Positions 1 through 44,938 of a DNA stretch of 44,938 nt are shown in pieces; position 1 is the stretch's first letter, and every line of letters starts with the position of its first letter. Position numbers and translations under genes: made by a program. The stretch spans positions 1 to 44,938 of the IMG/VR virus record IMGVR_UViG_3300032241_002276, one strand, 5' to 3'. Origin of the DNA: a virus. The notes under the pieces are model-generated. The model made no database searches. It was not told where the DNA came from and was given only the letters and a program-made list of their open reading frames with translations.

Positions 1-560
1 AACTTAATCTTTAGATAACCACCAAGTTGGTTATTCTTTGAATCACCAGTAGTATTATAATATACTACACCAACAGAATACTTCTTTGTTAAAGCATAGT
101 CTGAAGAAGCTTCAATGCGCTTACGCATTTCGCCAGCAACGCTGGTGCCTTCAAGATAACGGTAACCAGTAGATACTGTTAGATTTTGAATTGGTGTCTT
201 TGAAGTTATCTTTTCTTCTAGGCCCCAGATTGTATTGTACTTTGTAGTATAGAAATTTTCACCGTACATTACACGAGATGTGCTTGTTAAAAATCCTAGT
301 GGAACTGTAACATAAAGCTTTTCTAAGAGTTGTGCGCTCTTAACAAACTTTGTATTATCGTAATCAGTAGCATTTCCTTCAATTGAATAGCCTACTGGAC
401 CAGCAAGTGTATCAGTCCAAACCATCTTGAATTGATCTTGATGCACTGCTGCTGGAACTGGTGTAATATTTACGCCTTCAAATTGAAGACTTCCTGCATG
501 CGCAGCAGAAGCTACAGCTACGGCACCAGCTGCCACAGCGAGTGTGTTTACTAACTTCAT
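1..560 (-). CDS. Exported beta-rich (probable outer-membrane) protein, partial
   Basis: The reading frame opens at an ATG (558-560) with a GGAG ribosome site just upstream and runs off the window edge, so about 186 residues are visible and the C-terminus is missing. The first ~22 residues are a clear Sec signal peptide: Lys at position 3, an alanine/valine-rich core and an AHA cleavage motif. The mature part is rich in alternating polar and aromatic segments, as in outer-membrane barrels, for example the stretches around residues 130-185. I do not recognise a specific family; a KdgM- or TorF-like porin is a guess. It lies directly downstream of regA, where T4 has DNA polymerase gene 43. A second exported barrel protein is encoded at 17.2 kb. 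Confidence 0.72.
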   Translation of the reverse strand, partial: MKLVNTLAVAAGAVAVASAAHAGSLQFEGVNITPVPAAVHQDQFKMVWTDTLAGPVGYSIEGNATDYDNTKFVKSAQLLEKLYVTVPLGFLTSTSRVMYGENFYTTKYNTIWGLEEKITSKTPIQNLTVSTGYRYLEGTSVAGEMRKRIEASSDYALTKKYSVGVVYYNTTGDSKNNQLGGYLKIK

Positions 561-593
561 ATATTTTCTCCGTTTTGTTTTAAAAGATGAAAC

Positions 594-989
594 TTACTTA
601 TGACCAATATTGTATTTGCATTGTAAATTCCATTTGTCTTTATCCTTATGTGGAATTACCTTTATTTGATTAATAGGCGCCACAGGATTTTTGGACTTAG
701 ACGTGTCTACTAACTCAATTAAACCCCATTCAGCTAATAGATTTGCGATCGTATTACGACGCGCAATATCATTCTCAGAAAAATCTGTTCCTTTACCATC
801 TAAAGCAAACAGTTCTTTGAAATGTGTTATATAATACTTACCTTGCTTGTGAAGAATATGGCAAGATTGATAAAGCGTATTATCCTTACGAGAAGAAATT
901 CCAATACGGGTTAAAGTCTCCTTAACCTTAAGAAAATCATCCTTATGCAGTAAGGTTACTTCTACCATAGAATCAATCAAATTACTCAT
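594..989 (-). CDS. regA: RegA translational repressor
   Basis: This 131-residue protein aligns by eye with T4 RegA over its whole length, including the blocks DFLKVKETLTRIGI, YQSCHILHKQGKYYI and EWGLIELV. RegA binds the start regions of early phage mRNAs and blocks their translation, switching off early protein synthesis. The start codon overlaps the stop of the upstream gp62 gene as ATGA, with AGGTGG as ribosome site. This protein has seven extra N-terminal residues compared with T4; the internal Met at position 8 would match the T4 start, so the true start could be either. The order 45-44-62-regA is the T4 order with insertions. Confidence 0.93.
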   Translation of the reverse strand: MSNLIDSMVEVTLLHKDDFLKVKETLTRIGISSRKDNTLYQSCHILHKQGKYYITHFKELFALDGKGTDFSENDIARRNTIANLLAEWGLIELVDTSKSKNPVAPINQIKVIPHKDKDKWNLQCKYNIGHK

Positions 990-1378
990 TTAATGCCACC
1001 TTTTTCTTGTTTTGTTCTTATAAGCACTAATTGTTCATAAGACAAGATAGAGAGGGCTTGATGGGCTTTTTCATTGTTATACCCATAATATTCTTTCACC
1101 AACTCTAAATCATCTGCAGATACTTTTTTGACCCATTTTGCAAACCGCTTCTTAGGTCTGATAGTATTTATCAAATAATCATTCTGCAACTTGTTGCCAA
1201 GTTGGTGATAAATATTCATCTCATTTGAATACAAAATTGTATCAATGAAATATGATAAGCCTTTATTTACTAGATAAGCATTGTATTCTTTTTCAGATCT
1301 TGCCGAATCATCAGATTCACGAATAAGATCTTTCTTTGTAAGGGTGATAGCATTAATAAAGTCAAATGGATTGCTCAT
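986..1378 (-). CDS. 62: Clamp loader small subunit (gp62)
   Basis: This 130-residue protein matches the short gp62 type seen in cyanophage T4 relatives. Recognisable blocks are NPFDFINAI at the N-terminus, SYFIDTILYSNEMN near residues 42-55, and RPKKRFAKW followed by VKEYYGYNNEKAHQALSIL. T4 gp62 is 187 residues, so this is a reduced version. It forms the clamp-loader complex with gp44 that opens and loads the gp45 ring at primer ends. It overlaps RimK upstream and RegA downstream by 4 bases each, indicating translational coupling. In T4, gp44 and gp62 are adjacent; here a RimK-like gene separates them. Confidence 0.88.
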   Translation of the reverse strand: MSNPFDFINAITLTKKDLIRESDDSARSEKEYNAYLVNKGLSYFIDTILYSNEMNIYHQLGNKLQNDYLINTIRPKKRFAKWVKKVSADDLELVKEYYGYNNEKAHQALSILSYEQLVLIRTKQEKGGIK

Positions 1379-2253
1379 TGGATTTTATATTTGATATATT
1401 CTGTGATCTTTTCTGCTACGTCAATACCACAATATTTCTCAAATCCTTCAAATCCGGGACTACTATTAGCTTCACAAATCTTATATCCATCTTTATCAAA
1501 TAATAGATCGATACCAGCAATATCCAATCCACATACTTTAGCTGCTTCACGAGCCAAAAAGTCGATTTCATTATTCATTGGATAGAGTTCTCCTGTGCCA
1601 CCGGCTGAGATATTAGCTCTAAAGTCTCCTTCAGGTGCAGTACGCTTCATTGCAGCTACGCATTTTCCTCCGACTACAATTACGCGCAAATCTATACCTG
1701 GTTGTGTATCAATATATTCTTGTACAACTAAGGTCTTTGGGCTTGCTAATTGGCTAATAAAATCCATAAGCGTTTTAAAAGCCTTTTTGGTTTCACATAA
1801 ATGAACACCTTGGCCTTGACTTCCAGTTATAACTTTTACTACACATGGAAAACCAATATGATCTTCTACTAACTTTAAATCTACAGGATGTCTAACTAAT
1901 AGAGTATTTGGAATTGGTAATCCAGAACTAGCAAAACGCTGATAGCTTTCTAGCTTATTCTTTGAAATATTAATACTATCGCTACTGTTAATACATTGAA
2001 CACGATCTTGCTCAAATTGTTTAATTACAGAAGTCGCAAACAGCGAAGTTGCGGAACCGGTTCTAATTAAAACTAGATCAGGAGTTTCAAATTTTTCACC
2101 TTCATACCGTAAACTCTTGCCTTTATTGACGATAACATCAAATTTATTAGGATGCATCAACTTAACATCTAAACCAGCTTTATCAAAGGTCTTTAATAGT
2201 CTTTCATTATTGTAAGATGTTTCTTTGTATTTACTAAGAATAATTACTGACAT
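1375..2253 (-). CDS. RimK-like ATP-grasp amino-acid ligase
   Basis: The 292 residues are close in length and motif order to bacterial RimK, which adds glutamate residues to the C-terminus of ribosomal protein S6. Visible ATP-grasp features are the glycine loop GSQGQGV (144-150), EYIDTQPGIDLR around 179-190 (which includes a metal/ATP region), the KRTAPEGDFRANI block at 203-215 and the metal-binding EANSSPG near 261-267. An N-terminal RimK domain precedes them. The gene is embedded between clamp-loader genes 44 and 62, overlapping the latter by 4 bases, so it is expressed with the replisome. Substrate is unknown: S6, another host protein, a peptide or a modified-base precursor are all possible. 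Confidence 0.88.
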   Translation of the reverse strand: MSVIILSKYKETSYNNERLLKTFDKAGLDVKLMHPNKFDVIVNKGKSLRYEGEKFETPDLVLIRTGSATSLFATSVIKQFEQDRVQCINSSDSINISKNKLESYQRFASSGLPIPNTLLVRHPVDLKLVEDHIGFPCVVKVITGSQGQGVHLCETKKAFKTLMDFISQLASPKTLVVQEYIDTQPGIDLRVIVVGGKCVAAMKRTAPEGDFRANISAGGTGELYPMNNEIDFLAREAAKVCGLDIAGIDLLFDKDGYKICEANSSPGFEGFEKYCGIDVAEKITEYIKYKIQ

Positions 2254-3191
2254 TACTTAAACTCACAATCAGCTAAAATTTCAGTTAGACATGCTACAAG
2301 ATTGATTTCTTGGTCAGCAACAAAAGATGCTTGATATTGATACTTAGCAAGATGAAGAACAAGCTGTGGAATAGATTGTTTATCCATAGCATCAGAAGCA
2401 TTATCATAAAGCTTACGAAATAGTTCGGATGAATCCATATCTGAATTCTCACCAACCCACTTACGCATTTCAGTAAATTTCTTATTCTTTAGATAACTAA
2501 TTAGCTTCTTAAATGATTCATCACTGATATTTACAAGAATTCCAGAATCAATCTTACCTGTAGCGGAATATCGTTGTAGTTCATTTAGAACTCTACGCCA
2601 ATCTGGAAAATGCTTTGTAATAATTTCTGCAATTACTGCCTTATCAAATTCTACATTTTCAGAGGTTAGAATTGAACATACTCGCTTCATAAACTGCATT
2701 GCGAGCTTTGGCATATCATTCTTATTGATCTTAAACTCTACAACAGAACAACGAGAGTGTAGAGGCTCAATAATACGATTCTTAAAGTTACACGTTAGAA
2801 TGAATCCACAATTTTTGGAGTATTCTTCCATGAAATTGCGAAGAGCTGGCTGAGTAGAATTTGCATTTAGATAATCAGCTTCATCTAGAATTACATACTT
2901 TCTACCGCCTGTAAATGAAACAGATGAAGCAAAGTTTTGAATAGTAGTACGAAGTGTATCAATATTACCATTCATTGAACCATTAATGACAATATAATCT
3001 GATTCTAGCTCTTCAAGCATAGCTCGAGCAACGGTAGTCTTGCCTACACCAGCAGTACCTGTTAGAAGAAGATTTGGTATATTCTTCTGATCAACAAATT
3101 GCTGGAATGTCTTCTTTAGTTCTTCTGGTAGAATAGTATCTTCAATAGTCTTGGGACGATACTTTTCAACCCATAGAAAGTCTTGACTCAT
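2253..3191 (-). CDS. 44: Clamp loader ATPase subunit (gp44)
   Basis: This is a 312-residue AAA+ ATPase of the clamp-loader class. Walker A is GTAGVGKTT (45-53), Walker B is DEAD (103-106) and the SRC arginine-finger motif lies at 146-148. The N-terminal WVEKYRPKTIEDTILP box is typical of T4 gp44 and eukaryotic RFC subunits. With gp62 it loads gp45 onto primer-template junctions. The start has AAGGAAT-type ribosome site upstream, and a consensus sigma-70-like promoter lies about 35-60 bases upstream of the gene. The stop abuts the rimK start, placing 44-rimK-62-regA in one operon. Confidence 0.96.
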   Translation of the reverse strand: MSQDFLWVEKYRPKTIEDTILPEELKKTFQQFVDQKNIPNLLLTGTAGVGKTTVARAMLEELESDYIVINGSMNGNIDTLRTTIQNFASSVSFTGGRKYVILDEADYLNANSTQPALRNFMEEYSKNCGFILTCNFKNRIIEPLHSRCSVVEFKINKNDMPKLAMQFMKRVCSILTSENVEFDKAVIAEIITKHFPDWRRVLNELQRYSATGKIDSGILVNISDESFKKLISYLKNKKFTEMRKWVGENSDMDSSELFRKLYDNASDAMDKQSIPQLVLHLAKYQYQASFVADQEINLVACLTEILADCEFK

Positions 3192-3224
3192 AATATTCCT
3201 TCACATGATCATAATATAAATTTA

Positions 3225-3252
3225 ATTATAACACCAATAGTGTTATTGTCAA
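3225..3252 (-). promoter_or_regulatory. Consensus sigma-70-type promoter with palindromic spacer, for the gp44 operon
   Basis: Read on the minus strand, this is TTGACA, 16 bp, TATAAT, both hexamers perfect. The spacer carries the inverted repeat ATAACAC-TATTG-GTGTTAT (7-bp arms) that overlaps the -10, so a dimeric repressor or activator could bind inside the promoter. It lacks the TTAATT block found after the -35 of the early cassettes. Confidence 0.75.
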
Positions 3253-3258
3253 ATAGTC

Positions 3259-3471
3259 TTAGCCGTATATATACGATTCTCTAATATGTTCGTATATAAC
3301 TTCTTCTGATTCATTATAGATCTTAGCAGACACAAAACTTAAATAATCTACATGTGGAAAAATTTTAGATTTGTTTAATCTTGTTTCTGCTTCTAAAAAT
3401 GAATCGAACATGTGTTCTTCAACACGTAGCTTTCCATCAATCCAATAATAATATCTTAATTTATGCTTCAT
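3259..3471 (-). CDS. Hypothetical small protein
   Basis: A 70-residue, tyrosine- and charge-rich protein without a recognised domain. It starts 11 bases inside the end of the upstream glycosyltransferase gene and is followed by the gp44 promoter, so it is the last gene of the glycosyltransferase transcript. No signal peptide or membrane segment is visible. A small soluble accessory protein is the most that can be said. Confidence 0.6.
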   Translation of the reverse strand: MKHKLRYYYWIDGKLRVEEHMFDSFLEAETRLNKSKIFPHVDYLSFVSAKIYNESEEVIYEHIRESYIYG

Positions 3472-4525
3472 AAAAGTATTCTTTCCAAATTTCTTTTGTT
3501 TTATTTCTATATATATTTAAAGATATATTATTTAATAAAATATTTAACTTTGGCATATAATAACTTTTAGTTAATGCACATGCAATTTCATCACTATCAG
3601 TAGGAGATGCATTAAACAATTTAGAAGACCATGGAATTTCTTCTGTTCCTACTAATGGCACACCCTGAGAAACAAAATCAGCACCAACTATATTAAAGGT
3701 TTCCGAAAAACTTACTTGCATGCCAATATCCATTTGACCGCATAGCTTTAAAAATTCTTCTCTTGGTGTCCATGAATGGCCAATTAATTGATGGCCATAA
3801 TCATGTAGATTTTCAAACATACCTTGAAGATTGTGTAATACCGGATCACCTTTATTTTCAACTCTACCAAAATTTACATGAAATCTTAGTTGTTTATGAT
3901 GTTTTTGTGCAAATTTAAGAGCAGCAAGAGCCTGTACTAAATGATTTTTAAGAGGTCTAATTGCACCAAAACAACCAATATCAATCCAATATTTGTTTGG
4001 ATCATGTTGTTTAATCTTTTGTTCTTTAGGATAAAAATTTGGAAGATAAATTACACGCTTATTTACTTCATCATCTTTCCAGAAGTTTCTAAATTTTAAA
4101 TAAGTTTTAACTTCGTCTAACATTCTCGGAGAATTTGGTGCAAGAATAATATTTTTATATGTACTATATCCACCAATCCAATTTAATGCAATACCTTCAT
4201 TAGCCATAAAGGGCATTTCAGAATGAATTCTGATAATCCATGTAACATTTGGATGCAATTTTGTTAAAACAGAAAATTTTGAAGGCACTACCCAAAGTGC
4301 TTCGATTATAACATGTGTAGGTTTATGTTGTGTAATTAATCGATCAATATCATTATTATCAATAGCTACTTCTAATTCTGAAGTTATTCCGTCAGAATTT
4401 AGCATTTCATTAACAAAACTAGCAGAATTATAAAGACCAGTACTCAATCCTGGAGAATTATGAAGTACTTTATTATAATCTTCTCTACGCTTAAGTATAA
4501 AAAGTATTTTATTATTATTGGCCAT
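3461..4525 (-). CDS. GT-B fold glycosyltransferase (GT4-like)
   Basis: The 354-residue protein has the two-lobed layout of family 1/4 glycosyltransferases. The C-terminal lobe carries the donor-binding pattern SFSETFNIVGADFVSQGVPL, with the E in the position that contacts the nucleotide sugar, followed by a conserved turn GTEEIPW. The GCFGAIRPLKNH motif near residue 190 marks the start of the C-terminal lobe. It would transfer a sugar from an NDP-sugar; the acceptor is not visible. Given the dCMP hydroxymethylase 6 kb upstream, hydroxymethylated phage DNA is one candidate acceptor and cell-surface glycan another. Overlaps the downstream 70-residue gene. Confidence 0.75.
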   Translation of the reverse strand: MANNNKILFILKRREDYNKVLHNSPGLSTGLYNSASFVNEMLNSDGITSELEVAIDNNDIDRLITQHKPTHVIIEALWVVPSKFSVLTKLHPNVTWIIRIHSEMPFMANEGIALNWIGGYSTYKNIILAPNSPRMLDEVKTYLKFRNFWKDDEVNKRVIYLPNFYPKEQKIKQHDPNKYWIDIGCFGAIRPLKNHLVQALAALKFAQKHHKQLRFHVNFGRVENKGDPVLHNLQGMFENLHDYGHQLIGHSWTPREEFLKLCGQMDIGMQVSFSETFNIVGADFVSQGVPLVGTEEIPWSSKLFNASPTDSDEIACALTKSYYMPKLNILLNNISLNIYRNKTKEIWKEYFYEA

Positions 4526-4550
4526 AATAAACTCATGTTAAAGATTGAAA

Positions 4551-4625
4551 TGGTCCGGGTGGCTGGGATTGAACCAACGACCCCTCGCTCCCAAAGCGAG
4601 TGCTCTACCTCTGAGCTACACCCGG
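4551..4625 (-). tRNA. tRNA-Pro(TGG)
   Basis: Full cloverleaf on the minus strand: acceptor CCGGGTG/CACCCGG, D arm GCTC/GAGC, anticodon stem CTCGC/GCGAG with loop TTTGGGA (anticodon TGG), T loop TTCAATC. Discriminator A and CCA are encoded. Confidence 0.93.
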
Positions 4626-4636
4626 ATTATAAGGCG

Positions 4637-4709
4637 AGTACGTGACAGGGCTCGAACCTGCATAAAGGAGGGTTGCAATCTCCTGCCTAACCATTCAGTC
4701 CACACGTAC
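4637..4709 (-). tRNA. tRNA-Cys(GCA)
   Basis: Acceptor GTACGTG/CACGTAC, T loop TTCGAGC and anticodon loop TTGCAAC give anticodon GCA. The discriminator is T, as in bacterial tRNA-Cys. There is an A.C mismatch at 31-39. CCA is not encoded; the next bases are CGCC. Confidence 0.9.
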
Positions 4710-4715
4710 ATAAAT

Positions 4716-4804
4716 TGGAGGAAAGCTGAAGTGTCGATCTCCATACCGGTCAAGGTACCACTAGTTTTCAAGACTAGGTCCGGGGCCGCCCGAATTAACT
4801 TTCC
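4716..4804 (-). tRNA. tRNA-Ser(TGA)
   Basis: Class II tRNA of 89 bases. The anticodon arm is CTAGT-CTTGAAA-ACTAG, giving anticodon TGA. A long variable arm follows, and CCA is encoded. The T loop reads ATCGACA, with A in place of T54, and the discriminator is T rather than the usual G. The 5' end overlaps the last codons of the small zinc-finger ORF. Confidence 0.85.
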
Positions 4805-4944
4805 ATAACTTTAAAAATGTTCTTACTTCTTACAAAATCTTCTTTGACTTTAAAACGCCCAATATTGTTGCCCATCCACTTATGATGTGTGCATCTAGTG
4901 CACTTAATACAACGCTTTGTTCTTTTACGTTTATAATTAGCCAA
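4795..4944 (-). CDS. 49-residue Cys/His-rich zinc-finger-like protein, TTG start
   Basis: A short open frame between tRNA-Ser and tRNA-Asn on the same strand. It begins at TTG (4942-4944) with GGAG eight bases upstream and ends inside the tRNA-Ser 5' end. The product is very basic at the N-terminus and has CIKCTRC followed by THH at residues 12-21, a compact metal-ligand cluster, and then a basic/hydrophobic tail. This could be a nucleic-acid-binding miniprotein. There is no ATG start, so automated callers would miss it. It would have to be translated from the tRNA precursor transcript. Function unknown. Confidence 0.6.
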   Translation of the reverse strand: MANYKRKRTKRCIKCTRCTHHKWMGNNIGRFKVKEDFVRSKNIFKVMES

Positions 4945-4960
4945 AGAAGACTCCTAAAAT

Positions 4961-5037
4961 TGGCTGGATAGGTAGGGCTCGAACCTACGACCCTGGAGTT
5001 AACAGCTCCATGCTACTACCAACTGAGCTACTATCCA
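4961..5037 (-). tRNA. tRNA-Asn(GTT)
   Basis: Acceptor TGGATAG/CTATCCA, D arm GCTC-type, anticodon stem TGGAG/CTCCA with loop CTGTTAA (anticodon GTT), T loop TTCGAGC. Discriminator G and CCA are encoded. Confidence 0.93.
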
Positions 5038-5049
5038 ATAAAACTTAGT

Positions 5050-5073
5050 TGTGGAGTTAACCTTGACTCCACA
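5050..5073 (-). terminator. Perfect 8-bp hairpin between gp45 and tRNA-Asn
   Basis: Arms TGTGGAGT and ACTCCACA with an 8-base loop lie in the 72-base gap after the gp45 stop. On the minus strand it is followed only by a weak T-rich stretch, so it may be an imperfect terminator or a processing site separating gp45 mRNA from the tRNA precursor. The GGAGT/ACTCC core recurs in other hairpins of the window. Confidence 0.4.
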
Positions 5074-5109
5074 CGAGACTATTAAGCAGCCAACCTTAGT
5101 TAATATTTA

Positions 5110-5754
5110 TTACTTACTCTCGGTAGCTACCCAATAAGTTAGTTTATTTGTTTCAAATTGTGAAATACCACGAGTAGTAATAGATACCTTATATTCAGCT
5201 GGAATAAAACGTAGATATTCTGGCTTTAGAAGCACTCGAAAATCCTTATCGCATTCACCAACATCTAGACTAAATACATCAGCAGTAGAATTCTTAGAAT
5301 CAACTGCACGAATAGAAATTACACCATCTTCACCGACAATAGCAACTTCTGGCATTTGTAGAACGGCACCAGCCTTAGAAATAGTTGCAAGCTGTTCAGA
5401 TGTAAGAATAAATTCAAATTCCGTATCAGGAAATGCAATTTCCTTAGATGGAGGAGCGTTGATCATACTTGAATCAGCATATGTATAATTTACACGTTGC
5501 TTACCAGAGCTGATTGTGACATACTTATCTTCAAAGGTAAATTCCGGATCATTGAATAGAGATACGGTACCTAGAAAACGTGGTAGGTCATAGATTGCAA
5601 ATTCCTTTTCAAAGACTTCATCAACCTCAGCCCGTCCAATTACTGAACGTTGAGCAGTCATAGACTTAATTACAGACCCAGGCCGCACTAGAATAGATTG
5701 ACTGATGGTTGAAAAGTTCTTAAGAACTTGAATTGTACGTTCACTTAACTTCAT
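5110..5754 (-). CDS. 45: DNA polymerase sliding clamp (gp45)
   Basis: The 214-residue product aligns with T4 gp45 (228 residues). It starts MKLSERTIQVLKNFSTI, against the T4 start MKLSKDTTALLKNFATI, and shares the AIYDLPRFLGTVSLFNDPE block at about 52-70. gp45 trimers encircle DNA, tether polymerase gp43 and, in T4, also activate late transcription with gp55 and gp33. The ribosome site is GAGG before ATG. Unlike in T4, the gene is separated from gp44 by tRNAs and two other genes, and it has its own early-type promoter. Confidence 0.95.
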   Translation of the reverse strand: MKLSERTIQVLKNFSTISQSILVRPGSVIKSMTAQRSVIGRAEVDEVFEKEFAIYDLPRFLGTVSLFNDPEFTFEDKYVTISSGKQRVNYTYADSSMINAPPSKEIAFPDTEFEFILTSEQLATISKAGAVLQMPEVAIVGEDGVISIRAVDSKNSTADVFSLDVGECDKDFRVLLKPEYLRFIPAEYKVSITTRGISQFETNKLTYWVATESK

Positions 5755-5782
5755 AATTACCTCGTTTTGATTTTGTAAGACT

Positions 5783-5810
5783 ATAATACATTATTAAAAA
5801 TTAATGTCAA
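5783..5810 (-). promoter_or_regulatory. Early-cassette promoter for gp45
   Basis: On the minus strand: TTGACATTAATT, total spacer 16 bp, TATTAT, then AGTCTTACAAAATC. The -35-to-TTAATT block and the CTTACAAAATC leader match the promoter array at 34-44 kb, linking gp45 to the same regulatory class. The stop codon TGA of the upstream glycosyltransferase gene lies inside TTGACA. Confidence 0.85.
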
Positions 5811-6778
5811 CCTGTCTTTTTCTTTCCTAACTTACTTGGATCAACAGTTGCAGCTGCACCTACCGCGGCAAGATCTGCTAGAGAACCACCAAAGATATAA
5901 GTACCAACGTGTTGTAGTTGAATCCATGGACATAGCCATACCTTTAGACCAATATTTCTTGCCCATTGACAGAACATATAATCTTCAGATAGATAACGCA
6001 TACTATATGTCTTGCCATCAATAGCTGAATTTCTTGTATCATCAATAAATGCAATAACTTCTTCAGCAGTAGCACTTTGATTCTTTTCAAAGAATGCACG
6101 AATTTCACGACGAATATTTGAGTGTTTGTTATCAATTAAAGCATCAAAATAAGCTAGAATTTCACGTGAGCCATCAAAGGCTTCTGTACGTACATGATCT
6201 GGACGATAGCTATATTCTGGATATTGTTCTGCAAATTTTTGCAAAGCTGACTTCTTAATCATCATGAAGCCGGTTCCAGACTCTAAAACTTCAACCGGTT
6301 CACCTAGAGGAATCTCTGTACGGCCACCAACTGGATTGAATACATAATCACCAACATACTTTTCTAGTACGTTTGGATTTTCATCAGCCATACCCTTATC
6401 TACGGCAATTTTTACCTTTTCCCAAGAGATACACTTCTTTGGATATGGTGCACACAAAATATCATATTCAGAATCATCGCTCATTAGAGCTAGCATTGTA
6501 ATAATGTCTTGGGCATTAAACCCAATGTCAGAATCAATAAACAACATATGCGTACAATCTGAACGTAGGAATTCATCTACGCAATAATTACGTGCACGTG
6601 TAATTAGAGATTCATTGAATAGATAATAATAACGTAATTCAACACCATAATGTACTGCAGCTGCTGAAAGATCATTTGAAGATCTTGTAAACATACCTGC
6701 GCACATACCCCCATACATAGGAGCTGCGACAAATAACTTACGCTTTCTCAACTCATTAATATCAACCTTAATTTCCAT
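5807..6778 (-). CDS. GT-A type glycosyltransferase
   Basis: The 323-residue protein has the hallmark of nucleotide-sugar transferases with a GT-A fold: FIDSDIGF with the metal-binding DSD at 82-84, preceded by an N-terminal Rossmann-like strand (KLFVAAPMYGG) and a region of RARNYCVDEFL type. LESGTGFMMIKK at about 165-176 and a C-terminal SEDYMFC...GLKVWLCP motif also fit T4-like phage glycosyltransferases of this class. The sugar and acceptor are not evident. It is the gene just upstream of gp45, and the gp45 promoter starts within its stop codon. Modification of hydroxymethylcytosine DNA is a possible role, by context only. Confidence 0.8.
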   Translation of the reverse strand: MEIKVDINELRKRKLFVAAPMYGGMCAGMFTRSSNDLSAAAVHYGVELRYYYLFNESLITRARNYCVDEFLRSDCTHMLFIDSDIGFNAQDIITMLALMSDDSEYDILCAPYPKKCISWEKVKIAVDKGMADENPNVLEKYVGDYVFNPVGGRTEIPLGEPVEVLESGTGFMMIKKSALQKFAEQYPEYSYRPDHVRTEAFDGSREILAYFDALIDNKHSNIRREIRAFFEKNQSATAEEVIAFIDDTRNSAIDGKTYSMRYLSEDYMFCQWARNIGLKVWLCPWIQLQHVGTYIFGGSLADLAAVGAAATVDPSKLGKKKTG

Positions 6779-7074
6779 TAATTTTTTCCTTTTTTATATT
6801 CTTGGTCATGGACGTGCAATTGCATAATTCCGTAATGGATGACCTTCATCATATCTTTTCGCCATTCATCTGGCGAACTCTTACGCCCATAACGTTGGGC
6901 ATATTTTAGAATATTACCAATACAAAAGCCGGTTCCATGACCGCTATCAATGATAAATTCTGTAGCTTGAAATTTATTTTGAGAATAATGCTGATCATAT
7001 GTAGCATCAATATAATTGGAGATATCTTTTAGAATCTCATCCTCGTTATATTTATAATCAATCTTATTAGCCAT
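6778..7074 (-). CDS. DUF3310 protein
   Basis: A 98-residue protein whose core, with the signature DSGHGTGFCIGNILKYAQRYGRK (residues ~43-66) and a later HYGIMQLHVH segment, is the DUF3310 family of phage proteins, sometimes labelled nucleotide-kinase-like without experimental proof. It overlaps the glycosyltransferase start by one base and follows the methyltransferase by 7 bases, so it is part of the nucleotide/DNA-modification operon. The molecular function is unknown. Confidence 0.75.
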   Translation of the reverse strand: MANKIDYKYNEDEILKDISNYIDATYDQHYSQNKFQATEFIIDSGHGTGFCIGNILKYAQRYGRKSSPDEWRKDMMKVIHYGIMQLHVHDQEYKKGKN

Positions 7075-7081
7075 TAATATC

Positions 7082-8278
7082 TCATGCTAAAAATGTTTCT
7101 AGATCTGATGATTTACTTTCAGAATCAATTGTGTGATTTCCATTATATTGGAATGTCATTGTTGAATCTATAAATTCTCTATTTCCCAATAAAGCTTCTC
7201 TTACTTCTGTAGCCATATCTGTAGCAGTTTGAACTGGAACATTTTGACAAATATGATTTACATTCTTCTTTGGATCCAAAAGCATAAAATCAGAAGGCAT
7301 ACCCATAATAGATAGAGCTTCACGATATGTAATATAACGATCTTCAATTGGATGCGTTAAAGAAGTTGGATAATGACCTACAAAAGCACCAATATAATTT
7401 TTTGGAATAATAGTACCGCGGCGCATGATACTCTTTCCATCTTTTAGCTTATTATACTTATATTCGCACTTAGCTACTTCTCTTTCATAGCCGTTTTCTT
7501 TCATCCACTTTCCAACTGTTAGATAATCATATCCTGCTTGTTCAATATAACTATTGACATCATTTGATCTTGCATTTTGAGCAGTAAAAGTTTCAGAGAA
7601 TTGTTGATGATTCATTCCACCATGCATAACCTCAAGAGCAAATCTATAATATGGATCATCTTTTGATGGTGTCTTAGTATTAATTGGTTCTTGCATACTA
7701 TTAGTTTTACCAGCATCAATAATTGTATCTTCAATAGTCTTATATGGTCTATTATACCAATTAAGAATGGGAGTTTTATTACCTTGCCAAAAGAAATAGA
7801 ATGATCTTTCACGAACTTGAGGTACTCCATGCAGAAGACTCTTTGTTCTGTAAACACTCATACTATAACCATTTTCCTTAGCAATAGTACGCATTTGACC
7901 ACGAACATTAGCACCAATCTTACCTGCAAATCCTGGAGCATTTTCACCCCAGAATACTTGTGGCTTAGATTCTCCAAGAATATACTTTGTAGTTTCGATC
8001 ATCCACTTATTATTTTCATTATGATCGCCATATCCATGACTTAGCATTGATAGACCAGCACATGGACATACTGATGAAACTATATCTACTTTTTCTGATG
8101 GAGTTTCATTCTTATCTAATACATAATATGGAACTTCATTATCATAATAATTTAAAATATGCTGATCATTGCTGTAAAAAGGAGTATAAGACATAAAGTA
8201 ATCTGGGCGAGTACCAAATGCATTTTGCATACCAATAGTCTCTCCACCAATTAGTGGAATAATGGATGCATGCTTCAT
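7082..8278 (-). CDS. C5-cytosine DNA methyltransferase family protein
   Basis: The 398-residue protein keeps the C5-methyltransferase motif order. Motif IV is CPCAGLS with the catalytic Cys at about 73, motif VI is GENAPG near 111, motif VIII is GVPQVRER at 151-158, and the C-terminal motif IX/X region is REALSIMGMPSDF and then QNVPVQTATDMATEV. Motif I is weak, with IIPLIGGETIGMQNAF replacing the usual FxGxGG. It would transfer methyl groups from AdoMet to cytosine C5. The same operon encodes dCMP hydroxymethylase, so phage cytosines may already be blocked at C5. The real substrate may be host DNA or unmodified cytosines. Confidence 0.85.
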   Translation of the reverse strand: MKHASIIPLIGGETIGMQNAFGTRPDYFMSYTPFYSNDQHILNYYDNEVPYYVLDKNETPSEKVDIVSSVCPCAGLSMLSHGYGDHNENNKWMIETTKYILGESKPQVFWGENAPGFAGKIGANVRGQMRTIAKENGYSMSVYRTKSLLHGVPQVRERSFYFFWQGNKTPILNWYNRPYKTIEDTIIDAGKTNSMQEPINTKTPSKDDPYYRFALEVMHGGMNHQQFSETFTAQNARSNDVNSYIEQAGYDYLTVGKWMKENGYEREVAKCEYKYNKLKDGKSIMRRGTIIPKNYIGAFVGHYPTSLTHPIEDRYITYREALSIMGMPSDFMLLDPKKNVNHICQNVPVQTATDMATEVREALLGNREFIDSTMTFQYNGNHTIDSESKSSDLETFLA

Positions 8279-9366
8279 GATTCTAAAATCTTTCTCAATT
8301 CTTGTTGTTGTACTGATTTATTGAGAGGATGATTATCATAGAGACATTCTTTCTGTCTCTTAGCTAAATTCGTTAACTGAGTTATATCCATTGCTTCAAT
8401 ATCAGTTATATTTAGCCCAACAAATTCTGAGCCATATACTTTACCTTCAGCATCTTCACAGAATAGAATTGACTCAGCATCTACAACTTGCTGTACACGT
8501 GATCTCCACCAACCAGATCCGGCATGATAATATGCTGGCATTAAACAACCCCAGTTCTTATTATAAACCTTACACATTTCTGGTTCTGTAACTCGTTCCG
8601 ACTTAAACTTACCGCGACGAGAACCATATGATTCTACGGGCCATGTAAGATTTTTTTGGGCTAGCCATTTAGCAGTTTTATTTTGAATTAAAGAAGAGAA
8701 TATCCATGCATGATTTTTATCTCTTGGTTCGACAACGTCAATACCAAAGAATGCGGTAATATCGTTTTCTTCACCATAATTATTTTCTGGACGACGATTT
8801 AAGTTATAAGGATTTGGATTATATCCAAATACTAGTTCTGGTTTCCAATTAATATTTAACTTAGATAAATCACCACCAGCAAATGAACATACTAGAAGTC
8901 TATTACTTCGAGACATAATAATATCACAAGCTTCAATATAATCTTGCTTATGAGCTTTAATTGTATCTACGTCAGAATTACCATAATATAATTCTAGTAG
9001 ATATGGCCGAAAAGGATCTTGTTTTCCAGTAATTAGATTATCTTTATATGGCTGATAACTATTAATAACCTGATCTACTTGCCAATCATCAAAAGCAAGA
9101 ATAGCATTTGGTCTAGCTTTAACCGCATATAGACCATCATATAGATGCTGGCAGAATGATTGGATGCTATGCATATAGATGATGACTTCATCATAATGCG
9201 ATAGATCTTCGCCAATTGTAACTGGTCTTTGTTCTACTTCCCAACCAATATCTTCTAAACAACGAATTAGAGAATAGTGCGAATTGAGAATCTTAAGTTC
9301 TTTTTTTAGAAAATAATCACGAACACACTGCTCACGATTCATTCCAGTAATTAAAATTTTAGGCAT
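8275..9366 (-). CDS. GT-B glycosyltransferase, candidate DNA hydroxymethylcytosine glycosyltransferase
   Basis: This 363-residue protein has no simple soluble-metabolism signature, but its layout recalls T4 beta-glucosyltransferase. An N-terminal lobe opens with PKILITGMNREQ. A central stretch (ITAFFGIDVVEPRDKN...SSLIQNKTAKWL) corresponds to the BGT region that opens its second lobe. The C-terminal donor-binding region is WWRSRVQQVVDAESILFCED, like the BGT ITLRVWETMASDAVMLID segment. The assignment is by eye and tentative. It overlaps the methyltransferase gene by 4 bases and sits two genes from dCMP deaminase and three from dCMP hydroxymethylase, so glycosylation of 5-hydroxymethylcytosine is the favoured role. 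Confidence 0.62.
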   Translation of the reverse strand: MPKILITGMNREQCVRDYFLKKELKILNSHYSLIRCLEDIGWEVEQRPVTIGEDLSHYDEVIIYMHSIQSFCQHLYDGLYAVKARPNAILAFDDWQVDQVINSYQPYKDNLITGKQDPFRPYLLELYYGNSDVDTIKAHKQDYIEACDIIMSRSNRLLVCSFAGGDLSKLNINWKPELVFGYNPNPYNLNRRPENNYGEENDITAFFGIDVVEPRDKNHAWIFSSLIQNKTAKWLAQKNLTWPVESYGSRRGKFKSERVTEPEMCKVYNKNWGCLMPAYYHAGSGWWRSRVQQVVDAESILFCEDAEGKVYGSEFVGLNITDIEAMDITQLTNLAKRQKECLYDNHPLNKSVQQQELRKILES

Positions 9367-9727
9367 TTAAATAATTCCTGCACATAATAAGCTGTTGTTT
9401 TTCAAAATCAAGATCATTTAATTGTCTGTTTCTATAAGACGGGTGCGGAAGTTTGAAATGATCTACTTCAAGATATTTGGCCAAATAATTTGAAACTAAT
9501 CCACCTAAAGCTATAACTTTTTTATATTCGAATAATTGATTATATAAAAAATTTTTATCAATGGTCTTTACATCAAAGTTCCATTTAGAATCGGCCGATA
9601 AGTTTGTAAATGATACGTAATCAAGATCTAATTCATCTAACCAATTATATAATCTAGATAGAGCGTTCTTCTTTGAATTTCTCTCGCGAGCTGGATTCAT
9701 ACCCACGATGATTACAGCAACTTCCAT
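9359..9727 (-). CDS. Uracil-DNA-glycosylase-superfamily-like small protein
   Basis: The 122 residues carry the spaced motifs of the UDG superfamily: VIIVGMNPAR at 5-14 (motif 1 position), VIALGG near 71-76 (the LG turn before the helix) and LPHPSYRN at 93-100 (the HPS loop that inserts into DNA). It is shorter than typical glycosylases (~160-220 residues), so it may be a minimal or derived member. It lies between a candidate DNA glycosyltransferase and dCMP deaminase, overlapping both. A role in recognising a modified or deaminated base, or in making a hypermodified base, would fit; neither is shown. Confidence 0.55.
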   Translation of the reverse strand: MEVAVIIVGMNPARERNSKKNALSRLYNWLDELDLDYVSFTNLSADSKWNFDVKTIDKNFLYNQLFEYKKVIALGGLVSNYLAKYLEVDHFKLPHPSYRNRQLNDLDFEKQQLIMCRNYLNA

Positions 9728-10146
9728 TCTAATCCAACCTCATCAAACATCTTTTTGCTTAGTTCCCAAGACTTTATCCATTTTTCGGTAATAGTCTGGC
9801 TAGACATTACAACTTTTTTAATACCAACCTGAATAACGCCACGTGCACAATCAGAACAAATGGGAAGACCATAAACATATAAAGTAGACCCATTAAGAGA
9901 AACACCGTTATGTGTGGCATTATATATAGCGTTCATTTCTGCGTGCACGGTAAGAGCATATTTTTGTTCACGATCGATAAGTCTATCATGACTATCTTCA
10001 ATTCCTCTTGGAAATCCATTATATCCAAGAGATAAAATCTGGCCAAAATTGCCTACTATTACTGCACCAACTTTTGTTGATGGATCCTTAGACCAAGTAG
10101 AGATATGTTTAGCCAGATCTATATAGCGTTGATCCCAATTGGTCAT
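9712..10146 (-). CDS. cd: Deoxycytidylate deaminase
   Basis: A 144-residue zinc deaminase. HAE (68-70) and PICSDC (95-100) supply the His/Cys zinc ligands and catalytic Glu, and the N-terminus DQRYIDLAKHISTWSKDPSTKVGAVI is typical of T4 Cd. It converts dCMP to dUMP, feeding dTMP synthesis. It overlaps the downstream UDG-like gene and shares a 4-base overlap with dCMP hydroxymethylase upstream, so dCMP is partitioned between deamination and hydroxymethylation within one transcript. Confidence 0.95.
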   Translation of the reverse strand: MTNWDQRYIDLAKHISTWSKDPSTKVGAVIVGNFGQILSLGYNGFPRGIEDSHDRLIDREQKYALTVHAEMNAIYNATHNGVSLNGSTLYVYGLPICSDCARGVIQVGIKKVVMSSQTITEKWIKSWELSKKMFDEVGLEWKLL

Positions 10147-10793
10147 TTTACTAAATCAAAGTGTCTAGAATAAATGTGAAGCGAACCAACATTCCAATAA
10201 ATGTTACCAAGCATTACGCCAAGTTCATGAGCAAGTTCAACTTGAACGTATTCTTGCCAAGCATAATCATTACGATACCCATAGACTACATCATTACTTC
10301 GCATTTGAACTACTACATCTAGGGCCCCATCACGAATTAGATATTGCACAGCATTTGTACACATAAAGTCAGAACGATTATTAAAGTTATAATCTTTCCA
10401 CATTCTTGGGCGTGTATAAATCATAGTAGCTCTACGAGAATTTGGATTTTGCATCAATTCATTACAAACATTTTTATATTGTGAATGATTATCAGCAGAC
10501 CAGATACACCAGCCATAGTTTGAATTAATCATACCAGTATGATCTGCCACTTGCTTCCAAATAGAAGGTGGTCCACCAGGAATATCATAAACATTTAAGG
10601 ACTGAGACTTATACCAATCCAATTCACGCTGAACATAATTTTCATTTATTTCGCCAAAAATGGTAGGTTTGTCAGCAATAAAACTAGCTCCAACTAATTC
10701 AATAGTTTTTACACCAGTCTTATCAGTAACAAACCTTTCATTCTTTAGAGCATCAATGAAATACTCACGAATATTATTAACGCGAAAATGCAC
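10143..10793 (-). CDS. 42: dCMP hydroxymethylase (gp42)
   Basis: The 216-residue protein resembles thymidylate synthase but matches T4 gp42 more closely: DKTGVKTIELVGASF (24-38), YVQRELDWYKSQSL, SNYGWCIWS and SDFMCTNAVQYLIRD. The catalytic Cys is at 145. Asp176, 31 residues later in the RND motif, stands where thymidylate synthases have Asn, the change that switches the enzyme from dUMP to dCMP. It makes 5-hydroxymethyl-dCMP with methylene-tetrahydrofolate. The C-terminus is about 30 residues shorter than in T4 and ends shortly after SLHIYSRHF. This implies a 5hmC-containing genome or a derivative of it. Confidence 0.9.
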   Translation of the reverse strand: MHFRVNNIREYFIDALKNERFVTDKTGVKTIELVGASFIADKPTIFGEINENYVQRELDWYKSQSLNVYDIPGGPPSIWKQVADHTGMINSNYGWCIWSADNHSQYKNVCNELMQNPNSRRATMIYTRPRMWKDYNFNNRSDFMCTNAVQYLIRDGALDVVVQMRSNDVVYGYRNDYAWQEYVQVELAHELGVMLGNIYWNVGSLHIYSRHFDLVK

Positions 10794-10794
10794 T

Positions 10795-11271
10795 TTACTT
10801 TACCTTAGTAGCTACTTCAGTTCTAACAGTTACATTATCTGGATCTAGTTCAGAAGCTAGACAAGTTAGTGTAATCTTATCAGAAGTAGAATATGTTAAA
10901 TTACTAAATGTAATTGTTGGCTTTACTGAAAAAATCCTAGTACTCTTTGGTTCATTAAACATATCGCGATTTGGATCTTGACCTTCCATCTTACCACGTA
11001 AATATGATACCGCAAAGCTAGCATAGTTGATAAGATCCTTAAATGAATCTTCAATAGATTCATGATTAGGAGTATTACCAGATTCAATAAGAGATTGAAT
11101 GCGAATCATTTTACCATGAATAATATCGTAAATGGTATCAATACCACGACGATAATGCATAGCTTGCTTTACATTTGAATTAGGATTTTGGTAATCCTGA
11201 GACTTCTTTAATTGAAGTTCAATACATTCACGAAGTACTTTTACAGATTCACGTTCTTGATTTTCAGCCAT
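10795..11271 (-). CDS. Nmad1/DUF1599 nucleotide-modification-associated protein
   Basis: The core from ECIELQLKKSQDYQNP to GQDPNRDMFNEP matches the DUF1599 family, annotated as nucleotide modification associated domain 1. I start it at the ATG at 11269-11271 because GAGGAAG lies just before it; an upstream in-frame ATG would add eight residues. The product is then 158 residues, with an additional beta-like C-terminal tail of about 50 residues. The family is found next to base-modification genes in phages; its biochemical activity is not established to my knowledge. It lies 1 base upstream of the dCMP hydroxymethylase gene, which supports a link to modified nucleotides. Confidence 0.72.
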   Translation of the reverse strand: MAENQERESVKVLRECIELQLKKSQDYQNPNSNVKQAMHYRRGIDTIYDIIHGKMIRIQSLIESGNTPNHESIEDSFKDLINYASFAVSYLRGKMEGQDPNRDMFNEPKSTRIFSVKPTITFSNLTYSTSDKITLTCLASELDPDNVTVRTEVATKVK

Positions 11272-11836
11272 ATACTTCCTCACATTTTGTTTCATATTTT
11301 ATACAATATCCGCGTCTAATTGCGGCAACATCATTATATTCTAATATATCATAGCTTCTATTTTTTGTACATAGCTCAAATGTTTTAGCATCAATTATTC
11401 TAGTAAAAAATACTGAAAAATGATTAATATTATCTTTTTGCTTAGCAGATATGATGAAATCAATATCTTTAGCATGTTTAAATTTAGTTTTAACAGATAA
11501 TTTATGAAATGTTAATTCATCATTGTATTCTTGACTAATACAATCAAATTTAATTGATGTTTTTGGATCTATATTATCCCAAATGTATGAATCAGGATCT
11601 TTTTTATCAAACGGTTTTGGATTTCTAGGAAATCCTGTTCGTTGAAATAAAGCTATTTCAATAACCATTTTACATGTATTTTGATATACCGTATCATATG
11701 ATCTGCCTCTACTATTTCTTTTTGGATCAGAATATATGTCTTTAGCAGTATCAGTCAAATATTTCAATAATTCTGGAGTTTTTTTGACAATCACTGGATC
11801 ATCTTTTAAAATAAGATTCGCATAATATTGAATCAT
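11264..11836 (-). CDS. Unknown protein, possibly nuclease-like
   Basis: A 190-residue protein without a family I can name. The central part (IEIALFQRTGF ... SIKFDCIS ... LSVKTKFKHAKDIDFII) has an acidic residue followed by a beta strand ending in VKTK, loosely like the D-(E)xK arrangement of restriction-type nucleases, but this is weak. It overlaps the Nmad1-like gene by 8 bases and the GapR-like gene by one base. If it is a nuclease, cytosine-containing host DNA would be a logical substrate in a 5hmC phage. Confidence 0.65.
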   Translation of the reverse strand: MIQYYANLILKDDPVIVKKTPELLKYLTDTAKDIYSDPKRNSRGRSYDTVYQNTCKMVIEIALFQRTGFPRNPKPFDKKDPDSYIWDNIDPKTSIKFDCISQEYNDELTFHKLSVKTKFKHAKDIDFIISAKQKDNINHFSVFFTRIIDAKTFELCTKNRSYDILEYNDVAAIRRGYCIKYETKCEEVYG

Positions 11837-12078
11837 TAAATTATTTCACCAAGTGCTGATAGATAAGTTTCAATTAAAGCTTGTTCTTCTTGTCGAGCAG
11901 CTTTACTTTGCTTACGTAGACGAATGATCTTACGAATGATCTTATTATCAAAGCCAGTTTCTTTAGCTTCTGAGTAGATTTCCTTACGATCAGTCTTAAG
12001 TGCGTCCATATCTTCTTCAATTCGTTCAATACGATTGATGATAGCACGCAGTTCACCAGAGGATACAGTTTCAGTCAT
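11836..12078 (-). CDS. GapR/DUF2312 nucleoid-associated protein
   Basis: An 80-residue coiled-coil protein matching GapR: ELRAIINRIERIEEDMDALKTDRKEIYSEAKETGFD, then IIRLRKQ and RQEEQALIETYLSALG. GapR of Caulobacter and relatives binds AT-rich, overtwisted DNA ahead of replication and transcription forks. I use the ATG preceded by GAGGAAT; an upstream in-frame ATG would add five residues. The family is characteristic of Alphaproteobacteria and their phages, and this is the best host clue in the window. The phage copy may protect or organise AT-rich phage DNA. Confidence 0.9.
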   Translation of the reverse strand: MTETVSSGELRAIINRIERIEEDMDALKTDRKEIYSEAKETGFDNKIIRKIIRLRKQSKAARQEEQALIETYLSALGEII

Positions 12079-12082
12079 AATA

Positions 12083-12487
12083 TTATTCCTCAATTAGTGT
12101 CAATAGACCATGATTATGTTCATGCGAAGGGGCGCGCCAACCCTCTGGTTTTACTAGATCTGGAAGACCAAGAGGATTTGGTCGTTCCTTCTTAATTCCT
12201 ACTCTTTTGTTCATATTTGCATCATGAACTTCACTCCAAGCTCTATAAGCATTTACTTCAAAAGCATCAAGAGTACCAATTGCAACTACACAAAGATCAA
12301 TAAGTGCATCAACAATCTCTTCTGGATTATTCATATTTGCCTTAAGTTCATCGAGTTCTTCTTGTAGAAAGTCAACACGAAACTCTAGATACCTTTTTAG
12401 TTTTTCAGAATCAAATTTACGAACAGCATCGTTTACACCATACTTTGTATGCATATTTTCGATATCTGCTACCCAATCACCCATCAT
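12083..12487 (-). CDS. MazG-like all-alpha NTP pyrophosphohydrolase
   Basis: The 134-residue protein has the all-alpha NTP-PPase pattern. A first helix ends in EFRVDFLQEELDELKANM (the EExxE metal motif at about 42-46), and a second helix is EEIVDALIDLCVVAIGT (the ExxD motif). Such enzymes hydrolyse NTPs or dNTPs to the monophosphate plus pyrophosphate. In this gene cluster it could play the role of T4 dCTPase gp56, which removes dCTP from the pool, but the sequence is closer to MazG/PRA-PH relatives and the substrate is unknown. A Gly/Pro-rich C-terminal tail follows the helical domain. Confidence 0.78.
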   Translation of the reverse strand: MMGDWVADIENMHTKYGVNDAVRKFDSEKLKRYLEFRVDFLQEELDELKANMNNPEEIVDALIDLCVVAIGTLDAFEVNAYRAWSEVHDANMNKRVGIKKERPNPLGLPDLVKPEGWRAPSHEHNHGLLTLIEE

Positions 12488-12743
12488 TTTTCACCTTATA
12501 CTTAATTGATCTATATCTTGCAGTTTCTATATAACCACGAGTTGCTAATAGCTGAGCTCTGGCTTGGCCATCGTTATAGTCTGTGTATTTTCCTTCAGGA
12601 TGCCAAAACATCTTCTGAAATCTTTTACCTTTAAGTTTATATTCAAGAATCCATTGATTATCTACTCTGTGCATTCTTACTTCTGATATAGGAGTCTTAA
12701 TGACTTCCATACCAATATCTTTAATAGTTGTTGTTTTATCCAT
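12477..12743 (-). CDS. Hypothetical protein
   Basis: An 88-residue basic protein. It is rich in beta-prone segments (VDNQWILEYKLKGKRFQKMFW) and then a helix (GQARAQLLATRGYIETARY), with no family I recognise. It overlaps the MazG-like gene by 11 bases and the peptide deformylase gene by 8 bases, so it is translated as part of this tightly packed operon. No export signal. Confidence 0.6.
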   Translation of the reverse strand: MDKTTTIKDIGMEVIKTPISEVRMHRVDNQWILEYKLKGKRFQKMFWHPEGKYTDYNDGQARAQLLATRGYIETARYRSIKYKVKNDG

Positions 12744-13248
12744 TTCTTAATCTCTGTAATTTCTTCCATTGCCTTTCGGCCTTTTCTTTGTGAAGGAAGT
12801 TAGCAGAATCAATAAATGTATGTCCAAATTCTATATGGTCATACTCATGAAGAAAACATCTAGCGGTCATTCCTTCGAATCTATGTGTTTCAGCTTGGCC
12901 ATTTGGATAGTTGAAACGTACTTTAATCCAGATTGGTCTTTTTACTTTGACCAAAAGACCTGGATATGATAAGCAACCCTCTTCAAGGGTTACTAATTCA
13001 TCAGCTGCGGCAACAATCTTTGGGTTTACCACAACATATGTTGGTTCAGATTCCATTGCAAAAATCTTATATGGTTGACCCACTTGATTTGCTGCAAGTC
13101 CCAAGCCTTTACACTCACGCATCTTATTTACAAGAGCTTGAGAAAAATCAGAAAGATCAAATGGTGGATTTATAAAATCCCACTTCTTACATGGTTCATG
13201 TAATATAGGATCATTATAACTTACCAGAGATATATTGTCAACTGCCAT
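12736..13248 (-). CDS. def: Peptide deformylase
   Basis: All three deformylase motifs are present in the 170 residues: GLGLAANQVG (48-57), EGCLS (90-94) and HEYDH (134-138), which provide the Cys and two His metal ligands and the catalytic Glu. It removes the formyl group from nascent N-termini. The gene overlaps gp46 by one base. Phage deformylases are known from marine T4-like viruses, where they are thought to speed maturation of photosystem or phage proteins. Here it travels with the recombination nuclease genes. Confidence 0.95.
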   Translation of the reverse strand: MAVDNISLVSYNDPILHEPCKKWDFINPPFDLSDFSQALVNKMRECKGLGLAANQVGQPYKIFAMESEPTYVVVNPKIVAAADELVTLEEGCLSYPGLLVKVKRPIWIKVRFNYPNGQAETHRFEGMTARCFLHEYDHIEFGHTFIDSANFLHKEKAERQWKKLQRLRNG

Positions 13249-14966
13249 TATGCTGCATCCTTAATTCTAGAGAAGTTCTTTACCTTTTGAAATCTAATTA
13301 CATTTGAGAACTTATCTACCATTTGGTCTTTATGTGAGATTACAAACACATTTGAGTCATTTGTAACATTCATGATAATCTTCAATAGTTCATCCATACC
13401 AGTAGAGTCTAGAGAGCCGTCAAAAGTTTCATCTAATACAAGAAGATTAGATGAATTTGCATTACGTAACTTTGAAATAGATCTCCAAGCAAATAGAATA
13501 GCCAAATCAATTCTAGTCTTTTCACCCTCAGAAAATGAATCATATGAGAATTCATCACGATGTCGTGAACGAACTGTCTCATTAAAGTTTTCATCTAAAT
13601 CAAATGATACTGTCAATTCCATTGATGCCAAATATTTATTGATTAACTTATTCATAACTGGAATGTATTGTTTAATGATCTTTGATTTGATACCGCCATC
13701 CTTAAGAAGGACTGACACTACATCAATAATTGACTTTTGCTTAATAAAGATTTCATGTTGTTCTACATAATCCCGTAGTTCTTCTTTGAGTTCTTGAAGC
13801 TTTTCACGATCAATTTTATTTTCATTATGTTCTTCAGTTAAACGTAGATTTTCATTAATAATCTTTTTGCCGAAGTCCATAGCTGTAGCTATCTTAGTAT
13901 TCAAACTAATAATCTCTGAATTAATTTCAGCAATTTTCTTTGTAACATCTGTAATGTCATTTAAACGATTATTAATATTTGTAAACATATCTGAAATTTC
14001 ACTTAAATTGCTTTCAAATGTTTCAACTTGTTGATTCTTTTGTTTAATAGATTCGCATTTAAAGCTGTGCTCAATTCCTTGCTTACAAGTTGGGCAGTTG
14101 TCATTATTTTCATAGAAATCAATTTCAGTCTTAACTCTACTTAGCTTATTCTTAAATTGACTCTCAAGTGACTCAATTTCTTTTAGCTTCTTTTGAGCAC
14201 TGTCAGTGTCTTTAATAGATTCAAGTAAATCATTTACTTGCTCAGTCAAGTTATTGATTTTATTTCTATGGTTAAGAACTTCTTCATCTAAAATACTAAT
14301 CTTTTCTAGATTATTTTCAATTTGCTTCTTGTGATTATCAGAAATATTCTTAATATATTCTTTTTGAAGTTTAATCTTTTCTTGACAAATATCAGCCTTA
14401 TACTTGATATCTTTAATATTTTCTTTATTATCAGACACTTTTTCTTTTAATAGTGTATTCATTACAGAAAATATTTGCAAATCCAATAGATCTTCAATAA
14501 TCTCTCTACGCTGTCCGGTTGGTAACTGCATAAAAGGCACAAATGATCTAGAACCAAGTGTTACAATTTGTGTAAATGATTTATGATTTAGCTTTAAAAT
14601 ATTCTTTTCTAGATATTCTTGATAATCTCTAGATGCTGCATCTTGATTGATCATTATTCCATCTTGAATAATCTCAAAAATTCCAGGTTTCATACCACGA
14701 CGAATTAAAAACTTCTTTGATCCAATAGAGAATTCTAGTTCGACCAATAATTCCTTTTGATTAATAGAATTGATTAATTGTGGCTTATTAATCTTACGAA
14801 AAGCTTTACCGTATAAAGCAAATGAAATAGCTTCAATAAATGTAGACTTACCTGCACCGTTTTCGCCAACAATAAGTGTTGATGGCGATGCAGTTAGATT
14901 TACTTCTGTAAAAATATTACCAGTTGAAAGAAGATTCTTCCAACGTACTTTTTCAAAAATTATCAT
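13248..14966 (-). CDS. 46: Recombination endonuclease subunit gp46 (Rad50/SbcC-like)
   Basis: The 572-residue SMC-type ATPase has Walker A GENGAGKST near residues 34-42, long coiled coils, a zinc-hook CPTC around residue 285, the ABC signature FSEGEKTRID near 470-480 and Walker B LLVLDETFDG near 505. With gp47 it resects double-strand ends for recombination-dependent replication and degrades host DNA. It overlaps the gp47 gene by 4 bases. Confidence 0.96.
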   Translation of the reverse strand: MIIFEKVRWKNLLSTGNIFTEVNLTASPSTLIVGENGAGKSTFIEAISFALYGKAFRKINKPQLINSINQKELLVELEFSIGSKKFLIRRGMKPGIFEIIQDGIMINQDAASRDYQEYLEKNILKLNHKSFTQIVTLGSRSFVPFMQLPTGQRREIIEDLLDLQIFSVMNTLLKEKVSDNKENIKDIKYKADICQEKIKLQKEYIKNISDNHKKQIENNLEKISILDEEVLNHRNKINNLTEQVNDLLESIKDTDSAQKKLKEIESLESQFKNKLSRVKTEIDFYENNDNCPTCKQGIEHSFKCESIKQKNQQVETFESNLSEISDMFTNINNRLNDITDVTKKIAEINSEIISLNTKIATAMDFGKKIINENLRLTEEHNENKIDREKLQELKEELRDYVEQHEIFIKQKSIIDVVSVLLKDGGIKSKIIKQYIPVMNKLINKYLASMELTVSFDLDENFNETVRSRHRDEFSYDSFSEGEKTRIDLAILFAWRSISKLRNANSSNLLVLDETFDGSLDSTGMDELLKIIMNVTNDSNVFVISHKDQMVDKFSNVIRFQKVKNFSRIKDAA

Positions 14967-16033
14967 ACGCTACAAGCCTCGCTGTATAATTCCGATAGAA
15001 ACTTATCAATGTCTTTCTTATCAATAGAGACATCAATAGTGTCAACAAACTTCTTAAGAATAGTAAGTGTGTCTTCGGCTTCACTCACAATATCTTCATC
15101 ATCTTCAAGATTTAGATAAAGATTATCATCGACAACTTGAATACCAAAAGGCTCAAGCTTTTCAAGTCTATCCATAAACATATCAAACCAATATGGATTG
15201 GTTTTATTATGAACAATTATTTTAATATAAGATCCAGTTACACCATCTAATTCAATAGCATTAATATCATCCATACTAGTCCAATTAGTATCATTATAAT
15301 GAATCTTATGGAACATTTTATATGGATTTGGAATAAATGTTAATTCTCTTGTTTCTGTATCGAAAATATGAAAACCTTTTTGATCGCCATAATCAGACCA
15401 TGTAATCTCATATGGACAACCAAGATAATGAATATTTCCTCTAGATGATCTATGGTGGTAATGTCCAGAACAGACTACATCAAACTTTTCAAAAATACTC
15501 GTATCCATTCCATGATCGATGACATTTCCTTTATACATCTCAAAGCCAGCCAATTCTAGATGACCCATTACTACTTGTGCATTTGTTACTTTAATTTCAT
15601 TGATACATGCTTCCATATTATCTTGGCACATCCAAGGCATGAGAAGAATGTCACAACCAGCAAATGTAATTGTAGTTGGATGATCGATGATATATTGATT
15701 CTTTGGAGTTCTACCATCGCCATAGAGTTGCTTCATAGAATTAATTTCTAGAGTATTCTTATAATAGGAATCATGGTTGCCTATAATAAAGAATGTATAG
15801 ATATTTCTCTTCTTTAATTCTGCGATGAAATCAGTATGAAGACGATCTGCACTATAGAAGTTAATATACTTTCTACGTTCTACAATATCTCCTAGATGGA
15901 TAACATGAGTAATTTCATTCTCATCCAAATAAGGAAAGAAAATGTTTTGATAGAATTTTTGAAAGTAATCAGCAAATACGGCGCTATCGTTACGGACACC
16001 CCAGTGTGTATCTGTTACTAAAGCGATTTTCAT
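14963..16033 (-). CDS. 47: Recombination endonuclease subunit gp47 (Mre11/SbcD-like)
   Basis: A 356-residue calcineurin-like metallophosphoesterase. Metal-binding motifs are seen in order: TDTHWG (7-12), HLGDIVERR (46-54), GNHDSY (80-85) and GHYHHRS near 195. It is the nuclease partner of gp46. The start ATG overlaps the stop of a 56-residue upstream ORF as ATGA, so 55, this small gene, 47 and 46 form one coupled operon, as in T4. Confidence 0.96.
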   Translation of the reverse strand: MKIALVTDTHWGVRNDSAVFADYFQKFYQNIFFPYLDENEITHVIHLGDIVERRKYINFYSADRLHTDFIAELKKRNIYTFFIIGNHDSYYKNTLEINSMKQLYGDGRTPKNQYIIDHPTTITFAGCDILLMPWMCQDNMEACINEIKVTNAQVVMGHLELAGFEMYKGNVIDHGMDTSIFEKFDVVCSGHYHHRSSRGNIHYLGCPYEITWSDYGDQKGFHIFDTETRELTFIPNPYKMFHKIHYNDTNWTSMDDINAIELDGVTGSYIKIIVHNKTNPYWFDMFMDRLEKLEPFGIQVVDDNLYLNLEDDEDIVSEAEDTLTILKKFVDTIDVSIDKKDIDKFLSELYSEACSV

Positions 16034-16200
16034 TTATGTTGATTATCCATTTCTTTTTGAAACTTTTGAACTTCAGGTTGTACTTGGTCTACCACATTAG
16101 TAAGCATACTAAAATAATTGAATCGAATATTCATTGGAATCTTCTTGTTCTTCAATTGTGTTAGCCAATCTTGAATATTTGGTGGTAAGTTACTGTACAT
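16030..16200 (-). CDS. Small 56-residue protein between genes 55 and 47
   Basis: A short frame starts at an ATG that lies inside the last codons of gene 55 (16198-16200), and it ends with the ATGA overlap to gene 47. The product is helical and charged, beginning MYSNLPPNIQDW and ending in a QPEVQKFQKEMDNQ helix. The two-sided overlap and full occupation of the 55-47 gap argue that it is a real gene. T4 also has small ORFs in this interval. No function can be inferred. Confidence 0.7.
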   Translation of the reverse strand: MYSNLPPNIQDWLTQLKNKKIPMNIRFNYFSMLTNVVDQVQPEVQKFQKEMDNQHK

Positions 16201-16753
16201 TATCGTCCTCTATAAAATTTTCTAGAGCTTCCTTCTTTATTTTGCTCTTTTCTTTCTTCTTTTTCAAAGAAGCTTCATAAGAACTAATAACATGAATAGC
16301 TGCTTCGTTATAACCTACACCCGAGATTACTCTATCATCAGAATCTTGAAATACATATTGATCATTTGATATAATTGCGGTCTCAAGTGACTTATACTTT
16401 ACATATTGCTGTTTCTTTTCTTTTTGAATGCGTTGAACAAATGCATTCCAACAACATTGTGTAAAGTAAGCAAATGGATTTATAGATTTTTCTGGATTAA
16501 AACTACGAATATTGGCTATACAAGTTTCAATACCATCTGAAATCATTTCGTCTTTATACGAATAATTTATAAAGCTTGGGTGATTTGAAAGTTTATTGGC
16601 AATCTTTGTAATACAAATACCTAGATAATTTGGAATCTTTGGTTGTTGCATTCCATTCTCTTCAGCGAATTTACACTTAACTTTATAAGCACACATTGCT
16701 TCATAGAATTCTTTATTATTTACGTAATGTTCTGGTTTTTTTCTTGGAGCCAT
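16190..16753 (-). CDS. 55: RNA polymerase sigma factor for late transcription (gp55)
   Basis: The 187-residue product aligns with T4 gp55. YVNNKEFYEAMCAYK resembles the T4 N-terminal YVNNKELLQAI block, and KDEMISDGIETCIANIRSFNPEK with INPFAYFTQCCWNAFVQRIQKEKK forms the conserved sigma region 2 core. It directs host RNA polymerase to TATAAATA late promoters with gp33 and gp45. Such a promoter is seen upstream of the tail-tube-family gene at 20.8 kb. Confidence 0.94.
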   Translation of the reverse strand: MAPRKKPEHYVNNKEFYEAMCAYKVKCKFAEENGMQQPKIPNYLGICITKIANKLSNHPSFINYSYKDEMISDGIETCIANIRSFNPEKSINPFAYFTQCCWNAFVQRIQKEKKQQYVKYKSLETAIISNDQYVFQDSDDRVISGVGYNEAAIHVISSYEASLKKKKEKSKIKKEALENFIEDDNVQ

Positions 16754-16788
16754 GTTTAAACTTACCTAGTATTGTTACATTTAATATA

Positions 16789-16816
16789 ATTGTATATTAG
16801 TTAGAATTAATGTACA
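16789..16816 (-). promoter_or_regulatory. Early-type promoter for gene 55
   Basis: Minus-strand TGTACATTAATT, 16-bp spacer, TACAAT. The TTAATT block directly after the -35 is shared with the early cassettes, although the -35 differs at two positions from TTGACA. Confidence 0.6.
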
Positions 16817-16849
16817 TAAAAAAGTTTATAAAATAATCAAAAAAAGGTA

Positions 16850-16878
16850 TTGACAAAGAATTCTAACTATAGTATAAT
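16850..16878 (+). promoter_or_regulatory. Consensus promoter for the exported-protein operon
   Basis: TTGACA, 17 bp, TATAAT, followed by AGTCTTAACAAACAAAA, a start region like that of the gp45 promoter. It is divergent from the gene 55 promoter, only 34 bases away. It is followed by about 150 bases of repeats and palindromes before the first ORF. Confidence 0.75.
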
Positions 16879-16894
16879 AGTCTTAACAAACAAA

Positions 16895-16945
16895 ATAATA
16901 TATAGTATTAGTAATAATATATAGTATTAATAATATATAGTATTA
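16895..16945 (+). repeat. Three 16-bp A/T repeats in a 5' untranslated leader
   Basis: ATAATATATAGTATTA occurs three times (16895-16910, 16914-16929, 16930-16945), the second and third directly adjacent. Each copy holds a TATAGT -10-like hexamer. The repeats lie between the promoter and the exported-protein genes and could be protein-binding sites, extra start sites, or slipped-strand repeats. Confidence 0.8.
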
Positions 16946-16969
16946 GAAAGCTTCCCAATGATAAATAAC

Positions 16970-17004
16970 TATGGAGTGACACTCCATACTATGGAGTGAA
17001 ACAC
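16970..17004 (+). promoter_or_regulatory. Palindrome plus third half-site upstream of exported-protein genes
   Basis: TATGGAGTG-A-CACTCCATA (16970-16988) is a perfect 9-bp inverted repeat, and a third copy of the half-site, ACTATGGAGTGA, follows directly. As DNA this is an operator-like array; as RNA it is a stable hairpin in the leader. The GGAGTG core is shared with the hairpin family at 36.6, 41.1 and 43.3 kb. Confidence 0.6.
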
Positions 17005-17027
17005 CAAATTATAGGGAAGGACTAACA

Positions 17028-17234
17028 ATGAAGAAATTAATAATAGCTACTATTGTTCCATTTATGATTGCTTCAACAGCTTGTGCTCACGAAGTAAGAG
17101 AACCAAGAACAGAAGTAGAATGTCACCGAGTACTAAAATGGATTCCTACTGCAATTAATGGTAAACCAGCTTATGTTTGGAAATACGTATGCGATTATGA
17201 ATATCCAGGAAGCCGAGTATACATTCCACAATAA
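17028..17234 (+). CDS. Small exported Cys-containing protein
   Basis: A 68-residue protein with a textbook Sec signal peptide: KK at 2-3, a hydrophobic core, and cleavage predicted after ACA near residue 20. A lipobox reading around Cys19 is possible but weak. The mature part of about 48 residues has two Cys (near 32 and 55) that could form a disulfide in the periplasm, several aromatics and a C-terminal YIPQ. The ribosome site is GGGAAGGA. It shares a transcript with the porin gene 12 bases downstream. It could be a periplasmic or outer-membrane partner of that porin, or an exclusion peptide. Confidence 0.75.
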   Translation: MKKLIIATIVPFMIASTACAHEVREPRTEVECHRVLKWIPTAINGKPAYVWKYVCDYEYPGSRVYIPQ

Positions 17235-17246
17235 AAGGAAAATAAT

Positions 17247-17969
17247 ATGAATATTAAGACTATGATTATATCAGCTGCTCTAGCTTTAGGATTAACCTCT
17301 ATTGCACATGCTGCTGATATTACTGGAAATCTTACCATTTTGTCTGACTATCGTTACCGCGGTGTAAGTCAAACATTAAATGGTCCAGAAGTTTCTGGTA
17401 ATATTGACTTTACTACAAATTCCGGTTTTTATGCTGGTACCTTTATAAGTAATGTAAGTTCTGAATATTACGCACATGGTGCTGGGTATGAAGAAGATTT
17501 TTACGGTGGTTTTAAGAAAGAAGTAGTAAAGGGTGTAACACTTGATGTAGGTTCATATACAGACACTTATTACAAGGCGTATGAACCAAAGAATTTAAAC
17601 TATACTACAAGTGAAGTATATACAAATGCAAGTTATGGTCCATTGACTCTAGGAGCTCGCTATGCTTTTACAACTTACTTTGGTATTGCGCGATCTGCCG
17701 GTACAAAGTATGTTTCAGCTGACTTCTCACAACCAATTGGTCCAGTAACTCTCATTGCGCATGCAGCTCATACATTTGTTCCAGAAAAGAACTATGATTA
17801 TAATGATCTAAATGCTGGTGTAGCTTTCAATCTACCAAAGAACTTTTCTATTCAGGCATTATACTATGTTAATACTGATCTAGGAAAGGCTATGATGGAT
17901 TATAATACTGTAAATGGCAATAAACTTTATAGTAATGCTGTTGTACTTAGTTTAAAGAAGAGCTTTTAA
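17247..17969 (+). CDS. TorF-family putative porin
   Basis: The 240 residues start with a signal peptide ending in AHA near residue 22. They continue with the family hallmark LTILSDYRYRGVSQTLNGPEV, followed by SGFYAGTFISNV and a DFYGG turn, as in TorF (Gcw_chp) proteins of Proteobacteria. The C-terminal residue is Phe, as outer-membrane barrels require for BAM recognition. It should form an outer-membrane beta barrel. Phage-encoded outer-membrane proteins can alter receptors and block superinfection or change permeability. AAAGGAAAA precedes the ATG. The stop overlaps the convergent gene at 17966-18325. Confidence 0.85.
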   Translation: MNIKTMIISAALALGLTSIAHAADITGNLTILSDYRYRGVSQTLNGPEVSGNIDFTTNSGFYAGTFISNVSSEYYAHGAGYEEDFYGGFKKEVVKGVTLDVGSYTDTYYKAYEPKNLNYTTSEVYTNASYGPLTLGARYAFTTYFGIARSAGTKYVSADFSQPIGPVTLIAHAAHTFVPEKNYDYNDLNAGVAFNLPKNFSIQALYYVNTDLGKAMMDYNTVNGNKLYSNAVVLSLKKSF

Positions 17970-18325
17970 TTAAGCGTCGTATTGGCTGAGGCGATCCTTT
18001 CCATATAAGCTAGGATCGCCTCAGTTTCTCCATCTTGTGATTGTTCTTGAACTGGTTTTTTAAGCCCAGAAAGCTGCTCATTATAAAATTGTAGCACTTT
18101 TTCTTTTGGCTCAGTTATATAAAGTATATGAAATTTATCTAACCAAACATTATTTTGAGCCGATAAATCATCCCATTCATAAAAATATACTGATGGATTT
18201 CTACTATTGTACATTACATCAAGTCTCAGAGCTTCAGTTAGATTAATACAATTATCATCTTCCTCAGATAATTTACCAATAAGAGTAGTATCATTAACTA
18301 ATTTTACTATTATGGTTTCGCTCAT
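17966..18325 (-). CDS. Hypothetical protein, N-terminal Sm-like stretch
   Basis: The 119-residue protein begins VKLVNDTTLIGKLSEEDDNCINLTEAL, a pattern resembling the Sm1 strand-turn-strand of LSm-type small beta barrels. A WDD-containing middle and a polar Gln/Glu-rich tail follow. The Sm resemblance is suggestive only. The gene overlaps uvsW by 4 bases and is the last gene of the uvsY-uvsW transcript. Its end meets the convergent porin gene. Confidence 0.65.
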   Translation of the reverse strand: MSETIIVKLVNDTTLIGKLSEEDDNCINLTEALRLDVMYNSRNPSVYFYEWDDLSAQNNVWLDKFHILYITEPKEKVLQFYNEQLSGLKKPVQEQSQDGETEAILAYMERIASANTTLN

Positions 18326-19779
18326 ACTTTTAAACTCACATTGTAAATTTTGAATGGAAATTCTTCCTCAGAATAAATCTTTATTCTTTCTTTGAAGTGC
18401 TCAAGTGTATAGTTATTCTTTGATTTCCAAGATAAGTCATCTGCCAAATCATATAGAGTAGCTGACTCTTTGGATGTGCTTTTTCTAAGTACACGTCCAA
18501 TAGATTGGAGATTTTTAACTCGTGATTTGCTTGGAGATGTGAATACCACATTGTGCAGATTCTTAATATTTATCCCTGTAGAAAACACACCAGATGAAGC
18601 TACAATAATAGCATTTTTATCGGTTTCAACAATCTTTCTGATTCGTTCACGCTCATCAGTTTCTACTGATCCAGCTACATAATATACATTTCTATCTGGA
18701 GCGGCTGCTTTAATCATATCATATAAAACATTACCATGCTTTTCCACAAACTGAAATAGTATGAGTGTATTACCTTCTAATGATAAAGCCAGATTCTTGA
18801 TAAACTTATTTCTAGCTTGGCAACGTACAATCCAGTCAACTTCATCTTGATAAGTCATCTTTGAGACTACTTTTCTAATCTCATCAGTATAAGTCAAAAT
18901 GATAGCTTTAATTTTGAATTGAGCTAAAAGCTTTTTTTCAATTAATTCTGCTGTTGTAGTAACTCGTCTGACTGCTCCAAATAGACCTTCAAGAACTAAT
19001 TTATTAGTTTGAGTTCCATCTAAAGTTCCAGTAAATCCAAACTTATATTTGCAATCAGTAAGTTTGCCCATGATAGAAGTAAGTGATTTAGCTTTAAATA
19101 AATGAGCTTCATCTCCAATGACCATATCATATTGATCAAAGTATTTCTTAGGCATTTTATAAAGAGATTGCCAAGTTGATATTGTTATATTGCAATTTGA
19201 TGACTTTTCTTTGCCTGCAGAAATGGTATGAATATCATCTGGATCTTCATAACCATAATCAATAAAATCTGATTTAAGCTGACTTACAAGAGATGTCGTT
19301 GGAACTATAATTAGAGTTCTAGCATTATAATAACGAGCCAAAAGATAAATTATGAATGATTTACCAGAAGCAGTAGGTGAAAGTAATAGAGCTCTTCTCA
19401 TTCTTACTGCATGAACAAAAGCATCAATTTGGTGCTCTCTTTTTTCAAACTGTTCTGGTATATCTATTGAATCAATAAAATCATGAGCTTCTTTAACTGA
19501 GAATTCTTGTTGAGTAAAGTCTCCATCATAACAAACTTCATAATCTCTTTGTTTACAGAAATGCTCAATATATGGAACTAATCCGGCATAAATTAAACCA
19601 GACATTACATTATAAAGTCTAATCTTTCCATCCCAAACTTTATTACGATATGCTGGAGAAAACTTAGCTCCAGGAACTGAAAAAGTAAAATGCTCAGACA
19701 GTTCATAAGCAGTAGAAGCTTCACACTTTACTTTAACATATACATCATCATAATATTGTATTAAGACAGTTTCAGACAT
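18322..19779 (-). CDS. uvsW: UvsW recombination helicase
   Basis: A 485-residue SF2 helicase with Walker A PTASGKSF near 135-142, DEAH (225-228) within VIGDEAHLF, motif III GFTGTLDG, and motif VI QSIGRVLRKS near 428-437. In T4, UvsW unwinds R-loops and branched DNA, regresses forks and shifts replication from origin- to recombination-dependent mode. It is adjacent to uvsY as in T4. Confidence 0.95.
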   Translation of the reverse strand: MSETVLIQYYDDVYVKVKCEASTAYELSEHFTFSVPGAKFSPAYRNKVWDGKIRLYNVMSGLIYAGLVPYIEHFCKQRDYEVCYDGDFTQQEFSVKEAHDFIDSIDIPEQFEKREHQIDAFVHAVRMRRALLLSPTASGKSFIIYLLARYYNARTLIIVPTTSLVSQLKSDFIDYGYEDPDDIHTISAGKEKSSNCNITISTWQSLYKMPKKYFDQYDMVIGDEAHLFKAKSLTSIMGKLTDCKYKFGFTGTLDGTQTNKLVLEGLFGAVRRVTTTAELIEKKLLAQFKIKAIILTYTDEIRKVVSKMTYQDEVDWIVRCQARNKFIKNLALSLEGNTLILFQFVEKHGNVLYDMIKAAAPDRNVYYVAGSVETDERERIRKIVETDKNAIIVASSGVFSTGINIKNLHNVVFTSPSKSRVKNLQSIGRVLRKSTSKESATLYDLADDLSWKSKNNYTLEHFKERIKIYSEEEFPFKIYNVSLKV

Positions 19780-20228
19780 TACGCTCCAACTTGGAATTTA
19801 GCCCAGTCTATGGCAGACTTAACTATAAAGTTTCTATTAGCTATAGTTTTGATTATGGAATCTAGAAGACCAACTTTTTCTTTTTGTGCCGAGATCTTTA
19901 AAGTCATCTTAATAACTCTATCATCTGCTTCTAGATATCGTGGAATTTCTGTTTTGAGAATAGTTCTTCTACCGAAATTTTGAAATTCTTCGGTCCAACC
20001 TAATTCTGAAAGTGTGACATCATCAATAGCACCAGAATAGAAATCATGTCTAAGAGAGATTAATCTCTTAAAATCTGCTTCCATTTGAATAAGAAGCATT
20101 TTTTCATTAACATAAAATCTATAATATTTATTATGTAAAGAAGGAATAGCTAAAGCTTCTCGACCGAGCTCGGTCTTATCTAATTTAGAGTCTTTATCCC
20201 ATTCAGCAAAGATTTCATCAATAGTCAT
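19779..20228 (-). CDS. uvsY: UvsY recombination mediator
   Basis: The 149-residue product has the UvsY layout: an N-terminal helix (TIDEIFAEWDKDSKLDKTELG), a central EKMLLIQMEADFKRLISLRHDFYSG segment parallel to T4 UvsY (EMLRIEAQKK...ARLDYYSG), and a C-terminal helix ending AIDWAKFQ. UvsY loads UvsX recombinase onto gp32-coated single strands. Overlap with uvsW and the conserved gene order support the call. Confidence 0.9.
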   Translation of the reverse strand: MTIDEIFAEWDKDSKLDKTELGREALAIPSLHNKYYRFYVNEKMLLIQMEADFKRLISLRHDFYSGAIDDVTLSELGWTEEFQNFGRRTILKTEIPRYLEADDRVIKMTLKISAQKEKVGLLDSIIKTIANRNFIVKSAIDWAKFQVGA

Positions 20229-20253
20229 AGTAACCTCATAGCAAATAAGTTTA

Positions 20254-20282
20254 ATTATACCATAAACTTAATTAAATGTACA
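20254..20282 (-). promoter_or_regulatory. Promoter for uvsY-uvsW
   Basis: Minus-strand TGTACA, 17 bp, TATAAT, located between the tail-protein stop and the uvsY start. The -35 variant TGTACA is shared with the gene 55 promoter, so these two may form a subclass. Confidence 0.6.
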
Positions 20283-20786
20283 CTAAATTCTTGAGTATTG
20301 ATATTCTCTATATTTGAATGTTACTTCAGCTGTGACATATTCGACATCTTCAAGTGTGTAATCTAATGTGAATCCTGATAGCTCTGCTGGATATAGATCA
20401 ATGAAATCAAATCTAATAAAAGCTTTAAGATTTGCATCTAAAATTAATAATTGCGCATCTACCTGTGGACCTAGACCAGATCCTTTTGGTTCATTAACAA
20501 GATTAGCATATTGAGTAAAGGTATCTGGTTTACCAATAGCTTGAATCCAATCAAATAGTTCAGTATAATTCTGCATATTTGAATCGATCTTGAATGTAAC
20601 TCTTAGATCTGCAAATTCCATATGTTCGCCAGGAACTGCTATGGTTTGAAATGGATTTGGTAAACCAGCAGTTACACCGACATCTATTCTAGGAAAATCT
20701 ACATTTTGAACATAATCAACAAAAGTAGGAATTTTCAAGAGCTGGAATTTATAATTTAGTGGTGATAAAAATTGTGGAGAAGCCAT
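20283..20786 (-). CDS. Tail-tube superfamily structural protein (T4 gp19/gp54-like)
   Basis: The 167-residue protein opens with ASPQFLSPLNYKFQLLKIPTFVDYVQNVDFPRI and has the strand-rich pattern and length of the T4-like tail-tube fold (gp19, 163 residues). Features include EFADLRVTFKIDSNMQNYTELFDWI in the middle and a C-terminal DVEYVTAEVTFKYREY. It could be the tail tube itself, the gp54 tube initiator or a related baseplate protein; I cannot decide. It is preceded by a consensus late promoter, as expected for a virion gene. Confidence 0.75.
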   Translation of the reverse strand: MASPQFLSPLNYKFQLLKIPTFVDYVQNVDFPRIDVGVTAGLPNPFQTIAVPGEHMEFADLRVTFKIDSNMQNYTELFDWIQAIGKPDTFTQYANLVNEPKGSGLGPQVDAQLLILDANLKAFIRFDFIDLYPAELSGFTLDYTLEDVEYVTAEVTFKYREYQYSRI

Positions 20787-20815
20787 ATTTTTTCCTATTT
20801 ACATTAATTCTAAAC

Positions 20816-20823
20816 TATTTATA
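20816..20823 (-). promoter_or_regulatory. T4-type late promoter TATAAATA
   Basis: Perfect late-promoter octamer on the minus strand, 30 bases upstream of the start of the tail-tube-family gene. It is consistent with the gp55 gene in this window. Confidence 0.75.
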
Positions 20824-20852
20824 ATAGCATATATAAATTGATTGGAACGGCC

Positions 20853-21038
20853 ATGATTAGGAACAATTTCATTGTTGATTATATGTATCGCCAAAGCGGA
20901 TCGGCCGCTCGTAGAACTATTCAAGGGAATTCTTTGATTAATCTGCAAACTGCTACTTCAGACTTTGCGGTTTATGAATATATTAAGAAACTGCATCCAC
21001 AATCGGAGATCAATATTGTATCCATCAAATGGAGTTAA
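20853..21038 (+). CDS. Hypothetical protein
   Basis: A 61-residue protein; I choose ATG at 20853 (GGAA upstream) over an in-frame TTG five codons earlier. The sequence is mixed, basic in the middle (SGSAARRTIQG), with no recognised domain. It begins the plus-strand block and is followed two bases later by the next start. It lies divergent from the tail-protein late promoter. Confidence 0.55.
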   Translation: MIRNNFIVDYMYRQSGSAARRTIQGNSLINLQTATSDFAVYEYIKKLHPQSEINIVSIKWS

Positions 21039-21039
21039 T

Positions 21040-21189
21040 ATGAGAGCTAATAGTTCAGAGCTTCAAGCGCTAAGTGTTTTTATTAATGAATTAAATTATT
21101 TAAATATTAAAAACAGTAATAGCTCTTTAGAAAGTGTTAAAAATTATCTAAATGAAAGAATTTCTGAAATTAAAGCTAAGCTTTTGTAA
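21040..21189 (+). CDS. Small helical hypothetical protein
   Basis: A 49-residue frame starting at ATG with GGAG-TTAAT spacing. The product is predicted mostly helical: an Asn/Ser/Leu-rich segment and then SVKNYLNERISEIKAKLL at the C-terminus. The stop is 12 bases before the tRNA array, so it may be cotranscribed with the tRNAs. No function recognised. Confidence 0.55.
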   Translation: MRANSSELQALSVFINELNYLNIKNSNSSLESVKNYLNERISEIKAKLL

Positions 21190-21202
21190 TAAATAAATTT
21201 TT

Positions 21203-21293
21203 GGGCGATGGTGTTAGACACAAGAGGGATTTATAAACCCTTTAGCAGTAGATGACTGTTCTGGACTCGGAGCGTAACCGGGGTCGCCTACCA
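21203..21293 (+). tRNA. Class II tRNA-like gene, anticodon ambiguous (TAT or ATA)
   Basis: Acceptor GGGCGAT pairs with GTCGCCT over 7 bp, followed by A and CCA. A long variable arm CAGT-AGATG-ACTG and a T stem CTCGG/CCGGG are clear. The D arm is tiny (GTGT-TAG-ACAC, no GG). The T loop is AGCGTAA. The anticodon arm GGGATTTATAAACCC can be read with loop TTTATAA (TAT) if A.A at 31-39 is allowed, or as a 9-base loop. Amino-acid identity cannot be assigned. Confidence 0.65.
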
Positions 21294-21299
21294 AAATTT

Positions 21300-21375
21300 G
21301 CCGCAATAGCTCAGTTGGTAGAGCATCACCTTTGTAACGTGAATGTCCGGGGTTCGATTCCTCGTTGCGGCACCA
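21300..21375 (+). tRNA. tRNA-Thr(TGT)
   Basis: Acceptor GCCGCAA/TTGCGGC, D arm GCTC/GAGC, anticodon loop TTTGTAA (TGT) on stem TCACC/CGTGA with one mismatch, T loop TTCGATT; A and CCA encoded. Confidence 0.93.
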
Positions 21376-21381
21376 GTATTT

Positions 21382-21456
21382 GTTGTGATAGCATAATGGC
21401 AGTGCGTCTCCCTCATAAGGAGAAGGGTTTTAGTTCGAGTCTAGATTACAACACCA
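21382..21456 (+). tRNA. tRNA-Met(CAT) or tRNA-Ile2
   Basis: Acceptor GTTGTGA/TTACAAC, D arm GCAT/GTGC, anticodon arm TCTCC-CTCATAA-GGAGA (CAT), T loop TTCGAGT; A and CCA encoded. CAT can be elongator Met or, with lysidine, Ile(AUA). Confidence 0.9.
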
Positions 21457-21462
21457 GTGTTT

Positions 21463-21535
21463 GGGGAATTAGCTCATTTGGTAGAGCGTCTGATTTGCAT
21501 TCAGAAGGCGAGCGGTTCAAATCCGCTATTCTCCA
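21463..21535 (+). tRNA. tRNA-Ala(TGC)
   Basis: Acceptor GGGGAAT/ATTCTCC, D arm GCTC/GAGC, anticodon arm TCTGA-TTTGCAT-TCAGA (TGC), T loop TTCAAAT, discriminator A. CCA is not encoded. Confidence 0.92.
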
Positions 21536-21541
21536 CAAAGT

Positions 21542-21617
21542 TGCGGGTTGGCGCAGGCAGTAGCGCGCTAGGCTCATAACCTAGAGGTCAGTGGTGCGAC
21601 TCCACTACCCGCTCCCA
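21542..21617 (+). tRNA. tRNA-Met(CAT), initiator-like
   Basis: The cloverleaf has acceptor TGCGGGT/ACCCGCT, in which position 1 and 72 are T.T and cannot pair. An unpaired 1-72 is the key mark of bacterial initiator tRNA. Anticodon arm CTAGG-CTCATAA-CCTAG (CAT); it lacks the full three G-C pairs of classical initiators. T loop TGCGACT, discriminator C, CCA encoded. Confidence 0.85.
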
Positions 21618-21732
21618 GTACCGGTTTTCCGTGAAGCCCGGCCTGTCTAGAGCAAGCAAGAAAAGGCGCGATTGAGTTGCGTTAGCGTCTTGCCCAAGTC
21701 TTTGTGAAGCAGGTAAAAGCCGAGAAGTTTTT

Positions 21733-21809
21733 GGCCGTGTAGCCCAATTGGCAGAGGCAGCAGATTCAAAACCTGCTCAGTGTCAGTTCGAATCTGACCA
21801 CGGCTACCA
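21733..21809 (+). tRNA. tRNA with Leu anticodon (CAA), class I shape
   Basis: Acceptor GGCCGTG/CACGGCT, T arm GTCAG-TTCGAAT-CTGAC, A and CCA encoded. The anticodon loop TTCAAAA gives CAA (Leu), but the variable region is short, whereas bacterial tRNA-Leu is class II. A31.C39 is mismatched, or a 9-base loop forms on AGCAG/CTGCT. Confidence 0.82.
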
Positions 21810-21819
21810 TATAACACGG

Positions 21820-21859
21820 CAGGGCCCTCTTCGCTATAGCGTACGTCCCTGTTTTCTTT
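21820..21859 (+). terminator. Hairpin with T-rich tail inside tRNA array
   Basis: CAGGG and CCCTG (21820-21824, 21847-21851) enclose a loop containing the self-complementary CGCTATAGCG and are followed by TTTTCTTT. It could terminate or punctuate the tRNA transcript; the outer stem is only 5 bp. Confidence 0.35.
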
Positions 21860-21862
21860 AAT

Positions 21863-21900
21863 GCCTAGATAGCTCAGTTGGTAGAGCAAGGGACTGAAAA
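21863..21900 (+). pseudogene. 5' half of a tRNA-Phe(GAA)-like gene
   Basis: Nucleotides 1-38 of a tRNA are present: GCCTAGA, TA, D arm GCTC-AGTTGGTA-GAGC, then AGGGA and anticodon loop CTGAAAA (GAA). No matching 3' strand for the anticodon stem or acceptor follows; the sequence passes directly into a tRNA-Asp-like body. Confidence 0.65.
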
Positions 21901-21971
21901 TTTAAGTGTCGGCGGTTTGATCTCACTTGTCACGTGGGAGATGAGGGGTTCAAATCTCCTAAGAGTCGCCA
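21892..21971 (+). tRNA. tRNA-Asp(GTC)-like, fused to the tRNA-Phe half
   Basis: From position 10 on it is a good tRNA-Asp: D arm TTAA/TTGA with GTCGG loop, anticodon arm CTCAC-TTGTCAC-GTGGG (GTC), T arm AGGGG-TTCAAAT-CTCCT, then AAGAGTC, G and CCA. The 5' acceptor strand is missing, having been replaced by the Phe half; only GACT (21892-21895) can pair with AGTC. It may be a chimera or pseudogene. Confidence 0.6.
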
Positions 21972-21991
21972 TTTTTTTAATTAGGTGAAAC

Positions 21992-22438
21992 GTGTACGAA
22001 ACCGCAAAGAAAGCAATTATAGAATCAAGTAATGAGTCTTCAGTTTACGTTGGAGCTGACTCTATTAGATTTAAAAAGAATGGCAAGTGGTTTGCTCGTT
22101 ATTCAACTGTAATTATTTTGCATGTTGATTCTAAGCATGGTTGTAAGTTATTTCATAAGTCCGTGGATATGGAAGATTATGGTAACATGAAACAACGTCT
22201 AGTAAATGAATCTTTTTACGCAATTGAAGCTGCTATGGCTGTCGTTGATGTTTTGGGAAAGAGAAAGATGGAAATCCATCTAGATTTAAACCCAAATCCA
22301 CAACATAAATCAAATGTCGCTGTTAAAGAAGCTTTAGGATATGTAAAAGGTTCAACAGGTATTGAAGCTAAGATTAAGCCATATAGCTTTGCAGCTACTC
22401 ATGCTGCAGATCATGCGGTAAGAAATAAGCTTCAGTAA
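21992..22438 (+). CDS. YkuK/DUF458 RNase H-like protein
   Basis: A 148-residue protein starting at GTG with AGGTG seven bases upstream. Its body, VYVGADSIRFKKNGKWFARYSTVIILH at the start and EIHLDLNPNPQHKSN in the centre, matches the DUF458 (YkuK) family. These have an RNase H-like fold with acidic residues on the first strand (GADS) and on the HLDLNPN strand. Substrate and function in bacteria are not well established. Its position inside a tRNA array, 20 bases after the tRNA-Asp-like gene and 10 before tRNA-Trp, is compatible with a role in RNA processing, but that is inference from location. Confidence 0.82.
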   Translation: MYETAKKAIIESSNESSVYVGADSIRFKKNGKWFARYSTVIILHVDSKHGCKLFHKSVDMEDYGNMKQRLVNESFYAIEAAMAVVDVLGKRKMEIHLDLNPNPQHKSNVAVKEALGYVKGSTGIEAKIKPYSFAATHAADHAVRNKLQ

Positions 22439-22448
22439 TAAATAAAGT

Positions 22449-22523
22449 GCCGGTGAAGGAAAGTGGTAATCCGCAGGTCTCCAAAACCTTGAGAACTCGT
22501 TTCGATTACGAGCACCGGTGCCA
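22449..22523 (+). tRNA. tRNA-Trp(CCA)
   Basis: Acceptor GCCGGTG/CACCGGT, anticodon loop CTCCAAA (CCA) on AGGT/ACCT, T arm CTCGT-TTCGATT-ACGAG, G and CCA encoded. The D stem is reduced (GGA/TCC) with a GTGG-containing loop. Confidence 0.9.
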
Positions 22524-22524
22524 T

Positions 22525-22600
22525 ATCCTTGTGGTGAAACTGAAGATCACGTAACGCTACGAACGTTAAGTTCTGGGTTTGAATCTTGGCAAGGATGCCA
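22525..22600 (+). tRNA. tRNA-Arg(ACG)
   Basis: Acceptor ATCCTTG/CAAGGAT, D arm GTGA/TCAC, anticodon arm TAACG-CTACGAA-CGTTA (ACG), T arm CTGGG-TTTGAAT-CTTGG, G and CCA encoded. The D loop AACTGAAGA lacks the usual GG. It starts one base after tRNA-Trp. Confidence 0.88.
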
Positions 22601-22603
22601 TTT

Positions 22604-22775
22604 GGTCGGTTAGCTCAGTTGGCAGAGCGTCTGTTTATGTGGGGGATTAACTTAATAGCAGAGTGCCTGTTTTACACGTAGGAAGCAGAGGAGCGTTACC
22701 TCTATCCCCTACCAAACTTTTAATAGATTCTGTATTGATATAATTTTTTCCAATCAAACCCGTCACCGACTACCA
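22604..22775 (+). pseudogene. Disrupted tRNA gene with tRNA-Val nested inside
   Basis: A tRNA 5' half (22604-22640: acceptor GGTCGGT, D arm GCTC/GAGC, up to the anticodon loop) is followed by complete tRNA-Val. Downstream, at 22765-22775, comes ACCGACT plus ACCA, which pairs with GGTCGGT over 7 bp. A T-loop-like ATCAAAC and half T stem precede it. The anticodon 3' strand and T-stem 5' strand are missing, so it is most likely decayed. Confidence 0.55.
22641..22714 (+). tRNA. tRNA-Val(TAC)
   Basis: Acceptor GGGGGAT/ATCCCCT, D arm ACTT/GAGT, anticodon arm CCTGT-TTTACAC-GTAGG (TAC), T stem AGAGG/CCTCT with unusual loop AGCGTTA; A and CCA encoded. The D loop AATAGCA has no GG. Confidence 0.85.
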
Positions 22776-22776
22776 T

Positions 22777-22851
22777 GGTTCTGTAGCTCAATTGGAAGAG
22801 CACTCGACTGATAATCGAGAGACTCTGGATCGTAACCAGACAGAACTACCA
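22777..22851 (+). tRNA. tRNA-Ile(GAT)
   Basis: Acceptor GGTTCTG/CAGAACT, D arm GCTC-AATTGGAA-GAGC, anticodon arm CTCGA-CTGATAA-TCGAG (GAT), T stem TCTGG/CCAGA with unusual loop ATCGTAA; A and CCA encoded. Confidence 0.9.
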
Positions 22852-22857
22852 AATTTT

Positions 22858-22946
22858 GGAGAGTAAAGCGGTCAGGTGGCCGTCCTCGTTTGCTAAACGA
22901 AGGGAACCAGAAATGGTTTGTGACTCGGGCTCACTGCTCTCCGCCA
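22858..22946 (+). tRNA. tRNA-Ser(GCT)
   Basis: Class II, 89 bases: acceptor GGAGAGT/GCTCTCC, anticodon loop TTGCTAA (GCT), long variable arm AACCA-GAAA-TGGTT, G and CCA encoded. The T loop CTCGGGC is atypical. Confidence 0.9.
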
Positions 22947-22951
22947 ATAAA

Positions 22952-23104
22952 TATGACGAAGCATGTAATATAAGAAGTAATCGTGCTAAAGGAAATACAT
23001 GGGGTAGTGGTAATAAAGACAAACCCAAAGCTGATGAACATAAATTAAAAATTTCTACTACTATCAAAAGTATGTATAATAGTGGAGAATTTTTAGGGAG
23101 AAAA
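22952..23104 (+). pseudogene. Remnant of a homing endonuclease C-terminus (NUMOD3-like)
   Basis: Between tRNA-Ser and tRNA-Leu an open frame without a start codon encodes YDEACNIRSNRAKG and, further on, KPKADEHKLKISTTIKS. The second part follows the NUMOD3 DNA-binding pattern (K-P-x-S/A-x-E-x-K-x-K-I-S) common at the C-terminus of GIY-YIG and HNH homing endonucleases. The GIY-YIG enzyme at 31.1 kb has related motifs. No catalytic domain is left. The frame continues into the tRNA-Leu gene, showing it is no longer a functional gene. Confidence 0.6.
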
Positions 23105-23105
23105 G

Positions 23106-23193
23106 GCGGGAGTGGCGAAATTGGTGAAACGCAGGAGACTTAAAATCTCCCACATTAGAAACATTGCTGGTTCGAATCCAGTCTCCCGCACCA
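23106..23193 (+). tRNA. tRNA-Leu(TAA)
   Basis: Class II: acceptor GCGGGAG/CTCCCGC, anticodon loop CTTAAAA (TAA) on GAGA/TCTC, long variable region, T arm CTGG-TTCGAAT-CCAG, A and CCA encoded. Confidence 0.93.
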
Positions 23194-23199
23194 ATTACA

Positions 23200-23252
23200 G
23201 CATTAGTATAATGGAGTATTCCGTGCCGGTTCGATTCCGGCCGTCCCTACCA
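23200..23252 (+). pseudogene. Truncated tRNA-Gly-like remnant
   Basis: A D-arm region TAGTATAATGGAGTA typical of tRNA-Gly runs directly into a perfect T arm (GCCGG-TTCGATT-CCGGC) and GTCCCTACCA. The anticodon arm is deleted, and the 5' acceptor strand does not match the 3' strand. Confidence 0.6.
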
Positions 23253-23311
23253 AATTCTAAGTTTATTAGTGTCGGGACTCACCGGCATCCAACTTATTTT
23301 AGGATAATAAC

Positions 23312-23572
23312 ATGTATGATAAAGCTTTAGTATATTCTAAGGAAAACTGTCCGTATTGCGTTGCAGCAATTAACCTTCTTCTTACTAAGAATATTATTGT
23401 ACACAAAAAGATTCTTGGTATAGATACTACCAAAGAACAGCTTTTGGAAAAAATACCAAATGCTAAGACCGTACCTCAAATTTTCCTTTACAAAAATTCT
23501 GAAGAGGTGTATATTGGTGGTTATGACAAGCTAAAGGAGCTATTTGATGCAACTACAGGAACAACTTCGTAA
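23312..23572 (+). CDS. Glutaredoxin
   Basis: An 86-residue thioredoxin-fold protein with active site CPYC (13-16), the cis-Pro motif TVPQIF (near 53-58) and the GGYDKL glutathione-binding turn (near 69-74). It reduces ribonucleotide reductase or disulfides, as T4 NrdC does. It follows the tRNA array and its end overlaps the next gene by 26 bases. Confidence 0.93.
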   Translation: MYDKALVYSKENCPYCVAAINLLLTKNIIVHKKILGIDTTKEQLLEKIPNAKTVPQIFLYKNSEEVYIGGYDKLKELFDATTGTTS

Positions 23573-23786
23573 TTCAATCGTAGAAATTACCTTTGATAAG
23601 GTAGATGGTACTCGTCGTGTGATGAAGTGCACTCAAGATCCACTTTATATTGATGCTCATTTTGCAAAGTCTGAAAAGAAGACTGAGCGTACACGTGAAT
23701 CTAAGGAAGGTCTTTTAATTGTATTTGATACTGAGAAGAATGATTGGCGCTCTATTCGTACAGAATCTATTATCAGCTGGAGTTAA
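23547..23786 (+). CDS. SH3-barrel-like small phage protein
   Basis: I start at ATG 23547, seven bases after AAAGGAG. The 79-residue product (MQLQEQLRNSIVEITFDKVDGTRRVMKCTQ at its start) resembles small T4-like phage proteins with an SH3-type barrel. These have a conserved pattern of beta strands ending in a DTEKNDWRSIRTESI segment. No activity is known to me. It is cotranscribed with glutaredoxin. Confidence 0.68.
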   Translation: MQLQEQLRNSIVEITFDKVDGTRRVMKCTQDPLYIDAHFAKSEKKTERTRESKEGLLIVFDTEKNDWRSIRTESIISWS

Positions 23787-23794
23787 TATATAAT

Positions 23795-24154
23795 ATGACT
23801 ATGCATCTTGAACGTGTGTACTTCAACACGAATGGTCGTTGCAAGTCACGTTTAACTGCTAAGCAACTTAAGGCTAAGCAAGAACATAATGAATGGCTTA
23901 AGAAACGTGGCCTTCATCCAGATCAGCTTAAGGCTAAGAAGACTAAAGCTCCAATCTGTAATGATGAAAAAATGTATTATAGAACACCCAATCTACCTCC
24001 TACATCTGATATGATTGGCAATGGATTCAAGAAGCAAGAACAACAATATACTGGTACTCTAATCACCGGAATTGCTACTATGCATAAGAGCAATGCTGTT
24101 CCGGTAATCAATAAGAAACAAGCTGAAGAGATCAGCCGCATGAGGCGTGGATGA
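23795..24154 (+). CDS. Basic hypothetical protein
   Basis: A 119-residue lysine-rich protein. It has helical repeats of the type LTAKQLKAKQEHNEWLKKRGL and LHPDQLKAKKTKAP near residues 18-50, then a Pro/Thr-rich middle and a helix ending SRMRRG. I choose the ATG at 23795; an ATG two codons further is possible. It could bind nucleic acid because of its charge. Its last codon overlaps the start of the next small gene (ATGA). Confidence 0.6.
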   Translation: MTMHLERVYFNTNGRCKSRLTAKQLKAKQEHNEWLKKRGLHPDQLKAKKTKAPICNDEKMYYRTPNLPPTSDMIGNGFKKQEQQYTGTLITGIATMHKSNAVPVINKKQAEEISRMRRG

Positions 24155-24309
24155 AGCAACAACTGACAGGTTGGGAAAGACGAAAAGCTATAATTGCACA
24201 ATGGATAGTTATTCGTGTAGCTATGCGTTTAAGTCCTTTGTCGGTTCTTGCTCTTTGTTTAGACATTTCTCGTAAATATTATGAATCAATGGATGTAGAG
24301 GAAGAATGA
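24151..24309 (+). CDS. 52-residue hypothetical protein
   Basis: A small frame with ATGA overlaps at both ends, coupling it to the basic protein upstream and the epimerase downstream. The product has a basic N-terminus (GWERRKAIIAQW) and a hydrophobic middle (IVIRVAMRLSPLSVLALCL), which might be a short amphipathic or membrane helix, and an acidic end. Perfect fit in the gap is the main evidence that it is real. Confidence 0.62.
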   Translation: MKQQLTGWERRKAIIAQWIVIRVAMRLSPLSVLALCLDISRKYYESMDVEEE

Positions 24310-25259
24310 GTCATTATGTAGTAACTGGAGCCTGTGGTTATATTGGTTCCGTAATTTCAAAAAAGCTTATGCAACATGGGCATACAGTAACCACCATTGA
24401 TCTTAAGTCAACATATCCACTTTATACACACGACCACTGGGCTAATACGTGTTTCTCTTCTGAACTCTTTCTAAGACATATTATTGATAAGAAGATTGAT
24501 GGAATTTTTCACCTAGCGGCTCATAGTTTGCTGGGTCCTTCTGTATTTGATCCACTTCCATACTTTATAAATAATGCAGGACGTACAGCTGAAATGGTGC
24601 ATAATCTAGCATCAGAAGGTTGGAATGGCAAGTTTGTATTCTCTTCTACAGCTGCCACGTATGGTGCACAAGATCATACGGTCAATGAAGATTCTCCAAA
24701 GAATCCAATTAATCCATATGGCAAGTCTAAGCTTCAGGCTGAAGAAATTCTAGAAGAAGCTTTTAGAGCATATGGATTCTCTTCAGTAATCTTTAGGTAT
24801 TTCAATGTAGCCGGTGCAGACTTTGATGTAGGTCAACCAAAAAATGAACCGCATATTCTAACACAAATGTCTAAGGCTGCAGATTCCGGATCTACATTTA
24901 ATATCTATGGTCATGATTATGAAACACGCGATGGCACATGCATCCGCGATTATATTCACGTGAATGATATTGCAAATGCACACCTTCTTGCAACAGATAT
25001 TCTTGATAGAGAAAATGGATGTCTAAAATATAATCTTGGCACATCAACTGGAACATCTAATCTAGAACTAGTAAAGGCCTTTATTGATATTACTGGTGCA
25101 GATTTAGAATATAAATTAACAGATCGCCGGCCGGGTGATCCAGCTTTTCTAGTTTCAGACGCATCCAAATTCCAACGTGATACTGGTTATCTATTTCCAG
25201 AATCAAATCTTTACAATATAATTTCAAGTCAATGGGAATATTACAATAATGACAACTGA
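24306..25259 (+). CDS. UDP-glucose 4-epimerase-like NAD-dependent epimerase
   Basis: A 317-residue short-chain dehydrogenase of the extended type. It has TGACGYIGS (NAD-binding glycine motif, 7-15), the catalytic Ser/Thr in SSTAATYG near 118-125, the YGKSK catalytic Tyr-Lys near 138-142, and GalE-type RYFNVAGAD and DGTCIRDYIHVND motifs. It interconverts NDP-hexoses such as UDP-Glc/UDP-Gal. It starts a four-gene sugar cassette with 4-to-20-base overlaps. The product may supply a glycosyltransferase for DNA or surface glycan modification. Confidence 0.93.
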   Translation: MSHYVVTGACGYIGSVISKKLMQHGHTVTTIDLKSTYPLYTHDHWANTCFSSELFLRHIIDKKIDGIFHLAAHSLLGPSVFDPLPYFINNAGRTAEMVHNLASEGWNGKFVFSSTAATYGAQDHTVNEDSPKNPINPYGKSKLQAEEILEEAFRAYGFSSVIFRYFNVAGADFDVGQPKNEPHILTQMSKAADSGSTFNIYGHDYETRDGTCIRDYIHVNDIANAHLLATDILDRENGCLKYNLGTSTGTSNLELVKAFIDITGADLEYKLTDRRPGDPAFLVSDASKFQRDTGYLFPESNLYNIISSQWEYYNNDN

Positions 25260-26253
25260 TTATGAACCGTGGTCGAGGAATGAACTTAATAAGAATTCGC
25301 AAGGTGGAACTGAAGTTATGGTTGAGGGTATGCTTTCCCGCGTAGACCCTCAACTATTACAAGATTTTCAAATTATTCCATCTCGGGTTCGTGATTTAAG
25401 AAATGATAAGCTTAGAGTTTATTGGCTTCATGATCTACCTTGGGATCCAGAAACTAATCATCTCAAGAATGAAACTTCTCGTTCCAGGTTCCATAAGATT
25501 GTGTATTGCGGGCACTGGCAGATGACTCAATATCAGAATGTTCTTGGTGTACCACATGATCAAAAGACTTGCGTGATCGAAACTGCAATTGAACCATTTA
25601 AGTTTATGAGCAAGTCTAAAGATGAGATTCGTTTAATCTACACCTCAACTCCACAACGCGGCCTAGAATTATTAATTCCGGTCTTTGAAGAATTAGCTAA
25701 GCATCATGACAATATTGTTCTTGATGTATTCTCAAGCTATAAGATTTATGGTTGGGAAGATGCAGATAAGCAATTTGAATCACTTTATGAAAGATGCCGT
25801 CAGCATCCAAAGATTAATTATCACGGATTTGCTCCAAATTCTGTAGTGCGTGAACATGTTCAAAAGGCTCATATTCATGCTTACCCATCAATTTGGTTAG
25901 AGTGTAATTCAAAGTCTCTAATTGAAGCTATGTCAGCTGGAGCTCTATGCGTCCATCCAAATTATGGTGGTCTAGCCGATACATCTGGCCAATTAACTGC
26001 AATGTATAATTGGGATTCTAATCCAAATATACATGCCAATATTTTTTATCAGCATCTAAATCATGCTATTAAGATTGTAAATGAAGAATCAACTCAGAAT
26101 TATCTACAATTTGTAAAGCAATATGCTGATAACCGATTTAATTGGAATAAGATTGCTGCCCAATGGACTGCCATGCTTCAAGGATTAAGTGAAGAATATC
26201 GTAGTAAAGATATTTCAGTTTCTGAGGTATTAACGTTTAGGACTCCGGGATGA
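25249..26253 (+). CDS. GT-B glycosyltransferase (GT4-like)
   Basis: The 334-residue protein begins within the epimerase end and has an N-terminal NSQGGTEVMVEGML motif as in many GT4 enzymes. The C-terminal lobe has LIYTSTPQRGLELLIP (lobe start), YHGFAPNSVVREHVQKAHIHAYPS and ECNSKSLIEAMSAGALCVHPNYGGLAD, with the donor-binding E-x7-E equivalent. It transfers an activated sugar to an unknown acceptor. The neighbouring heptose-type enzymes suggest the donor could be an activated heptose. Confidence 0.85.
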   Translation: MTTDYEPWSRNELNKNSQGGTEVMVEGMLSRVDPQLLQDFQIIPSRVRDLRNDKLRVYWLHDLPWDPETNHLKNETSRSRFHKIVYCGHWQMTQYQNVLGVPHDQKTCVIETAIEPFKFMSKSKDEIRLIYTSTPQRGLELLIPVFEELAKHHDNIVLDVFSSYKIYGWEDADKQFESLYERCRQHPKINYHGFAPNSVVREHVQKAHIHAYPSIWLECNSKSLIEAMSAGALCVHPNYGGLADTSGQLTAMYNWDSNPNIHANIFYQHLNHAIKIVNEESTQNYLQFVKQYADNRFNWNKIAAQWTAMLQGLSEEYRSKDISVSEVLTFRTPG

Positions 26254-27233
26254 TTCTAACTAAGGCTCCTTTACGCATTAGTTTCTTTGGCGGCGGAACT
26301 GATCTTCCATCTTTTTATAAAGATCATGGCGGTGCTGTTCTCTCTGTAGCCATTGATAAGTATATGTATATTGCTATTAATAAGACTCAACATAAGTATA
26401 TTCGACTATCATACTCAGAAATTGAGCAGGTCCAAAATCATATGGACCTTAAACATTCTCTTGTTAGAAATGCTATAGAGCATTATAGCGACAAATATAA
26501 GATTGGTCTAGAAATCGCATCATTTGCGGATGTTCCCACGGTAGGAACTGGATTAGGTTCTTCATCTACATTTTCTGTGGCTTTAATTAAAGCTTTAACA
26601 GATTTAAGTTCTGACACTGTAACGTTTACACGATGTAAGATTGCAGAGTGGGCATGCAATCTTGAAATTGACGTATGTGGTTCACCAATTGGTAAGCAAG
26701 ATCAATATGCTGCAGCTTTAGGTGGAATGAATCATATTCGCTTTAATCAAGATGATTCTGTCAGTATAACACCAATTTCGCTTTTACCAGATTTAAATGA
26801 AAAGCTTCTTCTATTTTATACTGGTAGAACCCGTTTTGCTAATTCAATTCTAGAAAAGCAAAATGCTGAGCCTAAAACAGATATTCTTCTTAAAATGAGA
26901 GAACAATCTAATCTTGGTGTGCATTACCTAATGACAAATCAAGAAGATGATTTTGGTTCTTTACTTGATGATGCATGGAAGCTTAAAACTAAATTAGCAG
27001 ATGGGATCTCTGATCCAGAACTAGATAATATATATGAAGAAGGCATTAAAGCTGGAGCTCTTGGTGGTAAGATTCTTGGAGCTGGCGGTGGTGGATATTT
27101 TTTGTTTTATTGCCGCCAAGAAAATCAAAGCAAGTTGATTGAATCTATGGAAAAACTCAACTTGCTACATGTTAATTTTAATTTCTCTGTTGCAGGTGTG
27201 GAGACTGTGTTTAATGATTACAACTCACTTTAA
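26250..27233 (+). CDS. GHMP kinase, D-glycero-D-manno-heptose 7-phosphate kinase-like
   Basis: The 327-residue protein has the three GHMP motifs: APLRISFFGGGTDLP (6-20), the ATP loop GTGLGSSSTF (near 92-101) and KILGAGGGGYFLF (near 275-287). Overall it resembles HddA, which phosphorylates heptose-7-phosphate at C1 on the way to GDP-heptose, and related sugar kinases. It overlaps the downstream isomerase gene by 20 bases. Fucose- or other sugar-kinase activity cannot be excluded. Confidence 0.88.
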   Translation: MILTKAPLRISFFGGGTDLPSFYKDHGGAVLSVAIDKYMYIAINKTQHKYIRLSYSEIEQVQNHMDLKHSLVRNAIEHYSDKYKIGLEIASFADVPTVGTGLGSSSTFSVALIKALTDLSSDTVTFTRCKIAEWACNLEIDVCGSPIGKQDQYAAALGGMNHIRFNQDDSVSITPISLLPDLNEKLLLFYTGRTRFANSILEKQNAEPKTDILLKMREQSNLGVHYLMTNQEDDFGSLLDDAWKLKTKLADGISDPELDNIYEEGIKAGALGGKILGAGGGGYFLFYCRQENQSKLIESMEKLNLLHVNFNFSVAGVETVFNDYNSL

Positions 27234-27807
27234 GAACTACATTAACCAATTACAACATGCTTTATGGACTATAAATGCTCAAGAAGTTGATAATGCAGTT
27301 AATCTTATTGAAAAGACCATTAAGACCGGTGGCATCATTTACGTATGTGGAAATGGTGGATCAGCAGCAATCGCAAACCATCTCACCTGTGATTGTATGA
27401 AGGGAATCTCTACTAACACAAATCTTCAACCAAGAATTGTATCTCTAGTATCAAATGTTCCTTTAATTACAGCTATTTCTAATGATATTGGTTTTAATTG
27501 TATCTTTTTGTATCAACTTAAGAAGCTTATGAAAAAGAATGATATTCTAATAACTATTTCATCTTCTGGCAATTCACCAAATATTTGTCTTGCTTTAGAT
27601 TATTGTAAGATGAATGGATTTAAATCAATTGCTTTTTCCGGATTTGATGGTGGAGCTTCTCTTGCCGCAGATATTCCAATTCATGTAGAATCAAAGAACT
27701 ATGGTATTGTAGAAGATTGCCACCAATCCATAATGCATATGATTGCGCAATATATTCGTGCAAAAAATCTTGAAGATGGGGTTGACAAAAATTCTGTAGT
27801 GTATTAA
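27214..27807 (+). CDS. SIS-domain phosphoheptose isomerase (GmhA-like)
   Basis: I start at the ATG at 27214 rather than an upstream in-frame ATG within the kinase gene; the product is then 197 residues, the usual GmhA length. It contains YVCGNGGSAAIANHLTCDC, TISSSGNSPNI and the C-terminal HQSIMHMIAQYI helix of sedoheptulose-7-phosphate isomerases. Together with the kinase upstream it would make heptose bisphosphate. The nucleotidyltransferase needed to activate the sugar is not in this window. Confidence 0.88.
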   Translation: MITTHFKNYINQLQHALWTINAQEVDNAVNLIEKTIKTGGIIYVCGNGGSAAIANHLTCDCMKGISTNTNLQPRIVSLVSNVPLITAISNDIGFNCIFLYQLKKLMKKNDILITISSSGNSPNICLALDYCKMNGFKSIAFSGFDGGASLAADIPIHVESKNYGIVEDCHQSIMHMIAQYIRAKNLEDGVDKNSVVY

Positions 27808-27810
27808 TAT
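27782..27810 (+). promoter_or_regulatory. Promoter before the 371-residue gene
   Basis: TTGACA, 17 bp, TAATAT, inside the last codons of the isomerase gene and only 6 bases before the next ATG (27817). If used from this -10, the message would be leaderless or nearly so. Confidence 0.55.
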
Positions 27811-27816
27811 ATTATT

Positions 27817-28932
27817 ATGAAACAGAAACTTGACAAGAAAGCTACTAAGCGGCAAAAGATCCTTCTAATGGGCGATAAGTTCATTGGACCCGAGCCAACA
27901 AATGAAACAATCAAGACGCGTCTTGATGTTATTCATGCATGCAATTGGTATAATTATGCAGTTACACAAAAAGATTGTGTAAACTGGATTCTTGATTATA
28001 TGAAAACCAATAAGTATAGCTCACGTGAAATTGCCTTATATAAGACTTTGCCCGAATGGCGTACATCGCGTACAGCCGCGGCTTTTTGTCGTATGTTGAG
28101 CAATAATGTAGAGTTTATTAATGATAAATCAATGTATGTTGATGAATCAATTAAGAAAGCTTTATCTTATGTGGTTACTAAAGAAAAAGTTATTAAGGAA
28201 TCTTCTTTAACTGCAGAAGATAAGGCCCGTGATCGTCTCAATAATATTATTGGCAATGTAGAAGAGCAAATTGATCTATTCATTAAGAATGGTTATGTGA
28301 CTACTTTTGATCCATATAAGTATTTCCAATCAGCTGAACTTAAGCCAATTCAGGCTAAGCAAATCATTGACTTTTATCAACCACTTAAGGACGAACTATC
28401 ATATGCTATAATGGGCGGTGATGCTCAAGTTAAAGAAGCTTATGATAGAACTAAGATGGCAGATCGTAAGAAGTACAATACATTTATTCTTAAGATCATT
28501 TCAGATGCTATGGCATTTGTTGAGGCTAAGAAGGCTCAACGTAAGCCTCGTAAGATCAAGGAAAAGAGTTCTCAACAACTAACTTCTAAGATGAAGTTTG
28601 GTAAGGAAAGTTCTCAGTACAAGTTAGTATCAATTGATCCGTCTAAAATCATTAAAGCACAAAGCCTAATTGTGTTTAATACTAAATATAAGAAGTTGGG
28701 TGTATATATCGCAGCTGATTCTAATGGACTATCTGTGAAGGGTTCTGCAATTACAGGCTATGATGAAACTAAGTCAGTAAGTAAGACTCTACGAAAGCCA
28801 GAAGATATTCTTCCACAGGTACAAAGCCTAGGAAAGCTGGCATTCAATAAATTATTCAATGGTACCAAGACATCAGCTTCTAAGCTCAATGGTCGTATTA
28901 ACGAGGATACCATTTTGGTCAGGACAATGTAA
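27817..28932 (+). CDS. Conserved T4-like phage protein of unknown function
   Basis: A 371-residue, strongly basic protein. The N-terminal ~120 residues are helical (NWYNYAVTQKDCVNWILDYM), the centre has coiled, charged helices, and the C-terminal part after residue 270 is beta-rich (KLVSIDPSKIIKAQSLIVFNTKYKKLGVYIA). Proteins of this type appear near rnh in marine T4-like phages, to my recollection, without known function. The lysine-rich linker at 245-275 suggests nucleic-acid binding. It abuts the next gene (stop and start share a base). Confidence 0.7.
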   Translation: MKQKLDKKATKRQKILLMGDKFIGPEPTNETIKTRLDVIHACNWYNYAVTQKDCVNWILDYMKTNKYSSREIALYKTLPEWRTSRTAAAFCRMLSNNVEFINDKSMYVDESIKKALSYVVTKEKVIKESSLTAEDKARDRLNNIIGNVEEQIDLFIKNGYVTTFDPYKYFQSAELKPIQAKQIIDFYQPLKDELSYAIMGGDAQVKEAYDRTKMADRKKYNTFILKIISDAMAFVEAKKAQRKPRKIKEKSSQQLTSKMKFGKESSQYKLVSIDPSKIIKAQSLIVFNTKYKKLGVYIAADSNGLSVKGSAITGYDETKSVSKTLRKPEDILPQVQSLGKLAFNKLFNGTKTSASKLNGRINEDTILVRTM

Positions 28933-29282
28933 TGGACACAAACAACATAGTTAAGTTTCCACAAATTAAGTCTTTTTATGAGGAAATTCCTACCACAATT
29001 GAAGAAGCTGCTTTAGGAATTGAAATGATTAAGCACTCCTATTTTGATTCTGTATCGGTAGAATTAGCTAGTCAGATCTTTACACGAGCATCTATTTGTG
29101 GATTTAATGTATCAAAGCAAGAAGCTATTAAGGATTGTATTTTAGTTGTAGAAGCTATTAAGTCTCTTCTAATGAAGGTTAAGGGTGAATATTATTCCAT
29201 TCAAGATTTAGCTGAAAATATCAGATGCGATGGGGAAGAACCAGAAATCTTTATCAATGAAGATGTGTATTTTGATGATTGA
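28932..29282 (+). CDS. Hypothetical protein
   Basis: A 116-residue acidic, mostly helical protein with no recognised family: EEAALGIEMIKHSYFDSVSVELASQIF, then a second helical block, and an acidic tail ending in DVYFDD. It is coupled to the upstream 371-residue gene. Its stop TGA is embedded in the -35 TTGACA of the RNase H promoter. Confidence 0.65.
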   Translation: MDTNNIVKFPQIKSFYEEIPTTIEEAALGIEMIKHSYFDSVSVELASQIFTRASICGFNVSKQEAIKDCILVVEAIKSLLMKVKGEYYSIQDLAENIRCDGEEPEIFINEDVYFDD

Positions 29283-29306
29283 CAATAATTTTATCTAATA
29301 TATAAT
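29279..29306 (+). promoter_or_regulatory. Consensus promoter for rnh
   Basis: TTGACA, 16 bp, TATAAT. The spacer starts ATAATT, close to the TTAATT of the early cassettes. It lies about 30-60 bases upstream of the RNase H start. Confidence 0.75.
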
Positions 29307-29337
29307 TACATAATAAATTGATTAATGGATATAACTA

Positions 29338-30183
29338 ATGATTATTCTTGATTTGTCTCAGGTCATGATTGCTACTCTAATGGTTCAGCTTGGCAATCAT
29401 ACCAATACCGAAGTCGATGAGAATCTACTTCGTCATATGGTTTTAAATTCTATTCGTGCTAATAAGGTTAAGTTTAGTGATGAATATGGTGAGCTCGTGA
29501 TCGCTGCTGATGGTAAGCGTTCATGGCGCAAAGAAGTGTTTGCCTACTATAAGGCTAATCGTAAGCGTGATCGTGATGCATCTGAACTTAATTGGAATCA
29601 AATCTTTGAATCCCTTAATAAGATCCGTGATGAACTTAAGGAAGTGTTTCCTTATCGCGTTGTTCACGTAGATCATGCGGAAGCTGACGACATTATTGCT
29701 ACTCTAGTCAAGAAGCATAATTACCAAAAGATTCTAATTCTATCTGGTGATAAGGACTTCCAACAGCTACAACGTTATCCTAATGTAAAGCAATATTCTC
29801 CTGTACTCAAGAAGTATATCACATGTAAGAATCCTGAGCTTTATCTTAAGGAACACATTATCCGAGGTGATGTTGGCGATGGTATTCCTAACTTTATGTC
29901 TCCTGATAATTGCCTTGTAGTTGGTTCTCGTCAAAAGCCTATTTCATCTAAGAAGCTTGATGTATGGCTTAAGGATAAGCCTAATAATTTCTGCAATACT
30001 GAAATGTTACGCAACTTCAAGCGTAATCAGGTTCTAGTTGATTTTGACTTTATTCCTCAAAATATCGAAAATACAATCATTGAGGAATATGAAGCTCAAA
30101 GTGGTAAAAATCGACTCAAGCTATTCAACTATTTTATTGAAAAGAAACTCAAGAATTTAATGGAAAACATCAATGAATTCTGA
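29338..30183 (+). CDS. rnh: RNase H / 5'-3' exonuclease (T4 Rnh-like)
   Basis: A 281-residue FEN-type nuclease. Acidic metal ligands are visible in ILDLSQVM (N-terminus), the KRSWRKEVFAYYKANRKRDRD region (FEN helical arch entry), HAEADDIIATL (near 118-128) and SGDKDFQQL (near 138-146). The C-terminus LVDFDFIPQNIENTI...YFIEKKLKNLMENINEF closely parallels T4 Rnh. It removes RNA primers on the lagging strand. Confidence 0.93.
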   Translation: MIILDLSQVMIATLMVQLGNHTNTEVDENLLRHMVLNSIRANKVKFSDEYGELVIAADGKRSWRKEVFAYYKANRKRDRDASELNWNQIFESLNKIRDELKEVFPYRVVHVDHAEADDIIATLVKKHNYQKILILSGDKDFQQLQRYPNVKQYSPVLKKYITCKNPELYLKEHIIRGDVGDGIPNFMSPDNCLVVGSRQKPISSKKLDVWLKDKPNNFCNTEMLRNFKRNQVLVDFDFIPQNIENTIIEEYEAQSGKNRLKLFNYFIEKKLKNLMENINEF

Positions 30184-30316
30184 TGAAGAAATTGCGGCAA
30201 AGATTTATCATATTTTTTATCCACAATCTAATTTTTATAGTGTAAAACACGACTATCGCAAATGGGTCGAATTAGTAAAAGAATTAAAAAAGCAAGGAAT
30301 TATTAAGAATGACTAG
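30173..30316 (+). CDS. 47-residue hypothetical protein
   Basis: A small frame starting inside the rnh end and overlapping the next start, filling the gap exactly. The product begins MNSDEEIAAKIYHIF and ends in a lysine-rich helix (WVELVKELKKQGIIKND). No family recognised; translational coupling and fit are the evidence. Confidence 0.6.
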   Translation: MNSDEEIAAKIYHIFYPQSNFYSVKHDYRKWVELVKELKKQGIIKND

Positions 30317-30953
30317 ACGATTCGGCATCTCAGAGATGCTAAAGATGATCAATGATCTACCTACAGAAATTCAACGTCAAGATTCTCTTGGAACTTGTGT
30401 AGATAATCATGTTATGATTGGTATGCTTAAATACATCTTTGATCCTAATATTGAATTTGATCTTCCTTCTGGTGAACCTCCTTATAAGATTAATGAATAT
30501 GTAAATCAAGAAGGAAATCTTTATCCTGAATTCCGTAAGATGTATTTGTTTATTAAGGATGGCCAACCAAATTTAACTGGTATGAAGCGTGAAGTTCTAT
30601 TCATTCAAATGATTGAATCTTTACATCCTGATGATGCTAAGCTTGTTATTGCTATGAAGGACAAGATTTGTCCTTATCCAAATATTACATATAATTTAGT
30701 TTATAAAACATTTCCTGGTTTGCTTCCTCCTCCACAAGAAGTTAAAAAGGTAAATACTATTACTGAGCCTAAGGTTCAAGCTAAGGGTCCAGGAGCTCGT
30801 AATGAAGATCTAGAGCGTGCCTGCCCTTTCGGTTGTATTTCCGCCGGTGGAAAGCAGTATTACATGCCCGGTCCACTCGTGGCACATCTAAAAAAGCAAC
30901 ATAATTACACACAAGATCAAGTCGATCAATTTAAAAAGGAACAATACAGCTAA
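30309..30953 (+). CDS. Conserved T4-like phage protein with C-terminal zinc finger
   Basis: A 214-residue protein. The N-terminal 130 residues are helical and match a family common in marine T4-like phages that I know only as a domain of unknown function (probably DUF6433). The Pro-rich linker at 137-165 leads to CPFGC and, 17 residues later, HLKKQH (about 173-199), a C2H2-type zinc-binding pattern. A DNA-binding accessory role near rnh would fit but is not shown. Confidence 0.72.
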   Translation: MTRRFGISEMLKMINDLPTEIQRQDSLGTCVDNHVMIGMLKYIFDPNIEFDLPSGEPPYKINEYVNQEGNLYPEFRKMYLFIKDGQPNLTGMKREVLFIQMIESLHPDDAKLVIAMKDKICPYPNITYNLVYKTFPGLLPPPQEVKKVNTITEPKVQAKGPGARNEDLERACPFGCISAGGKQYYMPGPLVAHLKKQHNYTQDQVDQFKKEQYS

Positions 30954-31117
30954 TGTCTAAGACTCGCCGCAATCAACATGAAGAGTATTATGATGATGAA
31001 GAATATGGCTATGACATTGATGATTATCGACAGCAAAAGAAGATGAAGCGTATGGATAGAGCTCTAAAGACTCTAGATATTGATGATCTTCTCAATATAG
31101 AAGACGACGAATACTAA
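30953..31117 (+). CDS. 54-residue acidic/basic small protein
   Basis: Starts at the base after the preceding stop overlap and encodes an Asp/Glu/Tyr-rich N-terminal half (EEYYDDEEYGYDIDDY), a basic helix (RQQKKMKRMDRALKTL) and an acidic end. Comparable short proteins near rnh occur in T4-like cyanophages. A transcription co-activator role like gp33 is possible by position only; I do not assign it. Confidence 0.62.
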   Translation: MSKTRRNQHEEYYDDEEYGYDIDDYRQQKKMKRMDRALKTLDIDDLLNIEDDEY

Positions 31118-31153
31118 TCATAAATATCTTTTCTTAGTTAGTTAGGGTAAATA

Positions 31154-31765
31154 ATGAGTAAATTGTTGTATAACTATGATAATGAGGGAAACCGAGTTTA
31201 TTCATTATACGTTATAACTAATATTATTAATAATAAAAAATATATTGGTTACACACTAAAAACTATAGAAACTCGTTGGAAAGAACACGTCAAAACTGCA
31301 CACAAAACAAAAACGTGTAAAAGATATATTTCTGCGTCTATTAGAAAATATGGGAAAGACAACTTTACCTTGGAATGTATGGGAACTGCTCCAACTATTG
31401 AAAAAGCTAAATTGTTTGAAAAACGATTGATTTTTATTTTTAGAAGCTATATAGATGGCTATAATATGACAGAAGGTGGGGATGGATCAGGTCTTCATAC
31501 AGAAGAATATAAACAAAAAATGAGTAAACTTCTAAAAGGGAGAATTTTTTCCGAAGAAACGAAAAGAAAAATGTCTATTTCTGCAAAAGGAAAAAAGAAA
31601 TCTCCAGAAACAGTTAAAAGACGAGCAGAAACACAAAGAAATAATCCCAAAACTAAAATAAATAACAAAATAGCCGGAATATATTCGCATTATAAACGCG
31701 GCCATAGTGTTTCAAATGAAAATCTACTTTTAATTAAACATCTAATAAGAGAAAATAATGAATAA
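31154..31765 (+). CDS. GIY-YIG homing endonuclease
   Basis: A 203-residue enzyme. The N-terminal GIY-YIG domain has YSLYVIT (16-22) and KKYIGYT (28-34), the conserved Arg in TRWKEH near 41, and the metal-binding Glu in LFEKRLI near 97. The C-terminal part contains three NUMOD3-type segments (HTEEYKQKMSKLLKG, FSEETKRKMSISAKG, KSPETVKRR). It nicks or cuts a specific site and spreads by repair. It sits free-standing, directly upstream of and overlapping (8 bases) the AdoMet-decarboxylase-like gene, and its composition is more A-rich than its neighbours, as expected for a mobile gene. Confidence 0.93.
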   Translation: MSKLLYNYDNEGNRVYSLYVITNIINNKKYIGYTLKTIETRWKEHVKTAHKTKTCKRYISASIRKYGKDNFTLECMGTAPTIEKAKLFEKRLIFIFRSYIDGYNMTEGGDGSGLHTEEYKQKMSKLLKGRIFSEETKRKMSISAKGKKKSPETVKRRAETQRNNPKTKINNKIAGIYSHYKRGHSVSNENLLLIKHLIRENNE

Positions 31766-32132
31766 AATCTGGGGTTGGTCTACACACATTGATGCTAGTG
31801 GTTGTGATCCATTAGCTATAAATTCACCAAAGATCTTTCAAGAATTCATAGATGAGCTTTTAGAAAGAATTGATATGGTAAAAATTGGAAATCTTCATGT
31901 TATTTGGTGTGAAACAAATGAACCAGAAAAAGTAGGATATTCAATATTTCAACTTCTACAAACTAGTAATGTATCTGCTCATTTTTGCCCAGCCGATAAT
32001 GATTCTGCTTATTTAGATTGCTTTAGCTGTAAAGAATATGATGAAGAAACTGTTATTGAAGTATTTCAAAAATATTTTAATGCAAAAATGATTAATTATA
32101 CTACGCTCGAAAGGGGTGGTGTAACATACTAA
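31758..32132 (+). CDS. S-adenosylmethionine decarboxylase-like protein
   Basis: A 124-residue protein resembling bacterial AdoMet decarboxylase (SpeD/SpeH): STHIDASGCDP near 8-18, TSNVSAHFCP at 69-78 in place of the canonical ESHISIHTWPE, then YLDCFSC at 85-91 and a C-terminal KMINYTTLERG. The Ser that becomes the pyruvoyl group (Ser70) and His75 are kept, but the residue before Ser is Thr instead of Glu and the Trp is lost. Activity is therefore uncertain. AdoMet decarboxylase is known as a cyanophage metabolic gene in polyamine synthesis. It overlaps the homing endonuclease gene. Confidence 0.75.
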   Translation: MNKIWGWSTHIDASGCDPLAINSPKIFQEFIDELLERIDMVKIGNLHVIWCETNEPEKVGYSIFQLLQTSNVSAHFCPADNDSAYLDCFSCKEYDEETVIEVFQKYFNAKMINYTTLERGGVTY

Positions 32133-32227
32133 AAGAATATGATGAAGACGATGCAATTAACACCATTGTAGAATTCTTTAATCCAAAGAAAATTCGCAAA
32201 ACATTTTTAACTCGTCAAGCCGATTAA
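32129..32227 (+). pseudogene. Second AdoMet-decarboxylase C-terminal remnant
   Basis: Directly after the intact gene, in another frame and without a start, comes KEYDEDDAINTIVEFFNPKK and then TFLTRQAD plus a stop. It lines up with the end of the intact protein (KEYDEETVIEVFQKYFNAKM ... TTLERG), so this is a partial duplicate of the last ~30 codons from a diverged copy. Confidence 0.7.
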
Positions 32228-32229
32228 TC

Positions 32230-32237
32230 GATAAATA
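32230..32237 (+). promoter_or_regulatory. Possible late promoter GATAAATA
   Basis: One mismatch from TATAAATA, 18 bases upstream of the ATG of the FmdB-like gene. Position fits T4 late promoters, but the motif is degenerate. Confidence 0.4.
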
Positions 32238-32254
32238 CAATCAAAGGAGTATCA

Positions 32255-32506
32255 ATGCCCGAATATAAGTTTCGCAATAACGATACCGGAAAAGAGTGGC
32301 TCGAACGCATGGGCATCTCTGAGGCTGATTTATTCCTCGAAAACAATCCTAATATTGAACGACTAGTACACGGCTTTCCTATGCTTCATTCGGGAACTGG
32401 TCTAGGTGGTGGTCTGAAAGTAGATCGTGGATTTAACGATATCCTTAAGAATATTAAAAAGGAACATTCAAGAGGTATTACACAGAGCACTGTAGAAACT
32501 AAATGA
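32255..32506 (+). CDS. FmdB-like small phage protein without zinc ligands
   Basis: An 83-residue protein starting PEYKFRNNDTGKEW, with the spacing of FmdB/zinc-ribbon proteins of phages (a beta hairpin, then a NPNIERLVHGFPML segment and a C-terminal GFNDILKNIKKEH helix). It has no cysteines, so the ribbon would be metal-free. AAAGGAG lies before the ATG. It is a common virion-era gene in T4-like phages; function unknown. Confidence 0.65.
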   Translation: MPEYKFRNNDTGKEWLERMGISEADLFLENNPNIERLVHGFPMLHSGTGLGGGLKVDRGFNDILKNIKKEHSRGITQSTVETK

Positions 32507-32521
32507 AAATGTCATTTTATA

Positions 32522-32629
32522 ATGAGCAATTCTCAAAAAGGAAATACTAATAAGCGAGGAAAATCTCTTACAGAAGAAACAAAATTAAAAATTTCTAAAA
32601 CTCTTAAAAATAGATCTAAAACTAAGTAG
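32522..32629 (+). pseudogene. 35-residue NUMOD3-like fragment
   Basis: A short ATG frame encodes KGNTNKRGKSLTEETKLKIS and a basic tail. The LTEETKLKISKTLK part is a NUMOD3 motif as in the GIY-YIG enzyme 1 kb upstream. It lacks a catalytic domain and is probably the tail of a lost homing endonuclease upstream of phoH, although a tiny DNA-binding protein is possible. Confidence 0.6.
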
Positions 32630-32672
32630 AGTGAATTGTATATTATGCTTAACTCCAGCCAAGGGATCAAGC

Positions 32673-33419
32673 ATGGCCATAATAGAAGAATTTTCTGTAA
32701 GATTAACTAAAAGAGAAAGACGTGCTGCAGCAAAGAAAGGCAATAACCAACAAAGTAATGGATTACAATTAAAGCCAATTGCTCCACTTACTATAAATCA
32801 AGAAAGAACATTTGAAGGTTTTTATAGAGATAAAAATCTTCTGCTTCACGGTTCAGCCGGTACCGGTAAAACCTTTATCTCTTTATATCTTGCACTAAAT
32901 GAAATTCTTGAAGGTAATCACGACTACAATAAGATAATCATAATTAGATCTGTAGTACCAACACGTGATATGGGATTTCTCCCAGGTAATGCTAAAGAAA
33001 AATCAAAAGTTTATGAAGCTCCATATTACGCTATATGCTCTGAGTTATTTGGTCGTGGTGATGCATATGAAATTCTTAAGACAAAGAATCAGATTGAATT
33101 CCAAACAACCTCATTTGTCAGAGGTATAACATTCAATAATGCTATTGTAATTGTTGATGAAATGCAAAATATGACTTATCAAGAACTTGATTCTGTGATC
33201 ACACGAATCGGAGACAATTGTAAGATTATGCTTTGTGGTGATTTTAAACAATCAGATTTACAAAGAGACTCAGAACGTCGTGGTATTCTAGACTTTATGA
33301 AAATTCTACATAAAATGAATGCATTTAAAAATGTAGAATTTACTAAGGAAGACATTGTAAGATCATCATTAGTTAAATCATATATTATTGCAAAGGAAGA
33401 GCTACATATAGCTTGTTAG
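32673..33419 (+). CDS. phoH: PhoH-like ATPase
   Basis: I start at ATG 32673 (AAGGGA seven bases upstream), giving 248 residues; a GTG start 14 codons earlier is less likely. Walker A is GSAGTGKTF near 59-67, Walker B IVDEMQNM near 156-163, and the GDFKQSDL motif follows. An N-terminal KRERRAAAKKG patch is basic. PhoH proteins are widespread in marine phages; proposed roles include RNA-linked ATPase/helicase activity, but the phage function is unsettled. Confidence 0.92.
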   Translation: MAIIEEFSVRLTKRERRAAAKKGNNQQSNGLQLKPIAPLTINQERTFEGFYRDKNLLLHGSAGTGKTFISLYLALNEILEGNHDYNKIIIIRSVVPTRDMGFLPGNAKEKSKVYEAPYYAICSELFGRGDAYEILKTKNQIEFQTTSFVRGITFNNAIVIVDEMQNMTYQELDSVITRIGDNCKIMLCGDFKQSDLQRDSERRGILDFMKILHKMNAFKNVEFTKEDIVRSSLVKSYIIAKEELHIAC

Positions 33420-33422
33420 TAA

Positions 33423-34127
33423 ATGAATTTTGATCATGAATTAGTTGAACATAAACCAGTAATCACGTATAATACGGATGGTGGACGTTTCTATGAGATT
33501 GAATCAGGGGAACGTTTTCCATCCGTTACTACTATTCTAGGTAAAGTTCTAGATAAGTCTGGATTAGATGAATGGCGTAAAGCTGTAGGCGATGAAGAAG
33601 CTACTCGAATAACTAATAGAGCAGCCAGACGTGGTACCGCTTTGCATGAGATTGCTGAGCTTTATGTTATGAATAATCCTAACTTTAATACGCATCCATT
33701 TTATGGTATGCCATCAACTCAGATGTTGTGGAATCAAGTTAAGCCGGTGCTGGATGCTCGACTTAATAAAGTTATAGCTGTAGAAATTCCACTTTATTCT
33801 AAATATCTAAGAACTGCCGGGCGTTGTGATCTTGTCGGTGTCTTTGATGGTAAGAGATCTATTATTGATTATAAAACAACAAACTGGGCTAAGGATATGG
33901 ATAGACTCGAGGGTTACTTTGTACAAGAGTCTATCTATGCTATAATGTTTGAAGAGGTTTACGATTTACCTATTACGCAATTAGTAACTATTTCAGCTGG
34001 AGAATCTGAGAATGAAGCTCAAGTAGTTATTCAACATAGAGATAAATGGGCTCCTAAAGCTGAAGAATATATTAAACAATACTATAGTAATAAATACAAT
34101 CAGTTGGGCATCCGGTCCTCCATTTAG
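33423..34127 (+). CDS. PD-(D/E)XK nuclease (RecB/Cas4-like exonuclease)
   Basis: The 234-residue protein has the RecB-type nuclease signature: RGTALHEIAELYV (His/Glu motif near 61-73), GRCDLVGVFD (Asp motif near 138-147), IIDYKTTNW (D-x-K catalytic pair near 151-159) and QESIYAIMF (motif near 172-180). It likely acts on single-stranded or end DNA in repair or recombination. The ATG follows the phoH stop by three bases. Confidence 0.88.
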   Translation: MNFDHELVEHKPVITYNTDGGRFYEIESGERFPSVTTILGKVLDKSGLDEWRKAVGDEEATRITNRAARRGTALHEIAELYVMNNPNFNTHPFYGMPSTQMLWNQVKPVLDARLNKVIAVEIPLYSKYLRTAGRCDLVGVFDGKRSIIDYKTTNWAKDMDRLEGYFVQESIYAIMFEEVYDLPITQLVTISAGESENEAQVVIQHRDKWAPKAEEYIKQYYSNKYNQLGIRSSI

Positions 34128-34157
34128 ACAATTAAACCATATATTAAGAGATAAGGA

Positions 34158-34382
34158 ATGCAAATTTTTCGAGTCCATTACCTAGAATCTGAGCGCGGCT
34201 TCAACCAAGATCGCTGGTATACTGATTACGCCACTTTAGATGAAGCTCAAAGGGCCTATCGCGATACAAACGCTAAAAATATCTCCAAGACAACTCCTGA
34301 TTGGTATCTCGTGGCCGAACGCATTGAAACCATTAACATTGATACGGATATCGCCCAAAGGGCTTTTTTGACCGAAGGCTGA
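34158..34382 (+). CDS. Hypothetical protein
   Basis: A 74-residue protein with AAGGA just before ATG. It has beta-like YLESERGFNQDRWYTDYATLDEAQRAYRD and a C-terminal part ending in AFLTEG. No family recognised. The last codons contain a small terminator-like hairpin, and the stop lies one base before an early promoter, so it ends the AT-rich middle region. Confidence 0.62.
   Translation: MQIFRVHYLESERGFNQDRWYTDYATLDEAQRAYRDTNAKNISKTTPDWYLVAERIETINIDTDIAQRAFLTEG
34353..34369 (+). terminator. Small intrinsic terminator within the end of a gene
   Basis: GCCC-AAA-GGGC followed by TTTTTT inside the last 10 codons of the 74-residue gene and 14 bases before the first early cassette. The stem is 4 bp but GC-only. 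Confidence 0.55.
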
Positions 34383-34410
34383 TTGACATTAATTCCGTGC
34401 CTGATAGAAT
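34383..34410 (+). promoter_or_regulatory. Early-cassette promoter 1 (leaderless)
   Basis: TTGACATTAATT, 16-bp spacer in total, TAGAAT. The ATG of the next gene begins 7 bases after the -10, the predicted start of transcription. Confidence 0.85.
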
Positions 34411-34416
34411 GGCATC

Positions 34417-34623
34417 ATGAACAAAAGAGAAAAATTGATCAATTGGTACCGCCATCTGGGCACAGAAGAATTTTATGAGGTGGGCCAATCCCGTCCTCCT
34501 AAAAATGATCCTGAATTGGCCAAGGCCTATCTGGAGGGCTATCGCCTGGCCGATCGTAACCAAACGGATGCCGCCTATGAGCATGCCCTGGCTATGGAAA
34601 AAATCCACGATCGGATCCGTTGA
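34417..34623 (+). CDS. Early hypothetical protein (predicted leaderless mRNA)
   Basis: A 68-residue charged protein (MNKREKLINWYRHLGTEEF at its start) with a helical DRNQTDAAYEHALAMEKIHDR end and no recognised domain. The ATG coincides with the predicted +1 of the cassette promoter, and there is no space for a ribosome site. The stop TGA lies within the -35 of the next promoter. Confidence 0.7.
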   Translation: MNKREKLINWYRHLGTEEFYEVGQSRPPKNDPELAKAYLEGYRLADRNQTDAAYEHALAMEKIHDRIR

Positions 34624-34647
34624 CATTAATTCGTGACCGTTTAAAAT
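34620..34647 (+). promoter_or_regulatory. Early-cassette promoter 2
   Basis: TTGACATTAATT, 16-bp spacer, TAAAAT, then AGCCTTATCAAAATCG and AAAGGAA ribosome site before the AAA ATPase gene. Confidence 0.85.
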
Positions 34648-34682
34648 AGCCTTATCAAAATCGAAAACCAAAGGAAATCCAA

Positions 34683-35516
34683 ATGCCTCGGGGCGTCTAT
34701 AACCGTTCTAAAGCTCGACGCAGTTTTGTGTCGGCTCCCATTGTCGTTGAAACTGACTCGGAAATTGCGTCTAAGCTAACCGAACGTTTTCAAATCCTTG
34801 AAGATCTAGCTAAGGCTGCGACTTCTGGCGAAATCAAGGCTCTTATTGTATCTGGTCCTGCTGGTCTTGGCAAGTCCTATACCGTTGAACAAGTTATCTC
34901 GGCTTTTGATCCTGATGGTATACGTTCTGAGCATATCAAGGGTTATGCCCGTGCAACTGGTCTGTTCAAGACTCTGTATCGCCGCCGCAACAAGGGCGAC
35001 ATTATTGTGTTTGATGACGCCGATGCTATCTTCTTTGATGACGTTTCTCTGAACCTACTCAAGGCTGCCACCGATTCGTCTGACCGACGTACCATTTCGT
35101 GGCTCTCTGAGGCTAAGTTTGAAGATGATGACGGCGATATTCTACCTCGCCGCTTTGAATTCAAGGGCACGATCATCTTCATTACTAACCTTGATTTCGA
35201 TGCAATGATTGATAAGGGCCATAAGCTTGCTCCGCATATGCAGGCTCTTATCTCTCGTGCGCACTACGTCGACTTGGCTATGAAGACTCGTCGTGATTAT
35301 TATATCCGCATTAAGCAAGTGGTTGCCACCGGCCTGCTTTCAAAAGCCGGCTATGATCACAATGAAGAACACGACGTTATGTCTTTTATTGATTGCTACT
35401 TTGACAAGCTGCGTGAAACTTCTCTACGCGTCGTGTTGAAGGTTGCGGCTCTTCGTAAGTCCAACCCTCAACGATTTGAGTCTATGGCTCGTGTTACTGT
35501 TTGCCGTAATTCATAA
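34683..35516 (+). CDS. AAA ATPase
   Basis: A 277-residue P-loop ATPase. Walker A GPAGLGKSY (58-66), Walker B DIIVFDDADAI near 104-114, and a sensor-like FKGTIIFITNLDFD near 161-174. It starts with a basic PRGVYNRSKARRSF segment. Homologues occur in T4-like phages of marine and alphaproteobacterial hosts. The layout recalls single-domain AAA proteins that load or remodel complexes, but the target is unknown. The stop shares a base with the SprT-like start. Confidence 0.82.
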   Translation: MPRGVYNRSKARRSFVSAPIVVETDSEIASKLTERFQILEDLAKAATSGEIKALIVSGPAGLGKSYTVEQVISAFDPDGIRSEHIKGYARATGLFKTLYRRRNKGDIIVFDDADAIFFDDVSLNLLKAATDSSDRRTISWLSEAKFEDDDGDILPRRFEFKGTIIFITNLDFDAMIDKGHKLAPHMQALISRAHYVDLAMKTRRDYYIRIKQVVATGLLSKAGYDHNEEHDVMSFIDCYFDKLRETSLRVVLKVAALRKSNPQRFESMARVTVCRNS

Positions 35517-35968
35517 TGAAAATTCATACATATGATCTGAAGAATGGTAAGGCGAGTCGCAAGGAACTCGTTGCAGCTGCAAAGTTTTTTGCCAGCCAAT
35601 TAATGACGCCTCGCCTTACCAACACTCTTTCTATCTGTATTCGTGTTACAGATCCAGAAGATTCTGTCGTTGAAGGACTATGTACGTGGCTCGATGATCC
35701 ATATAGACCCAAAGAATTTAGTGTTAAAATCAAGGGTGGTACTATTAAAGAGATGCTATTGACTCTGGCTCATGAAATGGTCCATGTTAAACAATACGCT
35801 CGCGGAGAACTACGTGATCTCCTATCTCTAAATAAGTTCACGGTTAATTATAAGGGTACTCGCCATCGACTTATTGTGTCTGATGATCCTAAATATATGA
35901 CCCAACCCTGGGAGGTTGAAGCCTTCGAATTAGAAGAAATTTTGTACAATGCATACATGGTCCCTTAG
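35516..35968 (+). CDS. SprT-like zinc metalloprotein
   Basis: A 150-residue protein with HEMVH (86-90) inside a helix LTLAHEMVHVKQYARGEL, the zinc-binding active site of SprT-like and related peptidases, and the N-terminal layout ELVAAAKFFASQLM. The C-terminus includes DPKYMTQPWEVEAFELEE, where a conserved Glu could be the third ligand. The last four codons lie inside the tRNA-Arg gene. It is coupled with the AAA ATPase, which suggests a protease-unfoldase pair. Confidence 0.8.
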   Translation: MKIHTYDLKNGKASRKELVAAAKFFASQLMTPRLTNTLSICIRVTDPEDSVVEGLCTWLDDPYRPKEFSVKIKGGTIKEMLLTLAHEMVHVKQYARGELRDLLSLNKFTVNYKGTRHRLIVSDDPKYMTQPWEVEAFELEEILYNAYMVP

Positions 35969-36033
35969 CTCAATGGATAGAGCAGCCGCCTTCTAAGCGG
36001 TATATAAAGGTTCGATTCCTTTAGGGACCGCCA
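35959..36033 (+). tRNA. tRNA-Arg(TCT)
   Basis: Acceptor GGTCCCT/AGGGACC, D arm GCTC/GAGC, anticodon arm GCCGC-CTTCTAA-GCGGT (TCT), T loop TTCGATT, G and CCA encoded. The SprT-like gene's stop codon TAG lies within its acceptor/D-arm junction. Confidence 0.95.
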
Positions 36034-36061
36034 TTTTTGTTAATTGAAAGGATATATTACG

Positions 36062-36604
36062 ATGAATTATTGGCACCATCCTGATGTAGTACCATCAGTC
36101 GTGTTTAAGACTCGCGTTCGCGATGAGAGTATCGAAGGTCCTAACCCATATCGTTGGCAGGACGTGAATAGCTTTGATCTCTTTGGTGGTAAGCGAGTTG
36201 TGTTATTTGCTCTTCCTGGAGCCTTTACGCCTACCTGTTCTACCATGCAATTACCTGGTTATGAAAATAACTATGAAGAATTTAAGAGCCTAGGCATCGA
36301 TGAGATTTATTGTCTCTCGGTAAATGACTCATTTGTTATGAATAAGTGGGCTCAGGATCAAGGCCTTAAGAATGTTAAGGTGATTCCAGATGGCTCTAGC
36401 GTCTTCACCCGTGACATGGCCATGCTAGTGGATAAGGATAACCTGGGGTTTGGCGCCCGCTCTTGGAGATATGCTGTGATTGTCGATAATGGTAAAATTG
36501 AAAAGTGGTTCGTTGAGCCAGGTCTTCGTGATGACGCCGAAGATGATCCGTATGGTGAATCATCCCCCGAAAACCTGTTGGCCTATCTCAGAGGCAAGGA
36601 CTGA
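36062..36604 (+). CDS. Peroxiredoxin
   Basis: I start at ATG 36062 (AAAGGA upstream), giving 180 residues. The peroxidatic Cys is in LPGAFTPTCSTMQLPGYE (Cys59), the motif of Prx5/AhpE-type enzymes, followed by IYCLSVNDSFVMNKWA and the substrate-region RSWRYAVIVDNG. It reduces peroxides using thiols; glutaredoxin at 23.3 kb could be a partner. A long hairpin and an early promoter follow directly. Confidence 0.93.
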   Translation: MNYWHHPDVVPSVVFKTRVRDESIEGPNPYRWQDVNSFDLFGGKRVVLFALPGAFTPTCSTMQLPGYENNYEEFKSLGIDEIYCLSVNDSFVMNKWAQDQGLKNVKVIPDGSSVFTRDMAMLVDKDNLGFGARSWRYAVIVDNGKIEKWFVEPGLRDDAEDDPYGESSPENLLAYLRGKD

Positions 36605-36675
36605 AATCCCTTCTGGAGTGAATTTGGCTTTCAGCCGTGATGGTACCTATGGCCAAATTCACTCCAGAGGGAATT
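36605..36675 (+). repeat. Long hairpin element 1 (CTGGAGTG family)
   Basis: Arms of 23 bp at 36605-36627 and 36653-36675 (one C.A mismatch and one G.T), core CTGGAGTGAATTTGG/CCAAATTCACTCCAG, loop of 25 bases with a GATGGTACCTATGG motif. It starts right after the peroxiredoxin stop and its right arm runs into the -35 of promoter 3. Confidence 0.88.
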
Positions 36676-36701
36676 GACATTAATTCTCAGCCTGATAGAA
36701 T
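36674..36701 (+). promoter_or_regulatory. Early-cassette promoter 3 (leaderless)
   Basis: TTGACATTAATT, 16-bp spacer, TAGAAT, GGTCTC, then ATG at the predicted +1. Confidence 0.88.
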
Positions 36702-36707
36702 GGTCTC

Positions 36708-36851
36708 ATGAAAACAAATCAGAAAACCTGTCAGGCTCGCAACCCTGTGGCGCGATATGCCCACGTTTGCAATGTAGCCAAAAGCATCCCCGCCAAGCGT
36801 GGTAAGGGTTCCATTTATCGTCGTGTAAAGTTTATGAAGGAGCTTGATTAA
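36708..36851 (+). CDS. Early basic 47-residue protein (predicted leaderless)
   Basis: Encodes a very basic protein (MKTNQKTCQARNPVARYAHV at the start, then KRGKGSIYRRVKF) ending in LD. Two Cys at 8 and 21. No domain recognised; its charge suggests RNA, DNA or polymerase binding. Start is at the cassette +1. The stop overlaps the next start by one base. Confidence 0.72.
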   Translation: MKTNQKTCQARNPVARYAHVCNVAKSIPAKRGKGSIYRRVKFMKELD

Positions 36852-37033
36852 TGAAAGACTCAGACGTACTATATTTCCCAACATATAACGCCTTAGCAGA
36901 ATTTGCTAAGGCTAACGTAGATATGTACGCCAACGTATCTTTTTTTGATCCATCTAAACAATCGTGGACTCTGGTTCTTCATGAAGACGAAGACAATTCT
37001 GAATATAATCGACCGCGTCGCCGAATCGGTTGA
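36851..37033 (+). CDS. Hypothetical protein
   Basis: A 60-residue protein with an aromatic N-terminal half (VLYFPTYNALAEFAKANVDMY) and an acidic then basic end (HEDEDNSEYNRPRRR). Coupled to the leaderless gene upstream and overlapping the deaminase start by 53 bases in another frame. Confidence 0.55.
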   Translation: MKDSDVLYFPTYNALAEFAKANVDMYANVSFFDPSKQSWTLVLHEDEDNSEYNRPRRRIG

Positions 37034-37400
37034 GCCGGTATCTCAAGCTCGACTGGCCGCTGCTATTGTTTACAAGAATGATGTGGTAGCCATTGGTACC
37101 AATAAGAATAAGACGCATCCTCTGCAAAGTAAATTTGCCAAACATGAACAGGCGATTTATCTTCATGCGGAGATTGATGCCATTAAGAATGCTCTTCGTC
37201 ATCTGACTCATAAGGAATTGGCCAAGAGCACTTTGTATATCTCAAGAATGCGTTTTGATGCTTCTGAGACTAAACCAGTTTCTACAAATCTCAAGCGTGG
37301 TCTAGCCATGCCTTGTTCTGGTTGTATGAGAGCAATTAAGAGTTTTGGTATTAAAAACGTTTGTTTCACAACGGACGACCAGGAATTTGCCTGGCTGTAA
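36981..37400 (+). CDS. Cytidine/dCMP deaminase-family protein
   Basis: Starting at ATG 36981 gives 139 residues; an earlier in-frame ATG would add 12. The zinc site is HAE (62-64) and PCSGC (111-115). The N-terminus has SQARLAAAIVYKNDVVAIGTNK and there is a specific insertion between the two motifs. It is a paralogous fold to the dCMP deaminase at 9.7 kb but clearly different in sequence, so substrate may be a free nucleotide, RNA or DNA. The start overlaps the upstream small gene. Confidence 0.82.
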   Translation: MKTKTILNIIDRVAESVEPVSQARLAAAIVYKNDVVAIGTNKNKTHPLQSKFAKHEQAIYLHAEIDAIKNALRHLTHKELAKSTLYISRMRFDASETKPVSTNLKRGLAMPCSGCMRAIKSFGIKNVCFTTDDQEFAWL

Positions 37401-37419
37401 TTTTTTTGATGAGAATGGG

Positions 37420-37447
37420 TTTACATTAATTCGAGGCCATATATAAT
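37420..37447 (+). promoter_or_regulatory. Early-cassette promoter 4
   Basis: TTTACATTAATT, 16-bp spacer, TATAAT, GGTCTTATCAAAATCGG leader and AAAGGAA ribosome site. Confidence 0.85.
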
Positions 37448-37484
37448 GGTCTTATCAAAATCGGAAAACAAAGGAATCCGCACT

Positions 37485-38450
37485 ATGGCACACGAACTTG
37501 AAATTGTTAACGGTGAAGCTCAAATGGCTTGGTCAGGGGAAGTTCCCTGGCACGGTCTTGGCACCAAGGTTCTTCCTGATCTGACTCCTGAGCAGATGAT
37601 GGAAGCCGCTGGTCTTAACTGGCGTGTAGTAAAGCATCCCCTTTTCGCCCAAATTAATGGCGAACGCGTCGAGACCAATCACGAAGCTCTGGTTCGTGAA
37701 ACTGATGGTCGCATCCTCTCTATTGTAACTGACTCCTGGAATCCTGTTCAGAATGAAGAGGCTTTTGAGTTCTTTAACGAATTCGTAAATGCTGGCGATA
37801 TGGAAATGCATACTGCTGGTTCTCTTCGTGGTGGTCGTCAGGTCTGGGCTTTGGCCAAGATCAAGGACTCTTTCTTTGATCTCTTTGATGGTGATCGCAC
37901 CGAAGGCTACCTTCTCTTCTCTAATCCTCACCAATTTGGTAAGGCTATTGATGTTCGCTTCACGGCAATCCGTGTTGTCTGCAACAATACGCTGACTCTG
38001 AGCCTTGGTGCTGGAACTTCTCGTGGTGTAAGCCTTAACCATCGTAACATCTTTGATCCTTCTAAGGTCAAGGAAACTCTTGGTATTGCTACCGGTAACC
38101 TTCAACGTTACAAGGAAATGGCTGAGTTCCTCGGCTCTAAGCAATATAAGAAGGAAACTGTGGTTGAGTATTTCAATCGCATCTTCCCCTCTACCTCTAA
38201 GGCTAAGGAAGAGGAAAAGCAAACTGCTTCTCGTATGGCTCGTCTTGCTTACGAAGGTCTTGAGCTTCAGCCTGGTGCTGAGTATGCCGAAGGTTCTTGG
38301 TGGCAAGCCTTCAATAGCGTTACCTATCTGACCGATCATCGTGGTGGTCGTTCTGTAGATAACCGACTCAACTCTGCTTGGTTTGGTGGCAATAAGGATC
38401 GTAAGATCAATGCTCTTAACCTAGCGATGGAATTTGCGGAGGCTGCGTAA
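37485..38450 (+). CDS. DUF932 phage/plasmid protein
   Basis: I start at ATG 37485, which follows the cassette leader and AAAGGAA; the product is 321 residues. It opens AHELEIVNGEAQMAWSGEVPWHGLGTKV, the hallmark of the DUF932 family (phage/plasmid-like protein), and contains FTAIRVVCNNTLTLSLG and the C-terminal TYLTDHRGGRSVDNRLNSAWFGG. DUF932 proteins are frequent on plasmids and in phages and are often linked to DNA-metabolism loci; function is unknown. A strong hairpin terminator overlaps the stop. Likely highly expressed early, judging by promoter and codon bias. Confidence 0.9.
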   Translation: MAHELEIVNGEAQMAWSGEVPWHGLGTKVLPDLTPEQMMEAAGLNWRVVKHPLFAQINGERVETNHEALVRETDGRILSIVTDSWNPVQNEEAFEFFNEFVNAGDMEMHTAGSLRGGRQVWALAKIKDSFFDLFDGDRTEGYLLFSNPHQFGKAIDVRFTAIRVVCNNTLTLSLGAGTSRGVSLNHRNIFDPSKVKETLGIATGNLQRYKEMAEFLGSKQYKKETVVEYFNRIFPSTSKAKEEEKQTASRMARLAYEGLELQPGAEYAEGSWWQAFNSVTYLTDHRGGRSVDNRLNSAWFGGNKDRKINALNLAMEFAEAA

Positions 38451-38466
38451 GCAGCCTCCCTTTCCA
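38438..38466 (+). terminator. Strong intrinsic terminator after DUF932 gene
   Basis: GGAGGCTGC-GTAA-GCAGCCTCC, a perfect 9-bp stem with the gene's TAA stop in the loop, followed by CTTTCC. The T tract is short. Confidence 0.75.
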
Positions 38467-38468
38467 TT

Positions 38469-38678
38469 ATGCTGAGCCTATATTTGGCAGTTGCCATATT
38501 TGGTTTATTTGTTTACACCACTATTGTAAGCGCCTTGGTCTTTAAATCCAGTGGAGATGTAGTAGAAGTACTTTTAAGGTTAATTGCGATTGGTGTCGTT
38601 GTATGCGTGTGTTGGCCTTTAACAATTCCTATTGCAGCTGCACTTGGTCTAGGCTATTTAATCTCTAAAAGGAAATAA
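38469..38678 (+). CDS. Small membrane protein
   Basis: A 69-residue protein with two predicted transmembrane helices: roughly residues 3-25 (LYLAVAIFGLFVYTTIVSAL) and 36-63 (LLRLIAIGVVVCVC and PLTIPIAAALGLGYLI), and a basic C-terminal SKRK that should stay in the cytoplasm. No ribosome site is obvious after the preceding terminator. Could insert in the inner membrane to affect lysis timing, exclusion or energy status; nothing specific can be said. Confidence 0.6.
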   Translation: MLSLYLAVAIFGLFVYTTIVSALVFKSSGDVVEVLLRLIAIGVVVCVCWPLTIPIAAALGLGYLISKRK

Positions 38679-38705
38679 ATACATATAGTTACCAGGAGTA
38701 CCTAT

Positions 38706-38927
38706 ATGGATCTACATCGTTGGACGCCAGATATCCTTGAAAGACATGAACTTCCCAAGTGGTTTATTCAAATGGCTGACTATAGATCTGCAGGTAAAGT
38801 AGCATTCATAGTTTGGGATACATTCAACAAAGAGGTTATTCATGCCGACTACTATAAAGACGGCGAGTATTTCGAAACTAAAACATTCAAAGTTAAGATA
38901 AAACCACCCGCTAAAAGAATTTTGTAG
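38706..38927 (+). CDS. Hypothetical protein
   Basis: A 73-residue protein with a CAGGAG ribosome site. It has aromatic and charged content (MDLHRWTPDILERHELPKWF) and a beta-like second half (GKVAFIVWDTFNKEVIHADYYKDGEYF) ending in basic residues. No domain recognised. An AATAAATA (late-promoter-like) lies about 25 bases upstream. Confidence 0.58.
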   Translation: MDLHRWTPDILERHELPKWFIQMADYRSAGKVAFIVWDTFNKEVIHADYYKDGEYFETKTFKVKIKPPAKRIL

Positions 38928-38937
38928 GAGATATATT

Positions 38938-39189
38938 ATGGGTAAGAAGCGCCACCGCAAGAAGCTAGTGTCAAAGGGTCTACGTTCTAAGGTAGCCAAG
39001 AGCACAATCCGGGCTCTAGCTGCTTCCAGAGACTTTCTTTGGAAGTTGTCTAATAAGACCGCAGCTTGGAAGAAGTTCCAAAATCCATGGATTACCATTG
39101 AGAATCCAGATAAGTCAGCCACTAACCGTAGGTTTATTCGTGTACGTGCAAATGAACTCTGGGGAAATCCTAAGGTTGTGAAGGAATAA
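38938..39189 (+). CDS. Very basic hypothetical protein
   Basis: An 83-residue protein beginning GKKRHRKKLVSKGLRSKVAKS, followed by LWKLSNKTAAWKKFQNPWITIENPD. Its charge and the absence of export signals suggest nucleic-acid or ribosome binding. GGAG precedes the ATG. It follows the preceding gene by 10 bases. Confidence 0.58.
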   Translation: MGKKRHRKKLVSKGLRSKVAKSTIRALAASRDFLWKLSNKTAAWKKFQNPWITIENPDKSATNRRFIRVRANELWGNPKVVKE

Positions 39190-39268
39190 TTAAAGTTATG
39201 GGTGCACTAGAGTTAGTGTGCTTAAAGAGACGTAGTGGCTGGTTGCAAACAGGAACCACCTCCTCTCA

Positions 39269-39296
39269 TTGACATTAATTCCACATTTTTTATAAT
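39269..39296 (+). promoter_or_regulatory. Early-cassette promoter 5 (leaderless)
   Basis: TTGACATTAATT, 16-bp spacer, TATAAT, GGACCT, then ATG at the predicted +1. Confidence 0.88.
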
Positions 39297-39302
39297 GGAC
39301 CT

Positions 39303-39521
39303 ATGAAAACGATCGAAACGACCAAATGGCTCGGAACCGCCGCCCTCGTGGCTGCGACGGTTATCCGGGCTCTCAACATGAACCATTTTGCAGACGTCCT
39401 ATTGACATTAATCGGCGTTGTGTTCTGGTTCGTAGCCGGCCTGCTGATGCGCGATAAGCCGCTCATCGCCGTCAATGGGTTTTCCATTGGCATTCTTCTG
39501 TTTGGGCTTTTCCACGGTTGA
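39303..39521 (+). CDS. Small membrane protein (predicted leaderless)
   Basis: A 72-residue protein that is nearly all membrane: helices around residues 9-23 (LGTAALVAATVIRAL), 30-48 (ADVLLTLIGVVFWFVAGLL) and 54-71 (LIAVNGFSIGILLFGLF). It begins MKTIETTKW at the predicted transcription start. The GC content is high compared with the rest of the window. Its TGA stop overlaps the next -35. Inner-membrane early protein of unknown function. Confidence 0.68.
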   Translation: MKTIETTKWLGTAALVAATVIRALNMNHFADVLLTLIGVVFWFVAGLLMRDKPLIAVNGFSIGILLFGLFHG

Positions 39522-39545
39522 CATTAATTCGAGGCCTGATAGAAT
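39518..39545 (+). promoter_or_regulatory. Early-cassette promoter 6
   Basis: TTGACATTAATT, 16-bp spacer, TAGAAT, GGTCTCATCAAAATGAGG. The first ATG (39558) is only 6 bases after the predicted +1. Confidence 0.87.
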
Positions 39546-39557
39546 GGTCTCATCAAA

Positions 39558-39974
39558 ATGAGGAATGAAAAACAAATGACCAAGTTCGCTGAGTTCGATA
39601 AGGCGGTCTGCCGCCAACTGCGTAATGACATGGATGCTCTTCTGGCTAAGTATGCTCAAGAACATGGCATCAAGTTTCATGTCGGTAACATGAAGTTTAC
39701 TGCCGAATCCGTAAAGATCATTGTAGAAGCTACTGTCGAAGGTGGTGTTTCTCAAAAGCAGACTAAGCAACAAACCGATTTGGCTTACTTCGCTGCAGCT
39801 AATAACGTCTCTACGAATGAAATGAATGGCCGCCGTCTTGTTGGCTACAACTCGCGAGCTCACAAGATGCCTTGGATTTACCAAGATGTTCGCAGCGGTA
39901 AGCTGTTCAAGTGCAGCACTTCTACTGCTCGCATCTACTTCCCCACTTCACGTACTCTGATTGGAGCCATGTAA
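39558..39974 (+). CDS. Hypothetical early protein
   Basis: 138 residues if it starts at 39558; a second ATG six codons later has GAGGAA about 12 bases upstream and may be the real start. The N-terminal half is helical (FAEFDKAVCRQLRNDMDALLAKYAQEHGI), followed by beta-like KFHVGNMKFTAESVKIIVEATVEG. The C-terminal half has a VGYNSRAHKMPWIYQDVRSGKLFKCSTS segment. Not recognised. It is coupled to the next gene by a stop-start overlap. Confidence 0.68.
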   Translation: MRNEKQMTKFAEFDKAVCRQLRNDMDALLAKYAQEHGIKFHVGNMKFTAESVKIIVEATVEGGVSQKQTKQQTDLAYFAAANNVSTNEMNGRRLVGYNSRAHKMPWIYQDVRSGKLFKCSTSTARIYFPTSRTLIGAM

Positions 39975-40147
39975 TGGATAGTTATGTGGTTGTGACCTAT
40001 GATGATGAGGGTGTAATGGCCATTGATTCGGTCTTTACAAATGAAGATTATGCAAAGATATATTGCTATCAGAATCAAAATCATGACCATAACTGTCTCT
40101 TATATAAGATTATCAAGGCGCCTTGGAAAGCTGATCCCTATAAATGA
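39974..40147 (+). CDS. Hypothetical protein
   Basis: A 57-residue protein beginning DSYVVVTYDDEGVMAIDSVFT, with a helix (NEDYAKIYCYQNQN) and an Asp/His-rich middle. The beginning and spacing resemble small phage proteins of an unannotated type. It ends immediately before a terminator hairpin. Confidence 0.6.
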   Translation: MDSYVVVTYDDEGVMAIDSVFTNEDYAKIYCYQNQNHDHNCLLYKIIKAPWKADPYK

Positions 40148-40171
40148 GGGCCTTTAGGGGCCTTTTTTTTT
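40146..40171 (+). terminator. Intrinsic terminator before promoter 7
   Basis: Short GGCC/GGCC stem extended by A-T and G.T pairs, loop TTTAGG, and a run of nine T residues. It separates this unit from the next cassette 2-3 bases later. Confidence 0.78.
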
Positions 40172-40173
40172 GG

Positions 40174-40201
40174 TTGACATTAATTCGAGGCTTGATAGAA
40201 T
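40174..40201 (+). promoter_or_regulatory. Early-cassette promoter 7
   Basis: TTGACATTAATT, 16-bp spacer, TAGAAT, GGTCTCATAGGAATC then AAGGAA and ATG. Confidence 0.87.
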
Positions 40202-40228
40202 GGTCTCATAGGAATCAAGGAAACGATC

Positions 40229-40309
40229 ATGTCCAACGAAACACCTCCCCGCCCCAACCCCCGGGCCCACATCCCTTTGGTTGATGACAGATTCACGAGT
40301 CCCAAATGA
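40229..40309 (+). CDS. 26-residue proline-rich peptide
   Basis: The first ATG after promoter 7 with AAGGAA opens a 26-codon frame: MSNETPPRPNPRAHIPLVDD, then a short tail. It is proline- and arginine-rich, and its stop overlaps the next start as ATGA. It may be a leader peptide for the downstream gene, or a short functional peptide. Confidence 0.55.
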   Translation: MSNETPPRPNPRAHIPLVDDRFTSPK

Positions 40310-40470
40310 TTGACCCCACCACCACTCTTGAGAAAATTTTTAACGCGGTCCTGTTGACAAAAAATCAGGCCGAGGCTGACCTCCTGATGGAGGCCGCCGA
40401 CGTCATCGACCTTCTCCGATCCGAAAGGGATGAGTCCGAACGGATGGCTTTGATCCATTCGCGGGATTGA
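40306..40470 (+). CDS. Small helical acidic protein
   Basis: A 54-residue product beginning MIDPTTTLEKIFNAVLLTK with a heptad-like acidic helix (AEADLLMEAADVIDLLRSERDE). It is coupled to the proline-rich peptide upstream. The stop TGA lies inside the next -35. No family recognised. Confidence 0.6.
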   Translation: MIDPTTTLEKIFNAVLLTKNQAEADLLMEAADVIDLLRSERDESERMALIHSRD

Positions 40471-40494
40471 CATTAATTCAAGGCCTGATAGAAT
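40467..40494 (+). promoter_or_regulatory. Early-cassette promoter 8
   Basis: TTGACATTAATT, 16-bp spacer, TAGAAT, AGCCTTACAAAATCGG leader; the ATG at 40523 follows AAAGGG. Confidence 0.87.
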
Positions 40495-40522
40495 AGCCTT
40501 ACAAAATCGGAAAGGGCACGAC

Positions 40523-40702
40523 ATGAACGGGTACACCTACACATACGAAGACGGCACTGAAGTTTGGTCGGCTGAACCAATGACTTCTCAGGAGCTGGAT
40601 GAACACAAGGAATACGTAGACGGTATGTCTGAGTACTATGACAGTGATGATTATGAACCATACTACACTCTCGGTGAACCTCGAATCAATTGGAGCTACT
40701 AA
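40523..40702 (+). CDS. Acidic Tyr-rich early protein
   Basis: A 59-residue, strongly acidic protein: MNGYTYTYEDGTEVWSAEPM, then YYDSDDYEPYYTLGEP and an INWSY end. The net negative charge and aromatic spacing are those of possible DNA-mimic or polymerase-binding proteins, which is speculation. Start and stop overlap its neighbour by one base. Confidence 0.62.
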   Translation: MNGYTYTYEDGTEVWSAEPMTSQELDEHKEYVDGMSEYYDSDDYEPYYTLGEPRINWSY

Positions 40703-40911
40703 TGGCCTATATGTCTTATTGCGCTTTTGAAAACACTCTTAATGATCTTCGCCTGTGCACTGCACTTATGAGTGAGGCTTGCGATGATGATAAGACTCTT
40801 GAAGAGTTTATCGAGTCTCGGCCTTCTTTTTATGAAGGCAAAGCCGTCCGTGCTCTTATTGATCAGGCGCGGCAGCTGATAGAGTTGTCCGAAGAAATGG
40901 AACGATTTTAG
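40702..40911 (+). CDS. Helical hypothetical protein
   Basis: A 69-residue protein with two helical blocks (AFENTLNDLRLCTALMSEA and AVRALIDQARQLIELSEEM). No domain known. It overlaps the previous stop by one base and is followed by the SWIM gene with a GTG start one base into the stop. Confidence 0.6.
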   Translation: MAYMSYCAFENTLNDLRLCTALMSEACDDDKTLEEFIESRPSFYEGKAVRALIDQARQLIELSEEMERF

Positions 40912-41123
40912 TGAAGAAACGCTATTCTCGTAAAGCTGTAGAATATCCTGGAATTAACTTTAAGGGCCACATGTATGCAGGTACAGTGTGGCCTTTTCCT
41001 ACTAAGGACGGAGAATATTCTGTGACTCTGACAGAAAAGGGCCTGACTTGTGATTGTTATGGGATGATCTTCCATGGTAAATGCAAGCATGTTCGGAATG
41101 TCGGTGAAAGGCTTGTAGGCTGA
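40911..41123 (+). CDS. SWIM zinc-finger miniprotein
   Basis: A 70-residue protein starting at GTG (overlapping the previous TAG). The second half is a SWIM finger: SVTLTEKGLTCDCYGMIFHG and then KCKHVRNV, giving C-x-C, about 10 residues, then C-x-H. The N-terminus is basic (KKRYSRKAVEYPGINFKG). SWIM domains bind DNA or proteins in larger proteins; this stand-alone version is short. A long hairpin follows the stop. Confidence 0.72.
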   Translation: MKKRYSRKAVEYPGINFKGHMYAGTVWPFPTKDGEYSVTLTEKGLTCDCYGMIFHGKCKHVRNVGERLVG

Positions 41124-41127
41124 TCAG

Positions 41128-41209
41128 AAATCCCTTCTGGAGTGAATTTGGAGCCATTTGATGGGCGTTCCATGGGTTGGCGATCGCTAGCGCACTCCAG
41201 AGGGAATTT
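41128..41209 (+). repeat. Long hairpin element 2 (CTGGAGTG family)
   Basis: Arms of 17 bp at 41128-41144 and 41193-41209 (one C.A mismatch, one G.T), core CTGGAGTG/CACTCCAG. The loop of 48 bases includes a TGATGGGCGTTCCATGG motif that resembles the loop of element 1. It lies 8 bases upstream of promoter 9. Confidence 0.87.
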
Positions 41210-41217
41210 TGAGCCGG

Positions 41218-41245
41218 TTGACATTAATTCGAGGCCTGATAGAAT
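41218..41245 (+). promoter_or_regulatory. Early-cassette promoter 9
   Basis: TTGACATTAATT, 16-bp spacer, TAGAAT, AGCCTTACAAAATCGG leader; ATG at 41274. Confidence 0.87.
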
Positions 41246-41273
41246 AGCCTTACAAAATCGGAAATGGAATGAC

Positions 41274-41456
41274 ATGAACATCGACAAATTTTTCAAGGCT
41301 CTCGACTCCCAACGGGATGCCTATTCGTCTGACCTCGACAAGGGTAACGCCTTCACTGTAGGGTATCTCAAGGGTACTCTGGAGGCGATTGCCATCAAAT
41401 ACCCTGAAGTGGATGAATACCTGAATACCTTTGTTCAACAATTGAAGGAAGTCTGA
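41274..41456 (+). CDS. Hypothetical early protein
   Basis: A 60-residue helical protein: MNIDKFFKALDSQRDAYSSD, GYLKGTLEAIAIKYPEVDEYL and a FVQQLKEV end. I start it at the ATG after the cassette leader; a longer upstream frame would run through the hairpin and is rejected. Function unknown. Confidence 0.65.
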   Translation: MNIDKFFKALDSQRDAYSSDLDKGNAFTVGYLKGTLEAIAIKYPEVDEYLNTFVQQLKEV

Positions 41457-41458
41457 TC

Positions 41459-41518
41459 ATGGGTAAGACAATCTATCTGGCTCACATTGAAATTAACACT
41501 GAAGAGGAAAATTACTAA
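41459..41518 (+). CDS. 19-residue peptide ORF
   Basis: An ATG two bases after the preceding stop opens a 19-codon frame (MGKTIYLAHIEINTEEENY) that overlaps the next start by one base. It probably provides translational coupling; a functional peptide cannot be excluded. Confidence 0.42.
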   Translation: MGKTIYLAHIEINTEEENY

Positions 41519-41667
41519 TGATATCCATTGAATCATTTTATGTGGAGTTTCAATCACTTGATTCTGTCTATGACAAGATTGCCTTTCTTAAGAAAATGAG
41601 TCAGATGAAGCTGCCCTATTACATTAACTATGATGGTCTTATTGCGGCCTGGACCAAAAAACTATAG
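41518..41667 (+). CDS. 49-residue hypothetical protein
   Basis: Starts at an ATG overlapping the 19-codon ORF's TAA. The product begins MISIESFYVEFQSLDSVYDK and ends with LIAAWTKKL, with hydrophobic spacing consistent with a small alpha/beta fold. Unrecognised. The next gene starts two bases after its stop. Confidence 0.55.
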   Translation: MISIESFYVEFQSLDSVYDKIAFLKKMSQMKLPYYINYDGLIAAWTKKL

Positions 41668-41668
41668 T

Positions 41669-41836
41669 ATGGTTAAGTCATGCGCCTCCGGCCTCCACTT
41701 CTCTCATGCTACCTATTATGATGTAACACCTTCTAGCAAGACCCTGATATGCAAAGTTCTAAAAGATGACATCATTACTATTCAACAAGGCAAGATTCGA
41801 GCCAAGAAAGCTCTAGTGCTGGGAGTATGTGAATGA
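41669..41836 (+). CDS. Small protein resembling a CxxGLH phage domain
   Basis: A 55-residue protein with CASGLHFSHATYYDV near residues 5-19, then SKTLICKVLKDDIITIQQGKIRAKKALVLG. The pattern C-x2-G-L-H, followed by strands of the form V-x-V-x-x-D-I, recalls a domain in some large phage proteins including rIIB-associated ones, as I remember them. The match is tentative. No good ribosome site; start overlaps by coupling. Confidence 0.5.
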   Translation: MVKSCASGLHFSHATYYDVTPSSKTLICKVLKDDIITIQQGKIRAKKALVLGVCE

Positions 41837-42039
41837 ATGAATCCTACAACTCAGCCTTTGAACATCGTGTATCTATCCTTAGAAAGAAGCTAAAAGAAGA
41901 ACTATCTAAAAAGAAACATGACAGAAGCAAGAAGACTATTAAACATATTATTAGCGAACTAAGGAAATGGGAAGCTATTATTAAGAAGAATAAGAAGATA
42001 TCCAAGTGTCCTCATTGCAATGGCGAACTTCACTATTAA
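41833..42039 (+). CDS. Basic coiled-coil protein with CxxC motif
   Basis: A 68-residue protein: MNESYNSAFEHRVSILRKKL, a lysine-rich helix, then CPHCNGELHY at the end. CPHC plus a nearby His gives an incomplete zinc ribbon that could bind metal by dimerisation. Coupled to the previous gene (ATGA overlap). Confidence 0.6.
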   Translation: MNESYNSAFEHRVSILRKKLKEELSKKKHDRSKKTIKHIISELRKWEAIIKKNKKISKCPHCNGELHY

Positions 42040-42112
42040 TAATTCCTATAATAAGAGCAGTATTAATAAAACCGGTTTATAACGGGTTTGCGTCCTCTGC
42101 CTCTCGCTCTGG

Positions 42113-42140
42113 TTGACATTAATTCTGAGCCTGATAGAAT
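42113..42140 (+). promoter_or_regulatory. Early-cassette promoter 10
   Basis: TTGACATTAATT, 16-bp spacer, TAGAAT, AGCCTTACAAAATCGG leader with AAGGAAACG before ATG 42173. Confidence 0.87.
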
Positions 42141-42172
42141 AGCCTTACAAAATCGGAAACAAGGAAACGAAC

Positions 42173-42739
42173 ATGGCTTTTATCGAAAACCCTATGAATG
42201 TCTATGGCGATGCTCATGTCTATGACAATGCTAGAGTCTCTAGCAATGCTGTAGTCTTTGGCAATGCTAAAGTCTTTGACTATGCTTATGTCTCTGGTCG
42301 TGCTAATGTCTTTGGTAGTGCTGTAGTCTTTGGCAATGCTCATGTCTATGACAATGCTAGAGTCTATGGCAATGCTGTAGTCTTTGGCAATGCTTATGTC
42401 TCTGGCAATGCTTATGTCTCTGGCAATGCTGTAGTCTCTGGTAGTGCTGTAGTCTATGGCAATGTTGTAGTCTCTGGCAATGCTATCATTAAATCTAATA
42501 GCGATTGGTTTAATATCATTTGTAATAATAAAGTTTTGACTGCTTACAAGTCCAACAATAACCTGGGCTATGAGATTAATGTTAATACCTTTGATAAGAG
42601 TCTCGATCAAGTTCAAGACGATCTTAGCCAAAACCAGATCAATATGATCAAGTCCTGGATGAAGCCGGCTAAGACCGCGAAACAAATCCGGATCGAGGAA
42701 CTGGAGGCCGAACTGATGGCGCTGATCCAGGCCGGTTGA
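42173..42739 (+). CDS. Left-handed beta-helix hexapeptide-repeat protein
   Basis: A 188-residue protein whose residues ~10-105 are about 16 hexapeptide repeats of the type V-[YSF]-[GDS]-N-A-x, the signature of a left-handed beta helix (three hexads per coil, about five coils). In DNA the repeats form 18-bp-related units such as GGCAATGCTGTAGTCTCT. The C-terminal ~80 residues are a mixed domain (WFNIICNNKVLTAY...) and a helix ending EELEAELMALIQAG, which may trimerise. Acyltransferases use this fold, but no catalytic His is evident. The long antisense frame here is a shadow. The TGA stop overlaps promoter 11. Confidence 0.82.
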   Translation: MAFIENPMNVYGDAHVYDNARVSSNAVVFGNAKVFDYAYVSGRANVFGSAVVFGNAHVYDNARVYGNAVVFGNAYVSGNAYVSGNAVVSGSAVVYGNVVVSGNAIIKSNSDWFNIICNNKVLTAYKSNNNLGYEINVNTFDKSLDQVQDDLSQNQINMIKSWMKPAKTAKQIRIEELEAELMALIQAG

Positions 42740-42763
42740 CATTAATTCTCAGCCTGATAGAAT
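42736..42763 (+). promoter_or_regulatory. Early-cassette promoter 11
   Basis: TTGACATTAATT, 16-bp spacer, TAGAAT, AGCCTTACAAAATCGG leader with AAGGAACGAC before ATG 42794. Confidence 0.87.
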
Positions 42764-42793
42764 AGCCTTACAAAATCGGAAACAAGGAACGAC

Positions 42794-42955
42794 ATGACCG
42801 ACATCCAAATCACCAAGGCCCGGCTGGCGGCCATCCGCGAGGCCGCTGGAATTTGTCTGGAACGTATGCCCACCCGGGTCCAGAAGCCCGCTGGTTCCTA
42901 TGAGTCCGACTACCGCTACTCCAAGTTTTCTCGCCACCATAAGCTGAGGGCCTAG
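42794..42955 (+). CDS. 53-residue basic early protein
   Basis: A product with a helix (ITKARLAAIREAAGICLERM) and a basic aromatic end (YRYSKFSRHHK). GC-rich, like the neighbouring unit. No domain known. The AAGGAACGAC ribosome site is the usual cassette one. Confidence 0.62.
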   Translation: MTDIQITKARLAAIREAAGICLERMPTRVQKPAGSYESDYRYSKFSRHHKLRA

Positions 42956-42961
42956 GCCAAC

Positions 42962-43042
42962 ATGATTCGTGCTATTATTGAGCTTGCCCTGCTAACCATT
43001 TGCGGTGTAATGATCTGCATTTTTGCCATCGTGGTCCGCTAA
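42962..43042 (+). CDS. 26-residue single-pass membrane peptide
   Basis: ATG 42962 opens 26 codons: MIRAIIELALLTICGVMICI, then FAIVVR. Apart from the charged ends it is one hydrophobic helix with two Cys, fitting an inner-membrane peptide such as those that perturb host membranes. It overlaps the next start by one base. Confidence 0.55.
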   Translation: MIRAIIELALLTICGVMICIFAIVVR

Positions 43043-43218
43043 TGGCCCGGCACGTGGATGTGTTTGCTGACGAGCATTTCGTATACGTGGACACCGGCTA
43101 TGAGGCTCGAGCCAGATCTGGGTCGAGTACCAGGAAACGTGCGTGTCCTGTAGTGGATTGTGAGAGATATGCAATGATCCTCCTATCCTCTGCGGTAATC
43201 GTACATTTTTCCTGCTAG
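43042..43218 (+). CDS. Hypothetical protein
   Basis: A 58-residue protein: ARHVDVFADEHFVYVDTGYE, a basic stretch with Cys residues, and a hydrophobic end (MILLSSAVIVHF). Coupled to the membrane peptide upstream. Codon pattern is less regular than its neighbours; it could be an eroded gene. Confidence 0.42.
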   Translation: MARHVDVFADEHFVYVDTGYEARARSGSSTRKRACPVVDCERYAMILLSSAVIVHFSC

Positions 43219-43249
43219 CAACTATGCGCTAAAACGCGATTAGTTTTAT

Positions 43250-43319
43250 ATATACCTCTGGTTTTATTTTGATCACTTTTCCCCGGGGTAGAGCGATTGA
43301 TTTGCAACCAGAGGTATAT
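43250..43319 (+). repeat. 14-bp inverted repeat around a tRNA-like fragment
   Basis: ATATACCTCTGGTT pairs perfectly with AACCAGAGGTATAT. The 42-base loop holds GGGGTAGAGCGATTGATTTG, which resembles the D-arm/anticodon part of tRNA-Ala(TGC) and similar tRNAs. Confidence 0.7.
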
Positions 43320-43339
43320 GCTTTTTGCGGCATTGTGAG

Positions 43340-43421
43340 AAACGCCATCTGGAGTGAATTAGACGCGAATTTGTGATGGCGCCTATGGCTAACGATCTCT
43401 GGTGCACTCCAGATGGCGTTT
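43340..43421 (+). repeat. Long hairpin element 3 (CTGGAGTG family)
   Basis: Arms of 17 bp at 43340-43356 and 43405-43421, perfectly paired (AAACGCCATCTGGAGTG). Relative to elements 1 and 2, bases next to the core change on both arms so that pairing is kept. The loop shares GTGATGGCGCCTATGG with element 1. It is followed by TTGG and promoter 12. Confidence 0.88.
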
Positions 43422-43429
43422 TGGCCTGG

Positions 43430-43457
43430 TTGACATTAATTCCGTACCTGATAGAAT
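43430..43457 (+). promoter_or_regulatory. Early-cassette promoter 12 (leaderless)
   Basis: TTGACATTAATT, 16-bp spacer, TAGAAT, GGTCTC, then ATG at the predicted +1. Confidence 0.88.
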
Positions 43458-43463
43458 GGTCTC

Positions 43464-43727
43464 ATGACAAACGAACAGACATACCAAGAGCGGATCGGCC
43501 GCTATCGCATCATCCGCCATGAGGTTCTCCCTCTCGAGCACCAGGCGTCCTATCGACTTCGTGGCATCGATCCAGACGACCTCTGGTCTCTCATTTGGTC
43601 TTTCAATGATCTTGAGGCCGCCGAGAAGTGCCTAGCCGATTGCAACGAGCATAAAGCATCATTCCAGACGTATGCTCTGAAAGACGCTGGCCAGGAAGAA
43701 TTTATTGAAAGGACCGCGTGGTTTTAG
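43464..43727 (+). CDS. Early hypothetical protein (predicted leaderless)
   Basis: An 87-residue protein (MTNEQTYQERIGRYRIIRHE at the start) with an RLRGIDPDDLWSLIWSFNDLEAAEKC segment and a C-terminal helix. The first ~50 residues have alternating strands that could be a beta hairpin followed by a helix. No domain recognised. The ATG starts 7 bases after TAGAAT. Confidence 0.7.
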   Translation: MTNEQTYQERIGRYRIIRHEVLPLEHQASYRLRGIDPDDLWSLIWSFNDLEAAEKCLADCNEHKASFQTYALKDAGQEEFIERTAWF

Positions 43728-43730
43728 CGG

Positions 43731-43758
43731 TTGACATTAATTCCGTACCTGATAGAAT
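43731..43758 (+). promoter_or_regulatory. Early-cassette promoter 13
   Basis: TTGACATTAATT, 16-bp spacer, TAGAAT, GGTCTTACAAAATCAG leader; AAAGGGAACG before ATG 43787. Confidence 0.87.
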
Positions 43759-43786
43759 GGTCTTACAAAATCAGAAAGGGAACGAC

Positions 43787-44167
43787 ATGACCACCTACAC
43801 CTACGACGAACAGACCGTCTCGGACCTGCATAAGGACGCCTATGGGTTTCGTCCGTCGGAAGGCTTCCGTTCGCAGTGGGCTTCTGCTACTGCTGATCAA
43901 AAGCAGGTCATCTGGGACGGCCTGATCGCGACCATGGAACGTGAAATGGCCTTCGAGGCTGAGATGGAGGCTCGAGCCAGGATCGATCTGGAGGCTCGGC
44001 TGGCTCAGATGGCCGTCCTGCTGCCTAAGGCTACTCGGGCTGATTGCATCCGCTATCTGGCGGATTCTATGAACTGCATGGAAGAGTCTATTGTGGACTA
44101 TGAATATCTGGACTACAAGCTGGGTGTTAAGTACGGGACCTGCAGGGACCTGCAAGGAGTTGGCTAA
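43787..44167 (+). CDS. Hypothetical early protein
   Basis: I start at the ATG after the cassette leader, giving 126 residues. The N-terminal part (TTYTYDEQTVSDLHKDAYGFRP) and a long Glu/Ala-rich helix (EREMAFEAEMEARARIDLEARL) are clear, followed by DCIRYLADSMNCMEESIVDYEYLDYKLGV. The start and the DLHKDAYGFRPSE phrase are reminiscent of short phage proteins found in many marine viruses, without known function. Confidence 0.7.
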   Translation: MTTYTYDEQTVSDLHKDAYGFRPSEGFRSQWASATADQKQVIWDGLIATMEREMAFEAEMEARARIDLEARLAQMAVLLPKATRADCIRYLADSMNCMEESIVDYEYLDYKLGVKYGTCRDLQGVG

Positions 44168-44173
44168 TGGCTA

Positions 44174-44201
44174 TTAACATTAATTCCGTACCTAATAGAA
44201 T
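44174..44201 (+). promoter_or_regulatory. Early-cassette promoter 14 (variant)
   Basis: TTAACATTAATT, 16-bp spacer, TAGAAT. The start region (TGAATTATAACG) differs from the other cassettes and leads into a structured leader. Confidence 0.75.
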
Positions 44202-44223
44202 TGAATTATAACGAATTGGAATT

Positions 44224-44270
44224 CCTCTCTCCTCGCAGAAGTTGCCGCGGGGCATCGGGCTGGAGAGAGG
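44224..44270 (+). promoter_or_regulatory. Leader hairpin that pairs with a ribosome site
   Basis: CCTCTCTCC pairs with GGAGAGAGG over 9 bp around a GC-rich loop. The 3' arm is the purine-rich ribosome site directly abutting ATG 44271, so folding would hide it. Confidence 0.6.
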
Positions 44271-44303
44271 ATGAAGGAAATGATTAACAACAATGGAGAC
44301 TAA
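44271..44303 (+). CDS. 10-codon leader ORF
   Basis: MKEMINNNGD then TAA, placed between the leader hairpin and the next gene, whose ATG starts two bases after the stop. The GGAG for the next gene is inside this ORF, so its translation could control access to the downstream start. Confidence 0.4.
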   Translation: MKEMINNNGD

Positions 44304-44304
44304 T

Positions 44305-44487
44305 ATGAGCAAGAAGAAGATTCGACATACGCCCTATCAACTTGGTCGTTTTGCCTACCAAGATGATCAAAACCTACGTGAAAACAACCCCTTTTCTCGT
44401 AAGGATTCTGGGAAGTACCATGGCTGGAAGAAGGGCTGGTCTCAAGAGAAGTGGATGACCACGCGTAAGACGGTTGCACATGTCTGA
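44305..44487 (+). CDS. Basic early protein
   Basis: A 60-residue, lysine-, arginine- and tryptophan-rich protein: SKKKIRHTPYQLGRFAYQDD, then GKYHGWKKGWSQEKWMTTRK. I choose the ATG preceded by GGAG eight bases away; an in-frame ATG four codons upstream is possible. Probably nucleic-acid binding, by charge. It overlaps the next gene by 8 bases. Confidence 0.65.
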   Translation: MSKKKIRHTPYQLGRFAYQDDQNLRENNPFSRKDSGKYHGWKKGWSQEKWMTTRKTVAHV

Positions 44488-44938
44488 ATGGATTACGTGG
44501 ACTTCAAAAACTGAGCCCGTGGATTACAATGTGGTTGTAGATATCAAGTGTCGTAATGGAGAAGAAGACACCGCGGTAGCTGGTACGTTTGATTGGACTC
44601 AGAATGGCAGTCCATATGATATTGTAGCCTGGCGTATCCATCAAGAAGTTCTGAAGTACGGCGATCGAGTTACAAGTTTAGATAATTATCATGGTATAAT
44701 CATTGCAATCCATAAGGACTATGCCTGGGTGGATTTTGATGGCTTTAATAACATGTCTACTCGTTCTCTGGATAGTCTAAAGAAGTTTGAGAAGCCTATT
44801 CAAGTTGGCGATAAAGTTCATTATGTAGATGGTCCGGCATATGTTAAGGCCATTGATGGTAAACATGCCTGGATCAGCGGTAAGACTTATTCCACAGTGC
44901 GGTTAGATTCTCTTCAAAGAGTTGATGACGCTGTTTAA
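44480..44938 (+). CDS. Hypothetical protein with repeated beta-barrel units
   Basis: 152 residues, complete, with the TAA at the last base of the window. After an N-terminal domain (ITWTSKTEPVDYNVVVDIKC) it has two similar segments, GDRVTSLDNYHGIIIAIHKDYAWVDFDG (about 55-82) and GDKVHYVDGPAYVKAIDGKHAWI (about 114-136), each followed by a S/T-x-R-x-D-S-L tail. These look like two small KOW/SH3-type barrels. Function unknown; binding to nucleic acid or polymerase would fit an early gene. Confidence 0.7.
   Translation: MSEWITWTSKTEPVDYNVVVDIKCRNGEEDTAVAGTFDWTQNGSPYDIVAWRIHQEVLKYGDRVTSLDNYHGIIIAIHKDYAWVDFDGFNNMSTRSLDSLKKFEKPIQVGDKVHYVDGPAYVKAIDGKHAWISGKTYSTVRLDSLQRVDDAV

Follow-up and report, generated by a model that had tools for sequence, protein, structure and literature searches.

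Three hairpins of one sequence family, E1-E3, lie at the right end of a T4-like phage fragment from fresh water, each upstream of a member of a repeated promoter family. We tentatively read them as hairpins specific to this lineage and carried by gene cassettes; each would lie in the 3' region of the upstream transcript and insulate or cap that transcript, a reading that we regard as plausible. The core genes of the 44.9-kb fragment (44,938 nucleotides, all of which was analysed and is called the window) include those for UvsW and a gp46-like protein, and the best isolate match to its UvsW is that of Methylophilales phage Melnitz (57% identical).

Sequence and fold of the three hairpins

E1 (36604-36676, + strand) pairs the arms AATCCCTTCTGGAGTGAATTTGGC (36605-36628) and GCCAAATTCACTCCAGAGGGAATT (36652-36675) around a 23-nt loop with GTGATGGTACCTATG. 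E2 (41128-41209, +) pairs AAATCCCTTCTGGAGTG and CACTCCAGAGGGAATTT around a 48-nt loop, and E3 (43340-43421, +) has a perfect 17-bp stem, AAACGCCATCTGGAGTG/CACTCCAGATGGCGTTT, an additional inner A-T/G-T paired stretch, and a 48-nt loop with GTGATGGCGCCTATGG. All three have the same, coding-strand orientation and belong to the strongest hairpins in the window. The local alignment scores were 61 (E1-E2), 49 (E1-E3) and 60 (E2-E3), compared with maxima of 31, 36 and 31, respectively, in 1000 dinucleotide shuffles, and the MFE z values of E1, E2 and E3 were -6.87, -4.61 and -5.92, all 200 shuffles being beaten. A window-wide search for a fourth copy found none, leaving exactly three dispersed copies. 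The scores, the folds and the copy search confirm the hairpins at the positions reported in a first-pass annotation of this DNA; the family is real, beyond chance. A common loop motif had been ascribed to all of them; in the form GATGG-n2-CCTATGG it occurs exactly only in E1 and E3, and the loop of E2 has GATGGGCGTTCCATGG.

All six arms contain the same 8-bp core, CTGGAGTG/CACTCCAG. The ungapped 17-bp outer stems of E2 and E3 differ at three positions of the 5' arm and at exactly their three partners in the 3' arm; the chance of three differences landing on partner positions is 1/680, considering location only. The first-pass annotation described this change, CCCTT/AGGGA to GCCAT/ATGGC, as preserving pairing and hence as indicating selection on RNA structure. 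Two of the double changes do pair (T-A to C-G and T-G to A-T), whereas the third site is G-C in E3 and a C.A mismatch, or flanking bulges, in E1 and E2, so that the varying sites pair at 3/3 in E3 and at 2/3 in E1/E2. Pairing is kept amid the change of the outer stem, but selection itself is not established, because there is a single evolutionary contrast and templated quasi-palindrome correction could yield the same pattern.

The inner helix is a perfect 8 bp in E1 and is partly paired in E3, including two G-U pairs; E2 has an alternative inner hairpin in place of the E1/E3-type helix. The stems reach 22-24 bp in E1 and E3, and the regular stem of E2 is about 13-16 bp. In all three cases the + strand gives the more stable fold, owing to the G-U pairs (+ vs - strand: E1, -40.5 vs -38.1; E2, -36.9 vs -30.2; E3, -41.4 vs -35.8). 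The strand bias and the paired stem changes, though the latter amount to one contrast, point to an RNA from the coding strand as the folded form. A coding explanation, with a reading frame conserved through the elements, was assessed by eye and dropped because that frame contains stops in E3.

Placement at cassette junctions

The right end of the window is a run of small + strand genes, many of which have a near-identical promoter in front. The promoter family, TTGACATTAATTC-N5-CTGATAGAAT, occurs in 11 copies in the window at ≤3 mismatches (0 expected), and each of E1-E3 is located upstream of one copy, ending at the -35 box or 8 nt ahead of it. These had been called early cassette promoters; the placement before cassette promoters is supported, and "early" is a putative label taken from the sigma-70-like sequence.

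E1 starts beside the TGA that ends a peroxiredoxin gene (Redoxin/AhpC-TSA; 36062-36604, +), and its end runs inside the -35 box of the following promoter (TTGACATTAATTCTCAGCCTGATAGAAT; 36674-36701, +). The ATG of the small gene under this promoter (36708-36851, +; 47 aa with an RNPVA...KRGKGS motif) lies 6 nt past the -10 box, and homologues of the gene are found in L192, G001, L161 and L159. E2 starts 4 nt past the stop codon of another small gene (40911-41123, +; CDCYGMIFHGKCKH), whose product appears SWIM-finger-like by eye and has no Pfam match, and is followed by the promoter at 41218-41245 (+). The gap between stop codon and hairpin is about 0-5 nt for E1 and E2. E3 precedes the promoter at 43430-43457 (+), again with the ATG 6 nt past the -10 box, and a downstream gene of 87 aa (43464-43727, +) whose L162 homologue is 66% identical. 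The description of each hairpin as flanked by a stop codon and a promoter suits E1 and E2, but E3 lies about 120 nt past the last plausible ORF stop (43218), within a longer non-coding stretch, and a second hairpin (43250-43319, +; perfect 14-bp stem and 42-nt loop, then GCTTTTTGC) without sequence kinship to E3 is positioned in between. Other junctions of the region have an ordinary terminator (40146-40165 followed by T8) or nothing.

The U-runs 3' of the stems comprise 2, 4 and 4 residues in E1, E2 and E3, respectively, which corrects the T tracts of 3-4 reported earlier. Intrinsic (Rho-independent) terminators combine a short loop with a U-tract. The weak or missing U-tract and the loops of 23-48 nt count against ordinary intrinsic termination by E1-E3, which also fall outside the terminator scan list, in agreement with the earlier view that they are not classical terminators.

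Searches for homologues and hairpins in related phages

Searches of 2.9 million viral contigs and of about 100 related records revealed no sequence homologue of the E elements, and blastn against isolates gave no match. Exact-pattern scans of the viral contigs with the core palindrome and with loop plus core returned chance matches or none, and a genome scan gave three unrelated matches attributable to chance. E1-E3 match no Rfam family at the gathering score; the permissive matches were microRNA-like folds far under the cut-off. A covariance model that included the promoter (R1) matched relatives mainly through the promoter. Two hairpins seemed, on inspection by eye, to be promising relatives: L192 7678-7745, at the junction of E1 and with the loop TGATGG...CGCCATATGGC, and G001 22988-23049, with a 16-bp stem and the loop ATGGGCTCGTATGG. 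Since 75-527 and 74-891 of 1000 shuffles, respectively, scored equally well, they are positional analogues only. By sequence, E is absent from G001, G053/G054 and L192, and no transfer of any E copy between phages was found. As far as the data examined go, the E sequence appears to be private to this phage. The first-pass annotation held that a lack of further homologues would count against its proposal. At the sequence level this is largely the situation, and hairpins of other sequence occupy some of the equivalent positions in relatives.

The promoter family is common to the window, G001, G053/G054 and L192. G001 (IMGVR_UViG_3300036944_000900) is collinear with the window at roughly 45-70% protein identity. 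In the relatives, strong hairpins of other sequence precede a minority of the promoters. Structure upstream of promoters exceeded that at random positions in G001 (p = 0.01; sites with z of about -3.4 to -4.4), and three of 14 promoter sites in G054 had z of about -3.3 to -3.6. The enrichment was not significant for the whole window (p = 0.14), G054 (p = 0.07) or L192 (p = 0.88). The 3' side of homologous peroxiredoxin genes bears a GC-rich hairpin followed by TTT in L080, a 16-bp perfect hairpin in L147 and a promoter in L084. Other cassettes of G001, like some of the window, have ordinary terminators in this place (e.g. 28276 and 31669). A short G001 hairpin, AAATCCCTCT..AGAGGGATT, has the outer stem sequence of E1 and an E1-like fusion with the -35 box. 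At the E3 gene G054 has different hairpins, and at the E2-equivalent junction of the G053/G054 phage the promoter sits directly on the stop codon, the hairpin being absent. Given the other hairpins after peroxiredoxin genes and at the junctions of relatives, the junction often bears some hairpin. This suggests that hairpins may recur at the junction although their sequence turns over fast.

An inverted copy of the -35 box (GAATTAATGTCAACC...GGTTGACATTAATTC) is present upstream of some promoters in G001 and G053/G054. Inverted extended -35 copies (TTGACATTAATTC or TTGACAAAAATTC) face the promoter -35, and the resulting hairpins, which include the -35, are located at 10767-10837, 12076-12123 and 14052-14099 in G054 and at 27808-27859, 22278-22339, 24304-24366 and 24678-24737 in G001. 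Like E1-E3, these hairpins of related phages are strong and accompany that promoter family, but they use the -35 as one arm and their sequences are unrelated. G001 also has a GCTCCGTGCACGGAGC palindrome family, to which the hairpin at 22988-23049 before a promoter belongs; a second member, at about 20255-20300, lies beside an ordinary terminator.

Comparison with known systems

Promoter early stem-loops (PeSLs) were reportedly described by Arbiol et al. (2010) and Comeau et al. (2014). The REP/BIME palindromes of enterobacteria are, like E1-E3, repeated, extragenic, palindromic and located at gene 3' ends; E1-E3 differ from them in the longer stem and loop, the small number of copies and the promoter coupled to each.

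Papers citing the PeSL studies connect these elements with the shuffling of genes in T4-like phages (PMC4503421, PMC3950731). The likeness to E1-E3 lies in the T4-type carrier (here with UvsW and the gp46-like protein), in a repeated stem-loop with an early-type, sigma-70-like repeated promoter amid small genes, and in stems that vary while pairing stays. In the RB49 intergenic regions examined, however, the stem-loop has about 8-9 bp and a small loop and lies within the promoter spacer/-10 (e.g. TTGACATGCAAAGGGAGTATGCTATAATACTCCC). It is physically part of the promoter there, whereas E1-E3 lie wholly upstream of the -35, with stems of 13-24 bp and loops of 23-48 nt. The setting is therefore comparable and the structural feature is lacking, and E1-E3 may be regarded by analogy as an unusual version of the T4-type PeSL cassettes. 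RB49 also has separate terminator-promoter junctions (34421-34525 and 45265-45367). E1-E3 share with such T4-like junctions, including that at 40146-40165 in the window, the hairpin between stop codon and promoter, but the terminators have tight loops and at least 5 T, compared with the large loops and 2-4 T of E1-E3.

Possible role of the hairpins

RNA polymerase leaving the upstream gene would transcribe the element, and the nascent RNA would fold into the 13-24-bp stem. The stem may stop, slow or cap the transcript, which would lower read-through and leave a protected, possibly processed 3' end; with read-through reduced, the downstream cassette would rely on its own promoter. Hairpin and promoter would form a unit that is duplicated or lost jointly with the small genes, like the T4-type promoter/stem-loop cassettes. 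The sequence family, its structure and position and the co-located paired stem changes are what the analysis shows; that the elements are transcribed, alter read-through or RNA ends and move as units is what we infer.

The first-pass annotation left the function open among RNase III sites, insulators, small RNAs and protein-binding sites. We favour a promoter-linked 3'-region or insulator role because three similar coding-strand hairpins precede members of the 11-copy promoter family, and because of their fold z values, the differences at partner positions and the + strand preference. Further reasons are that E1 and E2 follow stop codons where other cassettes of the window and G001 have ordinary terminators, that relatives show hairpins of other sequence at promoters and after peroxiredoxin, that the G001 hairpin AAATCCCTCT..AGAGGGATT reaches into the -35 box like E1, and that E2 is missing at the equivalent junction in G053/G054. 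Against insulation stand the non-significant upstream-hairpin enrichment in the window, G054 and L192, the lack of a homologue outside the window in the searches above, and the invariance of the 8-bp core, which is more than pairing alone demands.

Cleavage by RNase III offers a different reading, in which the E1 and E3 stems would be cut in read-through mRNA, parting the messages and setting their stability as do the processing sites of T7 and lambda. The intercistronic position and long stems without a U-tract would suit it, and at 22-24 bp E1 and E3 have the duplex RNA of about 20 bp or more on which the enzyme acts. E2, however, offers a regular stem of only about 13-16 bp, RNase III does not require an invariant core, and the promoter immediately behind would make processing needless for the downstream gene; we consider this reading unlikely, if worth keeping in view. 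In another reading, a phage or host protein would bind the invariant CTGGAGTG...CACTCCAG half-sites in the DNA upstream of the -35 and regulate the promoter. All six arms share the 8-nt core, its distance to the -35 (6 nt in E1, 17 nt in E2/E3) differs by about one helical turn, and an inverted -35 copy (GAATTAATGTCAACC...GGTTGACATTAATTC) precedes some G001 and G053/G054 promoters. Such binding is nonetheless rather improbable, as the outer and inner stems, outside any half-site, retain their symmetry despite sequence change, the G-U pairs point to RNA from one strand, and the half-site spacing of E1 differs by 9 bp from that of E2/E3.

Templated quasi-palindrome mutation is a known T4 process, and templated correction of this kind, not selection, could have kept the symmetry of duplicating REP/MITE-like palindromes with little or no function. 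Exactly three dispersed copies without homologues elsewhere, presence or absence at the E2 junction and the rare-hairpin pattern in relatives would fit this origin. We nevertheless consider it doubtful, since a shared orientation and placement just before a promoter in 3/3 copies is unlikely by chance, and neither target duplications nor a transposase was seen. A small RNA precursor or trans-acting riboregulator would account for the compact stable fold and the loop sequence conserved between E1 and E3, but it is very improbable, as neither E1 nor E2 was seen to have a dedicated promoter ahead of it and there is no Rfam relative.

If E1-E3 do insulate without a U-tract, they would exemplify another way of keeping shuffled small genes independent in phages whose early transcription uses the host polymerase, and the idea of promoter/stem-loop cassettes would then also cover uncultured T4-like phages of fresh water. 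A stronger form, which we consider improbable, is that a specific phage or host factor recognises the invariant CUGGAGUG/CACUCCAG core. The elements would then be U-tract-free transcription insulators or 3'-end elements of a new class, attached to promoter cassettes by this T4-like lineage, and at these junctions every phage lineage would evolve a hairpin sequence of its own.

Other features of the promoter cassettes

An ATG exactly 6 nt past the -10, at the expected transcription start, is found at the window promoters 34383, 36674, 39269 and 43430, at 3/6 of the L192 promoters (1575, 4823 and 6012) and at one in G001. This spacing suggests leaderless mRNAs for a subset of the cassettes; the remaining cassettes have a leader of 20-40 nt. 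The 7 nt 3' of the -35 hexamer (TTAATTC) are conserved like the hexamer itself in several related phages (e.g. window 36674, 41218 and 43430), suggesting that recognition may go beyond sigma-70. An imperfect-repeat protein with a YdcK beta-solenoid match is encoded at 42173-42739 of the window, and its stop codon is the TGA within the TTGACA of the next promoter.
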